DNA of 40,682 bases from an uncultured Erysipelotrichaceae bacterium (GTDB lineage Bacteria; Bacillota_I; Bacilli_A; Erysipelotrichales; Erysipelotrichaceae): NCBI GenBank assembly GCA_902786245.1, contig CADABS010000019.1, positions 1-40,682 on the forward strand. Direction: 5' to 3'. Made by a program: the position numbers and the translations under genes. The notes under the pieces are model-generated. The model searched no databases. It was not told where the DNA came from and saw nothing but the letters and a program-made list of their open reading frames with translations. Positions 1 through 40,682 of the stretch are shown here, in pieces; position 1 is the first letter of the stretch; each line of letters opens with the position of its first letter.

Positions 1-1
1 A

Positions 2-151
2 CGCAAAGAACTGAGAGAGAAGAATATTCTGTACTGTTTCACCAGTTTTAAGCAGCTTGCGCCTGGTCTGAGCGATGAAAGCATCATCCGGAAACTGGCA
101 GATGACTTTCATATGACAGCGGAAGAAGTGACTGCGCTTATTCATGAATGA
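2..151 (+). CDS. C-terminal fragment of unknown protein (cut by window edge)
   Basis: The frame is open from the first bases of the window to a TGA at 149-151 and encodes 49 residues, ending in a charged, helical tail (..KLADDFHMTAEEVTALIHE). The start lies outside the window. The composition is that of a real protein C-terminus (lysine/glutamate-rich helices, no rare-codon runs), and a clean intrinsic terminator follows 27 bases after the stop. I do not recognise the family. The short helix-turn-helix-like spacing at the end (DESIIRKLADDF-HMTAEEV) could be a small helical bundle, but no function can be assigned. Confidence 0.6.
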   Translation, partial: RKELREKNILYCFTSFKQLAPGLSDESIIRKLADDFHMTAEEVTALIHE

Positions 152-178
152 TGAAATGAAAACAGTTTATTACCGTAT

Positions 179-200
179 ACGCATCTTCGGATGCGTTTTT
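179..200 (+). terminator. Intrinsic terminator after the partial gene
   Basis: A 7-bp perfect stem (ACGCATC / GATGCGT, 179-185 with 190-196) closed by a stable TTCG tetraloop is followed by a T run (197-200). It separates the upstream partial gene from the TIR unit, so the TIR pair should have its own promoter. A candidate -10 (CATAAT, 237-242) lies in the gap 201-261; I see no convincing -35. Confidence 0.85.
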
Positions 201-261
201 CTAATATGGCAAATACCATTTTCCCTGTTAAGCATGCATAATATATTCAAAGGAAAAAACC

Positions 262-2598
262 ATGAAAGAATTATTCCGGAATATTCAGATTATTTATACG
301 GCTGCGCAGAAAGATATCGCGGAACACATAGGCGCATATCTGCAGGAACATGCTTCACAGCTGCGAACTGCTCAGAACGCTGCGGTCATTATTGTGTCCG
401 ATGAAGCAGCTGCCGACCAAGAATGGCAGAAAGAAGTACGTGCGCTTCCTGCATCCATGCGTCTGGTCCCATGCGGAGCGATCGTCAACGCAGATTACAA
501 TGATCCCGAAGTCATCCCGCCGAAGATCGAGGAGCTCAATTTCATCCGGATCGATGAATCCCTGAATGAAAACATTCTCGATTCACTGCTGCTGGATAAA
601 GACTTCTATGAAATCAGAAATGCCGTACAGGTCAATATGAATGCATGGCTCCTTGCCGGTGAGACAGACAGCTTCCTGATTTCCGATTACGGCAAAGCAA
701 AAAAGTATCTGCGTGCCATCGATACAAAACTGACCAATGAGAACGATGAACGCTTCATCGAACAGCTTCATCAGATGAAAGACTATCTGACAGAATCCAG
801 AACATACGCCAGAAAGATCTTTTACCGTACCCTGCGCAGCAGAATCACTGTTGCCCTGCTTGCGGTGATCTTTGTGTTATTTGCCATAGCCGCCTGGTAT
901 CTGATCAATACGATTCAGCGGGCTGCCAGAGAGAGCGCACTGCTCGGGCAGAAAACAACGGAAGCCAAAGCCGCAGAGACATTCATTCTGCTGAGCGACG
1001 GCATTGACAACCCTCTGATCGACGGCTATACCCGCGGTGCCCTGTTCAATCAGATGACCGAAACACTGGACTATTCCTGGACAACGACCCCGACCGGATA
1101 CAACTATAAATACCGGCTGTATGACCCGAAGCTGCTCAATGATGAACGGTATCTCATGACCGTTTCCGAAAACCATGAAATCCTGATCTGGGATACATGG
1201 ACCGGAAAGATCAATGAATCATTTTCTTCCGGGGAAAACGATACAAAAGCATATCATGTCGATGGTGACAACGGCGTGGTCATTGCGGTAAACAGCGAGA
1301 ATGTCATCTACTTCGGCGATGCGGAAGCGGGTCAGTGGCTGACAAACAATGTACAGTATCCGTTTACGGGAAACACGGATATTCATATTCTCAGTGCACC
1401 CGGACAGATCATTATTTACGATGACGCAAATGTCTTCTTCTTTGGAACAGATCCTCTCAGACTTGTTTCCTATATTACTGAAGAAACGATGGCCGGCAGT
1501 ACATATAAAATCCATTCCGTCTTTGTGAATGAAAACGGTCCGGCACTTGCCCATGAAATCAACAATGAAATGTGCTTCTATTACAGAAACGAGAACGGTG
1601 AACTGACCGGATACAATACCGGCACTCCCTGTAAAGAAGACTGTACAGCCGCTGTATATGAAACCTATATGGTATTTGCGGATCCGGAAGGAAACATCAC
1701 CGTACTGGACAAAGAATCAAAGGAATTCTTTACCGTCGGACTGAAACTGCCGGATGTCAGGTTCCTGACCTGTATCAATGACTCGGTATTTGCCTATTAT
1801 GATTCTCTGAAAGGAACCCATCTGTATGATTTCCGTCAGGGAATCGATCTGGGTACGGTATTGAGCGGCTTTGAAGATATATCGTATCTCGGCGCCGGAA
1901 AATATACCATCTTCTGCTATGCGGACGGAGCCTGGCACTGCCAGTACATCGATCATCTTCTGCCTGTAACGGAAATTGATGAAGGCAGTGTCCTGCAGAG
2001 ATTTACGGACACCTCCCCTGCCGGTCAGGAATATATGAAGAATATATCCTATACCGACCAACTTGTACGCTTTACCTTCTGCGTCAACGGAAACGAACAG
2101 AAGTACATTCTGGACGGTGGCCACCGCCGCTATACCGGCGGCGCACTGAGCGATCCGTACAGCCGGGAAGAAAACACACACGTTTTTGATAAACAGCCTC
2201 TTTCATGGAGCGGCGATGTGACTGTCCTGGGTACCATGAGTGACGGTCTGTGTCTTCTGGTCGGAACCGATGACGGACAGTTCCGGGAAATATCCCTGGA
2301 TTATGACGGAACCTGGTATGAGGACACATACCTGCAGCTTCCCTCGCACAGCGCCGTCACGGAAATCATTGAAACAGAAGACTGCTATCTGATCAAAGAC
2401 GCAGCCGGCAATTACTGGCAGGCAGAAATCCGCTGCCGCACCCACAGCGGTGAAGAGAATCTGCTTGACCGGATGAATGAAAAAGTCAGAATGCATGGCT
2501 ATTTCACACAGGAACTTCTGGATTCAGTCAGCGAACAGCTCAAAAAGGACATCCGTATCGGACTGATGCCGGGCGGCGACGGAAAGGAGTGGGAATAA
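262..2598 (+). CDS. Membrane-anchored degenerate-TIR / beta-propeller protein
   Basis: This is a 778-residue protein with three parts. Residues 1-98 read as a shortened TIR fold: a first strand/helix (IQIIYTAAQKDIAEHI), a central strand and helix (AVIIVSDEAAADQEWQKEV), and a fourth strand ending in IPPKIEELNFI. The segment between helix A and strand C, where the BB loop normally sits, is nearly absent. E58, in the W..KE context, falls where TIR NADases carry their catalytic glutamate. Residues 120-150 match the linker seen in TIR-WD40 proteins (A..WLL.G..DSFLISD..KA..YL). One transmembrane helix lies at about 195-217. Residues 285-778 are a degenerate WD-type propeller (for example YLMTVSENHEILIWD). 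The ATG is preceded by AAAGGA. The gene ends one base before the next, a second TIR/propeller gene, so the two are clearly co-expressed. A cytoplasmic N-terminus and extracytoplasmic propeller is one topology; the reverse is possible. The role is unknown; immunity or stress signalling is inference. Confidence 0.75.
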   Translation: MKELFRNIQIIYTAAQKDIAEHIGAYLQEHASQLRTAQNAAVIIVSDEAAADQEWQKEVRALPASMRLVPCGAIVNADYNDPEVIPPKIEELNFIRIDESLNENILDSLLLDKDFYEIRNAVQVNMNAWLLAGETDSFLISDYGKAKKYLRAIDTKLTNENDERFIEQLHQMKDYLTESRTYARKIFYRTLRSRITVALLAVIFVLFAIAAWYLINTIQRAARESALLGQKTTEAKAAETFILLSDGIDNPLIDGYTRGALFNQMTETLDYSWTTTPTGYNYKYRLYDPKLLNDERYLMTVSENHEILIWDTWTGKINESFSSGENDTKAYHVDGDNGVVIAVNSENVIYFGDAEAGQWLTNNVQYPFTGNTDIHILSAPGQIIIYDDANVFFFGTDPLRLVSYITEETMAGSTYKIHSVFVNENGPALAHEINNEMCFYYRNENGELTGYNTGTPCKEDCTAAVYETYMVFADPEGNITVLDKESKEFFTVGLKLPDVRFLTCINDSVFAYYDSLKGTHLYDFRQGIDLGTVLSGFEDISYLGAGKYTIFCYADGAWHCQYIDHLLPVTEIDEGSVLQRFTDTSPAGQEYMKNISYTDQLVRFTFCVNGNEQKYILDGGHRRYTGGALSDPYSREENTHVFDKQPLSWSGDVTVLGTMSDGLCLLVGTDDGQFREISLDYDGTWYEDTYLQLPSHSAVTEIIETEDCYLIKDAAGNYWQAEIRCRTHSGEENLLDRMNEKVRMHGYFTQELLDSVSEQLKKDIRIGLMPGGDGKEWE

Positions 2599-2599
2599 C

Positions 2600-4225
2600 A
2601 TGAACCATATCTTTATTTCCTATTCCCGCAGAGACTCTGCGGCCGTCGGAATCATTGTGGAAAAACTGAGAGAAAAAGGCCTGAATGTATGGCAGGACAT
2701 TTCCGGCAAAGGATCCGGCATTCCGTTTTCCACCAAATGGTTTGCGGCCATTGAAGAAGCCCTGCACAATTCTGCCGGAGCCGTTGTATTCCGTTCTTTA
2801 TACTGGCAGAAATCCGTTCCCTGCCAGAAAGAATACAGATTGATTCAGAATCTCGCGATTCCCTGCTATGAAGCCAATGCCGAACTTCTTCTCTCACAGC
2901 AGATGATCGATGAAACGGTTGATCTGATTCTGTTATGGGCACAGTCGGATGTCTATGGCAATGAACAGAACGGACTGCGCACCTGGCTGCTTTCTTCGGT
3001 CAGTGCCATGCAGAACAGCCGCGGATCATCCGCCGGCATCCCCCGCTACCGGAAAAGAAAAGACGCCGATGACTTCCGTCAGAGACTGCAGAAAAGCAGT
3101 GCACTGGCAGAGGAACTGCATTATGCATCGAACATGCCGCAGCTGTATGCAGGCATTCAGTCATTCCTGAAAAAAGCCCGCAGAATTACTGCCTGGGACA
3201 GAATCAAACGGCCGCTGGCAATTGCCTTTGCGGCAGTCATGATCCTTGGCAGCGTATTGGCCAATGTATATTACAAACGGGAAAAGGACGATGCGGACGC
3301 GCATATCGCCGCATTGAAGAACCTGGACAGAATCACCGATGAAATCCGTTACGATGAACTCCGGGCACTGACCATGATGGCAGAAGATACATCCGATTAC
3401 GGAGAATACTTTGCCCTGCTGTATGAGAAATACACAGATGCCCTGGATACCGTATTCCCCGCCGGCTTCTATCCGGCCGGCACTGCCGAAGCACAAAGAA
3501 TACAGAGTCTGCCTGCCCAGACAGCAGCCGAAGGATATACAATCGAATGTTCCGGTACGCTCGGTCAGATCATTGTCCATCAGGATGCACCGGAAAACAC
3601 CGCAGAAGAGACGGTCAATCTGATGACATCTTCTCCTGTTACGGCATATGCATGTCAGAACGGATATCTTGCGGCCGCATGCGGAAGAGATGCATACCTG
3701 TATGATCTGAATCACGGACTGGACCTGATACCGCTGCGCTGCTGTTACAGAGATATCAGGGACATCCGCTTTGATGAAACCGGAAATATCTGTGCCATTA
3801 CAGAAGCAGGCGATGTCTATGTCTGGAACAATCCCCTCCCTGCAATCCTGAGCACACCGGATCAGAAAACCATTGAATTCATGAAACCGGTCTATACTTC
3901 ACAGGACGCATCCCTGCGCGTCCAGGCAGAACCGGATGGCACCCTGGTTATCACGGACCAGAAACACGACGCCGTCATATATCAATGCGGCCTGATCAGG
4001 GAACCGGTCGAAGGCGTATACCTGGATGAAGAAAAAAACAGGATCTGGGCGAAGGGATACAGCGGCGAATGCTACTGTATCGATGCCTCGCAGATCCTGG
4101 AAAACTATGATCCGGATGATCTTGTTTCTTTAAAGAATACCTATGATGCGCTGGTTCATCAGAAAAGCGATTTCCTGGTGAATGAACTGGGCATTGCCTA
4201 TAACTGGTTTACGGCCGGTCAATGA
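2600..4225 (+). CDS. TIR domain protein with transmembrane segment and degenerate propeller
   Basis: This 541-residue protein opens with an almost canonical TIR domain: IFISYSRRD (4-12), a BB-loop region with WQD (31-33), helix B (WFAAIEEAL), strand C (GAVVFRSLYW) and the CQKEY motif, whose E78 aligns with the catalytic glutamate of TIR NAD-cleaving enzymes. A linker (about 140-200) leads to one transmembrane helix at about 205-223. The remaining 315 residues are mostly beta, with two recognisable WD-like blades (YLAAACGRDAYLYDLNHG and IRDIRFDETGNICAITEAGDVYVWNN). The start follows AAAGGAGTGGGAATAAC, and the gene begins one base after the stop of its partner. The stop codon lies inside the terminator hairpin. 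The family is certain at the TIR level. NADase activity is plausible because the glutamate and BB-loop region are kept, but is not shown. The propeller assignment is weaker than in the first protein. Confidence 0.85.
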   Translation: MNHIFISYSRRDSAAVGIIVEKLREKGLNVWQDISGKGSGIPFSTKWFAAIEEALHNSAGAVVFRSLYWQKSVPCQKEYRLIQNLAIPCYEANAELLLSQQMIDETVDLILLWAQSDVYGNEQNGLRTWLLSSVSAMQNSRGSSAGIPRYRKRKDADDFRQRLQKSSALAEELHYASNMPQLYAGIQSFLKKARRITAWDRIKRPLAIAFAAVMILGSVLANVYYKREKDDADAHIAALKNLDRITDEIRYDELRALTMMAEDTSDYGEYFALLYEKYTDALDTVFPAGFYPAGTAEAQRIQSLPAQTAAEGYTIECSGTLGQIIVHQDAPENTAEETVNLMTSSPVTAYACQNGYLAAACGRDAYLYDLNHGLDLIPLRCCYRDIRDIRFDETGNICAITEAGDVYVWNNPLPAILSTPDQKTIEFMKPVYTSQDASLRVQAEPDGTLVITDQKHDAVIYQCGLIREPVEGVYLDEEKNRIWAKGYSGECYCIDASQILENYDPDDLVSLKNTYDALVHQKSDFLVNELGIAYNWFTAGQ

Positions 4226-4234
4226 CCGGTCTTT
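4215..4234. terminator. Terminator between convergent TIR and PF06541 genes
   Basis: CCGGTC (4215-4220) and GACCGG (4224-4229) form a 6-bp GC-rich stem with a 3-base loop, followed by TCTTTTC. It contains the TGA stop of the TIR gene (4223-4225) and lies just beyond the 3' end of the convergent membrane-protein gene, so it may serve both. Confidence 0.7.
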
Positions 4235-4879
4235 TCATTTGAAAACAGATGAAATCTTATCCACCACAAAGAAGAAATACCGGTCGAAGCTATGCGATTC
4301 ATTGATGAATTTTGCAATCAGCGCAGTCATCCCCGCATTGATTCTTTCTTCCAGCGCATCCAGGAAATTCCTTTTTCCCCTTACACTGCGGAATGACAGG
4401 ACAATATCCGAAACAAACAGAACAAGAAAGATTCCGGCAATGGCCGCAGCTGTCTGATCGGAGAGACCTGCGATCCACGGAATCAGGATCCGGTTGATTC
4501 CGTAGATGATCACAATGACACCGACCCCGAATCCGACCGCAGCCGGCAGGCAGATGCGTCCGTGCAGATTCAGCGGTGAACGCGAATAATTCCAGTAGGA
4601 GGTATGGAGATACTTCTCGATCAGCCAGTGAACAGGATATTCCAGCAGAGCGCTTCCGCACATGCCGATCATAAAAACAAGCAGCGGCGAATGATCCGGC
4701 AGTACATACGTAAACAGCAGCGTTCCGATCAGAGCACCTGCCCCATAGATGGGAATGAACGGTCCGTATAATGAACCCCGGTTATCCCATCTCCCCAGCC
4801 ACAGTGTCATGGCAGTGCATTCATAGAGATAGCCGATCATACCCATGATCATAAAATATATGATATATTTCGCAATCAT
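4235..4879 (-). CDS. PF06541-type (putative ABC-transporter type IV) membrane protein
   Basis: This 214-residue integral membrane protein has about five helices (roughly 3-26, 40-60, 65-85, 112-135, 141-163). It shows the hallmark blocks of the PF06541 family: WDNRGSLYGPFIPIYGAGA near 31-49, LE..VHWLIEK near 79-89, and W.YS..PLNLHGRICLP near 96-112. A basic tail follows. I chose the ATG at 4879: it overlaps the stop of the upstream HD gene as ATGA and has AAGGAG 11 bases upstream. A longer frame beginning nine codons earlier has no such site. Members of this family are widespread in Firmicutes, but their transport role was assigned by weak similarity and the substrate is unknown. Co-translation with an HD-domain enzyme is the only functional hint here. 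Confidence 0.85.
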   Translation of the reverse strand: MIAKYIIYFMIMGMIGYLYECTAMTLWLGRWDNRGSLYGPFIPIYGAGALIGTLLFTYVLPDHSPLLVFMIGMCGSALLEYPVHWLIEKYLHTSYWNYSRSPLNLHGRICLPAAVGFGVGVIVIIYGINRILIPWIAGLSDQTAAAIAGIFLVLFVSDIVLSFRSVRGKRNFLDALEERINAGMTALIAKFINESHSFDRYFFFVVDKISSVFK

Positions 4880-5328
4880 CTGTGAAATGTCTCCTTCAGG
4901 GCACACAGCTTATCCGCGATACATACGAGGACTGCCTCCCGGTGTCTGGGCACGCTGCGAAGGGTCAGCGGCCACATATGGCAGCGGATCACTTCCTGTG
5001 TTCTTTCATCCACATGGAACGTCTCCACCGCATTCCTGCATGAGGCAGAGGGATGTGTATACCCGTGCATCTTAAAGATATTGAATGACAGCTTTGCGTC
5101 ATGCCAGTCATACAGATAGAAATCATGCAGTAAAGCACCGGTCAGAAGCACCTGCAGATCTGACTTTGATCCGAATCTCCGGTCCAGTTTATATGCCATA
5201 TCCGCAACACCGAGACTGTGCGCAAGAACACTGATCCTGCCATGGGCGCAGTATTCCTTCATCTGCTGCACCTTCGGATGGGAAAGATACGGCTTCAGGA
5301 TTGTATTGAATTCTGTTCTGTCTTTCAT
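4876..5328 (-). CDS. HD-domain phosphohydrolase-like protein
   Basis: This is a 150-residue single HD domain. Candidate metal ligands are H37 (LAHSLGVA), the H68-D69 pair (LLTGALLHDF), downstream histidines H91 and H117, and D139 (CIADKLCALKETF). This order (H...HD...D) is that of small bacterial HD hydrolases, which cleave phosphate esters; the substrate cannot be told from sequence. The upstream frame can be extended 20 codons, but that stretch overlaps a good promoter, so the ATG at 5328 (MKDRTEF) is the likely start. It has no clear Shine-Dalgarno, and the predicted transcription start is only about 3-4 bases upstream. The gene overlaps the next by ATGA and is probably translationally coupled to it. 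Confidence 0.8.
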   Translation of the reverse strand: MKDRTEFNTILKPYLSHPKVQQMKEYCAHGRISVLAHSLGVADMAYKLDRRFGSKSDLQVLLTGALLHDFYLYDWHDAKLSFNIFKMHGYTHPSASCRNAVETFHVDERTQEVIRCHMWPLTLRSVPRHREAVLVCIADKLCALKETFHR

Positions 5329-5338
5329 ATCTACTTTT

Positions 5339-5367
5339 AGTGTACATTGTCCTGCAATGCGGGTAAA
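5339..5367 (-). promoter_or_regulatory. Promoter of the HD/PF06541 operon
   Basis: On the minus strand, TTTACC (5362-5367) and TACACT (5339-5344) are separated by exactly 17 bp. Only 10 bases lie between the -10 and the ATG at 5328, so the mRNA leader would be about 3-4 nt. Confidence 0.6.
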
Positions 5368-5550
5368 CAGCAAACATCCCCGGCACATCCATTCAAATGC
5401 CCGTCAAGCCGGTTTCTGTGAAGCCGAATATAAAAACAGACCTGCAGCTGACGGACCTGTACAAAAAGAAATTGAACAGGTGCGCGCAGCAGATCTGCAG
5501 ACAATGTACCGGATGACATGATCCGCTGTACACTGGAAGATCTGTACAGA

Positions 5551-5589
5551 TGAAATGCCTCCTTCTAATGAAAGAGGCATTTCATTTTT
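5551..5589. terminator. Hairpin downstream of purL
   Basis: An 11-bp perfect inverted repeat (TGAAATGCCTC, 5551-5561, with GAGGCATTTCA, 5574-5584) lies 4 bases past the end of purL. The clear T run (5585-5589) is on the plus strand; on the minus strand the tail is only TTTCATCT-like. It most likely ends the purine operon, possibly working in both directions. The rest of the gap 5329-5550 contains the promoter of the HD operon and no gene I can support. Confidence 0.6.
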
Positions 5590-5592
5590 GTA

Positions 5593-8500
5593 TTAACGGA
5601 AATAATCCACTGCACCCCGGAAGATCAGATCTTCCTGATTCTGATCCGGGATATTTCTGTAGAGGTCCCTGCCGGAACGCTCGCTGTGTCCCATCTTGCC
5701 GAGAACTCTGCCGTCCTTTGAAGTAATGCCTTCAATGGCGAGAACTGAATTGTTCGGGTTGTAGCGGACATCCGATGTCGGATTGTCATCGAGATCGACA
5801 TACTGCGACATGATCTGGCCGTTGGCGATCAGTTCTTTCAGTACGTCTTCGTTCGCAACGAATCTTCCTTCGCCATGGGAAATGGCAACGGTATGGATAT
5901 CGCCGACATTGGCATAGCGCAGCCATGGCGAGAGATTGGAAGCCGTTCTTGTTCTTACCAGCATCGACTGGTGGCGTCCGATCGTATTGAATGTCAGGGT
6001 CGGACAGTTCTCATCCACATCGATGATCCTGCCATACGGGACAAGACCGAGCTTGATCAGTGCCTGGAAGCCGTTGCAGATACCGAGCATCAGACCTTCT
6101 CTTTCATCCAGCAGTTCCGTGACTGCTTCCTTGACCAGCGGATTGCGGAAGAATGCCGTAATGAATTTGCCCGATCCGTCCGGTTCATCACCGCCCGAGA
6201 ATCCGCCCGGTACGGCAATGATCTGGCTGTTTCTGATCGCTTCTGCAAACTTCTCTGCGCTTTCTTCGATATCCTTCGATGTCAGATTGCGGATGACGAA
6301 GATCTCCGCTTCCGCTCCTGCTCTTTCAAAGGCACGGGCTGTATCATATTCGCAGTTCGTACCCGGGAATACCGGAATCAGTACATGCGGCTTTGCACAT
6401 GTATAGGACGCATGCATCGGCTTGCCTTCAGTATAGCTGACCGGATCGATTTTTACTTCCGGATTGACATCGGTATACGGATAGACCGGCTGCAGCTTCT
6501 TCTCATAGATTTCCTGCAGCGCAGCCAGAGAAACCGTTCCCTCTGCGGTCTGCAGTTCATATGCATCAATGGTACGGCCGATGATCTCTGCACCTTCAAC
6601 CGGTTCTGCGCTTTCAAGGATGAATGCGCCATAGCACTTATCAAACAGATTCTCTTCTGTTTCCAGTTTCAGACCGATCCGGTTGCCCATTGCACACTTG
6701 AGAATCGCTTCGGCGATGCCGCCGCGTTCCAGTGTCCATGCGGACAGGACCTTATCCTCTTTGATCAGTGTTTCGACACAGTCAAAGACCTTGCGTACAC
6801 TCGCAAAATCAGGACATCCGTTTTCATCACAGGAAGGACGGATGACAGAAATCACGCTGCCTGCCTTCTTCCATTCCGGTGAAACGATTCTGTCTGCTTT
6901 TGCGGTCGATACCGTAAAGGCAACCAGGGTCGGAGGTACATCGATATCTTCGAAGGATCCGCTCATCGAATCCTTGCCGCCGATGGATGCGATTTCCAGT
7001 TCCATCTGCGCCTTCAGACCGCCCAGCAGGGCTCCGAACGGCAGACCCCATCTCTTCGGATCTTTATTGACTCTGCCGAAGTATTCCTGGAAACTCATCC
7101 AGGCATGGTGGTAGGAACCGCCTGCCGCAACGATCTTCGCAACCGACTCAATGACCGAAGCCATGGCGCCTTTATACGGAGACTGCGAACAGAGATACGG
7201 ATCATAGCCCCAGCTCATCAGCGATGCTGTATTGGTTTCGCCTTCCAGCACCGGAATCTTTGCGGCCATTGCCTGGTTCGGTGTCAGCTGTGTCTTTCCG
7301 CCGAAAGGCATCAGTACTGTACCGGCACCGATCGTACTGTCAAATCTCTCAGAGAGACCTTTCTGCGATGCGACATTCAGATCGCCGGCCAGGGCTTCCA
7401 GTTTCTCCTGCAGAGAACCTGTATAAACCGGTTCCGTGCTTTCTTTTTCGTTTCCTACGGATACATCCGTATATTTCGGTGCACCGTTGGAATTCAGGAA
7501 GTCTCTGGAGATATCCACGATCTTATGGCCGTCCAGCGTCATGATCATGCGCGGATCTTCGGTAACCACCGCAACGATCGTACTTTCCAGGTTCTCGGCA
7601 TCGGCCAGTGCCTGGAACTTCGCCGCATCTTCTTTGCGGGTAACGACTGCCATTCTCTCCTGCGATTCGGAGATTGCCAGTTCCGTACCGTTGAGGCCTT
7701 CGTATTTCTTCGGAACCTTGTTGAGATCGATCTGCAGACCGTCTGCCAGTTCACCGATCGCAACGGATACACCGCCGGCGCCGAAGTCATTGCACCGTCT
7801 GATCAGACGGGTCGCTTCCGGATTGCGGAACAGTCTCTGCAGCTTTCTTTCTTCCGGTGCATTTCCCTTCTGGACTTCTGCACCGCAGGATTCCAGCGAT
7901 TCGACGTTATGCGCCTTGGAAGAACCGGTTGCACCGCCGCATCCGTCTCTGCCGGTACGTCCGCCCAGCAGGATGACAACATCCCCTGCCTCCGGACGCT
8001 CACGGACAACATTTTCTGCCGGGGCAGCCGCAATGACACCGCCGAGTTCCATTCTCTTGGCAATATAGCCGGGATGATACAGCTCATGTACCATACCCGT
8101 CGCCAGACCGATCTGGTTGCCGTAGGAACTGTAGCCCTGAGCTGCTGTCGTAACGATCTTGCGCTGCGGCAGCTTTCCCTTCATGGTCTGATCTGCCGGT
8201 ACGAGCGGATCGCCGGCGCCGGTAATACGCATTGCCTGATAGACATAGCTTCTGCCTGACAGCGGATCGCGGATCGCCCCGCCCAGACACGTCGCAGCAC
8301 CGCCGAACGGCTCGATTTCCGTCGGATGGTTGTGCGTCTCATTCTTGAACATGAGCAGCCAGTCCTGATCCTCGCCGTTGACATCGACCGTGATCTTTAC
8401 AGAACATGCATTGATTTCTTCGCTTTCATCCAGGTCTGTCAGCTTGCCGGCCTTCTTCAGCGCCTTGGCACCGATCGTACCCAGATCCATCAGGGTTACC

Positions 8501-9300
8501 GGCTTCGGTGTTCTTCCGGCATAGACTTCTTTCCGCAGATCGATATATGCATCATAGGCTTCTCTGATATAAGCCGGTTCAATATCGATATTCTCAATGA
8601 TCGTATTGAATGTCGTATGACGGCAGTGATCGGACCAGTATGTATCAATCACGCGGATTTCCGTAATCGACGGATCGCGTTTTTCTTCCTCGCGGAAATA
8701 CTTCTGCAGGAAGGCGATATCCGCCAGGTCCATTGCCAGACCCAGTTCCCGGATCGTCTGTTCCAGTTCTGCTTCGCTTCTTTCACCGAATCCTTCCAGT
8801 ACTTCCGGCAGATCCGGTTTTTCATAGACCTGCTTGATCGTTTCCGGTTTTTCCAGCGCAGCTTCTCTGGCTTCGACCGGGTTGATCAGCGTATCCCGGA
8901 TGATTCTTTTGTCTTCATCGCTCAGACTGCCTTCGATGTAATACAGACGGGCACTGCGTACATCCGGACGCTCATGCATGGCGGCCAGCTGAATGCACTG
9001 GGCACAGCTGTCTGCCCGCTGATCGAACTGACCCGGGAGATATTCCACCGCCAGGATCCAGGCATCGCCCGCATCCGGTGCAGTTTCTTCATAGAAGTCA
9101 TCGACCTGCGGTTCCGAAAGAATCGTAAACCGGGCTGCTTCATAATCTTCTTTTGTAATATTTTCCAGATCATAGCGGTTCAGTACCCGCACCGCTTTGA
9201 CATGGTCATTGCGCAGGGCAATTGCCAGGTCATTCCTGACGCCGTTCGCCTCAACCGCAAACGGTGCTTTCTTCTCTACAAAACAACGATATACACTCAT
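5593..9300 (-). CDS. purL: Phosphoribosylformylglycinamidine synthase, single-chain (PurL with glutaminase)
   Basis: This cytoplasmic enzyme of 1235 residues makes FGAM from FGAR, ATP and glutamine (purine pathway step 4). It is the large fused form: an N-terminal PurS-like part, the linker, two AIRS-like synthetase halves (for example DTYWSDHCRHTTF, NETHNHPTEIEPFGGAATC, GGKDSM) and a C-terminal class I glutaminase. The glutaminase starts near HVLIPVFPGTNCE and has its nucleophile in LGICNGFQ (C1075) and the H1205/E1207 pair in MGHSER. Most Firmicutes use separate PurS, PurQ and PurL; the fused form is typical of proteobacteria and of some clostridia and Erysipelotrichia. The start is taken as the ATG at 9300, which overlaps the purD stop as TGATG with GAGGAA upstream. 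A GTG one codon earlier is an alternative. It is the last gene of the operon. Confidence 0.97.
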   Translation of the reverse strand: MSVYRCFVEKKAPFAVEANGVRNDLAIALRNDHVKAVRVLNRYDLENITKEDYEAARFTILSEPQVDDFYEETAPDAGDAWILAVEYLPGQFDQRADSCAQCIQLAAMHERPDVRSARLYYIEGSLSDEDKRIIRDTLINPVEAREAALEKPETIKQVYEKPDLPEVLEGFGERSEAELEQTIRELGLAMDLADIAFLQKYFREEEKRDPSITEIRVIDTYWSDHCRHTTFNTIIENIDIEPAYIREAYDAYIDLRKEVYAGRTPKPVTLMDLGTIGAKALKKAGKLTDLDESEEINACSVKITVDVNGEDQDWLLMFKNETHNHPTEIEPFGGAATCLGGAIRDPLSGRSYVYQAMRITGAGDPLVPADQTMKGKLPQRKIVTTAAQGYSSYGNQIGLATGMVHELYHPGYIAKRMELGGVIAAAPAENVVRERPEAGDVVILLGGRTGRDGCGGATGSSKAHNVESLESCGAEVQKGNAPEERKLQRLFRNPEATRLIRRCNDFGAGGVSVAIGELADGLQIDLNKVPKKYEGLNGTELAISESQERMAVVTRKEDAAKFQALADAENLESTIVAVVTEDPRMIMTLDGHKIVDISRDFLNSNGAPKYTDVSVGNEKESTEPVYTGSLQEKLEALAGDLNVASQKGLSERFDSTIGAGTVLMPFGGKTQLTPNQAMAAKIPVLEGETNTASLMSWGYDPYLCSQSPYKGAMASVIESVAKIVAAGGSYHHAWMSFQEYFGRVNKDPKRWGLPFGALLGGLKAQMELEIASIGGKDSMSGSFEDIDVPPTLVAFTVSTAKADRIVSPEWKKAGSVISVIRPSCDENGCPDFASVRKVFDCVETLIKEDKVLSAWTLERGGIAEAILKCAMGNRIGLKLETEENLFDKCYGAFILESAEPVEGAEIIGRTIDAYELQTAEGTVSLAALQEIYEKKLQPVYPYTDVNPEVKIDPVSYTEGKPMHASYTCAKPHVLIPVFPGTNCEYDTARAFERAGAEAEIFVIRNLTSKDIEESAEKFAEAIRNSQIIAVPGGFSGGDEPDGSGKFITAFFRNPLVKEAVTELLDEREGLMLGICNGFQALIKLGLVPYGRIIDVDENCPTLTFNTIGRHQSMLVRTRTASNLSPWLRYANVGDIHTVAISHGEGRFVANEDVLKELIANGQIMSQYVDLDDNPTSDVRYNPNNSVLAIEGITSKDGRVLGKMGHSERSGRDLYRNIPDQNQEDLIFRGAVDYFR

Positions 9301-10574
9301 CACTGTTTCCTCAGCTTTCTGCCGATATCGGTACGGTAATGCATATTCTCAAAACCGATTTCCTTCACGGCCGCATAGGATCTGTCCAGCGCTTCATCCA
9401 GATCTTTACCCAGAGCTGTAATGCCCAGTACTCTGCCGCCGTTTGTCAGATATGCACCGTTTTCTTTCTTTGTGCCGGCATGATAGACAAAGACGCCTTC
9501 TCTCTGGCCGTTTTCATCCAGACCGTAAATTTCATATCCCTTTTTGTAGCTCTCCGGATAGCCGCCGGATGCCTCGATGACACAGGCAGCGGCGCCGTCC
9601 TTCCAGCGGATATCAATATCCGAGAGACTGCCGTTGCGGCAGGCCTGCATGATTTCAAACAGATCGCTGTCGAGCAGGGGCAGAACGACCTGTGTTTCCG
9701 GATCGCCGAAACGGCAGTTGTATTCAACGACTCTGGGTCCCTTCGGTGTAAGCATCAGACCGAAATACAGACAGCCTCTGAATGTTCTGCCTTCCGCATT
9801 CATCGCATTCATCGTCGGCACGAAGATTTCCTCCATGCACTGCTTTGCGGTTTCTTCCGTGTAATACGGCGACGGTGCGATCGTACCCATTCCGCCGGTA
9901 TTCAGACCCTGATCATTGTCATTGGCCCGCTTATGATCCATGGAAGAGACCATCGGACAGATCGTCTTTCCGTCTGTAAAGGCAAGAACGGAAACTTCCG
10001 GTCCGGTCATGAATTCTTCCACGACAACTCTGGCACCGGCTCCGCCGAATGCCTGGTCGATCATGATTTCCTTGACTGCTTCTTCCGCATCCGCCATGGT
10101 CTGCGCAATCAGAACGCCTTTGCCCAGAGCCAGGCCATCCGCCTTGATAACTGCCGGGAAGCTGTTCTGTGTACGGATATAGTCCACTGCCTTCTGGGCA
10201 TCATCGAATACTTCATAGGCAGCGGTGGGAATGCCGTATTTCTTCATCAGATTCTTGGAGAATACCTTGGATGCCTCAATGATCGCCGCGTCTTTGGAAG
10301 GACCGAAGCAGGGAATGCCGTCTGCCTCGAGCAGATCCACCATGCCCAGAGCCAGGGGATCATCCGGTGTGACAACACAGAAATCAACCTGTTCTTCTTT
10401 CGCAAGGGAACGCATTCCTTCCAGATCTGTCGCCTTGACATCCGCGCATCTGGCCATCGCGGAAATACCGCCGTTGCCCGGTGCGCAGATAATCTCGTCA
10501 ATTGTCTTGTTTTCTTTCAGTTTCCGGATGACCGCATGTTCACGGCCGCCGGAACCGACTACCAGTACTTTCAT
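9300..10574 (-). CDS. purD: Phosphoribosylamine-glycine ligase (GAR synthetase)
   Basis: This 424-residue ATP-grasp enzyme joins phosphoribosylamine and glycine (step 2). It begins MKVLVVGSGGREHAVIRKL, the family's nucleotide-binding start, and continues with the expected blocks: CAPGNGG, VDFCVVTPDDPLALG, FPAVIKADGLALGKGV, VVVEEFMTGPEVSVLAF, DHKRANDNDQGLNTGGMG and the C-terminal VEYNCRFGDPETQ metal site. The frame can be extended 25 codons upstream, but the ATG at 10574 is preceded by AAGAGGT and starts exactly at the conserved N-terminus. It follows purH and is coupled to purL by an overlapping stop/start. Confidence 0.97.
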   Translation of the reverse strand: MKVLVVGSGGREHAVIRKLKENKTIDEIICAPGNGGISAMARCADVKATDLEGMRSLAKEEQVDFCVVTPDDPLALGMVDLLEADGIPCFGPSKDAAIIEASKVFSKNLMKKYGIPTAAYEVFDDAQKAVDYIRTQNSFPAVIKADGLALGKGVLIAQTMADAEEAVKEIMIDQAFGGAGARVVVEEFMTGPEVSVLAFTDGKTICPMVSSMDHKRANDNDQGLNTGGMGTIAPSPYYTEETAKQCMEEIFVPTMNAMNAEGRTFRGCLYFGLMLTPKGPRVVEYNCRFGDPETQVVLPLLDSDLFEIMQACRNGSLSDIDIRWKDGAAACVIEASGGYPESYKKGYEIYGLDENGQREGVFVYHAGTKKENGAYLTNGGRVLGITALGKDLDEALDRSYAAVKEIGFENMHYRTDIGRKLRKQ

Positions 10575-10591
10575 GGCTTTCAACCTCTTTA

Positions 10592-11767
10592 TCAATGATG
10601 GAACAGTCTGACTCCGTTGAATGCCATGACGATATTGTATCTGTCGCATGTTTCAATGACATTGTCATCACGGATCGATCCGCCCGGCTCGGCAATGTAG
10701 CAGACACCGCTCTTATGCGCACGTTCGATGTTGTCTCCGAACGGGAAGAACGCATCCGAACCCAGGGATACACCGGTATTCTTTGCCAGCCATTCCTTCT
10801 TTTCTTCTCTTGTCAGCGGTTCCGGCTTCTCGGTAAAAAACAGTTCCCATGTGCCGTCGCGCAGAACATCTTCATATTCATCGCCGATATATACATCGAT
10901 CGTGTTGTCGCGGTCCGCTCTGCGGATATCGCTTCTGAACGGCAGGGCAAGAACCTTCGGGTTCTGTCTCATCCACCAGTTGTCCGCCTTCTGTCCGGCC
11001 AGACGTGTGCAGTGTACACGGGACTGCTGACCGGCACCGACACCGATGACCTGACCGTTCTTGGCATATGCAACGCTGTTGGACTGCGTATATTTCAGAG
11101 TAATCAGGGCAATGATCAGATCGCGCTTGGCTTCATCCGGCATTTCCTTATTTGCCGTAACGATATTGGAAAGCAGCGATTCATCGATCTTGATTTCATT
11201 GCGTCCCTGTTCAAAGGTAACGCCGAATACCTGCTTGCGCTCGATCGGTGCCGGTACATAATCCGGATCGATCTGTACAACGTTATAGCCGCCCTTGCGC
11301 TTTGCCTTCAGGATTTCCAGAGCTTCCTCTGTGTAGCCCGGCGCAATGATACCGTCACTGACTTCCTTGCGGATCAGCAGGGCTGTATCTTTGTCGCAGA
11401 TATCCGACAGTGCACACCAGTCGCCGTAGGAGCTCATGCGGTCTGCGCCTCTGGCTCTTGCATAGGCACTGGCGATCGGCGAAAGATCCTGGTCGCCTGT
11501 GAAATAGATCTTCTTTTCAACATCCGTCAGCGGTGTGCCTACGGCTGCACCGGCCGGAGATACATGCTTGAAGCTTGCGGCAGAAGGAAGTCCGGTGGCT
11601 TCCTTGAGTTCCTTGACCAGCTGCCAGCTGTTCAGTGCATCCAGGAAATTGATATAGCCGGGTCTGCCGTTGAGTACAGTGACGGGAAGTTCGCCTTCCT
11701 CCATGAAAATGCGGGAAGGTTTCTGGTTGGGGTTGCAGCCGTATTTCAGTTCAAGTTCTTTTGCCAT
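10592..11767 (-). CDS. purH: AICAR formyltransferase, stand-alone (no IMP cyclohydrolase domain)
   Basis: This 391-residue protein corresponds to only the AICAR-transformylase part of bifunctional PurH (usually about 510-530 residues). The MGS-like cyclohydrolase domain is absent from the N-terminus. It transfers a formyl group from 10-formyl-THF to AICAR. Family blocks seen are LKYGCNPNQKPSRIF, VLNGRPGYINFLDALN, AASFKHVSPAGAAVG (the KH pair of the active site), GYNVVQID, TLKYTQSNSVAYAKNGQVIGVGAGQQSRVHC and SDAFFPFGDNIERAHKSGV. The ATG at 11767 is chosen because GGAGG lies 8 bases upstream; an ATG two codons earlier sits too close to that site. The missing cyclohydrolase step is supplied by the gene immediately upstream (PurO type). 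Confidence 0.95.
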   Translation of the reverse strand: MAKELELKYGCNPNQKPSRIFMEEGELPVTVLNGRPGYINFLDALNSWQLVKELKEATGLPSAASFKHVSPAGAAVGTPLTDVEKKIYFTGDQDLSPIASAYARARGADRMSSYGDWCALSDICDKDTALLIRKEVSDGIIAPGYTEEALEILKAKRKGGYNVVQIDPDYVPAPIERKQVFGVTFEQGRNEIKIDESLLSNIVTANKEMPDEAKRDLIIALITLKYTQSNSVAYAKNGQVIGVGAGQQSRVHCTRLAGQKADNWWMRQNPKVLALPFRSDIRRADRDNTIDVYIGDEYEDVLRDGTWELFFTEKPEPLTREEKKEWLAKNTGVSLGSDAFFPFGDNIERAHKSGVCYIAEPGGSIRDDNVIETCDRYNIVMAFNGVRLFHH

Positions 11768-11782
11768 GATCATATCCTCCTG

Positions 11783-12490
11783 TTATTTAACGTTCTTATT
11801 GTAGATGCGGGTCTTGATTTCACCGGTCTCCAGATCGATGGAACGGGTGAACAGAGATACTTTATTGTCCGGATTCAGCGCTTCCCAGACATGGTCGGAG
11901 AAATCATCGAAGGATTCTTTCACGACTTCAAACAGAACCGGTTCTCCTTCAAAGGAAGGGATCGGATTGCCGTTTTCCTTATAGGTATGAACGATATGTC
12001 CATAGCCCGGCACACCGTCTGTATAGTCGAAGAACTGACGGTGAGCACTGTCCGGATTGCCGTCTGCGCTCTTGAGAACGGACATCTGATAGGCAGCCCC
12101 GTTCACGACTGCGCTGATTCTCGGCGTATAATTGGGCGCATCCGGTTCAAATGTTCTTGTCCGCAGTGCATCCTCAAAGGATTTTCCCTGCCCGAGATAT
12201 TCATAGATCGTATCTGTCTGATCGCCGTTGGTAACGATCTGCGTATCATTGATGACGCGGACAGGCGCATAGATGATCAGAGAAGGATCAACCATTTTGG
12301 AAGGATCGAACGCTTCCGTACGGATTCCCTTTCCTTCTTCCACGAAGACACGGTTGCGGCTGTTTTCGCTGCGTCCCATGATGAAGTATGCAATGCGCAT
12401 CTTTCTGCCGCACGGTGTGCGTCCGACAGCGATGCCGCGGCCGGGATATTCATTTGCCTTCAGATAATCATATAAGTTGACTGCCTTCAT
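11783..12490 (-). CDS. purO: IMP cyclohydrolase, PurO (archaeal) type
   Basis: This 235-residue protein is not related to the cyclohydrolase domain of PurH. It resembles the PurO/IMP_cyclohyd family first known from archaea, which closes the ring of FAICAR to IMP. Recognisable parts are the start (YLKANEYPGRGIAVGRTPCGRKMRIAYFIMGRSENSRNRVF), VDPSLIIYAPVR, TNGDQTDTIYEYLGQGKSFEDALRTRTFEPDAPNYTPRIS and GYGHIVHTYKENGNPIPSFEGEP. Its position between purN and the stand-alone AICAR transformylase completes the last two steps of the pathway. The ATG overlaps the purN stop as ATGA. The assignment is from motif memory and context; I am confident in both. Confidence 0.9.
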   Translation of the reverse strand: MKAVNLYDYLKANEYPGRGIAVGRTPCGRKMRIAYFIMGRSENSRNRVFVEEGKGIRTEAFDPSKMVDPSLIIYAPVRVINDTQIVTNGDQTDTIYEYLGQGKSFEDALRTRTFEPDAPNYTPRISAVVNGAAYQMSVLKSADGNPDSAHRQFFDYTDGVPGYGHIVHTYKENGNPIPSFEGEPVLFEVVKESFDDFSDHVWEALNPDNKVSLFTRSIDLETGEIKTRIYNKNVK

Positions 12491-13092
12491 TGTTTTTCCT
12501 CCTCAATCTGTTTTGCGATCATTTCCGCAGCCTGCGGAAGCAGTATCCATTCTGCCTGTTCCATGACCCTGCGCTGCAGGATTTCCGGCGTATCGCCTTC
12601 CTCGATGGAAACAGCCTTCTGCAGCAGGATCCTTCCCCCGTCGGGAATTTCGTTGACAATGTGCACCGTCGCACCGGTCACCTTGACACCCCGCTTCAGA
12701 GCTTCTTCATGCACTTTCAGACCATAGAATCCCTTGCCGCAGAAACTCGGAATCAGGGATGGATGGATGTTGATCATCCGGTCCGTATATGCCCGGATGA
12801 CTTTTTCCGACAGAATACTCAGATATCCGGCCAGAATGACCATTTCGATATCATGTTCCTTCAGTGTCTTCAGGATCGCATCATCGAAGCTGTCCTGGTT
12901 TTCATAATCCTTCCGCCGGACAACTGCCGTATCAATGCCGGCATTCTCTGCTCTTGTCAGAGCATATGCTTTCGGATTGCTCGCAAGGACCAGAACGATC
13001 CTGCCATGGGGAATCTTCCCGGCATTCTGCGCATCGATCAGCGCCTGCAGATTCGTGCCGCCGCCGGAGACAAGAACCGCGATCCGGGTCAT
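12487..13092 (-). CDS. purN: Phosphoribosylglycinamide formyltransferase (GAR transformylase)
   Basis: This 201-residue enzyme uses 10-formyl-THF to formylate GAR (step 3). It opens with RIAVLVSGGGTNLQALID, the phosphate-binding loop, and has the catalytic set N108 and H110 in MINIHPSLIPSF and D151 in NEIPDGG, matching the N/H/D triad of the E. coli enzyme. Length and layout are standard. The gene is joined to purM upstream and purO downstream by 4-base ATGA overlaps, so translation is coupled through the block. Confidence 0.97.
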   Translation of the reverse strand: MTRIAVLVSGGGTNLQALIDAQNAGKIPHGRIVLVLASNPKAYALTRAENAGIDTAVVRRKDYENQDSFDDAILKTLKEHDIEMVILAGYLSILSEKVIRAYTDRMINIHPSLIPSFCGKGFYGLKVHEEALKRGVKVTGATVHIVNEIPDGGRILLQKAVSIEEGDTPEILQRRVMEQAEWILLPQAAEMIAKQIEEEKQ

Positions 13093-14135
13093 TTCTCTTC
13101 GATCACTACGGAGTGATCGCCCTCGCTCATATGGCCGATGACATTTGCGTCAATGCCGCAGCCGCGCAGACATTCCAGAGCCGCGTCCGCATTTTCCGGC
13201 GATACGATCACGATCATGCCGACACCCATATTGAAGGTATTGTACATATCGTGCTCGGAGATATTTCCAGTCTTCTGGATCAGATCGAAGACGGGCAGGA
13301 CTTTCCATGTGCCTTTCTGAATCACCGCATTCAGGTTTTCACCGAATGCCCGGGGCATATTCTCATAGAAGCCGCCGCCGGTAATATGGGCAATGGACTT
13401 CACCGGAACCTTCTTCAGAAGCTCAAGGACCGGCTTTACATAGATCACCGTCGGTGTCAGAAGCGCTTCGCCCAGAGGCTTGCCAAGCACATCCGCATAG
13501 GCATGGATGGATTCGCCGCCTTCAATGTCGAAGACCTTTCTGACCAGTGAGAAACCGTTGGAATGCACACCGCTGGAAGCCAGACTGATAATGACATCTC
13601 CAGCCTTCACCGATGTCTTGTCCAGGATCTTCTTTTCATCGACGATACCCACCGCAAAACCGGCAAGGTCATATTCATCTTCCGGCATCAGACCCGGATG
13701 TTCGGCTGTTTCGCCGCCGACCAGTGCACAGCCTGCCTGTACACAGCCGTCCGCAACGCCTTTGACGATTTCCGCAATCTTCTCCGGAACGTTTTTGCCG
13801 CAGGCAATGTAATCCAGGAAGAACAGCGGCGCACCGCCTGTGCAGATAATGTCATTGACGCACATGGCAACGCAGTCAATGCCGATCGTATCATGCTTTT
13901 CCAGCATGAATGCCAGTTTCAGCTTTGTACCGACACCGTCCGTACCGGATACCAGAACCGGCTTCTCCATACCCGCCATCTGCGGTGCGAAGAGACCGCC
14001 GAATCCGCCGATACTGTCAAGAACACCGGGGATCTTTGTCTTTGCGACGTGTTCCTTCATCAGTTCCACAGACGCATATCCTGCCGTTACATCTACACCG
14101 GCAGCTTTGTAACTGTCACTGTAACTCTTTTCCAT
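13089..14135 (-). CDS. purM: Phosphoribosylformylglycinamidine cyclo-ligase (AIR synthetase)
   Basis: This 348-residue enzyme closes FGAM to AIR (step 5). Features are the N-terminal SYKAAGVDVTAGYASVELM, PVLVSGTDGVGTKLKLAFML, CVAMCVNDIICTGGAPLFFLDYIACG, LVGGETAEHPGLM and SIAHITGGGFYENMPRAF, all family signatures of the PurM/AIRS fold. Length is normal. It lies 16 bases after purE and overlaps purN by 4 bases. Confidence 0.97.
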   Translation of the reverse strand: MEKSYSDSYKAAGVDVTAGYASVELMKEHVAKTKIPGVLDSIGGFGGLFAPQMAGMEKPVLVSGTDGVGTKLKLAFMLEKHDTIGIDCVAMCVNDIICTGGAPLFFLDYIACGKNVPEKIAEIVKGVADGCVQAGCALVGGETAEHPGLMPEDEYDLAGFAVGIVDEKKILDKTSVKAGDVIISLASSGVHSNGFSLVRKVFDIEGGESIHAYADVLGKPLGEALLTPTVIYVKPVLELLKKVPVKSIAHITGGGFYENMPRAFGENLNAVIQKGTWKVLPVFDLIQKTGNISEHDMYNTFNMGVGMIVIVSPENADAALECLRGCGIDANVIGHMSEGDHSVVIEEK

Positions 14136-14151
14136 ATTCAGTCCTTCCTGT

Positions 14152-14649
14152 TTAAAACTCCTTCAGCCGTTCTGCCAGACCGGCATCTTTCTTCAGTACG
14201 CCTTCGGTCTGTTTCCGGCGGTCCGCTTCGATCTTCGCAGCCAGTTCCGCATCGCCTACGGCAAGAATCTCTGCCGCAAGATAGGCTGCGTTCTTGGCTC
14301 CGTCAATCGCTACGGTCGCTACCGGAATGCCGCTGGGCATCATAACCGTCGCAAGCAGCGCGTCTGTTCCCTCCAGCACCGCTGACTTCAGCGGTACACC
14401 GATCACCGGCAGAGTTGTATGGGCTGCCAGTACTCCGGCCAGGGCTGCTGCCATGCCGGCACCGGCAATGATGACGCCGAATCCGTTATCCCGTGCATTT
14501 GCCGCAAAGGAAGCGGCCTGTTCAGGTGTACGGTGTGCAGAATATACATGTGCCTCATACGGAATTCCGTAATCTTCGAGAACCTTTACTGCTTTGGCCA
14601 TGACAGGCAGATCACTGTCCGAGCCCATGATGATCGCTGCTTTTTTCAT
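14152..14649 (-). CDS. purE: N5-carboxyaminoimidazole ribonucleotide mutase, class I PurE
   Basis: This 165-residue protein begins KKAAIIMGSDSDLPVM and contains VYSAHRTPE with the catalytic H39 and the GAGMAAALAGVLAAHTTLPVIGVP block. This is the class I mutase that isomerises N5-CAIR to CAIR and normally works with PurK, which is not in the window. It is the first gene of the operon. Its AAGGAGG ribosome binding site (about 14656-14667) directly follows the T run of a terminator hairpin, so expression requires read-through of that hairpin. Confidence 0.96.
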   Translation of the reverse strand: MKKAAIIMGSDSDLPVMAKAVKVLEDYGIPYEAHVYSAHRTPEQAASFAANARDNGFGVIIAGAGMAAALAGVLAAHTTLPVIGVPLKSAVLEGTDALLATVMMPSGIPVATVAIDGAKNAAYLAAEILAVGDAELAAKIEADRRKQTEGVLKKDAGLAERLKEF

Positions 14650-14670
14650 TCACTGTATCCTCCTTCAAAC

Positions 14671-14699
14671 AAAACAGCCTATGGAAAATCCACAGGCTG
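14671..14699 (-). terminator. Intrinsic terminator / attenuator in the purE leader
   Basis: On the minus strand CAGCCT-G-TGG and CCA-T-AGGCTG (14694-14699, 14690-14692, 14682-14684, 14675-14680) form a stem with a small loop, followed by TTTTGTTTG and then the purE Shine-Dalgarno. There is no room for a promoter between the hairpin and purE. It is therefore either an attenuator or a terminator that the purine operon must read through. Confidence 0.75.
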
Positions 14700-14709
14700 C
14701 GTATGCATT

Positions 14710-14811
14710 CTATTCAATATCCGCCGTATGAAAAACTCCGCCATGCAGAAAACGGGCACCGGCTTTCACAAAAACATCTTTTGTCTGGAGAGTCATAACA
14801 ACTGACGCCAT
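14710..14811 (-). CDS. 33-residue leader ORF upstream of purE
   Basis: A short frame starting MASVVMTLQTKDVFVKA has a very strong ribosome binding site (AAGGAAGGAGC, ending 1-2 bases before the ATG region) and lies about 50 nt downstream of a predicted promoter. Its TAG stop is only about 10 nt before the 5' arm of the terminator hairpin ahead of purE. That placement is the usual geometry of translation-coupled attenuation, in which a ribosome near the stop would cover the stem. I do not recognise the peptide, and it has no run of a single amino acid that would point to a tRNA-sensing mechanism. It could alternatively be an independent small protein whose gene simply ends at that terminator. 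Confidence 0.5.
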   Translation of the reverse strand: MASVVMTLQTKDVFVKAGARFLHGGVFHTADIE

Positions 14812-14868
14812 AGCTCCTTCCTTTCTGCCCGACGGGGTTCCGGTTACCAAACGAAAAAGAACAGTATC

Positions 14869-14896
14869 ATCGTAACAGAAATGCATTAAATGTAAA
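14869..14896 (-). promoter_or_regulatory. Promoter of the purine operon leader
   Basis: On the minus strand TTTACA (14891-14896) and TACGAT (14869-14874) are spaced 16 bp, with TG one base before the -10 (extended -10). Transcription would start near 14862, giving a leader of about 210 nt before purE. The promoter lies just past the stop of the cupin gene. Confidence 0.55.
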
Positions 14897-14911
14897 GGCA
14901 ATTTCCTCTCA

Positions 14912-15595
14912 CTATCCGGCTGTACTGTCAAATACCGAAAGACATGCAATCCTGCATCTGTCAGAAACCTGGAAAGAATGCATGACACCGTCTTCGATCA
15001 GGAAAGATTCCCCCTCATGAAGCACTTCTTCCCTGCCGTTGTACAGAATATGCAGATATCCTTCCAGCACGGTTACGATCGTTTCTCCGTTGGACTGTAC
15101 CTCTTCCCCGGTCTGTCCTTTCTGAATGGCCAGCAGGAACAGACGCAGGTTGTCACCTTCGATCAGATCGATCCGGCTGACGCCTTCCTCAGAATAGCGG
15201 AGCATATTCTTCAGATAGAATACATCCCATTCCTTCAGGCGCTGATGGAAATTCGCATCCAGCGGAAATCCGATTTCCGTATATACACAGTCCTGAATAC
15301 TGCGGAATTCACACAGCACATAGGCAGGCCGGACAAATACGCCGCCCGGTTCAAGCATGGCCATTTTTCTGGCATCGTTTTCTTTATACTCGACCTGCAG
15401 TTTTCCAGTGATACAGATATATATTGCCGGATGAGAGTATCTTTCCGGTTCGATATATGTATCCGTCCCCAGGGAATAATGGGCAATGCTGTAGCCCTGT
15501 TCATTGAAAGTCATGTTTGTGATGATCGCATTGGGAAGCGGCCGGTTGTCCTGTGCGATACTGTAGACCTGGCCCGGTTTTTCCGAAATAATCAT
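14912..15595 (-). CDS. Double-cupin domain protein
   Basis: This 227-residue protein has two beta-barrel cupin segments: about 45-105 (SHPAIYICITGKLQVEY ... MLEPGGVFVRPAYVL) and about 165-222 (ETIVTVLEGYLHILYNG ... HEGESFLIEDGVMHSFQVSD). The second has the G(X)5HXH-derived spacing only in weak form (one histidine at GVMHSF), so metal binding is uncertain. Such bicupins serve as sugar- or small-ligand-binding sensor domains or isomerases. The gene begins within the stop of a MocR-type regulator (ATGA overlap, with AAAGGAG before it), so the two are translated together. The regulator ends exactly where a MocR sensor/aminotransferase domain should still have about 100 residues to go, and a joint function is tempting. 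Substrate unknown. Confidence 0.75.
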   Translation of the reverse strand: MIISEKPGQVYSIAQDNRPLPNAIITNMTFNEQGYSIAHYSLGTDTYIEPERYSHPAIYICITGKLQVEYKENDARKMAMLEPGGVFVRPAYVLCEFRSIQDCVYTEIGFPLDANFHQRLKEWDVFYLKNMLRYSEEGVSRIDLIEGDNLRLFLLAIQKGQTGEEVQSNGETIVTVLEGYLHILYNGREEVLHEGESFLIEDGVMHSFQVSDRCRIACLSVFDSTAG

Positions 15596-16650
15596 ACCTG
15601 CTCCTTTCTGTGCATCCTGCGCATCCGGTTCAGATGCCGTTCAAAACTGCCGTTGTTCAGCACTTCCGCGATCGTATATTGCAGCAGTGAAGATACCGTA
15701 CACGAACGGAACGAAATCATATCGAGGATCTCCTGTGTCCTCTGTTCCGGCAGGATCATATAGCCCGCCCTGACAGAAGACGCAATCGTCTTTGTAAATG
15801 TATTCATATATATAATATGATACACCGGCTCCATCGAAAACAGCGTCGGCCTTGCCCGGCCCGGAGCCGTAAACTCAGAGGCATAGTCGTCTTCGATGAT
15901 CAGCGCATCCCTCTGCACTGCCCACTGCACGTATTCCCGCAGTTTGTTCTCATCCGCTGTATTCATCGAAGGGAAGCTCCGGTACGGTGTTACATGCAGC
16001 ACCGCTGCGTCCGTCTTCTGCAGCGCTTTGGAATCAATGCCGTTTTCCGTCAGAGGCAGCGGATCGACCTTGGCACCGCTGGCCTGATAGATGTTGCGGA
16101 TCTGCGCATAGGAAGGATCTTCGATCCCGTAGACGCAGTCTCTTCCGGCAATCTGCACAACCAGTGAATACAGATACTCCGATCCGGAACCGATGACGAT
16201 CTGTTCCGGTTTTACACTGATATTCCGGCTGCGCAGCAGATATGATGCGATCGCCTGCCGCAGATACAGACATCCCGTTCCTTCCGTCGGTGAAAGGATC
16301 TGACTGCCGTGATCCGCAAGAACCTTGCGTACCGCTCTGGCAAACACCGTATAGGGAAAGCTTTCTTCCTGTGCACCGGAGGATACGGCTGTTTCCGCCA
16401 GTTCCTTTTCCGGCATTGAAAACAGTTCTTCTTTCCGGTAAATGACATAGCATCCGCTGCGCTCACGGGCCTGCAGATAGCCTTCTTCACACAGCAGCGC
16501 ATATGCATGTTCAACGGTGATCGGACTGACGCCTTCCGCCTGCGCCGTTGCGCGTTTGGACGGCAGCCGCATACCGTATGCATATGCCCCCTGCACGATT
16601 TCATTCCGCAGTTTTCTGTATATACGAAGATATTCCGCTTCTCTTTTCAT
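15592..16650 (-). CDS. MocR-type GntR/aminotransferase regulator, C-terminally short
   Basis: This 352-residue protein has an N-terminal GntR winged helix (LRIYRKLRNEIVQGAYAYGMRLPSKRATAQAEGVSPITVEHAYALL, about 8-54) followed by a fold-type I aminotransferase-like domain (IVIGSGSEYLYSLV, IEDPSYAQIR, IIEDDYASEF) with the PLP lysine in NTFTKTIAS (K287). MocR proteins are usually about 450-480 residues. This one stops at FERHLNRMRRMHRKEQV, where the C-terminal small domain normally begins. Its stop overlaps the next gene's start, so the truncation is fixed, not a window effect. A much longer upstream open frame runs antisense to the CapA gene and is rejected: the start at 16650 coincides with the conserved N-terminus. 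Regulators of this family often control PLP, GABA or amino-acid genes; the target here is probably the adjacent cupin gene or the divergent capA. Confidence 0.88.
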   Translation of the reverse strand: MKREAEYLRIYRKLRNEIVQGAYAYGMRLPSKRATAQAEGVSPITVEHAYALLCEEGYLQARERSGCYVIYRKEELFSMPEKELAETAVSSGAQEESFPYTVFARAVRKVLADHGSQILSPTEGTGCLYLRQAIASYLLRSRNISVKPEQIVIGSGSEYLYSLVVQIAGRDCVYGIEDPSYAQIRNIYQASGAKVDPLPLTENGIDSKALQKTDAAVLHVTPYRSFPSMNTADENKLREYVQWAVQRDALIIEDDYASEFTAPGRARPTLFSMEPVYHIIYMNTFTKTIASSVRAGYMILPEQRTQEILDMISFRSCTVSSLLQYTIAEVLNNGSFERHLNRMRRMHRKEQV

Positions 16651-16656
16651 ATATCC

Positions 16657-16665
16657 ATCATAACA
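16657..16665 (-). promoter_or_regulatory. Extended -10 of the MocR gene, six bases from its ATG
   Basis: The minus strand reads TGT-TATGAT (16657-16665 complement) with exactly six bases (16651-16656) before the ATG at 16650. The start site (about 7 nt after the -10) would fall on the A of the ATG. No Shine-Dalgarno is present and no good -35 is seen. Confidence 0.5.
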
Positions 16666-16697
16666 GTTTTGCGCAGAACATAGAAACCTGGCGGGTA

Positions 16698-16728
16698 TTG
16701 GCAAGGTCTGCATCGCGCGTGATACAAT
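16698..16728 (+). promoter_or_regulatory. Promoter of the CapA-family gene, six bases from its ATG
   Basis: TTGGCA (16698-16703) and an extended -10, TGA-TACAAT (16720-16728), are spaced 19 bp. Six bases (16729-16734) separate the -10 from the ATG at 16735, so the mRNA is predicted to be leaderless. An in-frame TGA at 16720-16722 excludes an earlier start. Confidence 0.55.
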
Positions 16729-16734
16729 GCATAT

Positions 16735-17940
16735 ATGAAAAACAGAAAAATGCGTCCTTTTGTGAAATATCTCCTGATCATTCTGATCCCGTCCCTGTGC
16801 ACAGTCCTGGCGGATACTGCACTCCGGCCTTTCCTGCGCCCTGAAACCGAAGAACCGCAGGAAGAAACCGCCGAAGAACCGGCTGAACCGGAAAAACCCG
16901 TTACCAGTACATTGTCCCTGTATATGATCGGCGATGCATTGGTACAGACACCCAATGACTGGGATGCCGAAAGAGAAGACGGAACCTATGACTGGAGTTC
17001 CCAGATGGACGGCATCGCAGATATCGCTTCTTCGTACGATCTGGCTTTCTATAACCAGGAATGCATCCTTGGCGGAGACTACCTGGGCATGACCAGCTTC
17101 CCCCATTTCAACTGTCCGCAGTCCTATGGCGAATACATGGTTTCCAAAGGCTTCAATCTGGTCTCTGTCGCAAACAACCATTCCCTGGATAAAGACGCGG
17201 AGGGATGCATCAATTCCCATGCTTTCTGGGAAGAGCAGAAAGACGCTGTCACCTCCGGCATCAATATGTCCTGGGAAGAAAGACAGGCCGTACCTGTCTA
17301 TGAAAAAAACGGCATCACCTATGCCTTTACCGCCTGGACCTATGATACAAACGGATGGCTGCCGCCGGAAGGAATGGAATATCTGGTCAATACCTACAGA
17401 GGCTCGGAAGAAGAACTCCTGCAATGGGTCCGCACCGCAGATACAAAAGCGGACTTCGTCATCGTATCCATGCACTGGGGCACCGAATACACCCACCAGC
17501 CCGATGAAGAACAGCTCCGCCTGGCCCAGCAGCTCGCCGATGCCGGTGCTGATGTGATCATCGGCAACCATGCCCATCATACCCAGCCCATCCAGTGGCT
17601 CAATGACGGAAAAACAATCTGTTTCTATGCCCTCGGCAATATGCTCAGTGCCCAGACCTATGAAGGGATCTGCACCTGGGAAGAACTCAACACCGGCATT
17701 GCCGCTTCCCTGGTCATGGAAAAGACCGAAAATCCCGACGGTACCGTCACTAAGCAGGTCAGAGATGTCAGAGCAGATCTGATCTTCACCTATAACACCG
17801 AAGTCTATACGCACATGTTCTCCGTTTTCTACAAAGACCTGACCGAAGAAATGATGCCCGGCCATGAAGACTGGTACCAATGGCATATCGATAACGTCAT
17901 CCATGCCATGGATCCTTCCATTCATGTCGGTCTGCAGTGA
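16735..17940 (+). CDS. CapA-family (PGA_cap) metallophosphatase-like protein, membrane anchored
   Basis: This 401-residue protein has an N-terminal signal anchor (about 10-28), then a Glu/Pro-rich linker (36-55), then a CapA/PGA_cap domain: LYMIGDALV (D67), NQECILGG, NLVSVANNHSLD, FVIVSMHWGTEY and DVIIGNHAHHTQP. These correspond to the metal-binding motifs of calcineurin-like phosphoesterases. CapA-type proteins are linked to poly-gamma-glutamate capsule synthesis, but lone CapA-family genes are common in Firmicutes and their substrate is mostly unknown. No capB, capC or capE is adjacent, so capsule synthesis is not implied. The catalytic domain is expected outside the membrane. It is divergent from the MocR gene and abuts the EamA gene tail to tail. 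Confidence 0.85.
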   Translation: MKNRKMRPFVKYLLIILIPSLCTVLADTALRPFLRPETEEPQEETAEEPAEPEKPVTSTLSLYMIGDALVQTPNDWDAEREDGTYDWSSQMDGIADIASSYDLAFYNQECILGGDYLGMTSFPHFNCPQSYGEYMVSKGFNLVSVANNHSLDKDAEGCINSHAFWEEQKDAVTSGINMSWEERQAVPVYEKNGITYAFTAWTYDTNGWLPPEGMEYLVNTYRGSEEELLQWVRTADTKADFVIVSMHWGTEYTHQPDEEQLRLAQQLADAGADVIIGNHAHHTQPIQWLNDGKTICFYALGNMLSAQTYEGICTWEELNTGIAASLVMEKTENPDGTVTKQVRDVRADLIFTYNTEVYTHMFSVFYKDLTEEMMPGHEDWYQWHIDNVIHAMDPSIHVGLQ

Positions 17941-18807
17941 TCAGAGATTCAGCAGAATGATCGCCGTCAGGATCAGCGTCAGCGCCGCTGTCTGTCTTCT
18001 GTCCAGATATTCTTTGAACAGCGGAATACTGATGACCGTCACCAGCAGGATCGCCCCGGCAGAAAATACCGGATAGGCAACCGTTGCCGGAATGCCGTTC
18101 AGCGCCTTCAGCAGAAATACAGAAGAGAAATAATTCGGAACACCGACCAGGATCCCTGCCGCCAGTGAGCGCAGGGATGTTTTCTTTCCGGTCTTCCTGC
18201 CTTCCTGCACAAGCAGAAACAATGTCAGAACCGAAGCACAGAAGAATATAAAGAAGAAATAGGCAGCGTCTTCGCTGCGGACCCCGTATACGTCATAGAT
18301 CTTTGCCATGGAATCCGAAAGCCCGCCGGTCAGAAGAACAATGAGCAGAAAGCCCAGATCAAACTGCATGGATTTCAGATCCGTTTCTTTATTCTGCGAA
18401 AAGATCCAGACCGCCGCGATGACCATGACCATGCCGGATGCCTGCAGAATCCCCGGCCGCTCATGGAAAACAAGAATACTGATGGCCAGAGGCACCAGCA
18501 GACCGAGTTTGGAAAACGCCGATGTCAGGATAGCACCGCTGCTCTGAATACTGCTCTGCATGCATACAAGAGACAGGACATAGAGAATTCCTCCGGATAT
18601 ACCGCAGAGAACTGTCACCGGCTCTGCATGCAGGATCAGTCCCCGGTCCGGCAGAAGCAGAAAGCCGATACACGTACAGATCAGATAATTGCCCAGGATC
18701 ATACCGTAGCGGTTATCCTGGGAAGAGCGGAACAGACGCAGCACGACCGCCATCGATGCACTGCACAGAATTGCCGAAAGAAGATATAAGCCGGATGTCA
18801 GATTCAT
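17941..18807 (-). CDS. EamA/DMT-superfamily transporter
   Basis: This 288-residue protein has about ten hydrophobic helices arranged as two five-helix halves, the usual EamA/DMT layout (first half from LYLLSAILCSASMAVVL, second half from LGFLLIVLLTGGLSDSMAK). A helix-ending block typical of the family (ILVFHERPGILQASGMVMVIAAVW) closes the first half, and IPLFKEYLDRRQTAALTLILTAIILL closes the second. The start is set at 18807, where GGAG lies 7 bases upstream; the frame could extend 20 codons but without a site. The substrate is unknown (family members export amino acids, nucleosides or other metabolites). Its stop is adjacent to the CapA stop, with no hairpin seen between them. Confidence 0.85.
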   Translation of the reverse strand: MNLTSGLYLLSAILCSASMAVVLRLFRSSQDNRYGMILGNYLICTCIGFLLLPDRGLILHAEPVTVLCGISGGILYVLSLVCMQSSIQSSGAILTSAFSKLGLLVPLAISILVFHERPGILQASGMVMVIAAVWIFSQNKETDLKSMQFDLGFLLIVLLTGGLSDSMAKIYDVYGVRSEDAAYFFFIFFCASVLTLFLLVQEGRKTGKKTSLRSLAAGILVGVPNYFSSVFLLKALNGIPATVAYPVFSAGAILLVTVISIPLFKEYLDRRQTAALTLILTAIILLNL

Positions 18808-18834
18808 CTCATTTCTCCAATGCACATGTCCTGT

Positions 18835-18842
18835 ATTATCGC
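18835..18842 (-). promoter_or_regulatory. -10 region of the EamA gene
   Basis: The minus strand reads TGC-GATAAT, an extended -10, about 28 bases before the EamA ATG. A weak -35-like TTTTCA lies 16 bp upstream. Confidence 0.4.
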
Positions 18843-18854
18843 ATATTCCTGCCA

Positions 18855-18881
18855 AATGAAAAGCCACGTTCTCGCATGGCT
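18855..18881 (-). terminator. Terminator of the gpx-ohrR operon
   Basis: On the minus strand AGCCA and TGGCT (18877-18881 and 18862-18866) pair around a 10-base loop, followed by TTTTCATT. It lies a few bases past the ohrR stop and before the EamA promoter. Confidence 0.65.
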
Positions 18882-18884
18882 TCT

Positions 18885-19319
18885 TTATTTCTGATTCATC
18901 AGTTTATACAGCAGGGTGTACAGCGCTCCTGCTTCTTCCACAGACAGAGCGATACAGCTGCCGATCTCAGAAGGGATATTCTTTGCTTTTTCCCTGAGAT
19001 CCATTCCCTTCTCCGTCAGATGAACGATCACGACTCTCTCATCGCTGCCGGAACGTTCCCTGGTCAGAAGCCCCTGCTGTTCCATTTTCTTCAGCAGCGG
19101 CGTTACCGTGCCGGAATCAAGAAACAGCTTTTCACAGAGTTCCGATACCCGCAGGCCGTCCTGTTCCCACAGTACCAGCATGACCAGATACTGCGTATAT
19201 GTCAGTCCGAGCGGCTTGAGAATCGGTGTATACTTCTGCGTGACAGCTCTGCTTGCGGCATACAGCGGGAAACAAAGCTGATGATCCAGCCGCAGCTGCT
19301 CATATTCATTTTTCTTCAT
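18885..19319 (-). CDS. ohrR: MarR-family organic peroxide sensor, OhrR type
   Basis: This 144-residue winged-helix repressor has the N-terminal block LDHQLCFPLYAASRAV, with a cysteine at position 16 that matches the peroxide-sensing cysteine of OhrR (Cys15 in Bacillus subtilis). It also has the MarR recognition region VSELCEKLFLDSGTVTPLLKKMEQQGLLTRERSGSDERVV, including the wing DERVV. Oxidation of the sensor cysteine releases DNA in this family. The gene lies 21 bases after the peroxidase gene and has its own strong site (GGGAGGTGGGC). A perfect inverted repeat over the operon promoter is the obvious operator, implying autoregulation. Here the controlled enzyme is a Gpx-type peroxidase instead of the usual Ohr. 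Confidence 0.9.
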   Translation of the reverse strand: MKKNEYEQLRLDHQLCFPLYAASRAVTQKYTPILKPLGLTYTQYLVMLVLWEQDGLRVSELCEKLFLDSGTVTPLLKKMEQQGLLTRERSGSDERVVIVHLTEKGMDLREKAKNIPSEIGSCIALSVEEAGALYTLLYKLMNQK

Positions 19320-19340
19320 TGCCCACCTCCCGTACCTATT

Positions 19341-19886
19341 TTACAGCAGCGCTGCTACCTTTGATTCAACATCCTTCATGTTCTCGGTCGGTTCAAACCG
19401 GTCGACAACATTTCCGTTTCTGTCCACAAGGAACTTCGTGAAGTTCCACTTGATGGCCGGATTGTTCTTGTAATCCTTATCGATCTTCTTCATCATGACA
19501 CCGAATGCCAGTGCCTTGGGTCCTTTGCCGAAACCCTTGAAGCCCTGCTGGCTCTTCAGGTATGTGTACAGCGGCAGTTCGTTTTCGCCGTTGACCTCAG
19601 ACTTCTTCATCTGTTCGAATTCCGTATTGTATTTCAATGTGCAGAATTCATGAATCTCTTCATCTGTACCGGGTGTCTGTCCGGCAAACTGATTGCAGGG
19701 AATATCGATGATTTCCAGGCCCTGTTCATGATATTTGGAATACATATTCTGCAGATCCTCATACTGCGGTGTAAATCCGCAGCCGGTAGCGGTATTGACA
19801 ATCAGGAGAACTTTGCCTTCAAAATTCTTCAGCGGAACTTCGTTTCCTTTTCTGTCAAGAAGTGTATAATCGTAAATCTGTGCCAT
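19341..19886 (-). CDS. gpx: Glutathione peroxidase family thiol peroxidase
   Basis: This 181-residue thioredoxin-fold peroxidase has the peroxidatic cysteine in NTATGCGFTPQY (C36; cysteine, not selenocysteine), the partner block IIDIPCNQFAGQTPG with the catalytic glutamine, and WNFTKFLVDRNGNVV with the catalytic tryptophan. A further cysteine in EFCTLKYNTEF occupies the place of the resolving cysteine of two-cysteine Gpx enzymes, which use thioredoxin as reductant; this fits a bacterium unlikely to make glutathione (inference). The start is the ATG at 19886: GGGG is 7 bases upstream, whereas the ATG two codons earlier is too close. It is the first gene of the OhrR-controlled operon. Confidence 0.95.
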   Translation of the reverse strand: MAQIYDYTLLDRKGNEVPLKNFEGKVLLIVNTATGCGFTPQYEDLQNMYSKYHEQGLEIIDIPCNQFAGQTPGTDEEIHEFCTLKYNTEFEQMKKSEVNGENELPLYTYLKSQQGFKGFGKGPKALAFGVMMKKIDKDYKNNPAIKWNFTKFLVDRNGNVVDRFEPTENMKDVESKVAALL

Positions 19887-19909
19887 GTACATACCCCTTT
19901 ATTTTTTAC

Positions 19910-19944
19910 AATTATATTGTATTCAATATAATTATGCGTGTCAA
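19910..19944 (-). promoter_or_regulatory. Promoter and OhrR-type operator of the gpx-ohrR operon
   Basis: On the minus strand TTGACA (19939-19944) and TACAAT (19916-19921) are spaced exactly 17 bp, a near-consensus promoter. A perfect 10-bp inverted repeat with a 4-base centre (AATTATATTG / CAATATAATT, 19910-19919 and 19924-19933) covers the spacer and -10. The overlapping TACAAT-TAT-ATTGTA is close to the AT-rich palindromes bound by OhrR. Repression by blocking RNA polymerase is the simple reading. Confidence 0.85.
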
Positions 19945-20034
19945 CCGCAAAAGACCCTCCTGAACAAATTTTGACAAATCAGGCCACATGAATGAGTTTT
20001 CATTCGTATGAAAATGAAAAAACCTCTGAAAAGA

Positions 20035-20062
20035 CTTGTAATTCGTTCCAAGACAGTATAAA
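20035..20062 (+). promoter_or_regulatory. Putative promoter of the 100-residue protein gene
   Basis: CTTGTA (20035-20040) and TATAAA (20057-20062) are spaced 16 bp, 31 bases before the ATG. Upstream, a perfect 6-bp inverted repeat (GAATGA / TCATTC, 19990-20005) could be a regulator site. Nothing else is recognisable in 19945-20034. Confidence 0.4.
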
Positions 20063-20093
20063 ACATACGTGGTAAAGTCTGGAGGACACGTAT

Positions 20094-20396
20094 ATGGATA
20101 GCAATAAGGAAAAAGTAACGATGGTTGCCGAGACACAGGGTTATGCAAATGTTCATACCGGCGATTGTCTGAAGCTTACGATTGAGCATGGCAAATACAA
20201 ACTCGTCAACGAAAGAGGAAGAACAGTTTCAGAAGATCTTTCCGTGAATGTATCTCCTGAAAGCGCAGCGCACCTGGCTTTCAACAATGCGAAATTCATC
20301 ATTGCCAAGACAGAGGGCAACGTATTCAAAGCATACATCAGCGATTCATTCACAGCCATTCAGCCGAAGCAGACAGAATGGAATGCACTGAACTGA
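20094..20396 (+). CDS. Small soluble protein of unknown function
   Basis: This is a 100-residue protein with no signal peptide or membrane segment. It looks mostly beta with short helices (LKLTIEHGKYKLVNERGRTV, then SPESAAHLAFNNAKFIIAKTEGNVFKAYISDSF). The gene is well formed: GGAGG lies 8 bases before the ATG, a plausible promoter precedes it, and a strong terminator follows 28 bases after the stop, so it is monocistronic. I do not recognise the family. It sits divergent to the peroxide operon with 207 bases between, but nothing ties the two functionally. Confidence 0.75.
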   Translation: MDSNKEKVTMVAETQGYANVHTGDCLKLTIEHGKYKLVNERGRTVSEDLSVNVSPESAAHLAFNNAKFIIAKTEGNVFKAYISDSFTAIQPKQTEWNALN

Positions 20397-20424
20397 TTGA
20401 TTATATTCAGAACCGAAACATGCG

Positions 20425-20445
20425 GCCGGGAAAATCCCGGCTTTT
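20425..20445 (+). terminator. Terminator of the 100-residue protein gene
   Basis: GCCGGGA (20425-20431) and TCCCGGC (20435-20441) form a 7-bp stem with a 3-base loop followed by TTTT. Confidence 0.85.
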
Positions 20446-20551
20446 CATTTATCCTCCGGGATACCTGTACATACAGTCCGGCAGCGATGATCCGCATCCA
20501 GAACTTTTTTGTCATGCATTTTCTGTATGCAAAGCCATTTAATAAACATCT

Positions 20552-20580
20552 TTTACATGCTTGTGATGACAGCGTAAAAT
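20552..20580 (+). promoter_or_regulatory. Promoter of the serine hydrolase gene
   Basis: TTTACA (20552-20557) and TAAAAT (20575-20580) are spaced exactly 17 bp. The start codon is about 92 bases downstream, leaving a leader of roughly 85 nt with no riboswitch I can recognise. Confidence 0.6.
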
Positions 20581-20672
20581 AAGTACAGATAAAGCGGGAA
20601 ACCGGCTGTATGCCTGAAGAATCAAATCTGCGCCCGGCATCCCGACCGTATCAGACAAGGAGGAGAAACCGC

Positions 20673-22034
20673 ATGTACAGTTATAAAACATATACCGTCA
20701 TTACCGATAACGGCCCTTATATTGCCAAGCTGATTCTGAATGCCCCGGAAAAACTGACTGCCCCGCAGATCAGCCCGGATACCTTCAGTGTCTATGTCGA
20801 AAGAAAAAACCCGGAAACCGGTGAAATCTTCATGGCCTCGAAGGAATGGCTCGGTCCGAAAATCTATCCTTCCAAGGGATACCGGACAGTTTCAAAAGCA
20901 TATCCCTGCGACGAAACGGGAAAACAGGTATTTGAATCCGGACAGATCGCACTGGAAATGCCGTATGGCCCGGGATATCCGACCGGGTACTCCCAGGCAG
21001 CTCTCCGCAATCATCTGAACGAATTCCTGCGCTGCGAATACCGTGTGACCCAGGTAAAGGAAATCAGCGCTCCCATTCCCTTCAGCGGATGGATCTTCGA
21101 TGAATCTGACGGCGATATCTGCCCGCAGCTGCAAGGATGGACGAACAGCCGTTCCCATGACCGGAACATGCCTTTGGGCTACGGATATTACACACCGGAC
21201 AGAAAAGCAGGAGAAAAACTGCTTCATTCTCTCGACTCCGGTTTCGGAAATGAATGGACACATGAACTGCCCGAAAAACTGCCTCTGGTCATCTGGCTTC
21301 ACGGTCTCGGTGAAGGCGGAAGCGATCCCACAGTTGCCTATACCGGAAACAAGGTTGTCAATCTTTCCTCTGCGGATATCCAGCGCAAATTAGGCGGTGC
21401 CGCATACATTCTCTGTCCGCAGTGCCCTACCTACTGGATGGATTACGGCTCCGGAAAGAAAAAGCAGCCGGAAAAAGAGGGTGTCGAAAGCATTTATACC
21501 GAAGCGCTGAAATCGCTGATCGATGAATTCCTGGAACTGCACCCTGATATCGACCGCGACCGTATCTATATCGGAGGATGCTCCAACGGCGGCTTCATGA
21601 CAATGCGCATGATTGTCTCCTATCCGGACTTCTTTGCGGCAGCCTTCCCGGTCTGCGAAGCATTCCGTACTTCCGCTCTGACCGGACAGGACCTGCAGAA
21701 TCTGAAACACCTTCCCATCTGGTTCACCAATGCCCAGGACGATCCCCTCGTACCGCCGGACGGACTGTGCCTGCCGACATACCGGAAACTGAAAGCCGCC
21801 GGCAATCAGAATGTCCATGTATCCCTGTTTGAAAACATCACGGATCAGTCCGGTCTCTTTAAAGACGATGAGGGAAAACCTTACCGCTACAACGGTCATT
21901 TCTCCTGGGTTCATGTTTACAATGACTTCTGCGAATACGACCTGGACGGTTCCCGTGTCTTCGAAGACGGACGCCCGGTAACGCTGTGGCGCTGGATCGG
22001 AAAGCAGTCAAGAAAGAAACAGAAAAACGCATAA
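20673..22034 (+). CDS. Alpha/beta-hydrolase, prolyl-oligopeptidase/esterase family
   Basis: This is a 453-residue hydrolase without a signal peptide. The N-terminal ~190 residues are beta-rich and precede the hydrolase core, like the Ig-like domain of PHB-depolymerase/prolyl-oligopeptidase-type esterases. The core begins LPLVIWLHGLGEGGSDP (oxyanion loop) and holds the nucleophile S304 in GGCSNGGFMTMRM, acid D356 or D357 in NAQDDPLVPPDG, and H409 in NGHFSW, a complete Ser-Asp-His triad in the correct order. The ATG at 20673 follows AAGGAGG by 9 bases; an upstream extension of 21 codons is arginine-rich, lacks such a site and is not used. Esterases of this kind cleave feruloyl, acetyl or peptide bonds; the substrate is open. 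Monocistronic. Confidence 0.82.
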   Translation: MYSYKTYTVITDNGPYIAKLILNAPEKLTAPQISPDTFSVYVERKNPETGEIFMASKEWLGPKIYPSKGYRTVSKAYPCDETGKQVFESGQIALEMPYGPGYPTGYSQAALRNHLNEFLRCEYRVTQVKEISAPIPFSGWIFDESDGDICPQLQGWTNSRSHDRNMPLGYGYYTPDRKAGEKLLHSLDSGFGNEWTHELPEKLPLVIWLHGLGEGGSDPTVAYTGNKVVNLSSADIQRKLGGAAYILCPQCPTYWMDYGSGKKKQPEKEGVESIYTEALKSLIDEFLELHPDIDRDRIYIGGCSNGGFMTMRMIVSYPDFFAAAFPVCEAFRTSALTGQDLQNLKHLPIWFTNAQDDPLVPPDGLCLPTYRKLKAAGNQNVHVSLFENITDQSGLFKDDEGKPYRYNGHFSWVHVYNDFCEYDLDGSRVFEDGRPVTLWRWIGKQSRKKQKNA

Positions 22035-22063
22035 AAACAAATGCATTCCGGATCTGCCGGAAG

Positions 22064-22089
22064 ACAGGGTATGATGTACCCTGTTTTTT
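22064..22089 (+). terminator. Terminator of the serine hydrolase gene
   Basis: ACAGGGTA (22064-22071) and TACCCTGT (22077-22084) form an 8-bp stem with a 5-base loop, followed by six Ts. Confidence 0.9.
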
Positions 22090-22102
22090 AATCCGTCAGC
22101 GC

Positions 22103-22132
22103 AAAAGAAAAGACAGGAGAACATCCCCTGTC
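22103..22132 (-). terminator. Terminator of the trxB-like/cation-efflux unit
   Basis: On the minus strand GACAGG and CCTGTC (22127-22132 and 22112-22117) pair, with TTTTCTTTT after the stem. The hairpin includes the stop codon of the cation-efflux gene. It forms a back-to-back pair with the convergent terminator at 22064-22089. Confidence 0.75.
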
Positions 22133-23237
22133 AGTCGCTGATATCGGAATCCATCTGGATCTGCAGTGCATAATCCGGATAAGCGGTCTGTACTTCCTGC
22201 AGAATCTGCGCATATAAGGCATTCCGGTCTTCCACCATGAAATCGATGACTGCGTCAAACCGGATCGTCTTCCGTTCCAGATCCACGTAGAATCCGTGCA
22301 TCTGCAGCACATGTTCATGGTTCATGACAATATCCCGGATTTTCTCGCGGATTCTTGCGGCTTCATCATCTTTTGTATTGTGGGAATAGAAACCGACTGC
22401 CGTCAAAATGACATTGTGCTTTTCAAAAACTCTGTCTTCGATTTCGCGGGTCATTTCATCCAGTCTGTCTGCTGTGAAATAATCCGGAACTTCCACATGG
22501 ACGGAACCGATGAGCCGGTCCGGTCCGTAGTCATTCAGAATCAGGTCATATGCCCCGATTGCTCCGTCTACCGAGCAGACCGTACGCTTGATTTCTTTTG
22601 TCATATCGCTTTCTGCCCGCTCACCGAGAATCCGGCTCAGCGTATCCCTCAGCATCTCCACACCGCTGCGGATAATTACCAGGGAAATAATGGCACCGAG
22701 CCATGCCTCCAGCGAAACATGTGCAAACATGTAGATCAGCGCAGCCACCAGTGTCGATGCGGAAATGACGGAATCCAGCCGTGCATCTTCGCCGCTGTTG
22801 ACCAGAGAATCGCTGTTTACCTGCTTTCCGACGTTCTTTACATACGTACCCAGCAGGATCTTGACAATCACACCGGCTGCGATCACGATCAGAGAAAGCG
22901 TACTGTACTCCGGCGTCTCCGGTGCCAGGATCTTCCGCACAGATTCGACAAAGGAAGTAATACCGGCATAGAGAACGATCACGGAAATGATCATGGCACT
23001 CAGATATTCAATTCTGCCGTAACCGTACGGATGCTTTTTATCCGCCGGTTTGGAAGCCAGCTTTGTGCCGAGAATCGTAATGACAGATGAAAGTGCATCT
23101 GAAAGATTATTGACCGCATCCAGTACGACCGCAATGGAATTGGAAAGAATTCCGACAAACGCTTTGAACGCTGCCAGGAATACATTTGCCGCAATTCCGA
23201 TGATACTGGTACGGACGATGATTTTTTCACGGTCCAT
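22131..23237 (-). CDS. Cation diffusion facilitator (CDF) metal efflux protein
   Basis: This is a 368-residue CDF protein: six transmembrane helices and a long cytoplasmic tail of ferredoxin-like folds. Metal-site motifs are VLDAVNNLSDALSS in helix 2, the HPYGYGRIEYLS loop after helix 3, and GEDARLDSVIS in helix 5 (DxxxD instead of HxxxD). The DxxxD form occurs in the Fe/Mn-type branch, so manganese or iron is more likely than zinc, by inference. The C-terminal cytoplasmic domain is longer than usual (about 160 residues, two repeats around HVEVPDYFTADRLDEM and VLQMHGFYVDLERK), suggesting a duplicated CTD. It begins 5 bases after the flavoprotein gene and is cotranscribed with it. Confidence 0.92.
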   Translation of the reverse strand: MDREKIIVRTSIIGIAANVFLAAFKAFVGILSNSIAVVLDAVNNLSDALSSVITILGTKLASKPADKKHPYGYGRIEYLSAMIISVIVLYAGITSFVESVRKILAPETPEYSTLSLIVIAAGVIVKILLGTYVKNVGKQVNSDSLVNSGEDARLDSVISASTLVAALIYMFAHVSLEAWLGAIISLVIIRSGVEMLRDTLSRILGERAESDMTKEIKRTVCSVDGAIGAYDLILNDYGPDRLIGSVHVEVPDYFTADRLDEMTREIEDRVFEKHNVILTAVGFYSHNTKDDEAARIREKIRDIVMNHEHVLQMHGFYVDLERKTIRFDAVIDFMVEDRNALYAQILQEVQTAYPDYALQIQMDSDISD

Positions 23238-23242
23238 AGAAA

Positions 23243-24118
23243 TCAGCCATTCCTCTTTTTCTCATCCAGGTAGCTGACAGCACTCAGTGCCGCAACATTT
23301 CCCTGTCCTGCCGACTTGATGTACTGATACGGCTGTCCGGCAATATCCCCTGCCGCAAACAGACCTGGAATATTCGTCCGCATCTGCAGGTCGACCTTGA
23401 CTGCGTTTCCGTCGACTTCAACACCCGGCACCAACTGTCCCGGGAACTGGGCTGCCCGCAGGATGAATACACAGTCCACATCATAGCTGCCCTGATCTGT
23501 TGTCAGCTTATTCGCCTTCATCGCACCGCTGATTTCCACCGGTCTGCCGCTGATGACTTCCACATTGTCATGCGTGAACTGTACATCTCCTTTGTACAGC
23601 GGCAGGTAGTATACCTTCTCACAGACTTCACCGAGGAAGTCCGCTTCCGCTTCTTCATCTGCCGATCCGCCGATGCATGCGACTGTCTTTCCTTTATATA
23701 AAGGTGCATCGCAGGTAGCACAGTAGCTGACACCGCGGCCGAGGAACTGTTCCTCACCCGGATACGGTTTGCCCGCTACGACACCGGTCGCCAGAATAAC
23801 GCTGTCCGCTTCCGCCATTTCATTGTTGGAAAGCTGCAGACCGAAGTAGCCCGGCATTGCGTATACTGCCGTAACCTTGAGCTCGGTGATTTCAATATTC
23901 ATCTTTTCCAGCTGCTCTGTAAATGCGGCAGCCATCTGCCTGCCGGTGACTTCCGGCAGACCCAGGTAGTTCAGGATCGGATGATCGACGACCTGCATTT
24001 TTCTCGAAAGATCTTTGTTTCCAAAGAGGATAATATTCTTGTTTCTGACTTTGGCTGTAATAGCAGCTTCCAGTCCGGCCGGACCGGTACCGATAATAGC
24101 GATATCATATCTTGCCAT
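23243..24118 (-). CDS. Thioredoxin-reductase-like flavoprotein with CATC redox motif
   Basis: This 291-residue protein has an N-terminal FAD site (IAIIGTGPAGLEAA), the redox pair C133-A-T-C136 in VSYCATCDAPLYKGK, and the C-terminal FAD block (IPGLFAAGDIAGQPYQYIKSAGQG). It has the length and order of low-molecular-weight thioredoxin reductases. The central nucleotide domain is unusual: where NADPH enzymes show GGGNSA.EEA and HRRxxxR, this one reads ACIGGSADEEAEADF and then YYLPLYKGD, with no HRRxxxR. The electron donor may therefore not be NADPH (ferredoxin- or flavin-linked relatives exist in clostridia). The second of two adjacent ATGs is chosen for spacing to GGAG. Confidence 0.85.
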   Translation of the reverse strand: MARYDIAIIGTGPAGLEAAITAKVRNKNIILFGNKDLSRKMQVVDHPILNYLGLPEVTGRQMAAAFTEQLEKMNIEITELKVTAVYAMPGYFGLQLSNNEMAEADSVILATGVVAGKPYPGEEQFLGRGVSYCATCDAPLYKGKTVACIGGSADEEAEADFLGEVCEKVYYLPLYKGDVQFTHDNVEVISGRPVEISGAMKANKLTTDQGSYDVDCVFILRAAQFPGQLVPGVEVDGNAVKVDLQMRTNIPGLFAAGDIAGQPYQYIKSAGQGNVAALSAVSYLDEKKRNG

Positions 24119-24191
24119 CATTCATTCTCCATTTCATTTGTATTCTCATTCTTGCATCCGCCATGCGATATGCAATTGTACTGCCTGCTGC

Positions 24192-25556
24192 CTATGCCAG
24201 CTGTGTAATATCGTTGATCCAGACACCCTTCTGCACCAGAATATATCCGCCGATGCATTTCAGCAGATCCGCCAGCATTACGCACAGATACACCGTCAGT
24301 ACCGGCAGATCCGTATACGACACAAGCACAAACGCGACCGGAACGCTGACAGTCCAGCTGAAACAGGAATCAAACAGGAACGTGATCACTGTCTTTCCGC
24401 CGGAACGGATCGTAAAGTACGTCGCATTGGCATAGGCATGGATCGGGCTGGTCACCGCCACGATCCGGATCAGTCCGGCTGCCAGTTCCCGTACCTCTGC
24501 ACTGGTGTTATAGATGGCAGGGAACAGTCCGGCACACAGAAACAGTGCCGTGCCGGTAAACAGACACATGCCTACCGCAAACAGACTCAGCGCATTGGCA
24601 TGGCTCTTGACTTCATTGAACTTCCCGGCCCCGAGTTCATGGCCCATGATAATACCGATGGATATGCCCATGGACATGAATACGACCGAGAACAGATTCG
24701 AGATCGTCTGCGAAATATTCATCGCAGCGATGACATTCAGACCGCGGCGGGAATAGATCTGCATCATAAACGCAATTGCGGCAGACCACAGCGTTTCATT
24801 GATCAGCAGCGGCATGCCCTTGATAAAGCAGTTCTTCAAAAGAAGCGCAGGCACCTTCATGGATGCATAGGCATTGAGTATATACGGATTTTTTTCCGTA
24901 TTCCTGTGCGTCCAGAGCACAAGATACAGCATCTCGGCAATTCTCGACAGTACCGTCGCCAGAGCTGCACCGGCAACGCCCATGGCCGGCAGTCCGAATT
25001 TTCCGAAAATCAGAATATAGTTTCCGACCAGGTTGACCGATACCGCCAGAAGACTTCCCTGCATCGGAACCTTCGTTTCACCGGTCGCGCGCAGCACGGA
25101 GGAGTATACCTGGGCCATCGCAAACGGCAGCAGTCCGAAATACATATACTGCAGGTAGCTGTGCGCCGCCGCCAGCGTTTCTTCTGCCGCTGTCCCTTCT
25201 TCATTCAGGTACAGGCGGACCAGAGGATCGCGGAATACCGTATAGATCAGTATGCCTGCCGCAAACAGCACGATTCCCAGCATGAACAGCAGCCGGAATG
25301 TGTGCCGGACACCTTCTTCATCTTCTTTCCCGTGAAACTGGGCGGTAAAGATACTGATGCCGGACATGCCTCCGAAAAGACACAGATTCCACACCATCAG
25401 AAGCTGATTGACAATTGCCACACCGGACATCGGATTCGTTCCGATCCTTCCGACCATGATATTGTCCAGCAGACCGACAAAATTCGTTACGCCGTTCTGG
25501 ATCATGATCGGCAGAGCGATCCGCATTGCATTTTTATAATATTCTCTTTGCGTCAT
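24192..25556 (-). CDS. MATE-family multidrug/metabolite exporter
   Basis: This 454-residue protein has about twelve transmembrane helices in two related halves. The typical N-terminal block is ALPIMIQNGVTNFVGLLDNIMVGRIGTNPMSGVAIVNQLL, and the half-repeat start is GMPLLINETLWSAAIAFMMQIYSRRG. Other family features are the VLRATGETKVPMQGSLLAVSVNLVGNYILIFG block and MSMGISIGIIMGHELGAG. MATE proteins expel organic cations or metabolites using Na+ or H+; the substrate is not predictable. The ATG has no Shine-Dalgarno and lies six bases from an extended -10 element. The gene stands alone between the oligopeptidase terminator and the flavoprotein gene. Confidence 0.93.
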   Translation of the reverse strand: MTQREYYKNAMRIALPIMIQNGVTNFVGLLDNIMVGRIGTNPMSGVAIVNQLLMVWNLCLFGGMSGISIFTAQFHGKEDEEGVRHTFRLLFMLGIVLFAAGILIYTVFRDPLVRLYLNEEGTAAEETLAAAHSYLQYMYFGLLPFAMAQVYSSVLRATGETKVPMQGSLLAVSVNLVGNYILIFGKFGLPAMGVAGAALATVLSRIAEMLYLVLWTHRNTEKNPYILNAYASMKVPALLLKNCFIKGMPLLINETLWSAAIAFMMQIYSRRGLNVIAAMNISQTISNLFSVVFMSMGISIGIIMGHELGAGKFNEVKSHANALSLFAVGMCLFTGTALFLCAGLFPAIYNTSAEVRELAAGLIRIVAVTSPIHAYANATYFTIRSGGKTVITFLFDSCFSWTVSVPVAFVLVSYTDLPVLTVYLCVMLADLLKCIGGYILVQKGVWINDITQLA

Positions 25557-25562
25557 GCGGAT

Positions 25563-25571
25563 ATCGTATCA
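25563..25571 (-). promoter_or_regulatory. Extended -10 of the MATE gene, six bases from its ATG
   Basis: The minus strand reads TGA-TACGAT with exactly six bases (25557-25562) before the ATG at 25556. With start-site spacing of about 7 nt the transcript would begin on the ATG. The upstream region is occupied by the oligopeptidase terminator, so there is no room for a longer leader. Confidence 0.5.
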
Positions 25572-25581
25572 AAGACCGCAT

Positions 25582-25611
25582 AAAAAAGCCAGTCTGTTGA
25601 ATGACCGGCTT
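25582..25611 (-). terminator. Terminator of the oligopeptidase gene
   Basis: On the minus strand AAGCCgGTC and GACtGGCTT (25603-25611 and 25586-25594) form a 9-bp stem with one G-T pair, followed by six Ts. Confidence 0.85.
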
Positions 25612-25619
25612 ATAACCAA

Positions 25620-27323
25620 TTAACGGATTCCGCTGAGATCGAACGCATCCAGATATGCGTCTGCTTTTTCACAGACCTTTCTCAGCATATCTCCTTCAAA
25701 CGGACTCTCAAGATCCGCCCCTTTGAGCAGTTCCGTAAACACCTTGGAACCGCCCTGTTCCGTATATCTCATATAGTGATTCCAGGCATTTTCCCTGTCT
25801 TCCTGAATCATTGCCCAGAACTCCAGGGCAACCGCATGGGCCAGGCAGTAATCAATATAATAGAACGGACTGGAATAGATATGATGTTTCAGCTGCCAGT
25901 GCTCGCCTTCCGCAAAGAACGGAATCTCCCCGTCCAGACGGATCCAGGGCATATAGATACCCATCAGTCTCTTCCATGTATCATGTCTCTGGCGCGGTGT
26001 CATTTCCGGATGCGCATAGACTTCATGCTGGAAATGATCGACCATCGTTCCGTACGGGATAAACGTCAGACCGCCGGCCAGATGCGAATACAGATATTTC
26101 TTCGCATCCTTTCCGAAGAAATCCTCTGCCCATCCTTCCGCAAAGAATTCCATGGAAATGGAATGCACTTCGCATGACTCCATGGTCGGCCAGACGGAAT
26201 CATACGGTACTCTGAAGCGGTTCATCCAGGCCTCAAAAGCATGGCCTGCTTCATGCGTGACAACTTCCACATCGTCCTGGGTTCCGTTGAAATTGGCAAA
26301 GATAAACGGAACATGATAATCCGCCAGTCCTGTACAATAGCCGCCGCCCCGCTTTCCTTCGGTGGAAAGAAGACTCATCAGATCGCAGTCGAGCATCGTA
26401 TGAAAGAACTCCGATGTCTCCGGTGAAAGCTCATCATAGAACTTTGTGCCGGCTTTAACGATATCTTCCGCTGTACCCTGCGGCTTCGGATTTCCGCTGC
26501 GGAACTCCAGTGCTTCATCCGCAAAGCTCAGAGGAAAGGAAACTCCCAGTCTCTCTGCCTGTCTGCGGCAGATCTTCACGGCAATCGGCACAACGTATTT
26601 CACAACTGCTTCCCGGAACTTTTCCACATCTTCCTTTGTATAGGAATTCCGGTTCATCCGGTAATAGCCCAGCTGCGTATATCCGTCATATCCGAGCTTG
26701 CGTCCCATGGCATCTCTGCGCTTCACCAGTTCATCATAGATCTCATCCATCTTCGGCTGATGATCCTTATACCACTGACCGGTGGCTTTCCATGCGGCAA
26801 GTCTTCTGGCATCATCCGGATCATTCATAAACGGCGTCATCTGCGAAAGCGTATAGACACCGTCTTCAAACGGAATCTGGGCAGATGCCAGCAGATCTTC
26901 ATATTCATTCGCAAGAAGGCTTTCTTCCTTCATCTCCTCAATGATTGCCGGACTGAAAGACTTCATCTCGATCTCGCCGTTGATAAACATGACATTGCCG
27001 TATTCTGCTTCGAACTCCGCCCGGAACGGACTGTCCAGCAATGCTTTGGTAAACTCCTGCAGAACTTCTGAAATCTCCGGCATCTTTGTCTTCCAGAATT
27101 TCGATTCCTCATCATAGAACGCATCCCGCGTATCGATATCATGCCGGATCGAAGCGATTTCCATGCATGTCACAATGTGCTTATACAGGTTATCCTTTTC
27201 GATAAATACTTCTTTCGCTTCGGCATAGGTCTTTGCCCCGCGCATCCGGGCACAGAGTTCTTTCAGTTCTTTTTCTGCGCTTTCCACATCGAGGCGCTGA
27301 TATTCAAGTTCAGTAAATTTCAT
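25620..27323 (-). CDS. pepF: M3-family oligoendopeptidase (PepF-like)
   Basis: This 567-residue cytoplasmic zinc peptidase contains the HEAGHAF motif (HExxH) in VEVVTHEAGHAFEAWMN, with the third ligand glutamate in MESCEVHSISMEFFAEG. It also has the C-terminal substrate blocks GGGYCTGLADYHVPFIFANFNGTQDD and HHIYSSPFYYIDYCLAHAVALEFW seen in M3B oligoendopeptidases. It cleaves short peptides taken up or made by proteolysis. The ATG at 27323 follows GAGAGG by 5 bases; an 11-codon upstream extension is not needed. It is a single-gene unit between its own terminator and the tuf terminator. Confidence 0.93.
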   Translation of the reverse strand: MKFTELEYQRLDVESAEKELKELCARMRGAKTYAEAKEVFIEKDNLYKHIVTCMEIASIRHDIDTRDAFYDEESKFWKTKMPEISEVLQEFTKALLDSPFRAEFEAEYGNVMFINGEIEMKSFSPAIIEEMKEESLLANEYEDLLASAQIPFEDGVYTLSQMTPFMNDPDDARRLAAWKATGQWYKDHQPKMDEIYDELVKRRDAMGRKLGYDGYTQLGYYRMNRNSYTKEDVEKFREAVVKYVVPIAVKICRRQAERLGVSFPLSFADEALEFRSGNPKPQGTAEDIVKAGTKFYDELSPETSEFFHTMLDCDLMSLLSTEGKRGGGYCTGLADYHVPFIFANFNGTQDDVEVVTHEAGHAFEAWMNRFRVPYDSVWPTMESCEVHSISMEFFAEGWAEDFFGKDAKKYLYSHLAGGLTFIPYGTMVDHFQHEVYAHPEMTPRQRHDTWKRLMGIYMPWIRLDGEIPFFAEGEHWQLKHHIYSSPFYYIDYCLAHAVALEFWAMIQEDRENAWNHYMRYTEQGGSKVFTELLKGADLESPFEGDMLRKVCEKADAYLDAFDLSGIR

Positions 27324-27360
27324 CTCAAACCTCTCTTTGCCAATATGATACACCATAGCA

Positions 27361-27388
27361 AAAAAAAGATACCCCGAAGGATATCTTT
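27361..27388 (-). terminator. Terminator of the str operon after tuf
   Basis: On the minus strand AAAGATATCC-TTCG-GGGTATCTT pairs (with G-T pairs) around a TTCG loop, followed by a run of eight Ts. It lies 12 bases past the tuf stop and ends the operon. Confidence 0.9.
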
Positions 27389-27399
27389 CTGTTCATCAA

Positions 27400-28593
27400 T
27401 TAAGCGATGATTTCGATGATGTTTCCGGAACCGACTGTTCTGCCGCCTTCACGGATGGAGAAACGTGTTCCCTGTTCGATAGCGATCGGGGACAGCAGTT
27501 CAACCTCGAATGTAGCGTTATCGCCAGGCATGCACATTTCTGTGCCTTCCTGCAGGTTGATAACACCCGTTACGTCCGTTGTACGGAAGTAGAACTGCGG
27601 ACGGTAGTTGGAAACGAACGGTGTATGACGGCCGCCTTCTTCCTTTGTCAGAACGTAAACCTGCGCCTTGAACTTTGTGTGCGGCGTAACTGTTCCCGGC
27701 TTAGCCAGAACCTGTCCACGTTCGATTTCGTCACGGTTGACACCACGGAGCAGAGCACCGATGTTATCGCCAGCCTGAGCGAAGTCCAGAGTCTTACGGA
27801 ACATTTCGATACCTGTAACGACTGTTGTACGTGTTTCTTTGATACCTACGATTTCAACCTGGTCGTTCAGTGTCAGTTTGCCACGTTCAACACGGCCTGT
27901 AGCGACAGTTCCACGACCTGTGATCGTGAAGACGTCTTCAACAGCCATCAGGAACGGCTTGTCGAATTCATGCGGAGGAGTCGGGATCCATGTGTCAACT
28001 GCATCGAGCAGTTCCTTGATCGCCGGTGTCCACTTTTCATCGCCGTTCAGAGCACCGAAAGCAGAACCGCGGATAATCGGTGTGTCATCGCCTTCGAAGC
28101 CATACTCAGAGAGCAGTTCACGGACTTCCATTTCAACAAGGTCGATCAGTTCTTCATCGTCGACCATGTCGCACTTGTTCAGGAATACAACCATCTTCGG
28201 AACACCGACCTGACGGGAGAGCAGGATGTGCTCACGTGTCTGCGGCATCGGTCCATCAGTAGCTGCAACGACCAGGATAGCACCATCCATCTGCGCAGCA
28301 CCTGTGATCATGTTCTTGATGTAGTCAGCGTGACCTGGGCAGTCGACATGTGCATAGTGACGTGTCTTTGTCTGATATTCAACGTGTGCTGTGTTGATCG
28401 TGATACCACGAGCCTTTTCTTCCGGTGCACCGTCGATCTGGTCGTAAGCTTCGAACTTAGCGGAACCAGCTTCCGGATGCTCAGCAAGATACTTTGTAAT
28501 TGCTGCTGTTAATGTTGTTTTACCATGGTCAACGTGACCGATAGTACCGATGTTGACATGTTCCAACGAACGGTCAAAACGTTCCTTAGCCAT
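27400..28593 (-). CDS. tuf: Elongation factor Tu
   Basis: This 397-residue GTPase delivers aminoacyl-tRNA to the ribosome. All G motifs are intact: [14 protein letters not shown] (G1), [12 protein letters not shown] (G2), [11 protein letters not shown] (G3), NKCDMVD (G4) and the G5 GSAFGAL, followed by domains 2 and 3 ([33 protein letters not shown]; ending [18 protein letters not shown]). GGAGGAAAAACATT precedes the ATG. Codon use is strongly biased, as expected for an abundant protein. Last gene of the rpsL-rpsG-fusA-tuf operon. Confidence 0.99.
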
Positions 28594-28670
28594 AATGTTT
28601 TTCCTCCAGTTTTTTTATTTTTCAGTCTGCAATTATTTTAGCGGACTTACTACCTTATTGCAATACCTGC

Positions 28671-30749
28671 TTACTTTGCAGAAGCGCTGTTTTTCTCAAT
28701 AATTGCCTTGGCAATATTCTTCGGCACTTCTTCGTAATGATCCATCTGCATCATATAGGTTCCGCGGCCCTGCGTGAATGAACGCAGGTCTGTAACATAG
28801 CCGAACATTTCAGCCAGCGGCACGAATGCCTTAACCTTGATCGCGTTGCCTGTTTCTTCCTGCTCACGGATCTGTCCTCTTCTCTTGGTTACGTCACCCA
28901 TGACGGAACCGAGATACTCAGACGGTGCAGTAATATCTACTGCCATGATCGGTTCGAGAATCGCCGGATCGCATACCTTTGCGGCTTCTTTCAGCGCCAG
29001 GGAAGCAGCGATCTTGTAAGCCTGCTCGGACGAGTCTACATCGTGGTAGCTTCCGTCGAACAGAACGCACTTGATATCGACGATCGGATATCCCGCAACC
29101 AGACCATTGTTGAGAGCTTCTTCCAGACCCTGCTGTGTCGGCTTGATATATTCCTTCGGAACGCTTCCGCCGACCGTTGCGTCTTCGAACTCGAAGCCCT
29201 TGCCCGGGTTCGGAGAGAAACGGATCCATACGTCACCGTACTGACCGTGACCGCCGGACTGACGGATGAAGCGGCCTTCTGTCTCGCCTTCCCTGCGGAT
29301 CGTTTCACGGTAAGCAACCTGCGGCGCACCTGCTGTTGCCTCAACTTTGAACTCTCTCTTCATACGGTCCATGATGATGTCGAGCTGCAGCTCACCGACA
29401 CCGGCGATGATCGTCTGACCTGTTTCCTCATCTGTATATGTACGGAAGGTCGGATCTTCTTCTGCCAGCTTGGCAAGTGCTTCGTCCATCTTCTGGGAGT
29501 CCTGCTTTGTCTTCGGTTCGACGGACATCTGAATGACCGGTTCCGGGAAGACCATGGATTCCAGAATGATCGGATGATTCTCATCACAGAGCGTATCACC
29601 TGTTGTTGTGTTCTTCAGACCGACCGCACCGGCGATGTCACCTGCATATACCTCATCGATATCGGCACGGTGATTTGCGTGCATGCGGACCAGACGTCCG
29701 AAACGTTCTCTCTTGTCTTTGGAAGCGTTGAGAACATAGCTTCCTGCCGTTGCCTTACCGCTGTAGACACGGAAGTATGTCAGACGTCCGACAAACGGGT
29801 CTGTCGCAACCTTGAATGCCAGAGCGCTGAACGGCTCATCATCAGAAGGATGTCTTTCATCATCTGTGCCATCCTCAAGATGTCCCTTGATAGCCGGGAT
29901 ATCCGTAGGAGCAGGCAGATATTCAACGACTGCATCCAGCAGCAGCTGTACACCCTTGTTCTTATATGCGGAACCGCACATAACCGGGAAGAATTCCGAC
30001 GTCAGAACACCCGCACGGATAGCTCTCTTGATTTCTTCAACCGTCGGCTCTTCGCCTTCGAGAACCTTCATCATCAGTTCATCATCGTAGTCAGCGATCG
30101 CATCCAGCATCTTCTCACGCATTTCCTTTGCCTGATCGATGTACTGATCTGCAATATCTGTTTCCTGAATATCGGTTCCAAGGTCATTCATATACATGTA
30201 CTGACGCATTGTAACCAGGTCGATGATGCCGCGGAAGGACTGTTCCGCACCGATCGGCATCTGGATCGCAGCGGCCTTTGCGCCGAGGCGGTCGCCGATC
30301 GAATTGACAGACATGAAGAAGTCTGCACCGGTCGCATCCATCTTATTGGAGAAGACAACACGCGGAACTCTGTATTCCGTCGCCTGTCTCCAGACGGTTT
30401 CTGTCTGAGGTTCGACACCTGCTTTGGAGTCCAGAACGGTTACAGCTCCATCCAGTACTCGCAGCGAACGCTCAACTTCAGCTGTGAAGTCAACGTGGCC
30501 TGGGGTATCGATAATATTGATCTGGCAGTCTTTCCAGTGGCATGTCGTAGCTGCGGAAGTAATCGTGATACCACGTTCCTGTTCCTGAGCCATCCAGTCC
30601 ATCTGGGAAGCGCCGTCGTGAGTTTCACCGATCTTATATATCTTACCTGTGTAATACAGGATACGCTCTGTCGTTGTCGTCTTGCCGGCATCGATGTGGG
30701 CCATGATTCCTATATTACGAATCTTGTCTAAAGGAAACTCTCTAGGCAT
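28671..30749 (-). CDS. fusA: Elongation factor G
   Basis: This 692-residue translocase has its GTP-binding motifs at [41 protein letters not shown] and [10 protein letters not shown], then domain II ([19 protein letters not shown]), domain III/IV ([30 protein letters not shown]) and domain V ([25 protein letters not shown]). Length is standard. AAAGGAG precedes the ATG. Part of the str operon, between rpsG and tuf. Confidence 0.99.
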
Positions 30750-30781
30750 ATATCGCTCCTTTCTTCAGCGTATGAAATAAA

Positions 30782-31252
30782 TTACCAACGATAGTGAGCA
30801 AACGCCTTGTTCGCTTCAGCCATCTTGTGTGTATCTTCCTTCTTCTTGACGGACGCGCCTGTACCGTTGGCCGCATCCATGATTTCAGCCGCCAGTCTCT
30901 TTTCCATGGTCGGCTCATGTCTCAGTCTGGAATAGTTGACGATCCAGCGCAGAGCCAGTGTCAGCTTTCTGTCAGCGGAGACTTCTACCGGAACCTGATA
31001 GTTGGCACCGCCGACACGGCGGACCTTCAGTTCCAGAACAGGCATGACATTTTCAAGTGCCTTTTCGAAAACCTGCATCGGGTTCTCGCCTGTCTTCTTT
31101 TCGATATCTGCAAATGCATCATAGAGGATCGTCTGCGCTGTTCCTCTCTTGCCGTCGATCATGATCTTATTGATCAGCTTTGTGACCAGCTTTGAATTGT
31201 AGATCGGATCAGGCAGTACATCACGCTTTGCTATATAACCTTTTCTCGGCAT
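30782..31252 (-). CDS. rpsG: Ribosomal protein S7
   Basis: This 156-residue 30S protein initiates assembly of the 3' domain of 16S rRNA. It has the usual start ([47 protein letters not shown]) and the block [26 protein letters not shown], with the normal C-terminus [22 protein letters not shown] precedes the ATG. Second gene of the str operon. Confidence 0.99.
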
Positions 31253-31272
31253 GTTCTATCTTCTCCTCTCTC

Positions 31273-31692
31273 TTATTTCTTAGCCTTCGGCTTCTTTGCG
31301 CCATACAGCGAACGGCTCTGGCCTCTGTCATTGACACCTGCACAGTCCAGAGTGCCGCGGATGATGTGGTAACGGACACCAGGCAGGTCCTTGACACGGC
31401 CGCCGCGGATCATAACGACGGAGTGTTCCTGCAGGTTGTGTCCGACACCCGGAATATACGCTGTTACTTCCATACCGTTGCTGAGACGGACACGGGCGTA
31501 CTTACGCAGAGCAGAGTTAGGCTTCTTCGGTGTCATTGTGCCGACACGGGTGCAGACGCCTCTCTTCTGCGGACTGCTGAGCTTTGTTGAACGATTTCTG
31601 AGTGAGTTGAATCCTCTGTTCAGTGCCGGGGACTTTGACTTGTATACTTTATCTGTACGTCCCTTGCGCACTAACTGATTAATTGTTGGCAT
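31273..31692 (-). CDS. rpsL: Ribosomal protein S12
   Basis: This 139-residue decoding-site protein begins [12 protein letters not shown] and contains [11 protein letters not shown] and [16 protein letters not shown]. Both lysines whose replacement gives streptomycin resistance (TPKKPNSA and GRVKDLPG contexts) are present, so the allele looks wild-type. The frame extends 27 codons upstream, but AAAGGAG before the ATG at 31692 and the universal N-terminus fix the start. First gene of the str operon. Confidence 0.98.
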
Positions 31693-31715
31693 TTCAGTTA
31701 CTCCTTTCCTTTTAT

Positions 31716-31777
31716 GCACACATTTCCTAGTGTGCCGAACCTTAGTCTTTTTATTGGCTTTGCCGCATGACAAAGCC
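31716..31777 (-). promoter_or_regulatory. Structured leader of the str operon
   Basis: Two perfect hairpins lie in the 5' leader on the minus strand: GGCTTTG/CAAAGCC (31771-31777 with 31756-31762) and GCACAC/GTGTGC (31730-31735 with 31716-31721). Neither is followed by a T run. They may take part in leader folding or feedback control; no known ribosomal-protein motif is recognised. Confidence 0.5.
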
Positions 31778-31797
31778 CATTTACGCTAAGCCTTGTT

Positions 31798-31827
31798 ATA
31801 TTAACCCTGCATAAAAACACATGTCAA
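31798..31827 (-). promoter_or_regulatory. Promoter of the str operon
   Basis: On the minus strand TTGACA (31822-31827) and TAATAT (31798-31803) are spaced 18 bp, about 105 bases before rpsL. The flanking sequence is AT-rich, as in strong ribosomal promoters. Confidence 0.8.
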
Positions 31828-31904
31828 GCACTTTTTGTGTTTTTTCAGAACAATTATGATTGTTGCATTTCCTATTATTTATACCTTTATATATACAGGC
31901 CGTT

Positions 31905-32175
31905 TTACAGAGAATCCATATGCCGGATGACCGCAAACAGCTCTTCTTTTGTTTCCTTTCTGCCATTCCGCAGCCACATATTGCACATCGTAAACGGACG
32001 GATCCAGAAATAGACCATCGTATAGTCCGGATACCGGGCAAGCACCTCATCCGATTCCTCCGATGCGGAAAGCAGAGACTTCTGGGTCGGCAGAGACGCG
32101 ACCTTGCTCAGCAGATCCCAATGTCTCAATATGAGCAGAAGCTCGCTGTTTCTGTCAAAGAATTCAATCATATCC
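31905..32175 (-). pseudogene. C-terminal remnant of a TetR-type regulator
   Basis: From about 32175 down to the TAA at 31905 the minus strand encodes about 90 residues that look like a TetR ligand-binding C-terminus: EFFDRNSELLLILRHWDLL ... YPDYTMVYFWIRPFTMCNMWLRNGRKETKEELFAVIRHMDSL, with the family's closing pattern (W..NG.KET.EEL). The helix-turn-helix half is missing; upstream the strand runs into the antisense of an SDR gene. No start codon with a ribosome site is present. It is the left half of a deletion scar. The right boundary is approximate. Confidence 0.7.
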
Positions 32176-32984
32176 CGGATGAACACATCGCTGCGGAAAT
32201 GCTCGTCGATCTGGGTGCGAAAGTATATGCCCTCGACTTCAACGAATGTCCGGTCGAAGGCATCGAAAAATTCGTCAAAGTCAACCTGTCTGAGAAAGCA
32301 AGCATCGATGAAGCATTCCATCAGATCCCGGATCACATCGATTCCTTCTTCGGCATCGCCGGTGTTTCCGGAATCAAAACCGATTTCAATACGACCGTAG
32401 CCATTGACCTGATTGCCAATACATATATCACGGAAGAATACCTGGCAAAGCGCATGACAAAGGGCGGCGCCATTGCCTATATCACCTCCACCGGCGGCAT
32501 CTACTGGGACAAAGAAGGCAACAGAAAATACTACATGCCCGTCCTTGAAGCAGATGGCTGGGAAGGCAGAACAGCAGTTCTTGAATCCATGCATCTCAAT
32601 GTACTGCCCGGCATGCTCGGCTATATGTTTGCCAAGTGCGCCATGAACGGCTATGTCGCCATGATCCAGAAAGACTTCGCGCCCAAGGGCATCCGCGTCA
32701 ACGCACTGCTTCCGGGTTCCACCGACACCGGCATGAAGAGCGAATTCGAAATCGCTGCCGGCGGCGAAGACAAGCTTCTGGCCAGTGCCGGCTATGCCGG
32801 ACGTCTTGCCGTACCGGAAGAAATGGGCAGACCGGTCGTATTCCTCAACAGCGACATGGCAAGCTTCATTTCCGGAGAACTGCTGACAGTCGACTACGGA
32901 TGCGTCATCGAAGAACAGGCCGGCCTGCGTCAGCCTGCAACCGTCGAATTCGACCTGATCATGAAAAAAATGCAGAGCCGCTGA
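32176..32984 (+). pseudogene. N-terminally truncated SDR dehydrogenase (3-alpha-HSDH-like)
   Basis: The frame keeps most of a short-chain dehydrogenase: AAEMLVDLGAKVYALDFNE (second strand), FFGIAGVSG (the NNAG position), catalytic Ser in IAYITSTGG, and Tyr/Lys in GYMFAKCAMNGYVA, then IRVNALLPGSTDTGM. The first strand and glycine-rich NAD(P) loop (GxxxGxG) are missing. The frame stays open farther upstream only because it runs antisense through the TetR remnant; the ATG at 32121 has no ribosome site. The layout resembles 3-alpha-hydroxysteroid dehydrogenase-type SDRs (long insertion after the serine strand), but the substrate is a guess. It is probably non-functional. The left boundary is approximate. 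A terminator follows. Confidence 0.72.
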
Positions 32985-33010
32985 GCGGATCCGCACCTGT
33001 AAATCTTCAT

Positions 33011-33045
33011 AAAAGCGCCCCGTGAACATTCACGCAGGCGCTTTT
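33011..33045. terminator. Terminator between SDR remnant and lipoprotein gene
   Basis: AAGCGCC (33012-33018) pairs with GGCGCTT (33037-33043); an inner GTGAA/TTCAC stem extends it. T-rich tails on both sides suggest bidirectional use. Confidence 0.8.
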
Positions 33046-33064
33046 CCTTATTCTGTTCAGTGAT

Positions 33065-33883
33065 TTATGCCTGCGGCCAGGCACCTGTACGGCAGAACTC
33101 CAATACCGCATCAATCAGCTTCTGCTTTGCCTCGGGGCTCATTTCATATTCATACCAGTTTCTCTCCAGCATATCCGCCCCTTCATATACAGCAGTCATT
33201 CTTTCCGGTGTCGGCGCGTCCAGTGCCTGCATATCCGGATCCTCCACCGCTGCCCGCACCAGTTTTCCTCCGGCAATCAGCGACTCCAGGACCTGCAGCG
33301 ATTCACCTTCAAGCGATGTCTCGGTATTCTGCTGCGTTCCTTCACTGTCATACCAGACTGCATAGAAATCCGCCTGGTCATCAAAAATATACACACTGAA
33401 ATTGCTCAGTGTATCCTGCAGGCTTTCCACATACATCGTCTGCGACTCACGGTTCCAGCTGAACTCCTGCAAAGCTCTTCCGTCAACAGAGACTTCCCTG
33501 GCTTCAGGGAACCATTCCGAGGCATTGACTTCTTCCGAAACATACCTGCGGGTCAGTTTTTCCGTGTCTCTGCTTCTGACATTCAGAATAAACACGGCCG
33601 GTCCGTAATAATCATTTTCCTGGCATGCATAGGCAAGAACATCTCTGACATTCTCATAGCCGGAAGTTGTCTGATAGGAATACAGCACGGTCCCGTCCGG
33701 TTTTGCGGTCTGAATTTCCGCGAATTCATCTCCCGGCATTTCCCAGCTCAAGATCAGCCTGCCGAATTCTTCGTCTTTTTCAAAATTCACCTGTACTTCC
33801 TCCACATCCGGATCGCCTTCCGGTTTTCCGCTGCACCCGCAGAGCAGAGCGGCCGCCATCAGTCCCAACATGATTTTTTTCAT
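33065..33883 (-). CDS. Putative lipoprotein of unknown function
   Basis: This 272-residue protein has a lipoprotein signal: MKKIM, a hydrophobic core and LLCGC with the lipidated cysteine at position 17, followed by SGKPEGDPD. The mature part is acidic and beta-rich, ending in a helix (SPEAKQKLIDAVLEFCRTG). The ATG at 33883 follows AGAGGTG; an extension of 13 codons upstream would hide the signal peptide. An extended -10 (TGG-TATGAT, minus strand, complement of 33903-33911) lies about 20 bases upstream. No family recognised. It is expected to be anchored on the outer face of the membrane. Confidence 0.82.
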   Translation of the reverse strand: MKKIMLGLMAAALLCGCSGKPEGDPDVEEVQVNFEKDEEFGRLILSWEMPGDEFAEIQTAKPDGTVLYSYQTTSGYENVRDVLAYACQENDYYGPAVFILNVRSRDTEKLTRRYVSEEVNASEWFPEAREVSVDGRALQEFSWNRESQTMYVESLQDTLSNFSVYIFDDQADFYAVWYDSEGTQQNTETSLEGESLQVLESLIAGGKLVRAAVEDPDMQALDAPTPERMTAVYEGADMLERNWYEYEMSPEAKQKLIDAVLEFCRTGAWPQA

Positions 33884-34026
33884 CGCCGTCACCTCTGTAT
33901 TTATCATACCATATGCATGCACACCATCCTTTTACGATTGAACGCAGAGAAAATGAAACCGCTCGTTTTTTCAAATTCTCTGTTTTGCGCTAAAATATAA
34001 ATAGAAACTGTATTCAGGAGGGGAAT

Positions 34027-34626
34027 ATGAAAAAAACAATCATTACGATCAGCCGTACATATGGCAGTGCCGGACGCACAATCGGTCATATGGTTGCGGA
34101 AAAACTCGGGCTGGAATGCTACGACAGCCAGATCATTAATAAAATTGCCGAAGAAAGCGGATTTGATGCGGAATATGTAAAGCAGAACAGCGAAGCAACT
34201 GCAGAAACAGGTTTCTTTGCCAGCCTGACCGGCATGGACCTGTATACATTCTCCAACCGTGACAAAATCTGGATCCTGCAGTCGAAGATCATCAATGAAA
34301 TCGCAGAAAAAGGACCCTGCGTCATCGTCGGAAGATGTGCTGACTACATTCTCAAAGACAAATACGATCTGCTGAAGGTATTCATCTATGCGGATGACGA
34401 AGAAAGAATCAGACGCATTACCGAAGAATATCACGAAGCCAGCGAGCGTCCGGAAAAAGACCTGATCGCCAATGACAAGAGAAGAGCTACCTATTACGAA
34501 ATCTATACCGATCAGAAGTTCGGCGACTATCATTTCTATGATATGTGCCTGAGCAGCTCCTCCCTCGGTGTTGAAAACTGCGCAAAGATCATTCTTGAAG
34601 CATACCAGAAGAAAACCGCTGAATAA
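34027..34626 (+). CDS. Cytidylate kinase-like family protein
   Basis: This 199-residue P-loop-like kinase belongs to the Cytidylate_kin2-type group: IITISRTYGSAGRTIGHMVAEKLGLECYDSQIINKIAEESG at the start, where GSAGRTIG takes the place of the Walker A loop, then GPCVIVGRCADYILK and the lid region (EERIRRITEEYHEASERPEKDLIANDKRRATYY). True CMP kinase is usually a separate cmk gene, so this is a paralogue of uncertain nucleotide specificity. CAGGAGG precedes the ATG; an AT-rich -10-like TAAAATATAAA lies upstream. Monocistronic. Confidence 0.88.
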   Translation: MKKTIITISRTYGSAGRTIGHMVAEKLGLECYDSQIINKIAEESGFDAEYVKQNSEATAETGFFASLTGMDLYTFSNRDKIWILQSKIINEIAEKGPCVIVGRCADYILKDKYDLLKVFIYADDEERIRRITEEYHEASERPEKDLIANDKRRATYYEIYTDQKFGDYHFYDMCLSSSSLGVENCAKIILEAYQKKTAE

Positions 34627-34635
34627 CATGAACAC

Positions 34636-34658
34636 GGGCTGCGATCGCAGCCCTTTTT
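34636..34658. terminator. Terminator shared by the kinase and anti-sigma genes
   Basis: GGGCTGCGA/TCGCAGCCC is a perfect palindromic stem (34636-34653) followed by five Ts. It separates two convergent genes. Confidence 0.85.
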
Positions 34659-35830
34659 CAGTTGAACGGCATCTCTGAGGAGACATCAAATCTGTAATAC
34701 GCCGGATCAACTGCCGGTACATATACAGCTGCTGTATTGACAAAGCCATCCGCCGCTTCCATATCCTCCAGTTCCACCAGAAACCGGTAATACGGCATAA
34801 TCAGCGGTTCATACCGGCTGCTGTAATAAACCAGTTCCGCACGCAGTATGTGTTTTCCAAGTCCCTGTGCATGTGTTGTTCTGTACACACCTTCCATATA
34901 CAGTTTCACAGCTTCATCCGCCGTAATGACCGGATACATTCCGAGTTCTTTCACATCATCCGGCTTCGCCCAGATCCGCAGAAGATCAACCTTATTTCCT
35001 GTTCCTCCGAACTGTACTCTGTCAAACAGCTGTGCCAGCCTCTGCTCTGTGCCGTTTCCTTCCCCTTCACGGATAAAATACTGTACATGCGATGCCCCGG
35101 AATAGTCATATGTCAGTCCCGGATCAAAGACCGGGTTTCTGAATGAAATGACATCCCCGAATACATCCAGCAGATACTGCATCGTCCTGACCGCTTCCGC
35201 AGGTTCTGCATCATAATCAATACTGTATCCTTCCTCAAGAAGCACGGGCTCCTTGAAGAAACAGGCCGCTGTTTCATCGCTGTCCATGACGATCATCATT
35301 GTTTCCGTATATGCGGTAATGCTTTCAATCCCGCCATTTGCCATATATGACCGTTCCATCCTCTGAACATTTTCTTTGAACAGACCGGCCAGCTGGTACA
35401 GAACGCTCTCCATCTGCTTCGTATCGGTTCTCTTCAGATATCCCTGTACTGCCGGCAGATCCCGGTACAGCACCGGCATTTCCGCAATTGTATCATCACA
35501 GCCGCTGAAGTCCGGTTCTGTGTCAGCAGGAAGGATTTCACCTTCAAAGCCCATGCCTTCCGTTCCCATTTCCCGGGCAATATGCAGTTCCTTCAGCGCC
35601 GCTGTTTCAGTATTCTCATGTTCTGTATCCGGAACAGGATCCTCCGGATCGGAAATGATATCTGCATTATTTCTGTTTACAGATATGAATGCAAATACAA
35701 GGGCCAGGGCCATCGCCGGTATCAGAACTGTTTTCCATTGAAATGTTTTTTTCTCTCTGCTCTGCAATGCGTTACCGATCATATCCGGATCAATATGATC
35801 CATTGCGTCCATCAGATCTTCTGTTTTCAT
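34658..35830 (-). CDS. Membrane-anchored anti-sigma-like protein
   Basis: This 390-residue protein has a short N-terminal cytoplasmic segment (1-32, MKTEDLMDAMDHIDPDMIG), one transmembrane helix (about 33-50) and a large extracytoplasmic domain. It overlaps the ECF sigma gene by ATGA, the usual layout of sigma/anti-sigma pairs in Firmicutes. The N-terminal segment is the likely sigma-binding part; no zinc-binding ZAS motif is seen. The outer domain (about 340 residues) has no fold I can name and would be the sensor. The role is inferred from topology and neighbour. Confidence 0.75.
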   Translation of the reverse strand: MKTEDLMDAMDHIDPDMIGNALQSREKKTFQWKTVLIPAMALALVFAFISVNRNNADIISDPEDPVPDTEHENTETAALKELHIAREMGTEGMGFEGEILPADTEPDFSGCDDTIAEMPVLYRDLPAVQGYLKRTDTKQMESVLYQLAGLFKENVQRMERSYMANGGIESITAYTETMMIVMDSDETAACFFKEPVLLEEGYSIDYDAEPAEAVRTMQYLLDVFGDVISFRNPVFDPGLTYDYSGASHVQYFIREGEGNGTEQRLAQLFDRVQFGGTGNKVDLLRIWAKPDDVKELGMYPVITADEAVKLYMEGVYRTTHAQGLGKHILRAELVYYSSRYEPLIMPYYRFLVELEDMEAADGFVNTAAVYVPAVDPAYYRFDVSSEMPFN

Positions 35831-36387
35831 AGATCATAGCCCTCCTGTATCAGATACTGTTTCAGTTCCTGCCGCATCCGGTGCAGAATTGTCCTGGCAT
35901 TCCCTGCCCGGATACCGCAGTGCTTCGCCGCTTCTTCGACTGTATCAAAGAAGAAATACCTCAGAATAAACAGATTCCGGTTCCGCAGTGGCTGCGTGCG
36001 CAGATAAGCGCTGATTGTATCGCCCAGAGTATGCAGACTCACAATATCCGCAGCCGGATTCTTCGCCGGAAGTATTTCTTCCAGTTCACTGAGAGCTACG
36101 GCATATTCATCACTCCTGCGTTTTTCCGCATGCTTTTTCCGGTACAGATCAATTGACAGACGCCGCAGAATGGTGCTCAGGTATGCGCAAAGATAAGAAG
36201 GTCTCTGCGGCGGCATCGTATTCCATGCCTGCAGGTACGTATCATTCCGGCATTCATCAGCGTCTTCCCGGTTTTTCAGAATGCGGTATGCCTGGCCCGA
36301 AAGAAAGTTTCCGTATTTCCGGTCTGTCTGCGTAATGGCGTCTTCGTTCCGCATCCAGTACAGTTCTACAATTTCACGGTCCTCCAT
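35827..36387 (-). CDS. ECF-type RNA polymerase sigma factor
   Basis: This 186-residue sigma-70 family protein has region 2 at about 20-90 (TQTDRKYGNFLSGQAYRILKNREDADECRNDTYLQAWNTMP, then LCAYLSTILRRLSIDLYRKK) and region 4 near 125-180 (FILRYFFFDTVEEAAKHCGIRAGNARTILHRMRQELK). It lacks regions 1 and 3, as ECF sigmas do. The ATG at 36387 is used; a GTG two codons earlier is possible (AGGGG is near both). It is coupled to the anti-sigma gene. It probably directs a small regulon and its own operon; no matching promoter was recognised in the window. Confidence 0.92.
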   Translation of the reverse strand: MEDREIVELYWMRNEDAITQTDRKYGNFLSGQAYRILKNREDADECRNDTYLQAWNTMPPQRPSYLCAYLSTILRRLSIDLYRKKHAEKRRSDEYAVALSELEEILPAKNPAADIVSLHTLGDTISAYLRTQPLRNRNLFILRYFFFDTVEEAAKHCGIRAGNARTILHRMRQELKQYLIQEGYDL

Positions 36388-36440
36388 ACTCACTCATCCC
36401 CTTTCACTCTTAATGACGCAGAATGTACTGTAAATGTTAC

Positions 36441-36466
36441 AAAAAAAGCCCCCGTCTGAGAGGCTT
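36441..36466 (-). terminator. Terminator of the rapZ-yvcK-whiA/GNAT region
   Basis: On the minus strand AAGCC and GGCTT (36462-36466 and 36446-36450) pair around an 11-base loop with seven Ts after it. The stem includes the GNAT stop codon. Confidence 0.75.
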
Positions 36467-37379
36467 AAGCAAATTCATTCAGATTCAGAGGTTTCGTCGA
36501 TATCGCGAATGCATCATGCACGGTTGAAACATTCCGGCTGAACAGCCTTCCGAAGAGCTTGGCATCATTCAGTCTCGCCATGGTCGAACCATAGGTTTCT
36601 TTCTTTGCGTCCGGGAACAGCTTCGAGAGATCCTCCGCCTGCGATACCAGCAGATGCACGATCCTTCTCTCCTGCAGTGCCGCATTGCACAGCTTGATCA
36701 GAGACATGGAATCCAGATAAACCAGTTCCTCCACTCTCAGTTCATTTCCCTGGGGAATCATCACCGCATAGCCGCGGATCTGATCCTTCCCGTTATAATA
36801 TGCAACGATCTTGCCGCCGACCGCTGTGATTTCCTTTTTATATTTAACGAAATCCTCCAGATCCCTGGCATAGAATCCGTTGAATCTGCGGATAAACGCA
36901 CTGTATACCTTGAGAAGATCGATTGCGCTGGGTTCATAGGCACAGCCGAAATTCGTGATCCTCTTTACATCTTTCCGCTCGATCGTATAATCCGTTCTTC
37001 TGTAGACCGTCCTGAATCCGTACTGCTCATACTGTTCCGGCTTCTCCGACTGGATCAGCGTAATCAGTTCCGTATGTTCGCAGGCATCCAGCACGACTTC
37101 CATCAGAGAATGCATATATCCCTTATGCCGGTATTCCTTTGCGGTTGCCGCACCTACCAGCATGGAACACCGCAGCACCCTGCCGTTGAACATCATCGCA
37201 TGCGGATTGCGCATGACCGCTGAGATCACCTTGCCGTTCAGCGTATACACATAGCAGTGATCCGGATCATATAAATTTTTGAAATAATATTCGATATAGC
37301 GGGGATCCTCCTGCGGAAAGCACTGTTTCCAGAGCTCTTTGATCTCCGCTGTCTGTTCTTCTCTTGCTTTATCGATCAT
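36465..37379 (-). CDS. GNAT-family N-acetyltransferase, Eis-like
   Basis: This 304-residue protein has an N-terminal GNAT domain (AREEQTAEIKELWKQCFPQEDPRYIEYYFKN; acetyl-CoA loop VGAATAKEYRHKGYMHSLMEVVLDAC). A second, degenerate acetyltransferase-like half (KIVAYYNGKDQIRGYAVMIPQG ... LVYLDSMSLIKLCNAAL) and a short C-terminal part complete the Eis-type layout. The acceptor substrate is unknown (Eis relatives modify aminoglycosides or other amines). AGGTGAGG precedes the ATG. An extended -10 (TGC-TACAAT) is about 25 bases upstream, so the gene has its own promoter although it follows whiA by only 37 bases. Confidence 0.88.
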   Translation of the reverse strand: MIDKAREEQTAEIKELWKQCFPQEDPRYIEYYFKNLYDPDHCYVYTLNGKVISAVMRNPHAMMFNGRVLRCSMLVGAATAKEYRHKGYMHSLMEVVLDACEHTELITLIQSEKPEQYEQYGFRTVYRRTDYTIERKDVKRITNFGCAYEPSAIDLLKVYSAFIRRFNGFYARDLEDFVKYKKEITAVGGKIVAYYNGKDQIRGYAVMIPQGNELRVEELVYLDSMSLIKLCNAALQERRIVHLLVSQAEDLSKLFPDAKKETYGSTMARLNDAKLFGRLFSRNVSTVHDAFAISTKPLNLNEFA

Positions 37380-37402
37380 AATGCCTCACCTGTTACCTGT
37401 AC

Positions 37403-37410
37403 ATTGTAGC
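37403..37410 (-). promoter_or_regulatory. Extended -10 of the GNAT gene
   Basis: The minus strand reads TGC-TACAAT with the -10 at 37403-37408. No good -35 is seen; the upstream bases lie in the end of whiA. Confidence 0.5.
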
Positions 37411-37416
37411 AGAGAA

Positions 37417-38358
37417 CTACGCTCTTTCCCGCTGTTTCTGTGCAAGTTCATGAATCTTGACGAACCTGTGCTTCATACCGGACTTCGATACCCGGATCCC
37501 GGTTTTCTTTTCATACAGCGCCGCCAGTTCATTCAGCGAACTCTCCGGATATTCCAGACGGATCCGGATAATATCCTGCAGTTTTTCATCCAGTTTTTCC
37601 ACTTTCCCGGCTTCCTGCAGAACCCGGATATCTTCCAGCTGCCCGGCTGCGGCAGACTGCACTTTTACTTCATTGGCCAGATCCATGTTGTTGAGACGGG
37701 TAATTGAATTGGAAAAATCCCTGGAAATACGGATATTCTCAAACTTCATCAACGCCTGATCCGCCTCAATGCACCGCAGAAAGTCACCGATTTTCTCAGC
37801 CGCCTTGACATATACGACGGTTTTATTCCGGCGTACCGTGATCTTGGCAGGTATGCCGAATCTTGCCATCTGCCGGATCAGAAACTCCCCATGCGGCTCT
37901 CCCGCAGCAGTGACCTCCAGATGGTAGTTCGTTTTCTCCGGCGGATTGATCGAACCGGACGCAAGAAACGCACCGGCCAGATATGCCCGGGCATTATTGT
38001 CCGTCTGCACGATTTTCGCCAATGGCTTTTCCAGCAGTCCGCGGCTCGAATACAGACCGAGATCCTGCAGAATCACCGTCGCATGCGAAAGAATGCGCAG
38101 ACCGTAAATTCTGTTTTTGCGCAGGTTCATCTTCCTTTTGACGAACATCTCAATATCTGTATCGTATCTGTCCTTGATCAGTGTATAGATCCGTCTTGCG
38201 ACAGAAGCGTTTTCCACATTGACAAGAATCGTCATGCCCCGTGATGACAGAGAAAGCGATGAACACATCTGGATCAGTGCCGAAAGCTCTGCCCTGGCAT
38301 CATTGCCGGACATGATTTTCTGTGCAACTTCCTGTTTTACTTCTCCCGCAAATGACAT
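37417..38358 (-). CDS. whiA: WhiA sporulation/division regulator homologue
   Basis: This 313-residue DNA-binding protein has an N-terminal LAGLIDADG-like fold (ARAELSALIQMCSSLSL; ARAYLAGAFLASGSINPPEKTNYHLEV) and a C-terminal helix-turn-helix (RIRLEYPESSLNELAALYEKKTGIRVSKSGMKHRF). WhiA controls septation genes in Streptomyces and chromosome segregation in Bacillus. The gene overlaps the yvcK stop by one base (TGATG). This rapZ-yvcK-whiA order is conserved across Firmicutes, which supports the call. Confidence 0.97.
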   Translation of the reverse strand: MSFAGEVKQEVAQKIMSGNDARAELSALIQMCSSLSLSSRGMTILVNVENASVARRIYTLIKDRYDTDIEMFVKRKMNLRKNRIYGLRILSHATVILQDLGLYSSRGLLEKPLAKIVQTDNNARAYLAGAFLASGSINPPEKTNYHLEVTAAGEPHGEFLIRQMARFGIPAKITVRRNKTVVYVKAAEKIGDFLRCIEADQALMKFENIRISRDFSNSITRLNNMDLANEVKVQSAAAGQLEDIRVLQEAGKVEKLDEKLQDIIRIRLEYPESSLNELAALYEKKTGIRVSKSGMKHRFVKIHELAQKQRERA

Positions 38359-39305
38359 CAGAGTTCCTCCAGCTGATGTTCAACCGCCCGCATGATCCTT
38401 TCCGGTTCATGCCTGACAAGACCGTTGTCAAATCCGAGCAGTTCTTCTTCATAGATTGCATACGCATGTACGCTGTCACGGATATATACCGGTGTGCTGC
38501 CTTCCTTTGCATACTTTTCAATCGACGCTTCCGGAATCCTGTCATTCGCCGCAATCACCGCATCGACCGGCGCACCATGATCCATCAGAGCCTGCACATG
38601 ATCCTCCAGACTGTAATTGTCTGTTTCACCGGGCTGGGTCATCGCATTGCAGAAATACACCCGTCTTGCTTTGGTCTTCTGCAGTGCTTCGCATACCTCC
38701 GGAATAATGACATTGGGCAGGATGCTTGTATATACCGATCCGATTCCGTAAATGACCAGATCCGCCGCCAGAATTGCCTCGACCGCCTCCGGTTCGGCTT
38801 TGACCGGTTCTTCATAAAACACCCTGCGGATATGGTTATCGATATTCGGAATATTGGCTTCTCCCTTGACGATCGTATCATCTTCCATCCGGGCAAACAG
38901 CGAAATGACCTGGCTGGTCGCCGGGATAATTCTACCTTTTACATTGAGCACCTGACCGATCGTCTGCACCGCTTCCAGAAACGAACCGCACTGATCCGTC
39001 ATCGCCGTCAGGATCAGATTGCCCAGATTATGTCCGGCCACATCCATCTCCGAACCTTCCGTATCCGCAAACCGGTAATCCATCAGATCGCTCATCAGCG
39101 ATTCACTGCCGGCAAGCGCAATCATGACATTGCGGATATCACCCATTGCCGGAATATGAAACTGGCGGCGCAGACGGCCTGTGCTGCCGCCGTCATCCGC
39201 AACCGTGACAATTGCCGTAATATTCAGGTTTTCAATATTCTTGATGCCCCGGCAGATCGCGCTCTGACCATGGCCGCCGCCGATGACAACTACATTCTTA
39301 GTCAT
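38358..39305 (-). CDS. yvcK: Gluconeogenesis factor YvcK (CofD-like)
   Basis: This 315-residue protein has the nucleotide-sugar-binding CofD-like fold: VVVIGGGHGQSAICRGI at the start, VTVADDGGSTGRLRRQF, PAMGDIRNVMIALAG and AGHNLGNLILTAM. It binds UDP-GlcNAc and links carbon metabolism to wall synthesis in relatives. The ATG at 39305 opens with MTKNVVVIGGG; longer frames are not supported. It overlaps rapZ by 8 bases and whiA by one. Confidence 0.97.
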   Translation of the reverse strand: MTKNVVVIGGGHGQSAICRGIKNIENLNITAIVTVADDGGSTGRLRRQFHIPAMGDIRNVMIALAGSESLMSDLMDYRFADTEGSEMDVAGHNLGNLILTAMTDQCGSFLEAVQTIGQVLNVKGRIIPATSQVISLFARMEDDTIVKGEANIPNIDNHIRRVFYEEPVKAEPEAVEAILAADLVIYGIGSVYTSILPNVIIPEVCEALQKTKARRVYFCNAMTQPGETDNYSLEDHVQALMDHGAPVDAVIAANDRIPEASIEKYAKEGSTPVYIRDSVHAYAIYEEELLGFDNGLVRHEPERIMRAVEHQLEEL

Positions 39306-40164
39306 GAATCCACTCTTTCTCATCCCTGTGATCTTTGTAGCAGTTGTACTGCGTACGGTAATGATCATACAGATAATTCGTAATCGCGACCGAGCGGTGC
39401 TGACCGCCTGTGCAGCCGATTGCGACCGTGAAATGATTCTTTCCTTCCTTCAGATACTGCTCAAACGCATAATCCGTAAAAGCCAGGAACCTTGTCAGGA
39501 ATTCCTGTGTTTCCGGCTTTTCAATGACATAGTCATACACCTGTTTGTCATTTCCCGAAAACGGACGCAGCGCTACGACCCAGAACGGATTCGGCAGGAA
39601 CCGCACATCCACCATCAGATCCGCATCCATCGGCACACCGTATTTATAGCCGAACGAAATAAACGAAATCGAGAAGGTGGGCACCGCTGTCTTGGCGAAC
39701 ATCTGTTCCATTTTCCGCTTGAACTCCTTTTCGCTCAGAAAAGAAGTATCAATGGTAATAAATGAATTATTGGTGTTGCGGGCAAACATCTGCCGCTCCA
39801 CCGCAATCGCTTCTTCCAGGGTGTTCGCCGTATTCAGAAGCAGCAGCGGATGCATTCTCCGGGTACTCTTATAGCGGTGCAGAAGAACGCTGTCGCTGGC
39901 ATCCAGAAACAATACCTGAACTTCAATATCCTGTCCCTTCAGACCGCGCAGAAACTCCGGAAAATCCTGCGCAGATGTAGAAAGCGCAATGTAACTGTAG
40001 CGGGGATCCGTACTGGCTTCGATCATGTCCACCAGCAGACTGACCAGCTGCACCGGATAATTATCAATCACGTGATAGCCCATATCCTCAAGCACTCTTG
40101 TCGCCGTGCTCTTGCCGGCACCGGACAGGCCGCTGACCAGTATAACGCGTTTCTTCTTTTCCAT
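39298..40164 (-). CDS. rapZ: RapZ-family RNA-binding / P-loop protein
   Basis: This 288-residue protein has a Walker A loop in VSGLSGAGKST (12-20) and the conserved blocks GYHVIDNYPVQL, FLDASDSVLLHRYKSTRRMHPL, FISFGYKYGVPMDADLMVDVRFLPNPFW and the C-terminal FTVAIGCTGGQHRSVAI. In E. coli RapZ controls glmS through small RNAs; Firmicute YvcJ is a nucleotide-binding homologue. First gene of the rapZ-yvcK-whiA unit. An extended -10 (TGA-TAAAAT, -10 at 40191-40196) lies about 27 bases upstream, with GGGG before the ATG. Confidence 0.97.
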   Translation of the reverse strand: MEKKKRVILVSGLSGAGKSTATRVLEDMGYHVIDNYPVQLVSLLVDMIEASTDPRYSYIALSTSAQDFPEFLRGLKGQDIEVQVLFLDASDSVLLHRYKSTRRMHPLLLLNTANTLEEAIAVERQMFARNTNNSFITIDTSFLSEKEFKRKMEQMFAKTAVPTFSISFISFGYKYGVPMDADLMVDVRFLPNPFWVVALRPFSGNDKQVYDYVIEKPETQEFLTRFLAFTDYAFEQYLKEGKNHFTVAIGCTGGQHRSVAITNYLYDHYRTQYNCYKDHRDEKEWIHD

Positions 40165-40190
40165 ATGTCTGTACCCCGATTCTGCTTTTC

Positions 40191-40199
40191 ATTTTATCA
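40191..40199 (-). promoter_or_regulatory. Extended -10 upstream of rapZ
   Basis: The minus strand reads TGA-TAAAAT. No -35 is evident because the upstream sequence forms a terminator hairpin. Confidence 0.5.
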
Positions 40200-40211
40200 T
40201 GCGAAGGAAAA

Positions 40212-40230
40212 GCCCGGCAGGCAACCGGGC
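40212..40230. terminator. Terminator hairpin upstream of rapZ
   Basis: GCCCGG (40212-40217) and CCGGGC (40225-40230) pair around a 7-base loop. T runs follow on both strands (AATTCTTTTT on plus, TTTTCC on minus), so it can end transcripts from either side. Confidence 0.65.
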
Positions 40231-40560
40231 AATTCTTTTTAAATAAGGGGATAGAAATCACTGACTGACTGCCAAGGGGGAGCATTCATTCAGGGCAGAT
40301 CTTTTTTCTGCACTGTTATAATAACTCCCGACCAGCGGTCAAATTATGTTCAAACTATGTTAAATTATGTGATTGATCAGAATATACCGGAAAAGATCCG
40401 TTCCTGCCCTGAGAAAAAACCATGTATACTTTTTTTGGAGAAGCAGCATGCTCAGCGAACTCGGAAAAAACATACTGTATGCATTGATTTCCTGATCCGC
40501 AGTATTCTTCAGGCACCCATTGAAGTCAGTACCGATCTTGTCAATATGACCTATGATGAG
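40231..40560. other. Gene-poor stretch with promoter-like site, 11-bp repeats and a possible broken ORF
   Basis: The stretch holds a large-loop hairpin with a T run (CTGCC/GGCAG, 40269-40298, then TTTTTT at 40302-40307) and an exact extended -10, TGT-TATAAT (40314-40322, plus). Three direct repeats of an 11-bp unit (T-C-A-A-A-Y-T-A-T-G-T) follow at 40339-40370. A start with GGAG (ATG at 40450) opens a frame that stops after 15 codons; another frame continues to about 40575 (FLIRSILQAPIEVSTDLVNM). This looks like the 5' end of a gene broken by a frameshift and the nearby IS end, but there is too little left to name it. Confidence 0.4.
40339..40370 (+). repeat. Three tandem 11-bp repeats downstream of a promoter
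   Basis: TCAAATTATGT (40339-40349), TCAAACTATGT (40350-40360) and TAAATTATGT (40361-40370) are near-identical head-to-tail units with one helical turn spacing, about 17 bases after an extended -10. They would suit a regulator binding on one face of the DNA. Confidence 0.6.
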
Positions 40561-40576
40561 GTGATCCTGACAATGA

Positions 40577-40645
40577 GTGAACACTCCCCGCCTAAGTGCC
40601 ATGCACTATAGACGGGGCTTCCAAGGCACCTGCGGTGCCAAAGAC
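40577..40645 (-). ncRNA. Putative TnpB guide RNA (omega RNA-like) 3' structure / IS right end
   Basis: On the minus strand, two stable hairpins overlap and follow the tnpB 3' end: GGCACC-GCA-GGTGCC (40625-40639), and CCCCG...CGGGG (40613-40617 with 40586-40590) enclosing a perfect AGTGC-ATG-GCACT stem (40595-40607). GAGTGTTCAC follows and probably marks the right end of the element near 40577. This is the usual place and shape of an IS200/IS605 guide RNA and right-end subterminal hairpin. The exact end and guide segment cannot be fixed from one copy. Confidence 0.45.
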
Positions 40646-40682
40646 TTCCGTCTGAATATTGATACGGTTAATACCCAGCTGA
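40592..40682 (-). CDS. tnpB: C-terminal end of IS200/IS605-type TnpB (cut by window edge)
   Basis: Only 29 residues before the TAG at 40592-40594 are in the window (QLGINRINIQTEVFGTAGA ... IVHGT). The short tail with N.QTEVFGTAGALEA resembles the variable C-termini of TnpB RNA-guided nucleases of IS605/IS1341-type elements, and it overlaps guide-RNA-like hairpins as such genes do. The catalytic part lies beyond the window. The call rests mainly on the downstream structure and on this tail, so it is tentative. Confidence 0.5.
   Translation of the reverse strand, partial: QLGINRINIQTEVFGTAGALEAPSIVHGT

Follow-up and report, generated by a model that had tools for sequence, protein, structure and literature searches.

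What might two adjacent genes for membrane-anchored TIR proteins do together when one of the TIR domains is degenerate? The question is raised by a locus near the start of the window, i.e., the whole stretch of DNA that was analyzed (40,682 nucleotides). According to the original prediction, each gene encodes an N-terminal TIR domain, one transmembrane (TM) helix, and a C-terminal propeller-like region, and the two proteins could form a sensor/effector heterodimer in which one TIR regulates the other.

A two-gene locus for predicted membrane TIR proteins

Gene A (positions 262 to 2598) codes for a 778-amino-acid protein with a probable pseudo-TIR, a helical stalk, a TM helix, and a propeller-like region. 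Gene B (positions 2600 to 4225) codes for a 541-amino-acid protein with a canonical TIR, a helical stalk, a TM helix, and a propeller. Both open reading frames had homologues at nine loci, both are on the plus strand, and a single base lies between them. When the coordinates, the strands, the 1-base gap, and the glutamates at the catalytic positions of A (E58) and B (E78) were rechecked, all of them proved to be exact.

A putative ribosome-binding site (aaagga) was located at positions 249 to 254 on the plus strand, in front of gene A. The putative ribosome-binding site of gene B (aaaggag, positions 2583 to 2589, plus strand) was found within the last codons of gene A, where it forms part of the sequence encoding GGDGKEWE, and it was conserved at the DNA level across loci. 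Thus, A and B are apparently translationally coupled via a ribosome-binding site that lies inside the end of A. The start of the window is also the start of the contig, and the tail of an unrelated gene precedes A. On the 3' side of the pair, the opposite strand carries genes for a CmpB-like membrane protein and an HD-domain protein and a purL-type purine gene, the last of which was assigned by a look at its sequence.

The TIR domain of B retains predicted active-site positions

The TIR domain of B was placed at residues 3 to 93 (positions 2606 to 2878), based on a Pfam TIR_2 match to residues 4 to 84 and on the strands and helices of the model. The TIR_2 match in the window's B protein (8.9e-10, 39.6 bits) was above the curated cut-off of 28 bits, and TIR_2 was matched in 8/8 B homologues, with a best value of 3.2e-13. 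S7, S9, R10, D33, S66, E78, and most of the BB-loop residues were invariant in eight aligned B homologues. The segment that contains D33 and the BB loop, DISGKGSGIPFS (residues 33 to 44; positions 2696 to 2731), was nearly invariant, and the glutamate at the catalytic position, E78 (codon at positions 2831 to 2833), was invariant in all homologues, including the ninth one (G118). B has the sequence hallmarks of TIR NADases, namely the conserved glutamate, the βB aspartate (D33), and the BB loop. The TIR_2 match and the invariant residues confirmed that this domain is nearly canonical, as originally predicted, and B is a putative TIR NADase in which the conserved active-site positions are retained.

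The composite active site of Cat1 is formed by S7-N10, D33, S68, and E74 of one TIR and K121 and Y122 of the other TIR (PMC12162218), and the activity of SpbK depends on the BB loop as well as on a head-to-tail interface (PMC12847820). B retains the TIR positions of the composite active sites of SpbK and Cat1 (PMC12847820, PMC12162218), with the equivalence between Cat1 and B residues being set by motif and spacing rather than by structural superposition. The gating cue is a cyclic nucleotide for Cat1 and a phage portal protein for SpbK, and neither enzyme has a membrane propeller or a pseudo-TIR partner. When the two proteins were compared with PADLOC, the best match of B was SAVED_TIR (2.1e-8), this and similar matches were confined to the TIR part, A had no match, and no system was matched by both proteins.

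The N terminus of A resembles a TIR domain minus one segment

The N terminus of A was modeled with AlphaFold2 using six homologues, and the mean pLDDT was 77 (moderate confidence). The modeled fold (residues 6 to 110; positions 277 to 591) was that of a TIR domain that lacks βB, the BB loop, and αB, and it carries E58, a variable residue at the catalytic position. When the model was compared with PDB chains using VIA-align, the top 50 matches, which aligned at residues 6 to 110, were all TIR domains (Z of 8.5 to 11.5) and included the TIR domain of SARM1 (Z of 11.5; rmsd of 2.2 over 98 residues), a SPARTA TIR (Z of 10.5), and Cat1 (Z of 10.2). Hence, the claim that A begins with a TIR-like domain passed the structural check. 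The original prediction also held that this TIR is shortened and lacks the BB-loop segment, and the models bore this out: the interval between αA (residues 14 to 31) and βC (residues 40 to 45) is 8 residues in A, whereas B spends 32 residues there on βB, the BB loop, and αB. The distant copy of A in the same genome (G000:C2) contains about 25 extra residues at the place where the BB loop is missing, with no BB motif among them; thus, loss of the segment may not be uniform across the family.

Profile searches of the N-terminal halves, which had been proposed for both proteins, succeeded for B with TIR_2 and yielded no Pfam TIR match for A. In addition, TIR domains were ranked weakly (E above 0.1) when the A model was used in a plain Foldseek search. 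These two results are what would be expected if the N terminus of A had a Rossmann-like fold by chance and did not descend from a TIR domain. Against this, the VIA-align matches were exclusively to TIR domains, and a profile comparison with hhalign tied A to B over the TIR, the stalk, and the TM helix (E of 1.6e-5, probability of 79%). The VIA-align matches and the A-B profile comparison support the idea that the N terminus of A is a TIR descendant minus one segment, and we consider a chance fold to be very improbable. Judged by their sequence profiles, A and B are distant paralogues rather than unrelated proteins.

Of the seven A sequences that reach position 58 in the alignment, two have E and two have D there, and Q, A, and M occur once each. 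Therefore, the statement that both proteins keep the catalytic glutamate was correct for the window (E58 and E78) and did not extend to the family, in which the glutamate of A has been lost in most homologues and that of B is invariant. When A was checked for the three hallmarks of TIR NADases, βB with its aspartate and the BB loop were absent and the glutamate was variable. Because E58 is not conserved among A homologues, A is probably a pseudo-TIR that serves as a non-enzymatic partner. These patterns supported a division of labor between a degenerate and an intact TIR more strongly than the original prediction had recognized.

Membrane helix, topology, and propellers

One hydrophobic TM segment was found in every A and B homologue that was tested. 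In the window, hydropathy and flank charge placed this helix at residues 197 to 215 of A (positions 850 to 906), with positive charge on its N-terminal side in the homologues, and at residues 206 to 224 of B (positions 3215 to 3271). Lysine and arginine residues were more abundant on the N-terminal (TIR) side of the helix in nearly all A and B proteins, and the exceptions were those of the divergent L016 copy (4/4 in A and 2/1 in B). Under the positive-inside rule, the excess of lysine and arginine on the TIR side suggests that A and B may be type II membrane proteins with a cytoplasmic TIR and a propeller outside.

The propeller blades of B (about residues 308 to 495; positions 3521 to 4084) were modeled with a pLDDT of about 90, and residues 308 to 413 matched WD40 chains in structure comparisons (Z of 10 to 12). 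Pfam WD40 matches were also present in B homologues. The C-terminal region of A (about residues 285 to 778; positions 1114 to 2595) appeared to be a diverged WD40/propeller-like region, and it yielded only weak WD40 sequence matches (Apaf-1, 2.4e-4; THOC3, 0.0016). Thus, the originally predicted architecture held for the TIR and the TM helix of both proteins and, in the model, for the propeller of B; the propeller of A is a candidate assignment based on weak sequence matches.

An alternative is that the propellers are cytoplasmic, the helix is a mere membrane tether, and the cue that is sensed is intracellular (e.g., a phage protein). WD40-like propellers are usually cytosolic, and the cysteine content of the propellers (0.6 to 3.3%) was nearer to that of cytosolic proteins (1.65%) than to that of one secreted protein (0.3%). 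Cysteine content was similar in the relatives with a TIR, a TM helix, and a DUF5050 domain (TIR-TM-DUF5050), and it does not favor propellers outside. With a single-pass helix between the TIR and the propeller, though, only one of the two domains should be inside, and the positive charge flanks the helix on the side of the TIR. We therefore view cytoplasmic propellers as unlikely.

A and B occur together and have a patchy distribution

The prediction that A and B stay together passed the gene neighborhood check, as A was followed by B in the same order at 9/9 loci. These were the window, a second, divergent copy in the same genome (G000:C2), and G011, G017, G045, G118, L020, L021, and L022. 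Two of the loci are thus from this genome, six are from other gut metagenome-assembled genomes (MAGs) of Bacillota, and one (among L020 to L022) is from a MAG labelled Eggerthellaceae. Gene A is truncated by a contig end in G017 and L020. The pairwise divergences of A and those of B were correlated (r of 0.95, Mantel p of 1e-4).

Among 70 genomes of the genus, profile searches detected the pair in five, and no credible match came from any other genus in the family, order, and phylum samples; the distribution of the pair is therefore patchy. Two apparent A homologues (G041:C43 and G447:C34; profile E of about 1e-4) were rejected after no A-like or B-like protein was found in their ORF lists. 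Matches to B outside the pair covered the TIR domain only, save one short match after the TM helix. A search of viral contigs returned nothing, B did not match any phage sequence, and A did not match any plasmid. When the window locus was compared with possible empty sites, clear homologues of the CmpB neighbor were found in five genomes without an adjacent pair; none of these genomes yielded the gene that lies upstream of A.

The flanking genes were housekeeping-like and varied by locus, except in the close relatives G045 and G118. A PADLOC search of 50 flanking proteins for defense genes returned look-alikes and, at one of the loci, a capP-like protein. Enrichment near defense genes, which the original prediction had proposed as a check, was thus not borne out. 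The idea of a defense island was dropped, as the matches were to SMC, thymidylate kinase, ABC transporters, and an RlmI-like methyltransferase. The capP-like protein (L021:3300-4076), about 3.5 kb upstream of A-B, was the sole neighbor match that was not clearly a housekeeping look-alike.

Proposed function of the pair

In characterized TIR NADases, the active site is built from two copies of one TIR. In the known assemblies, a donor TIR gives the BB loop, the βB aspartate, and the glutamate, and the next TIR offers a face formed by βD, βE, and αE. B could be the catalytic donor half, with its BB loop, D33, and E78. A could act solely as an acceptor, completing or nucleating the assembly of B, because the model of A keeps βD, βE, and αE and the donor set is lost. 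Our preferred reading, to which we assign a probability of roughly 0.45, is that A and B form an obligate heteromeric membrane TIR receptor. The propellers of A and B would respond to a ligand, to damage of the envelope, or to contact with phage, and B would begin to cleave NAD+ once the pair clusters. NAD+ would then likely be depleted or give rise to a signal, and the most plausible purpose would be defense against phage or another antagonist. The patchy spread, the cross-phylum copy, and the pseudo-enzyme partner suggest that the pair is a conflict or sensing module, for which anti-phage defense would be the most likely single role. A more specific version, in which a pseudo-TIR stripped of exactly the donor half partners an enzymatic TIR, outside propellers sense phage or another antagonist, and the pair acts through NAD as an inverted Toll-like pair, is speculative and rather unlikely to hold in full.

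In an acceptor-only role, A would either complete the site of B, as an activator or nucleator, or end a strand of B, as a cap. If it were a cap, the BB-less TIR of A would block growth of the B strand, and a toxic NADase would stay inactive for as long as no trigger had displaced A, much as in sensor-inhibitor or toxin-antitoxin pairs. An inhibitor would fit the order of the genes, with A made before B, and the absence from A of the BB loop that a growing strand needs; activity depends on the assembly of TIRs via this loop (PMC12847820). The acceptor face in the A model fits a positive role equally well, however, and the large sensor-like domain of A exceeds what an antitoxin needs, so inhibition by A seems to us a doubtful reading that still deserves some weight. 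A comparable degree of doubt attaches to the idea that the pair is a surface sensor of ordinary physiology (envelope stress or a host or community ligand), in which the TIR makes an NAD-derived messenger or acts as a scaffold and there is no defense role. Every locus has housekeeping neighbors, and the TIR-TM-DUF5050 genes of G045, G011, and G017 adjoin a small lipoprotein-like gene, as might be expected of such a sensor, but the very patchy spread, the cross-phylum copy, and the two divergent copies in one genome are more like an accessory, defense-type module.

If the heteromeric receptor reading is correct, a co-inherited pair in which one TIR is minus a half-site and the other is complete would offer a natural way to test the composite-site model. 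The pair would also show a membrane-receptor layout for enzymatic bacterial TIRs that could be compared with Toll-like receptor pairs.

Comparison with known systems and other TIR proteins

Like Thoeris, TIR-SAVED, and CBASS TIR systems, the pair has a TIR domain in a prokaryotic gene set, but it has no ThsA/ThsB, SAVED, or cyclase gene and has a membrane receptor layout. SPARTA (TIR-APAZ plus a short Argonaute) is also a two-gene TIR system, and its TIR domains were among the best structure matches of A; unlike SPARTA, the pair has no Argonaute or APAZ, and TIR folds are predicted in both partners. Animal Toll-like receptors, which also have a sensor domain, one membrane helix, and a TIR per chain and act in pairs, are comparable by analogy only. 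In contrast to these receptors, A and B have the TIR first (the opposite order) and a propeller in place of leucine-rich repeats (LRRs), and B is likely to be enzymatic. In the library that was searched for TIR-TM-propeller proteins, DUF5050-TIR proteins, and bacterial TIR-LRR receptors, the A-B pair was not described, which is weak evidence of its absence from the literature.

The TIR-TM-DUF5050 proteins of Bacillota (L090:3135-4607, L091:4367-5863, and L092:2881-4350), whose genomes also carry the A-B pair, resemble A and B in having an N-terminal TIR, one probable TM helix (by sequence), and a C-terminal repeat domain that is thought to be a propeller. They differ in being encoded by a single gene, with a canonical BB-loop TIR, a curated DUF5050 domain, and no degenerate partner. 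These genes adjoin a small lipoprotein-like gene, and a gyrA-like gene is near in L091 and L092. A TIR protein of about 495 amino acids (G045, G118, G011, and G017) was considered for a link with the pair; in the three genomes that were inspected, it has a TIR-TM-DUF5050 gene of its own at a distance from A and B.

An unusual TIR-SecA fusion of 1135 amino acids, encoded in the window's genome (L047:2284-5688, G000:C43), begins with a short TIR-like segment, apparently devoid of a BB loop, which is followed by a canonical TIR; SecA DEAD, P-loop, cross-linking, and wing domains; and a SEC-C motif. Its N-terminal segment was rejected as a relative of A after a profile comparison with A gave no match. 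With the C43 TIR as the query, 24 matches were found in G015, a genome of the same genus (5.2 Mb, 590 contigs, contamination estimate of 10), which is far above the number in its relatives. In G041, two adjacent genes on the minus strand (L029:1-3295) encode a TIR protein and a protein that matches TIR weakly and may contain an AAA/STAND segment.

Because the genus has TIR-TM-LRR as well as TIR-TM-DUF5050 proteins, gut bacteria may harbor a neglected class of membrane TIR receptors. A TIR, a hydrophobic segment, and LRRs (strong in the former and weak in the latter) were observed at L029:6051-8051 and L008:1-992, approximately the inverted layout of a Toll-like receptor. In another family of the same class, a TIR is fused to BspA-type LRR_5 repeats (L045:2107-3768, L045:4882-8520, and L046:3370-7002).

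Follow-up and report, generated by a model that had tools for sequence, protein, structure and literature searches.

Bacterial purine operons are known to be controlled by PurR repressors and by riboswitches that act directly on a terminator or on a Shine–Dalgarno (SD) sequence. In the pyrBI attenuator of Escherichia coli, translation of a leader open reading frame (ORF) up to the terminator prevents termination; the sequence of the leader peptide is irrelevant, and T-runs lie 5′ of the terminator. Terminators near a stop codon in E. coli are repressed by the arriving translating ribosome, as a section of PMC4824070 describes.

The window, by which we mean the whole stretch of 40,682 bases analysed here, contains a purine operon with a leader spanning 14650–14896, all of it read on the minus strand. 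The leader and the operon consist of the following features:

14869..14896, minus strand: predicted sigma-70 promoter (9/12 consensus matches, 16-nt spacer)
14783..14852, minus strand: conserved RNA block, drawn as a three-way junction (alignment, pair counts, covariance model)
14814..14825, minus strand: Shine–Dalgarno region of the leader ORF, GAAAGGAAGGAG (sequence reading)
14710..14811, minus strand: leader ORF with ATG, 33 codons and TAG, MASVVMTLQTKDVFVKAGARFLHGGVFHTADIE (ORF translation)
14731..14750, minus strand: weak hairpin and T5 run within the ORF, a possible pause site or first terminator (terminator prediction; TTTT in relatives)
14664..14700, minus strand: intrinsic terminator, stem 14700–14674 plus T-rich tail, TTTGTTTG (terminator prediction; fold energy)
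14659..14665, minus strand: purE Shine–Dalgarno sequence AAGGAGG (sequence reading)
14152..14649, minus strand: purE (AIR carboxylase), first gene of the operon (PF00731, 202.9 bits)
5593..14135, minus strand: rest of the operon, namely purM (AIR synthase), purN (formyl transferase), an IMP cyclohydrolase-like gene, AICARFT, purD (GAR synthetase) and purL (FGAM synthase) (Pfam domain search)

An earlier sequence-only reading of this DNA had named a promoter, an SD, a 33-codon ORF and an intrinsic terminator before purE, and all four were present, as was the abutment of the terminator's T-rich tail on the SD of purE. The ORF stop does lie next to the terminator stem, at a distance of 9 nt (14709–14701) rather than the 10 nt given by that reading. 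The promoter has TTTACA as its −35 element (14896–14891) and TACGAT as its −10 element (14874–14869), and promoters of a similar TTTAC.../TATAAT-like type were seen by eye 5′ of the ORF in many relatives. The terminator stem has 12 pairs and a 3-nt loop, with a fold energy of −19.3 kcal/mol. Because only 24 nt separate the end of the stem from purE, a promoter cannot fit between the two, as the sequence-only reading had argued; a second promoter-like match (14734–14707, 9/12) lies 5′ of the hairpin and would not bypass it. Compared with 200 shuffles, the 219-nt leader RNA folded better than 198.

The region upstream of the promoter (14912–17925) carries, on the same strand, genes for a cupin protein and for a 777-aa GntR-aminotransferase protein, in which about 430 residues before the GntR domain have no Pfam match. 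At 262–4225, a 778-aa ORF without a Pfam match is directly followed by a 541-aa TIR-domain protein; these two form a possible defence pair.

We give roughly even odds (about 0.5) to the reading that the purE leader is a translation-dependent transcription attenuator, in which the RNA block gates initiation on the leader ORF and a ribosome at the ORF stop blocks the terminator.

The ORF and terminator across the purE clade

Within the window's genus, purE was found at 58 places in 57 of the 70 genomes, and within the family in 156 of 272 genomes. Leaders were examined at 61 purE loci, of which 55 belong to the genus and the remaining 6 to two near genera; three genus loci (G047, G062 and G077) and the more distant family loci fall outside this set. 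The purE tree placed 45 rows, including the window's own, together with support of 96/98, and one of them (L052), cut by a contig end, was left out, leaving 44 leaders. The plan of ORF plus terminator recurred in 44 of the 61 leaders, all of them in this one clade, and each of the 44 has an SD-preceded ORF of 24–51 codons whose stop lies between 13 nt 5′ of the stem and beyond the stem. The sequence-only reading had proposed such a comparison of relatives; no leader of the clade kept the hairpin and lost the ORF, which ends at or inside the terminator in 44/44.

The other 16 rows comprised eight ZTP-type leaders (L017, L061, L062, L063, L065 and L066 by Rfam; L068 and L070 by eye only), five leaders of another, unrecognised type (L018, L019, L020, L067 and L069) and three rows without a clear leader (L021, L057 and L060). 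The five unrecognised leaders come from a single branch, and by eye all of them have a hairpin, a CAACTGA-CGCCGACC...GGTCGG-like element and a T-run before purE. No Rfam riboswitch match was found in the three of them that were scanned (L018, L067 and L069), and the element is possibly an unrecognised or degenerate riboswitch beside ZTP-bearing relatives. Within the clade, four of the 44 leader ORFs (L006, L009, L011 and L014) run through the terminator and end as an ATGA overlap with purE, which by its sequence would additionally allow translational coupling; the window leader has no such overlap.

In 44/44 leaders the frame of the ORF (frame 0) stayed open until 13 nt or less from the stem, or ran into it, compared with 7 for the +1 frame and 18 for the +2 frame, and dinucleotide shuffles gave an expectation of 0.25 open frames per leader; ORF starts were partly picked by hand, with attention to an SD and a length of 12 codons or more, a choice that gives frame 0 some advantage. 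The 44 leaders are mutually related, and they fall into 14 sequence clusters, in which frame 0 was open in 14/14 and the other frames in 3 and 2, against 2.8 expected. The SD of the leader ORF reads GAAAGG in 24/44 leaders, GGAAGG in 17/44 and AGGAGG in 2/44, the last being a form that stands more often in front of purE and of other genes.

The distance from stop to terminator has to be read against ordinary genes. In a 0.44-Mb sample of the genome, the stop was equally close at 70 of the 149 gene ends with terminators, so closeness alone is not special, and nearness of a ribosome to the stem does not by itself imply an effect. What is special is the uniformity (44/44), together with the 18 of 44 leaders whose stops lie inside or past the stem, compared with 27/149 gene ends. 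That such distances are common at gene ends of this genome, and that the peptide is not conserved, would fit a chance frame or degenerate remnant in front of a terminator that merely lowers expression of the operon without regulating it. We consider this unlikely, because the frame is open in every leader and every cluster where about a quarter would be expected, and because the SD of the ORF differs from the usual SD of the genome.

We then compared the leader ORF codon by codon in 15 relatives. Codons 1–10 lie inside the RNA block and the remaining codons are free in sequence: per-position differences for the three codon positions were 0.15/0.15/0.16 over codons 2–10 and 0.59/0.63/0.66 over codons 11–28 (ungapped comparison), and 0.15/0.11/0.55 for purE in the same 15 genomes. 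The equally low values at all three positions of codons 2–10, unlike the pattern in purE, point to a constraint on RNA or DNA and not on the peptide. Since the peptide is not conserved past codon 10, translation of the ORF, rather than its product, seems to be what matters.

The peptide itself could in principle be the sensor, as in classical attenuators or arrest peptides, with an amino acid or small molecule detected through ribosome stalling. A short, translated-looking ORF 5′ of a terminator would suit such a peptide, as would the N-terminus MASVVMTL(Q/R)T, which is conserved in the window's group. We nevertheless regard it as very unlikely: none of the 44 leader ORFs contains a run of relevant regulatory codons, three equal residues in a row occur in 7/44 leader peptides only and are of mixed kinds, conservation is lacking in the C-terminal part, and in the N-terminal part synonymous sites are under as much constraint as the others.

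Runs of T are frequent in the ORF region, with TTTT in 42/44 leaders (17 expected) and the pause motif TTNTTT in 25/44 (7.6 expected); by eye, the strict TTNTTT motif is absent from the window ORF. TTNTTT is a NusG motif that acts in a uORF attenuator of Bacillus subtilis, according to a part of PMC9226507, and the T-runs in the leader ORFs could slow polymerase. A hairpin of −4 kcal/mol or stronger directly 5′ of a T-run in the ORF was present in 15/44 leaders (3.4 expected), and because hairpin and T-run occur together in this part of the leaders only, we rejected an ORF-internal terminator as a general feature. Coupling of the pyrBI kind without a dedicated sensor, in which the ORF would be translated constitutively and nucleotide-sensitive pausing at T-runs would decide whether the ribosome arrives at the terminator, accounts for the T-runs in 42/44 leaders, for the free peptide, the kept frame and the stop at the terminator, and it would also suit leaders that lack the block. 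It strikes us as improbable all the same, because a T-run would report UTP and not purines, and because such coupling leaves unexplained both the constraint on the block around the start codon, seen in 15 genomes, and the PyrR-loop-like element in 8.

Conserved elements at the ORF start

The attenuator reading that we favour assigns the gating role to the RNA block around the ORF start. From 14852 to 14783 the sequence is nearly identical across 15 genomes, and the block is present in 15 and absent from 29 of the 44 leaders. A covariance model (R1) matched 15 of the 272 family genomes with E<1e-19, once in each and at purE loci, and a scan of a named-species genome collection, by pattern only, found 12 places, and every record concerned carried Erysipelotrichaceae or Solobacterium in its title. 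The block matches no Rfam family.

Drawn as a three-way junction, the block has a P1 helix of 14852–14847 with 14788–14783 (GUUUGG with CC(AG or GA)AC), a short P2 hairpin of 14838–14835 with 14830–14827 that shows compensatory changes, and a P3 helix of 14817–14814 plus 14812–14807 with 14799–14794 plus 14792–14789, which contains the ORF start codon; the AAGGA of the SD lies between P2 and P3. Across the alignment, 97.1% of 240 cells were paired in this arrangement, against at most 52% with slid partners. CG to UA and AU to GC changes occur in P2, and a CAG/CGA swap at codon 9 leaves P1 paired; P3 is invariant apart from one wobble and so lacks covariation support. Pairs changed on both sides number 2, no more than shuffles give, since 326 of 500 attain this count. 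With the same alignment, RNAalifold omitted P1 and preferred a longer P3. The window's 78-nt block folded alone no better than shuffles (z +0.65), and the junction had almost zero probability in the longer window RNA. P1-like helices in L002, L003 and L032, close relatives without the block, appeared in single folds only and were no better than shuffles.

The constraint at the RNA level, the compact and conserved junction, and the ZTP riboswitches that distant relatives carry 5′ of purE are all compatible with a switch made of RNA alone, the block being an aptamer or protein site, termination being controlled by base pairing, and the ORF being incidental. Such a switch has only a small chance of being correct in our estimate: the ORF and terminator are kept in the 29 of 44 leaders without the block, about 80 nt separate the 3′ end of the block from the terminator, and in folds of the window leader RNA the terminator had a probability of 1.0 and no antiterminator was seen.

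In eight relatives (L012–L016, L058, L059 and L064; L056, with a degenerate loop, is excluded), the place of the block is occupied by a PyrR-loop-like element, which consists of CCUUUAA, then a GUGAGG, GCGAGG or GUGAGA loop, then a G(A or G)AAGG strand 5′ of the ORF. Its AAAGGA strand is the SD of the ORF. Because the 3′ strand of the loop thus doubles as the SD, we infer that PyrR bound at the loop in these relatives should block the leader ORF. The metabolic sign is awkward, since UMP-bound PyrR would then turn purine synthesis off. Published PyrR sites include ARUCCAGAGAGGYU, as given in a portion of PMC7430163. With the PyrR-site model RF00515, 7/8 of these purE leaders scored 23–39 bits, under the gathering score of 54 bits; other RF00515 matches in the genus scored at most 46 bits, and in three genomes (G050, G007 and G001) the purE leader was the best PyrR match among those listed. 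A PyrR protein (NF003549) was above cut-off in 25 of the 70 genus genomes and in 7 of the 8 PyrR-loop genomes, the exception, G050, being 78% complete. When a model (R2) made from 8 non-purE PyrR loops was applied to the 61 purE loci, four of its six best hits fell on predicted loops, at only E 1.5–3.3 and 13–14.5 bits. PyrR-site-like leaders were also noted at L074, L076 and L078, 5′ of a membrane transporter that by eye is dicarboxylate or glutamate symporter-like, and others 5′ of a uracil-permease-like gene.

Neither the window nor its genome had an RF00515 match, and PyrR was not above cut-off in that genome (NF003549 37 bits, cut-off 138); on these grounds a direct PyrR site in the window was rejected. 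By eye, P2 and GAAAGGA of the window resemble the upper stem and 3′ strand of a PyrR loop, which we treat as a lead only; a short scan of L042, the relative most alike by eye, showed no PyrR.

The sequence-only reading had recognised no known riboswitch core, and this stood: Rfam 15, with its purine, PRPP and other riboswitches, gave 0 matches in the window at threshold, and a known riboswitch was rejected after relaxed scans of 14500–15000 and 14770–14870 returned chance-level names only. The ZTP riboswitch (RF01750) was not found in the window or its genome, nor did any stand at purE in a genome that contributed one of the 44 leaders; it is present in 8 of the 70 genus genomes, and in the family's more distant purE lineages it lies 5′ of that gene. 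Two genomes (G002 and G044) have a window-type purE leader and a ZTP riboswitch elsewhere, and that of G002 (L146:985–1127) is 5′ of an ORF that by eye reads like pyruvate formate-lyase. The distinction from PurR control that the same reading had drawn also agrees with our searches, in which PurR of the B. subtilis type (TIGR01743) was above cut-off in 0/70 genus genomes; the best match in the window's genome reached 59.9 bits (cut-off 258.7) and covered profile positions 83–233 only.

On the purE tree the block has a scattered distribution that takes 7 changes to explain, the PyrR-loop group forms a single branch, and the part made of ORF and terminator is common to all 44 leaders. On the simplest reading of these sequences, the ORF–terminator relay would be older than the present sensors, or else the block would have been lost several times.

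Proposed mechanism and relation to known systems

Comparison of the leaders shows, as far as sequence goes, a conserved plan, an open ORF, a free peptide and a constraint at the RNA level around the ORF start. In the mechanism we propose, transcription would start just 5′ of the structured block. With the block folded, P3 would hold the ORF's start codon, the ORF would stay untranslated, the terminator would form and the purine genes would be off. When the block is open, a ribosome would initiate on the ORF and disrupt the block, the 3′ arms of which are codons 1–10. Once at the stop, 9 nt 5′ of the terminator, the ribosome would hinder the stem and polymerase would read through into purE–purL. 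The T-run within the ORF may hold polymerase until the ribosome catches up. We infer the sign (translation leading to read-through), the contact between ribosome and terminator, and the pause.

The sequence-only reading thus had the right kind of control, translation-dependent attenuation, and was incomplete in missing the RNA block at the ORF start codon in 15 genomes. Because a conserved block surrounds that codon, control is probably exerted where ribosomes initiate on the ORF, and not only through a ribosome close to the stop. The ribosome that this reading placed near the stop to block the stem would likely be one finishing translation rather than a stalled one. Runaway transcription in Bacillota speaks against this step; a part of PMC13323073 classes Bacillota as runaway transcribers. 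The coding-strand purine content was 0.53 in the genome sample.

A further, tentative proposal, which we hold to be possible though doubtful, is that the junction block represents a new class of RNA sensor for a metabolite, confined to some 15 Erysipelotrichaceae species, and controls purine synthesis by gating a disposable ORF whose translation is relayed to the terminator. The sensor would have been exchanged within the genus (PyrR-loop-like, junction or neither) and the relay kept. If this is true, a sensor that acts on a disposable ORF could be swapped, and regulation of a core pathway could be rewired after loss of a regulator. The relay would also offer a test case for ribosome-dependent attenuation in a lineage whose polymerase is believed to run ahead of the ribosomes. 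We found no report of this purE leader in open PMC papers, a scope outside which most subscription papers lie.

Among known systems, amino-acid leader-peptide attenuators have a run of regulatory codons and a mutually exclusive antiterminator, neither of which was found in the purE leader. The ZTP riboswitch likewise stands 5′ of purE, but in the more distant lineages of the family. Like pyrBI, the purE leaders have an ORF that runs into an intrinsic terminator or ends beside it and a peptide that is unconstrained, here across 44 leaders; unlike pyrBI, they serve a purine operon of Bacillota, have structured RNA where the ORF begins in those leaders with the block or a PyrR-like loop, and show no sign of UTP as the signal.

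With the PyrR-dependent pyr attenuators, the purE leaders of eight relatives share a PyrR-loop-like element. In pyr leaders, however, the loop acts directly on the antiterminator, as a portion of PMC7430163 describes, and by eye the pyr leaders of the window's genus have no ORF between loop and terminator, whereas the purE leaders have an intervening ORF. The vmlR leader of B. subtilis, as presented in a part of PMC9226507, is similar in its uORF-dependent transcription attenuation, its T-rich polymerase pause and its occurrence in Bacillota; it differs in needing antibiotic-stalled ribosomes and an antiterminator, neither of which was seen in the purE leader. The B12 riboswitch–uORF relay of Mycobacterium tuberculosis ppe2, in the account that a section of PMC11260477 gives, has an RNA sensor that gates initiation on a small ORF and relays the signal to the operon, an arrangement that the purE leader would share through its predicted sensor. 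Where ppe2 works mainly by termination–reinitiation at an AUGA overlap, according to the same section, the purE leader has an intrinsic terminator between the ORF and the gene.
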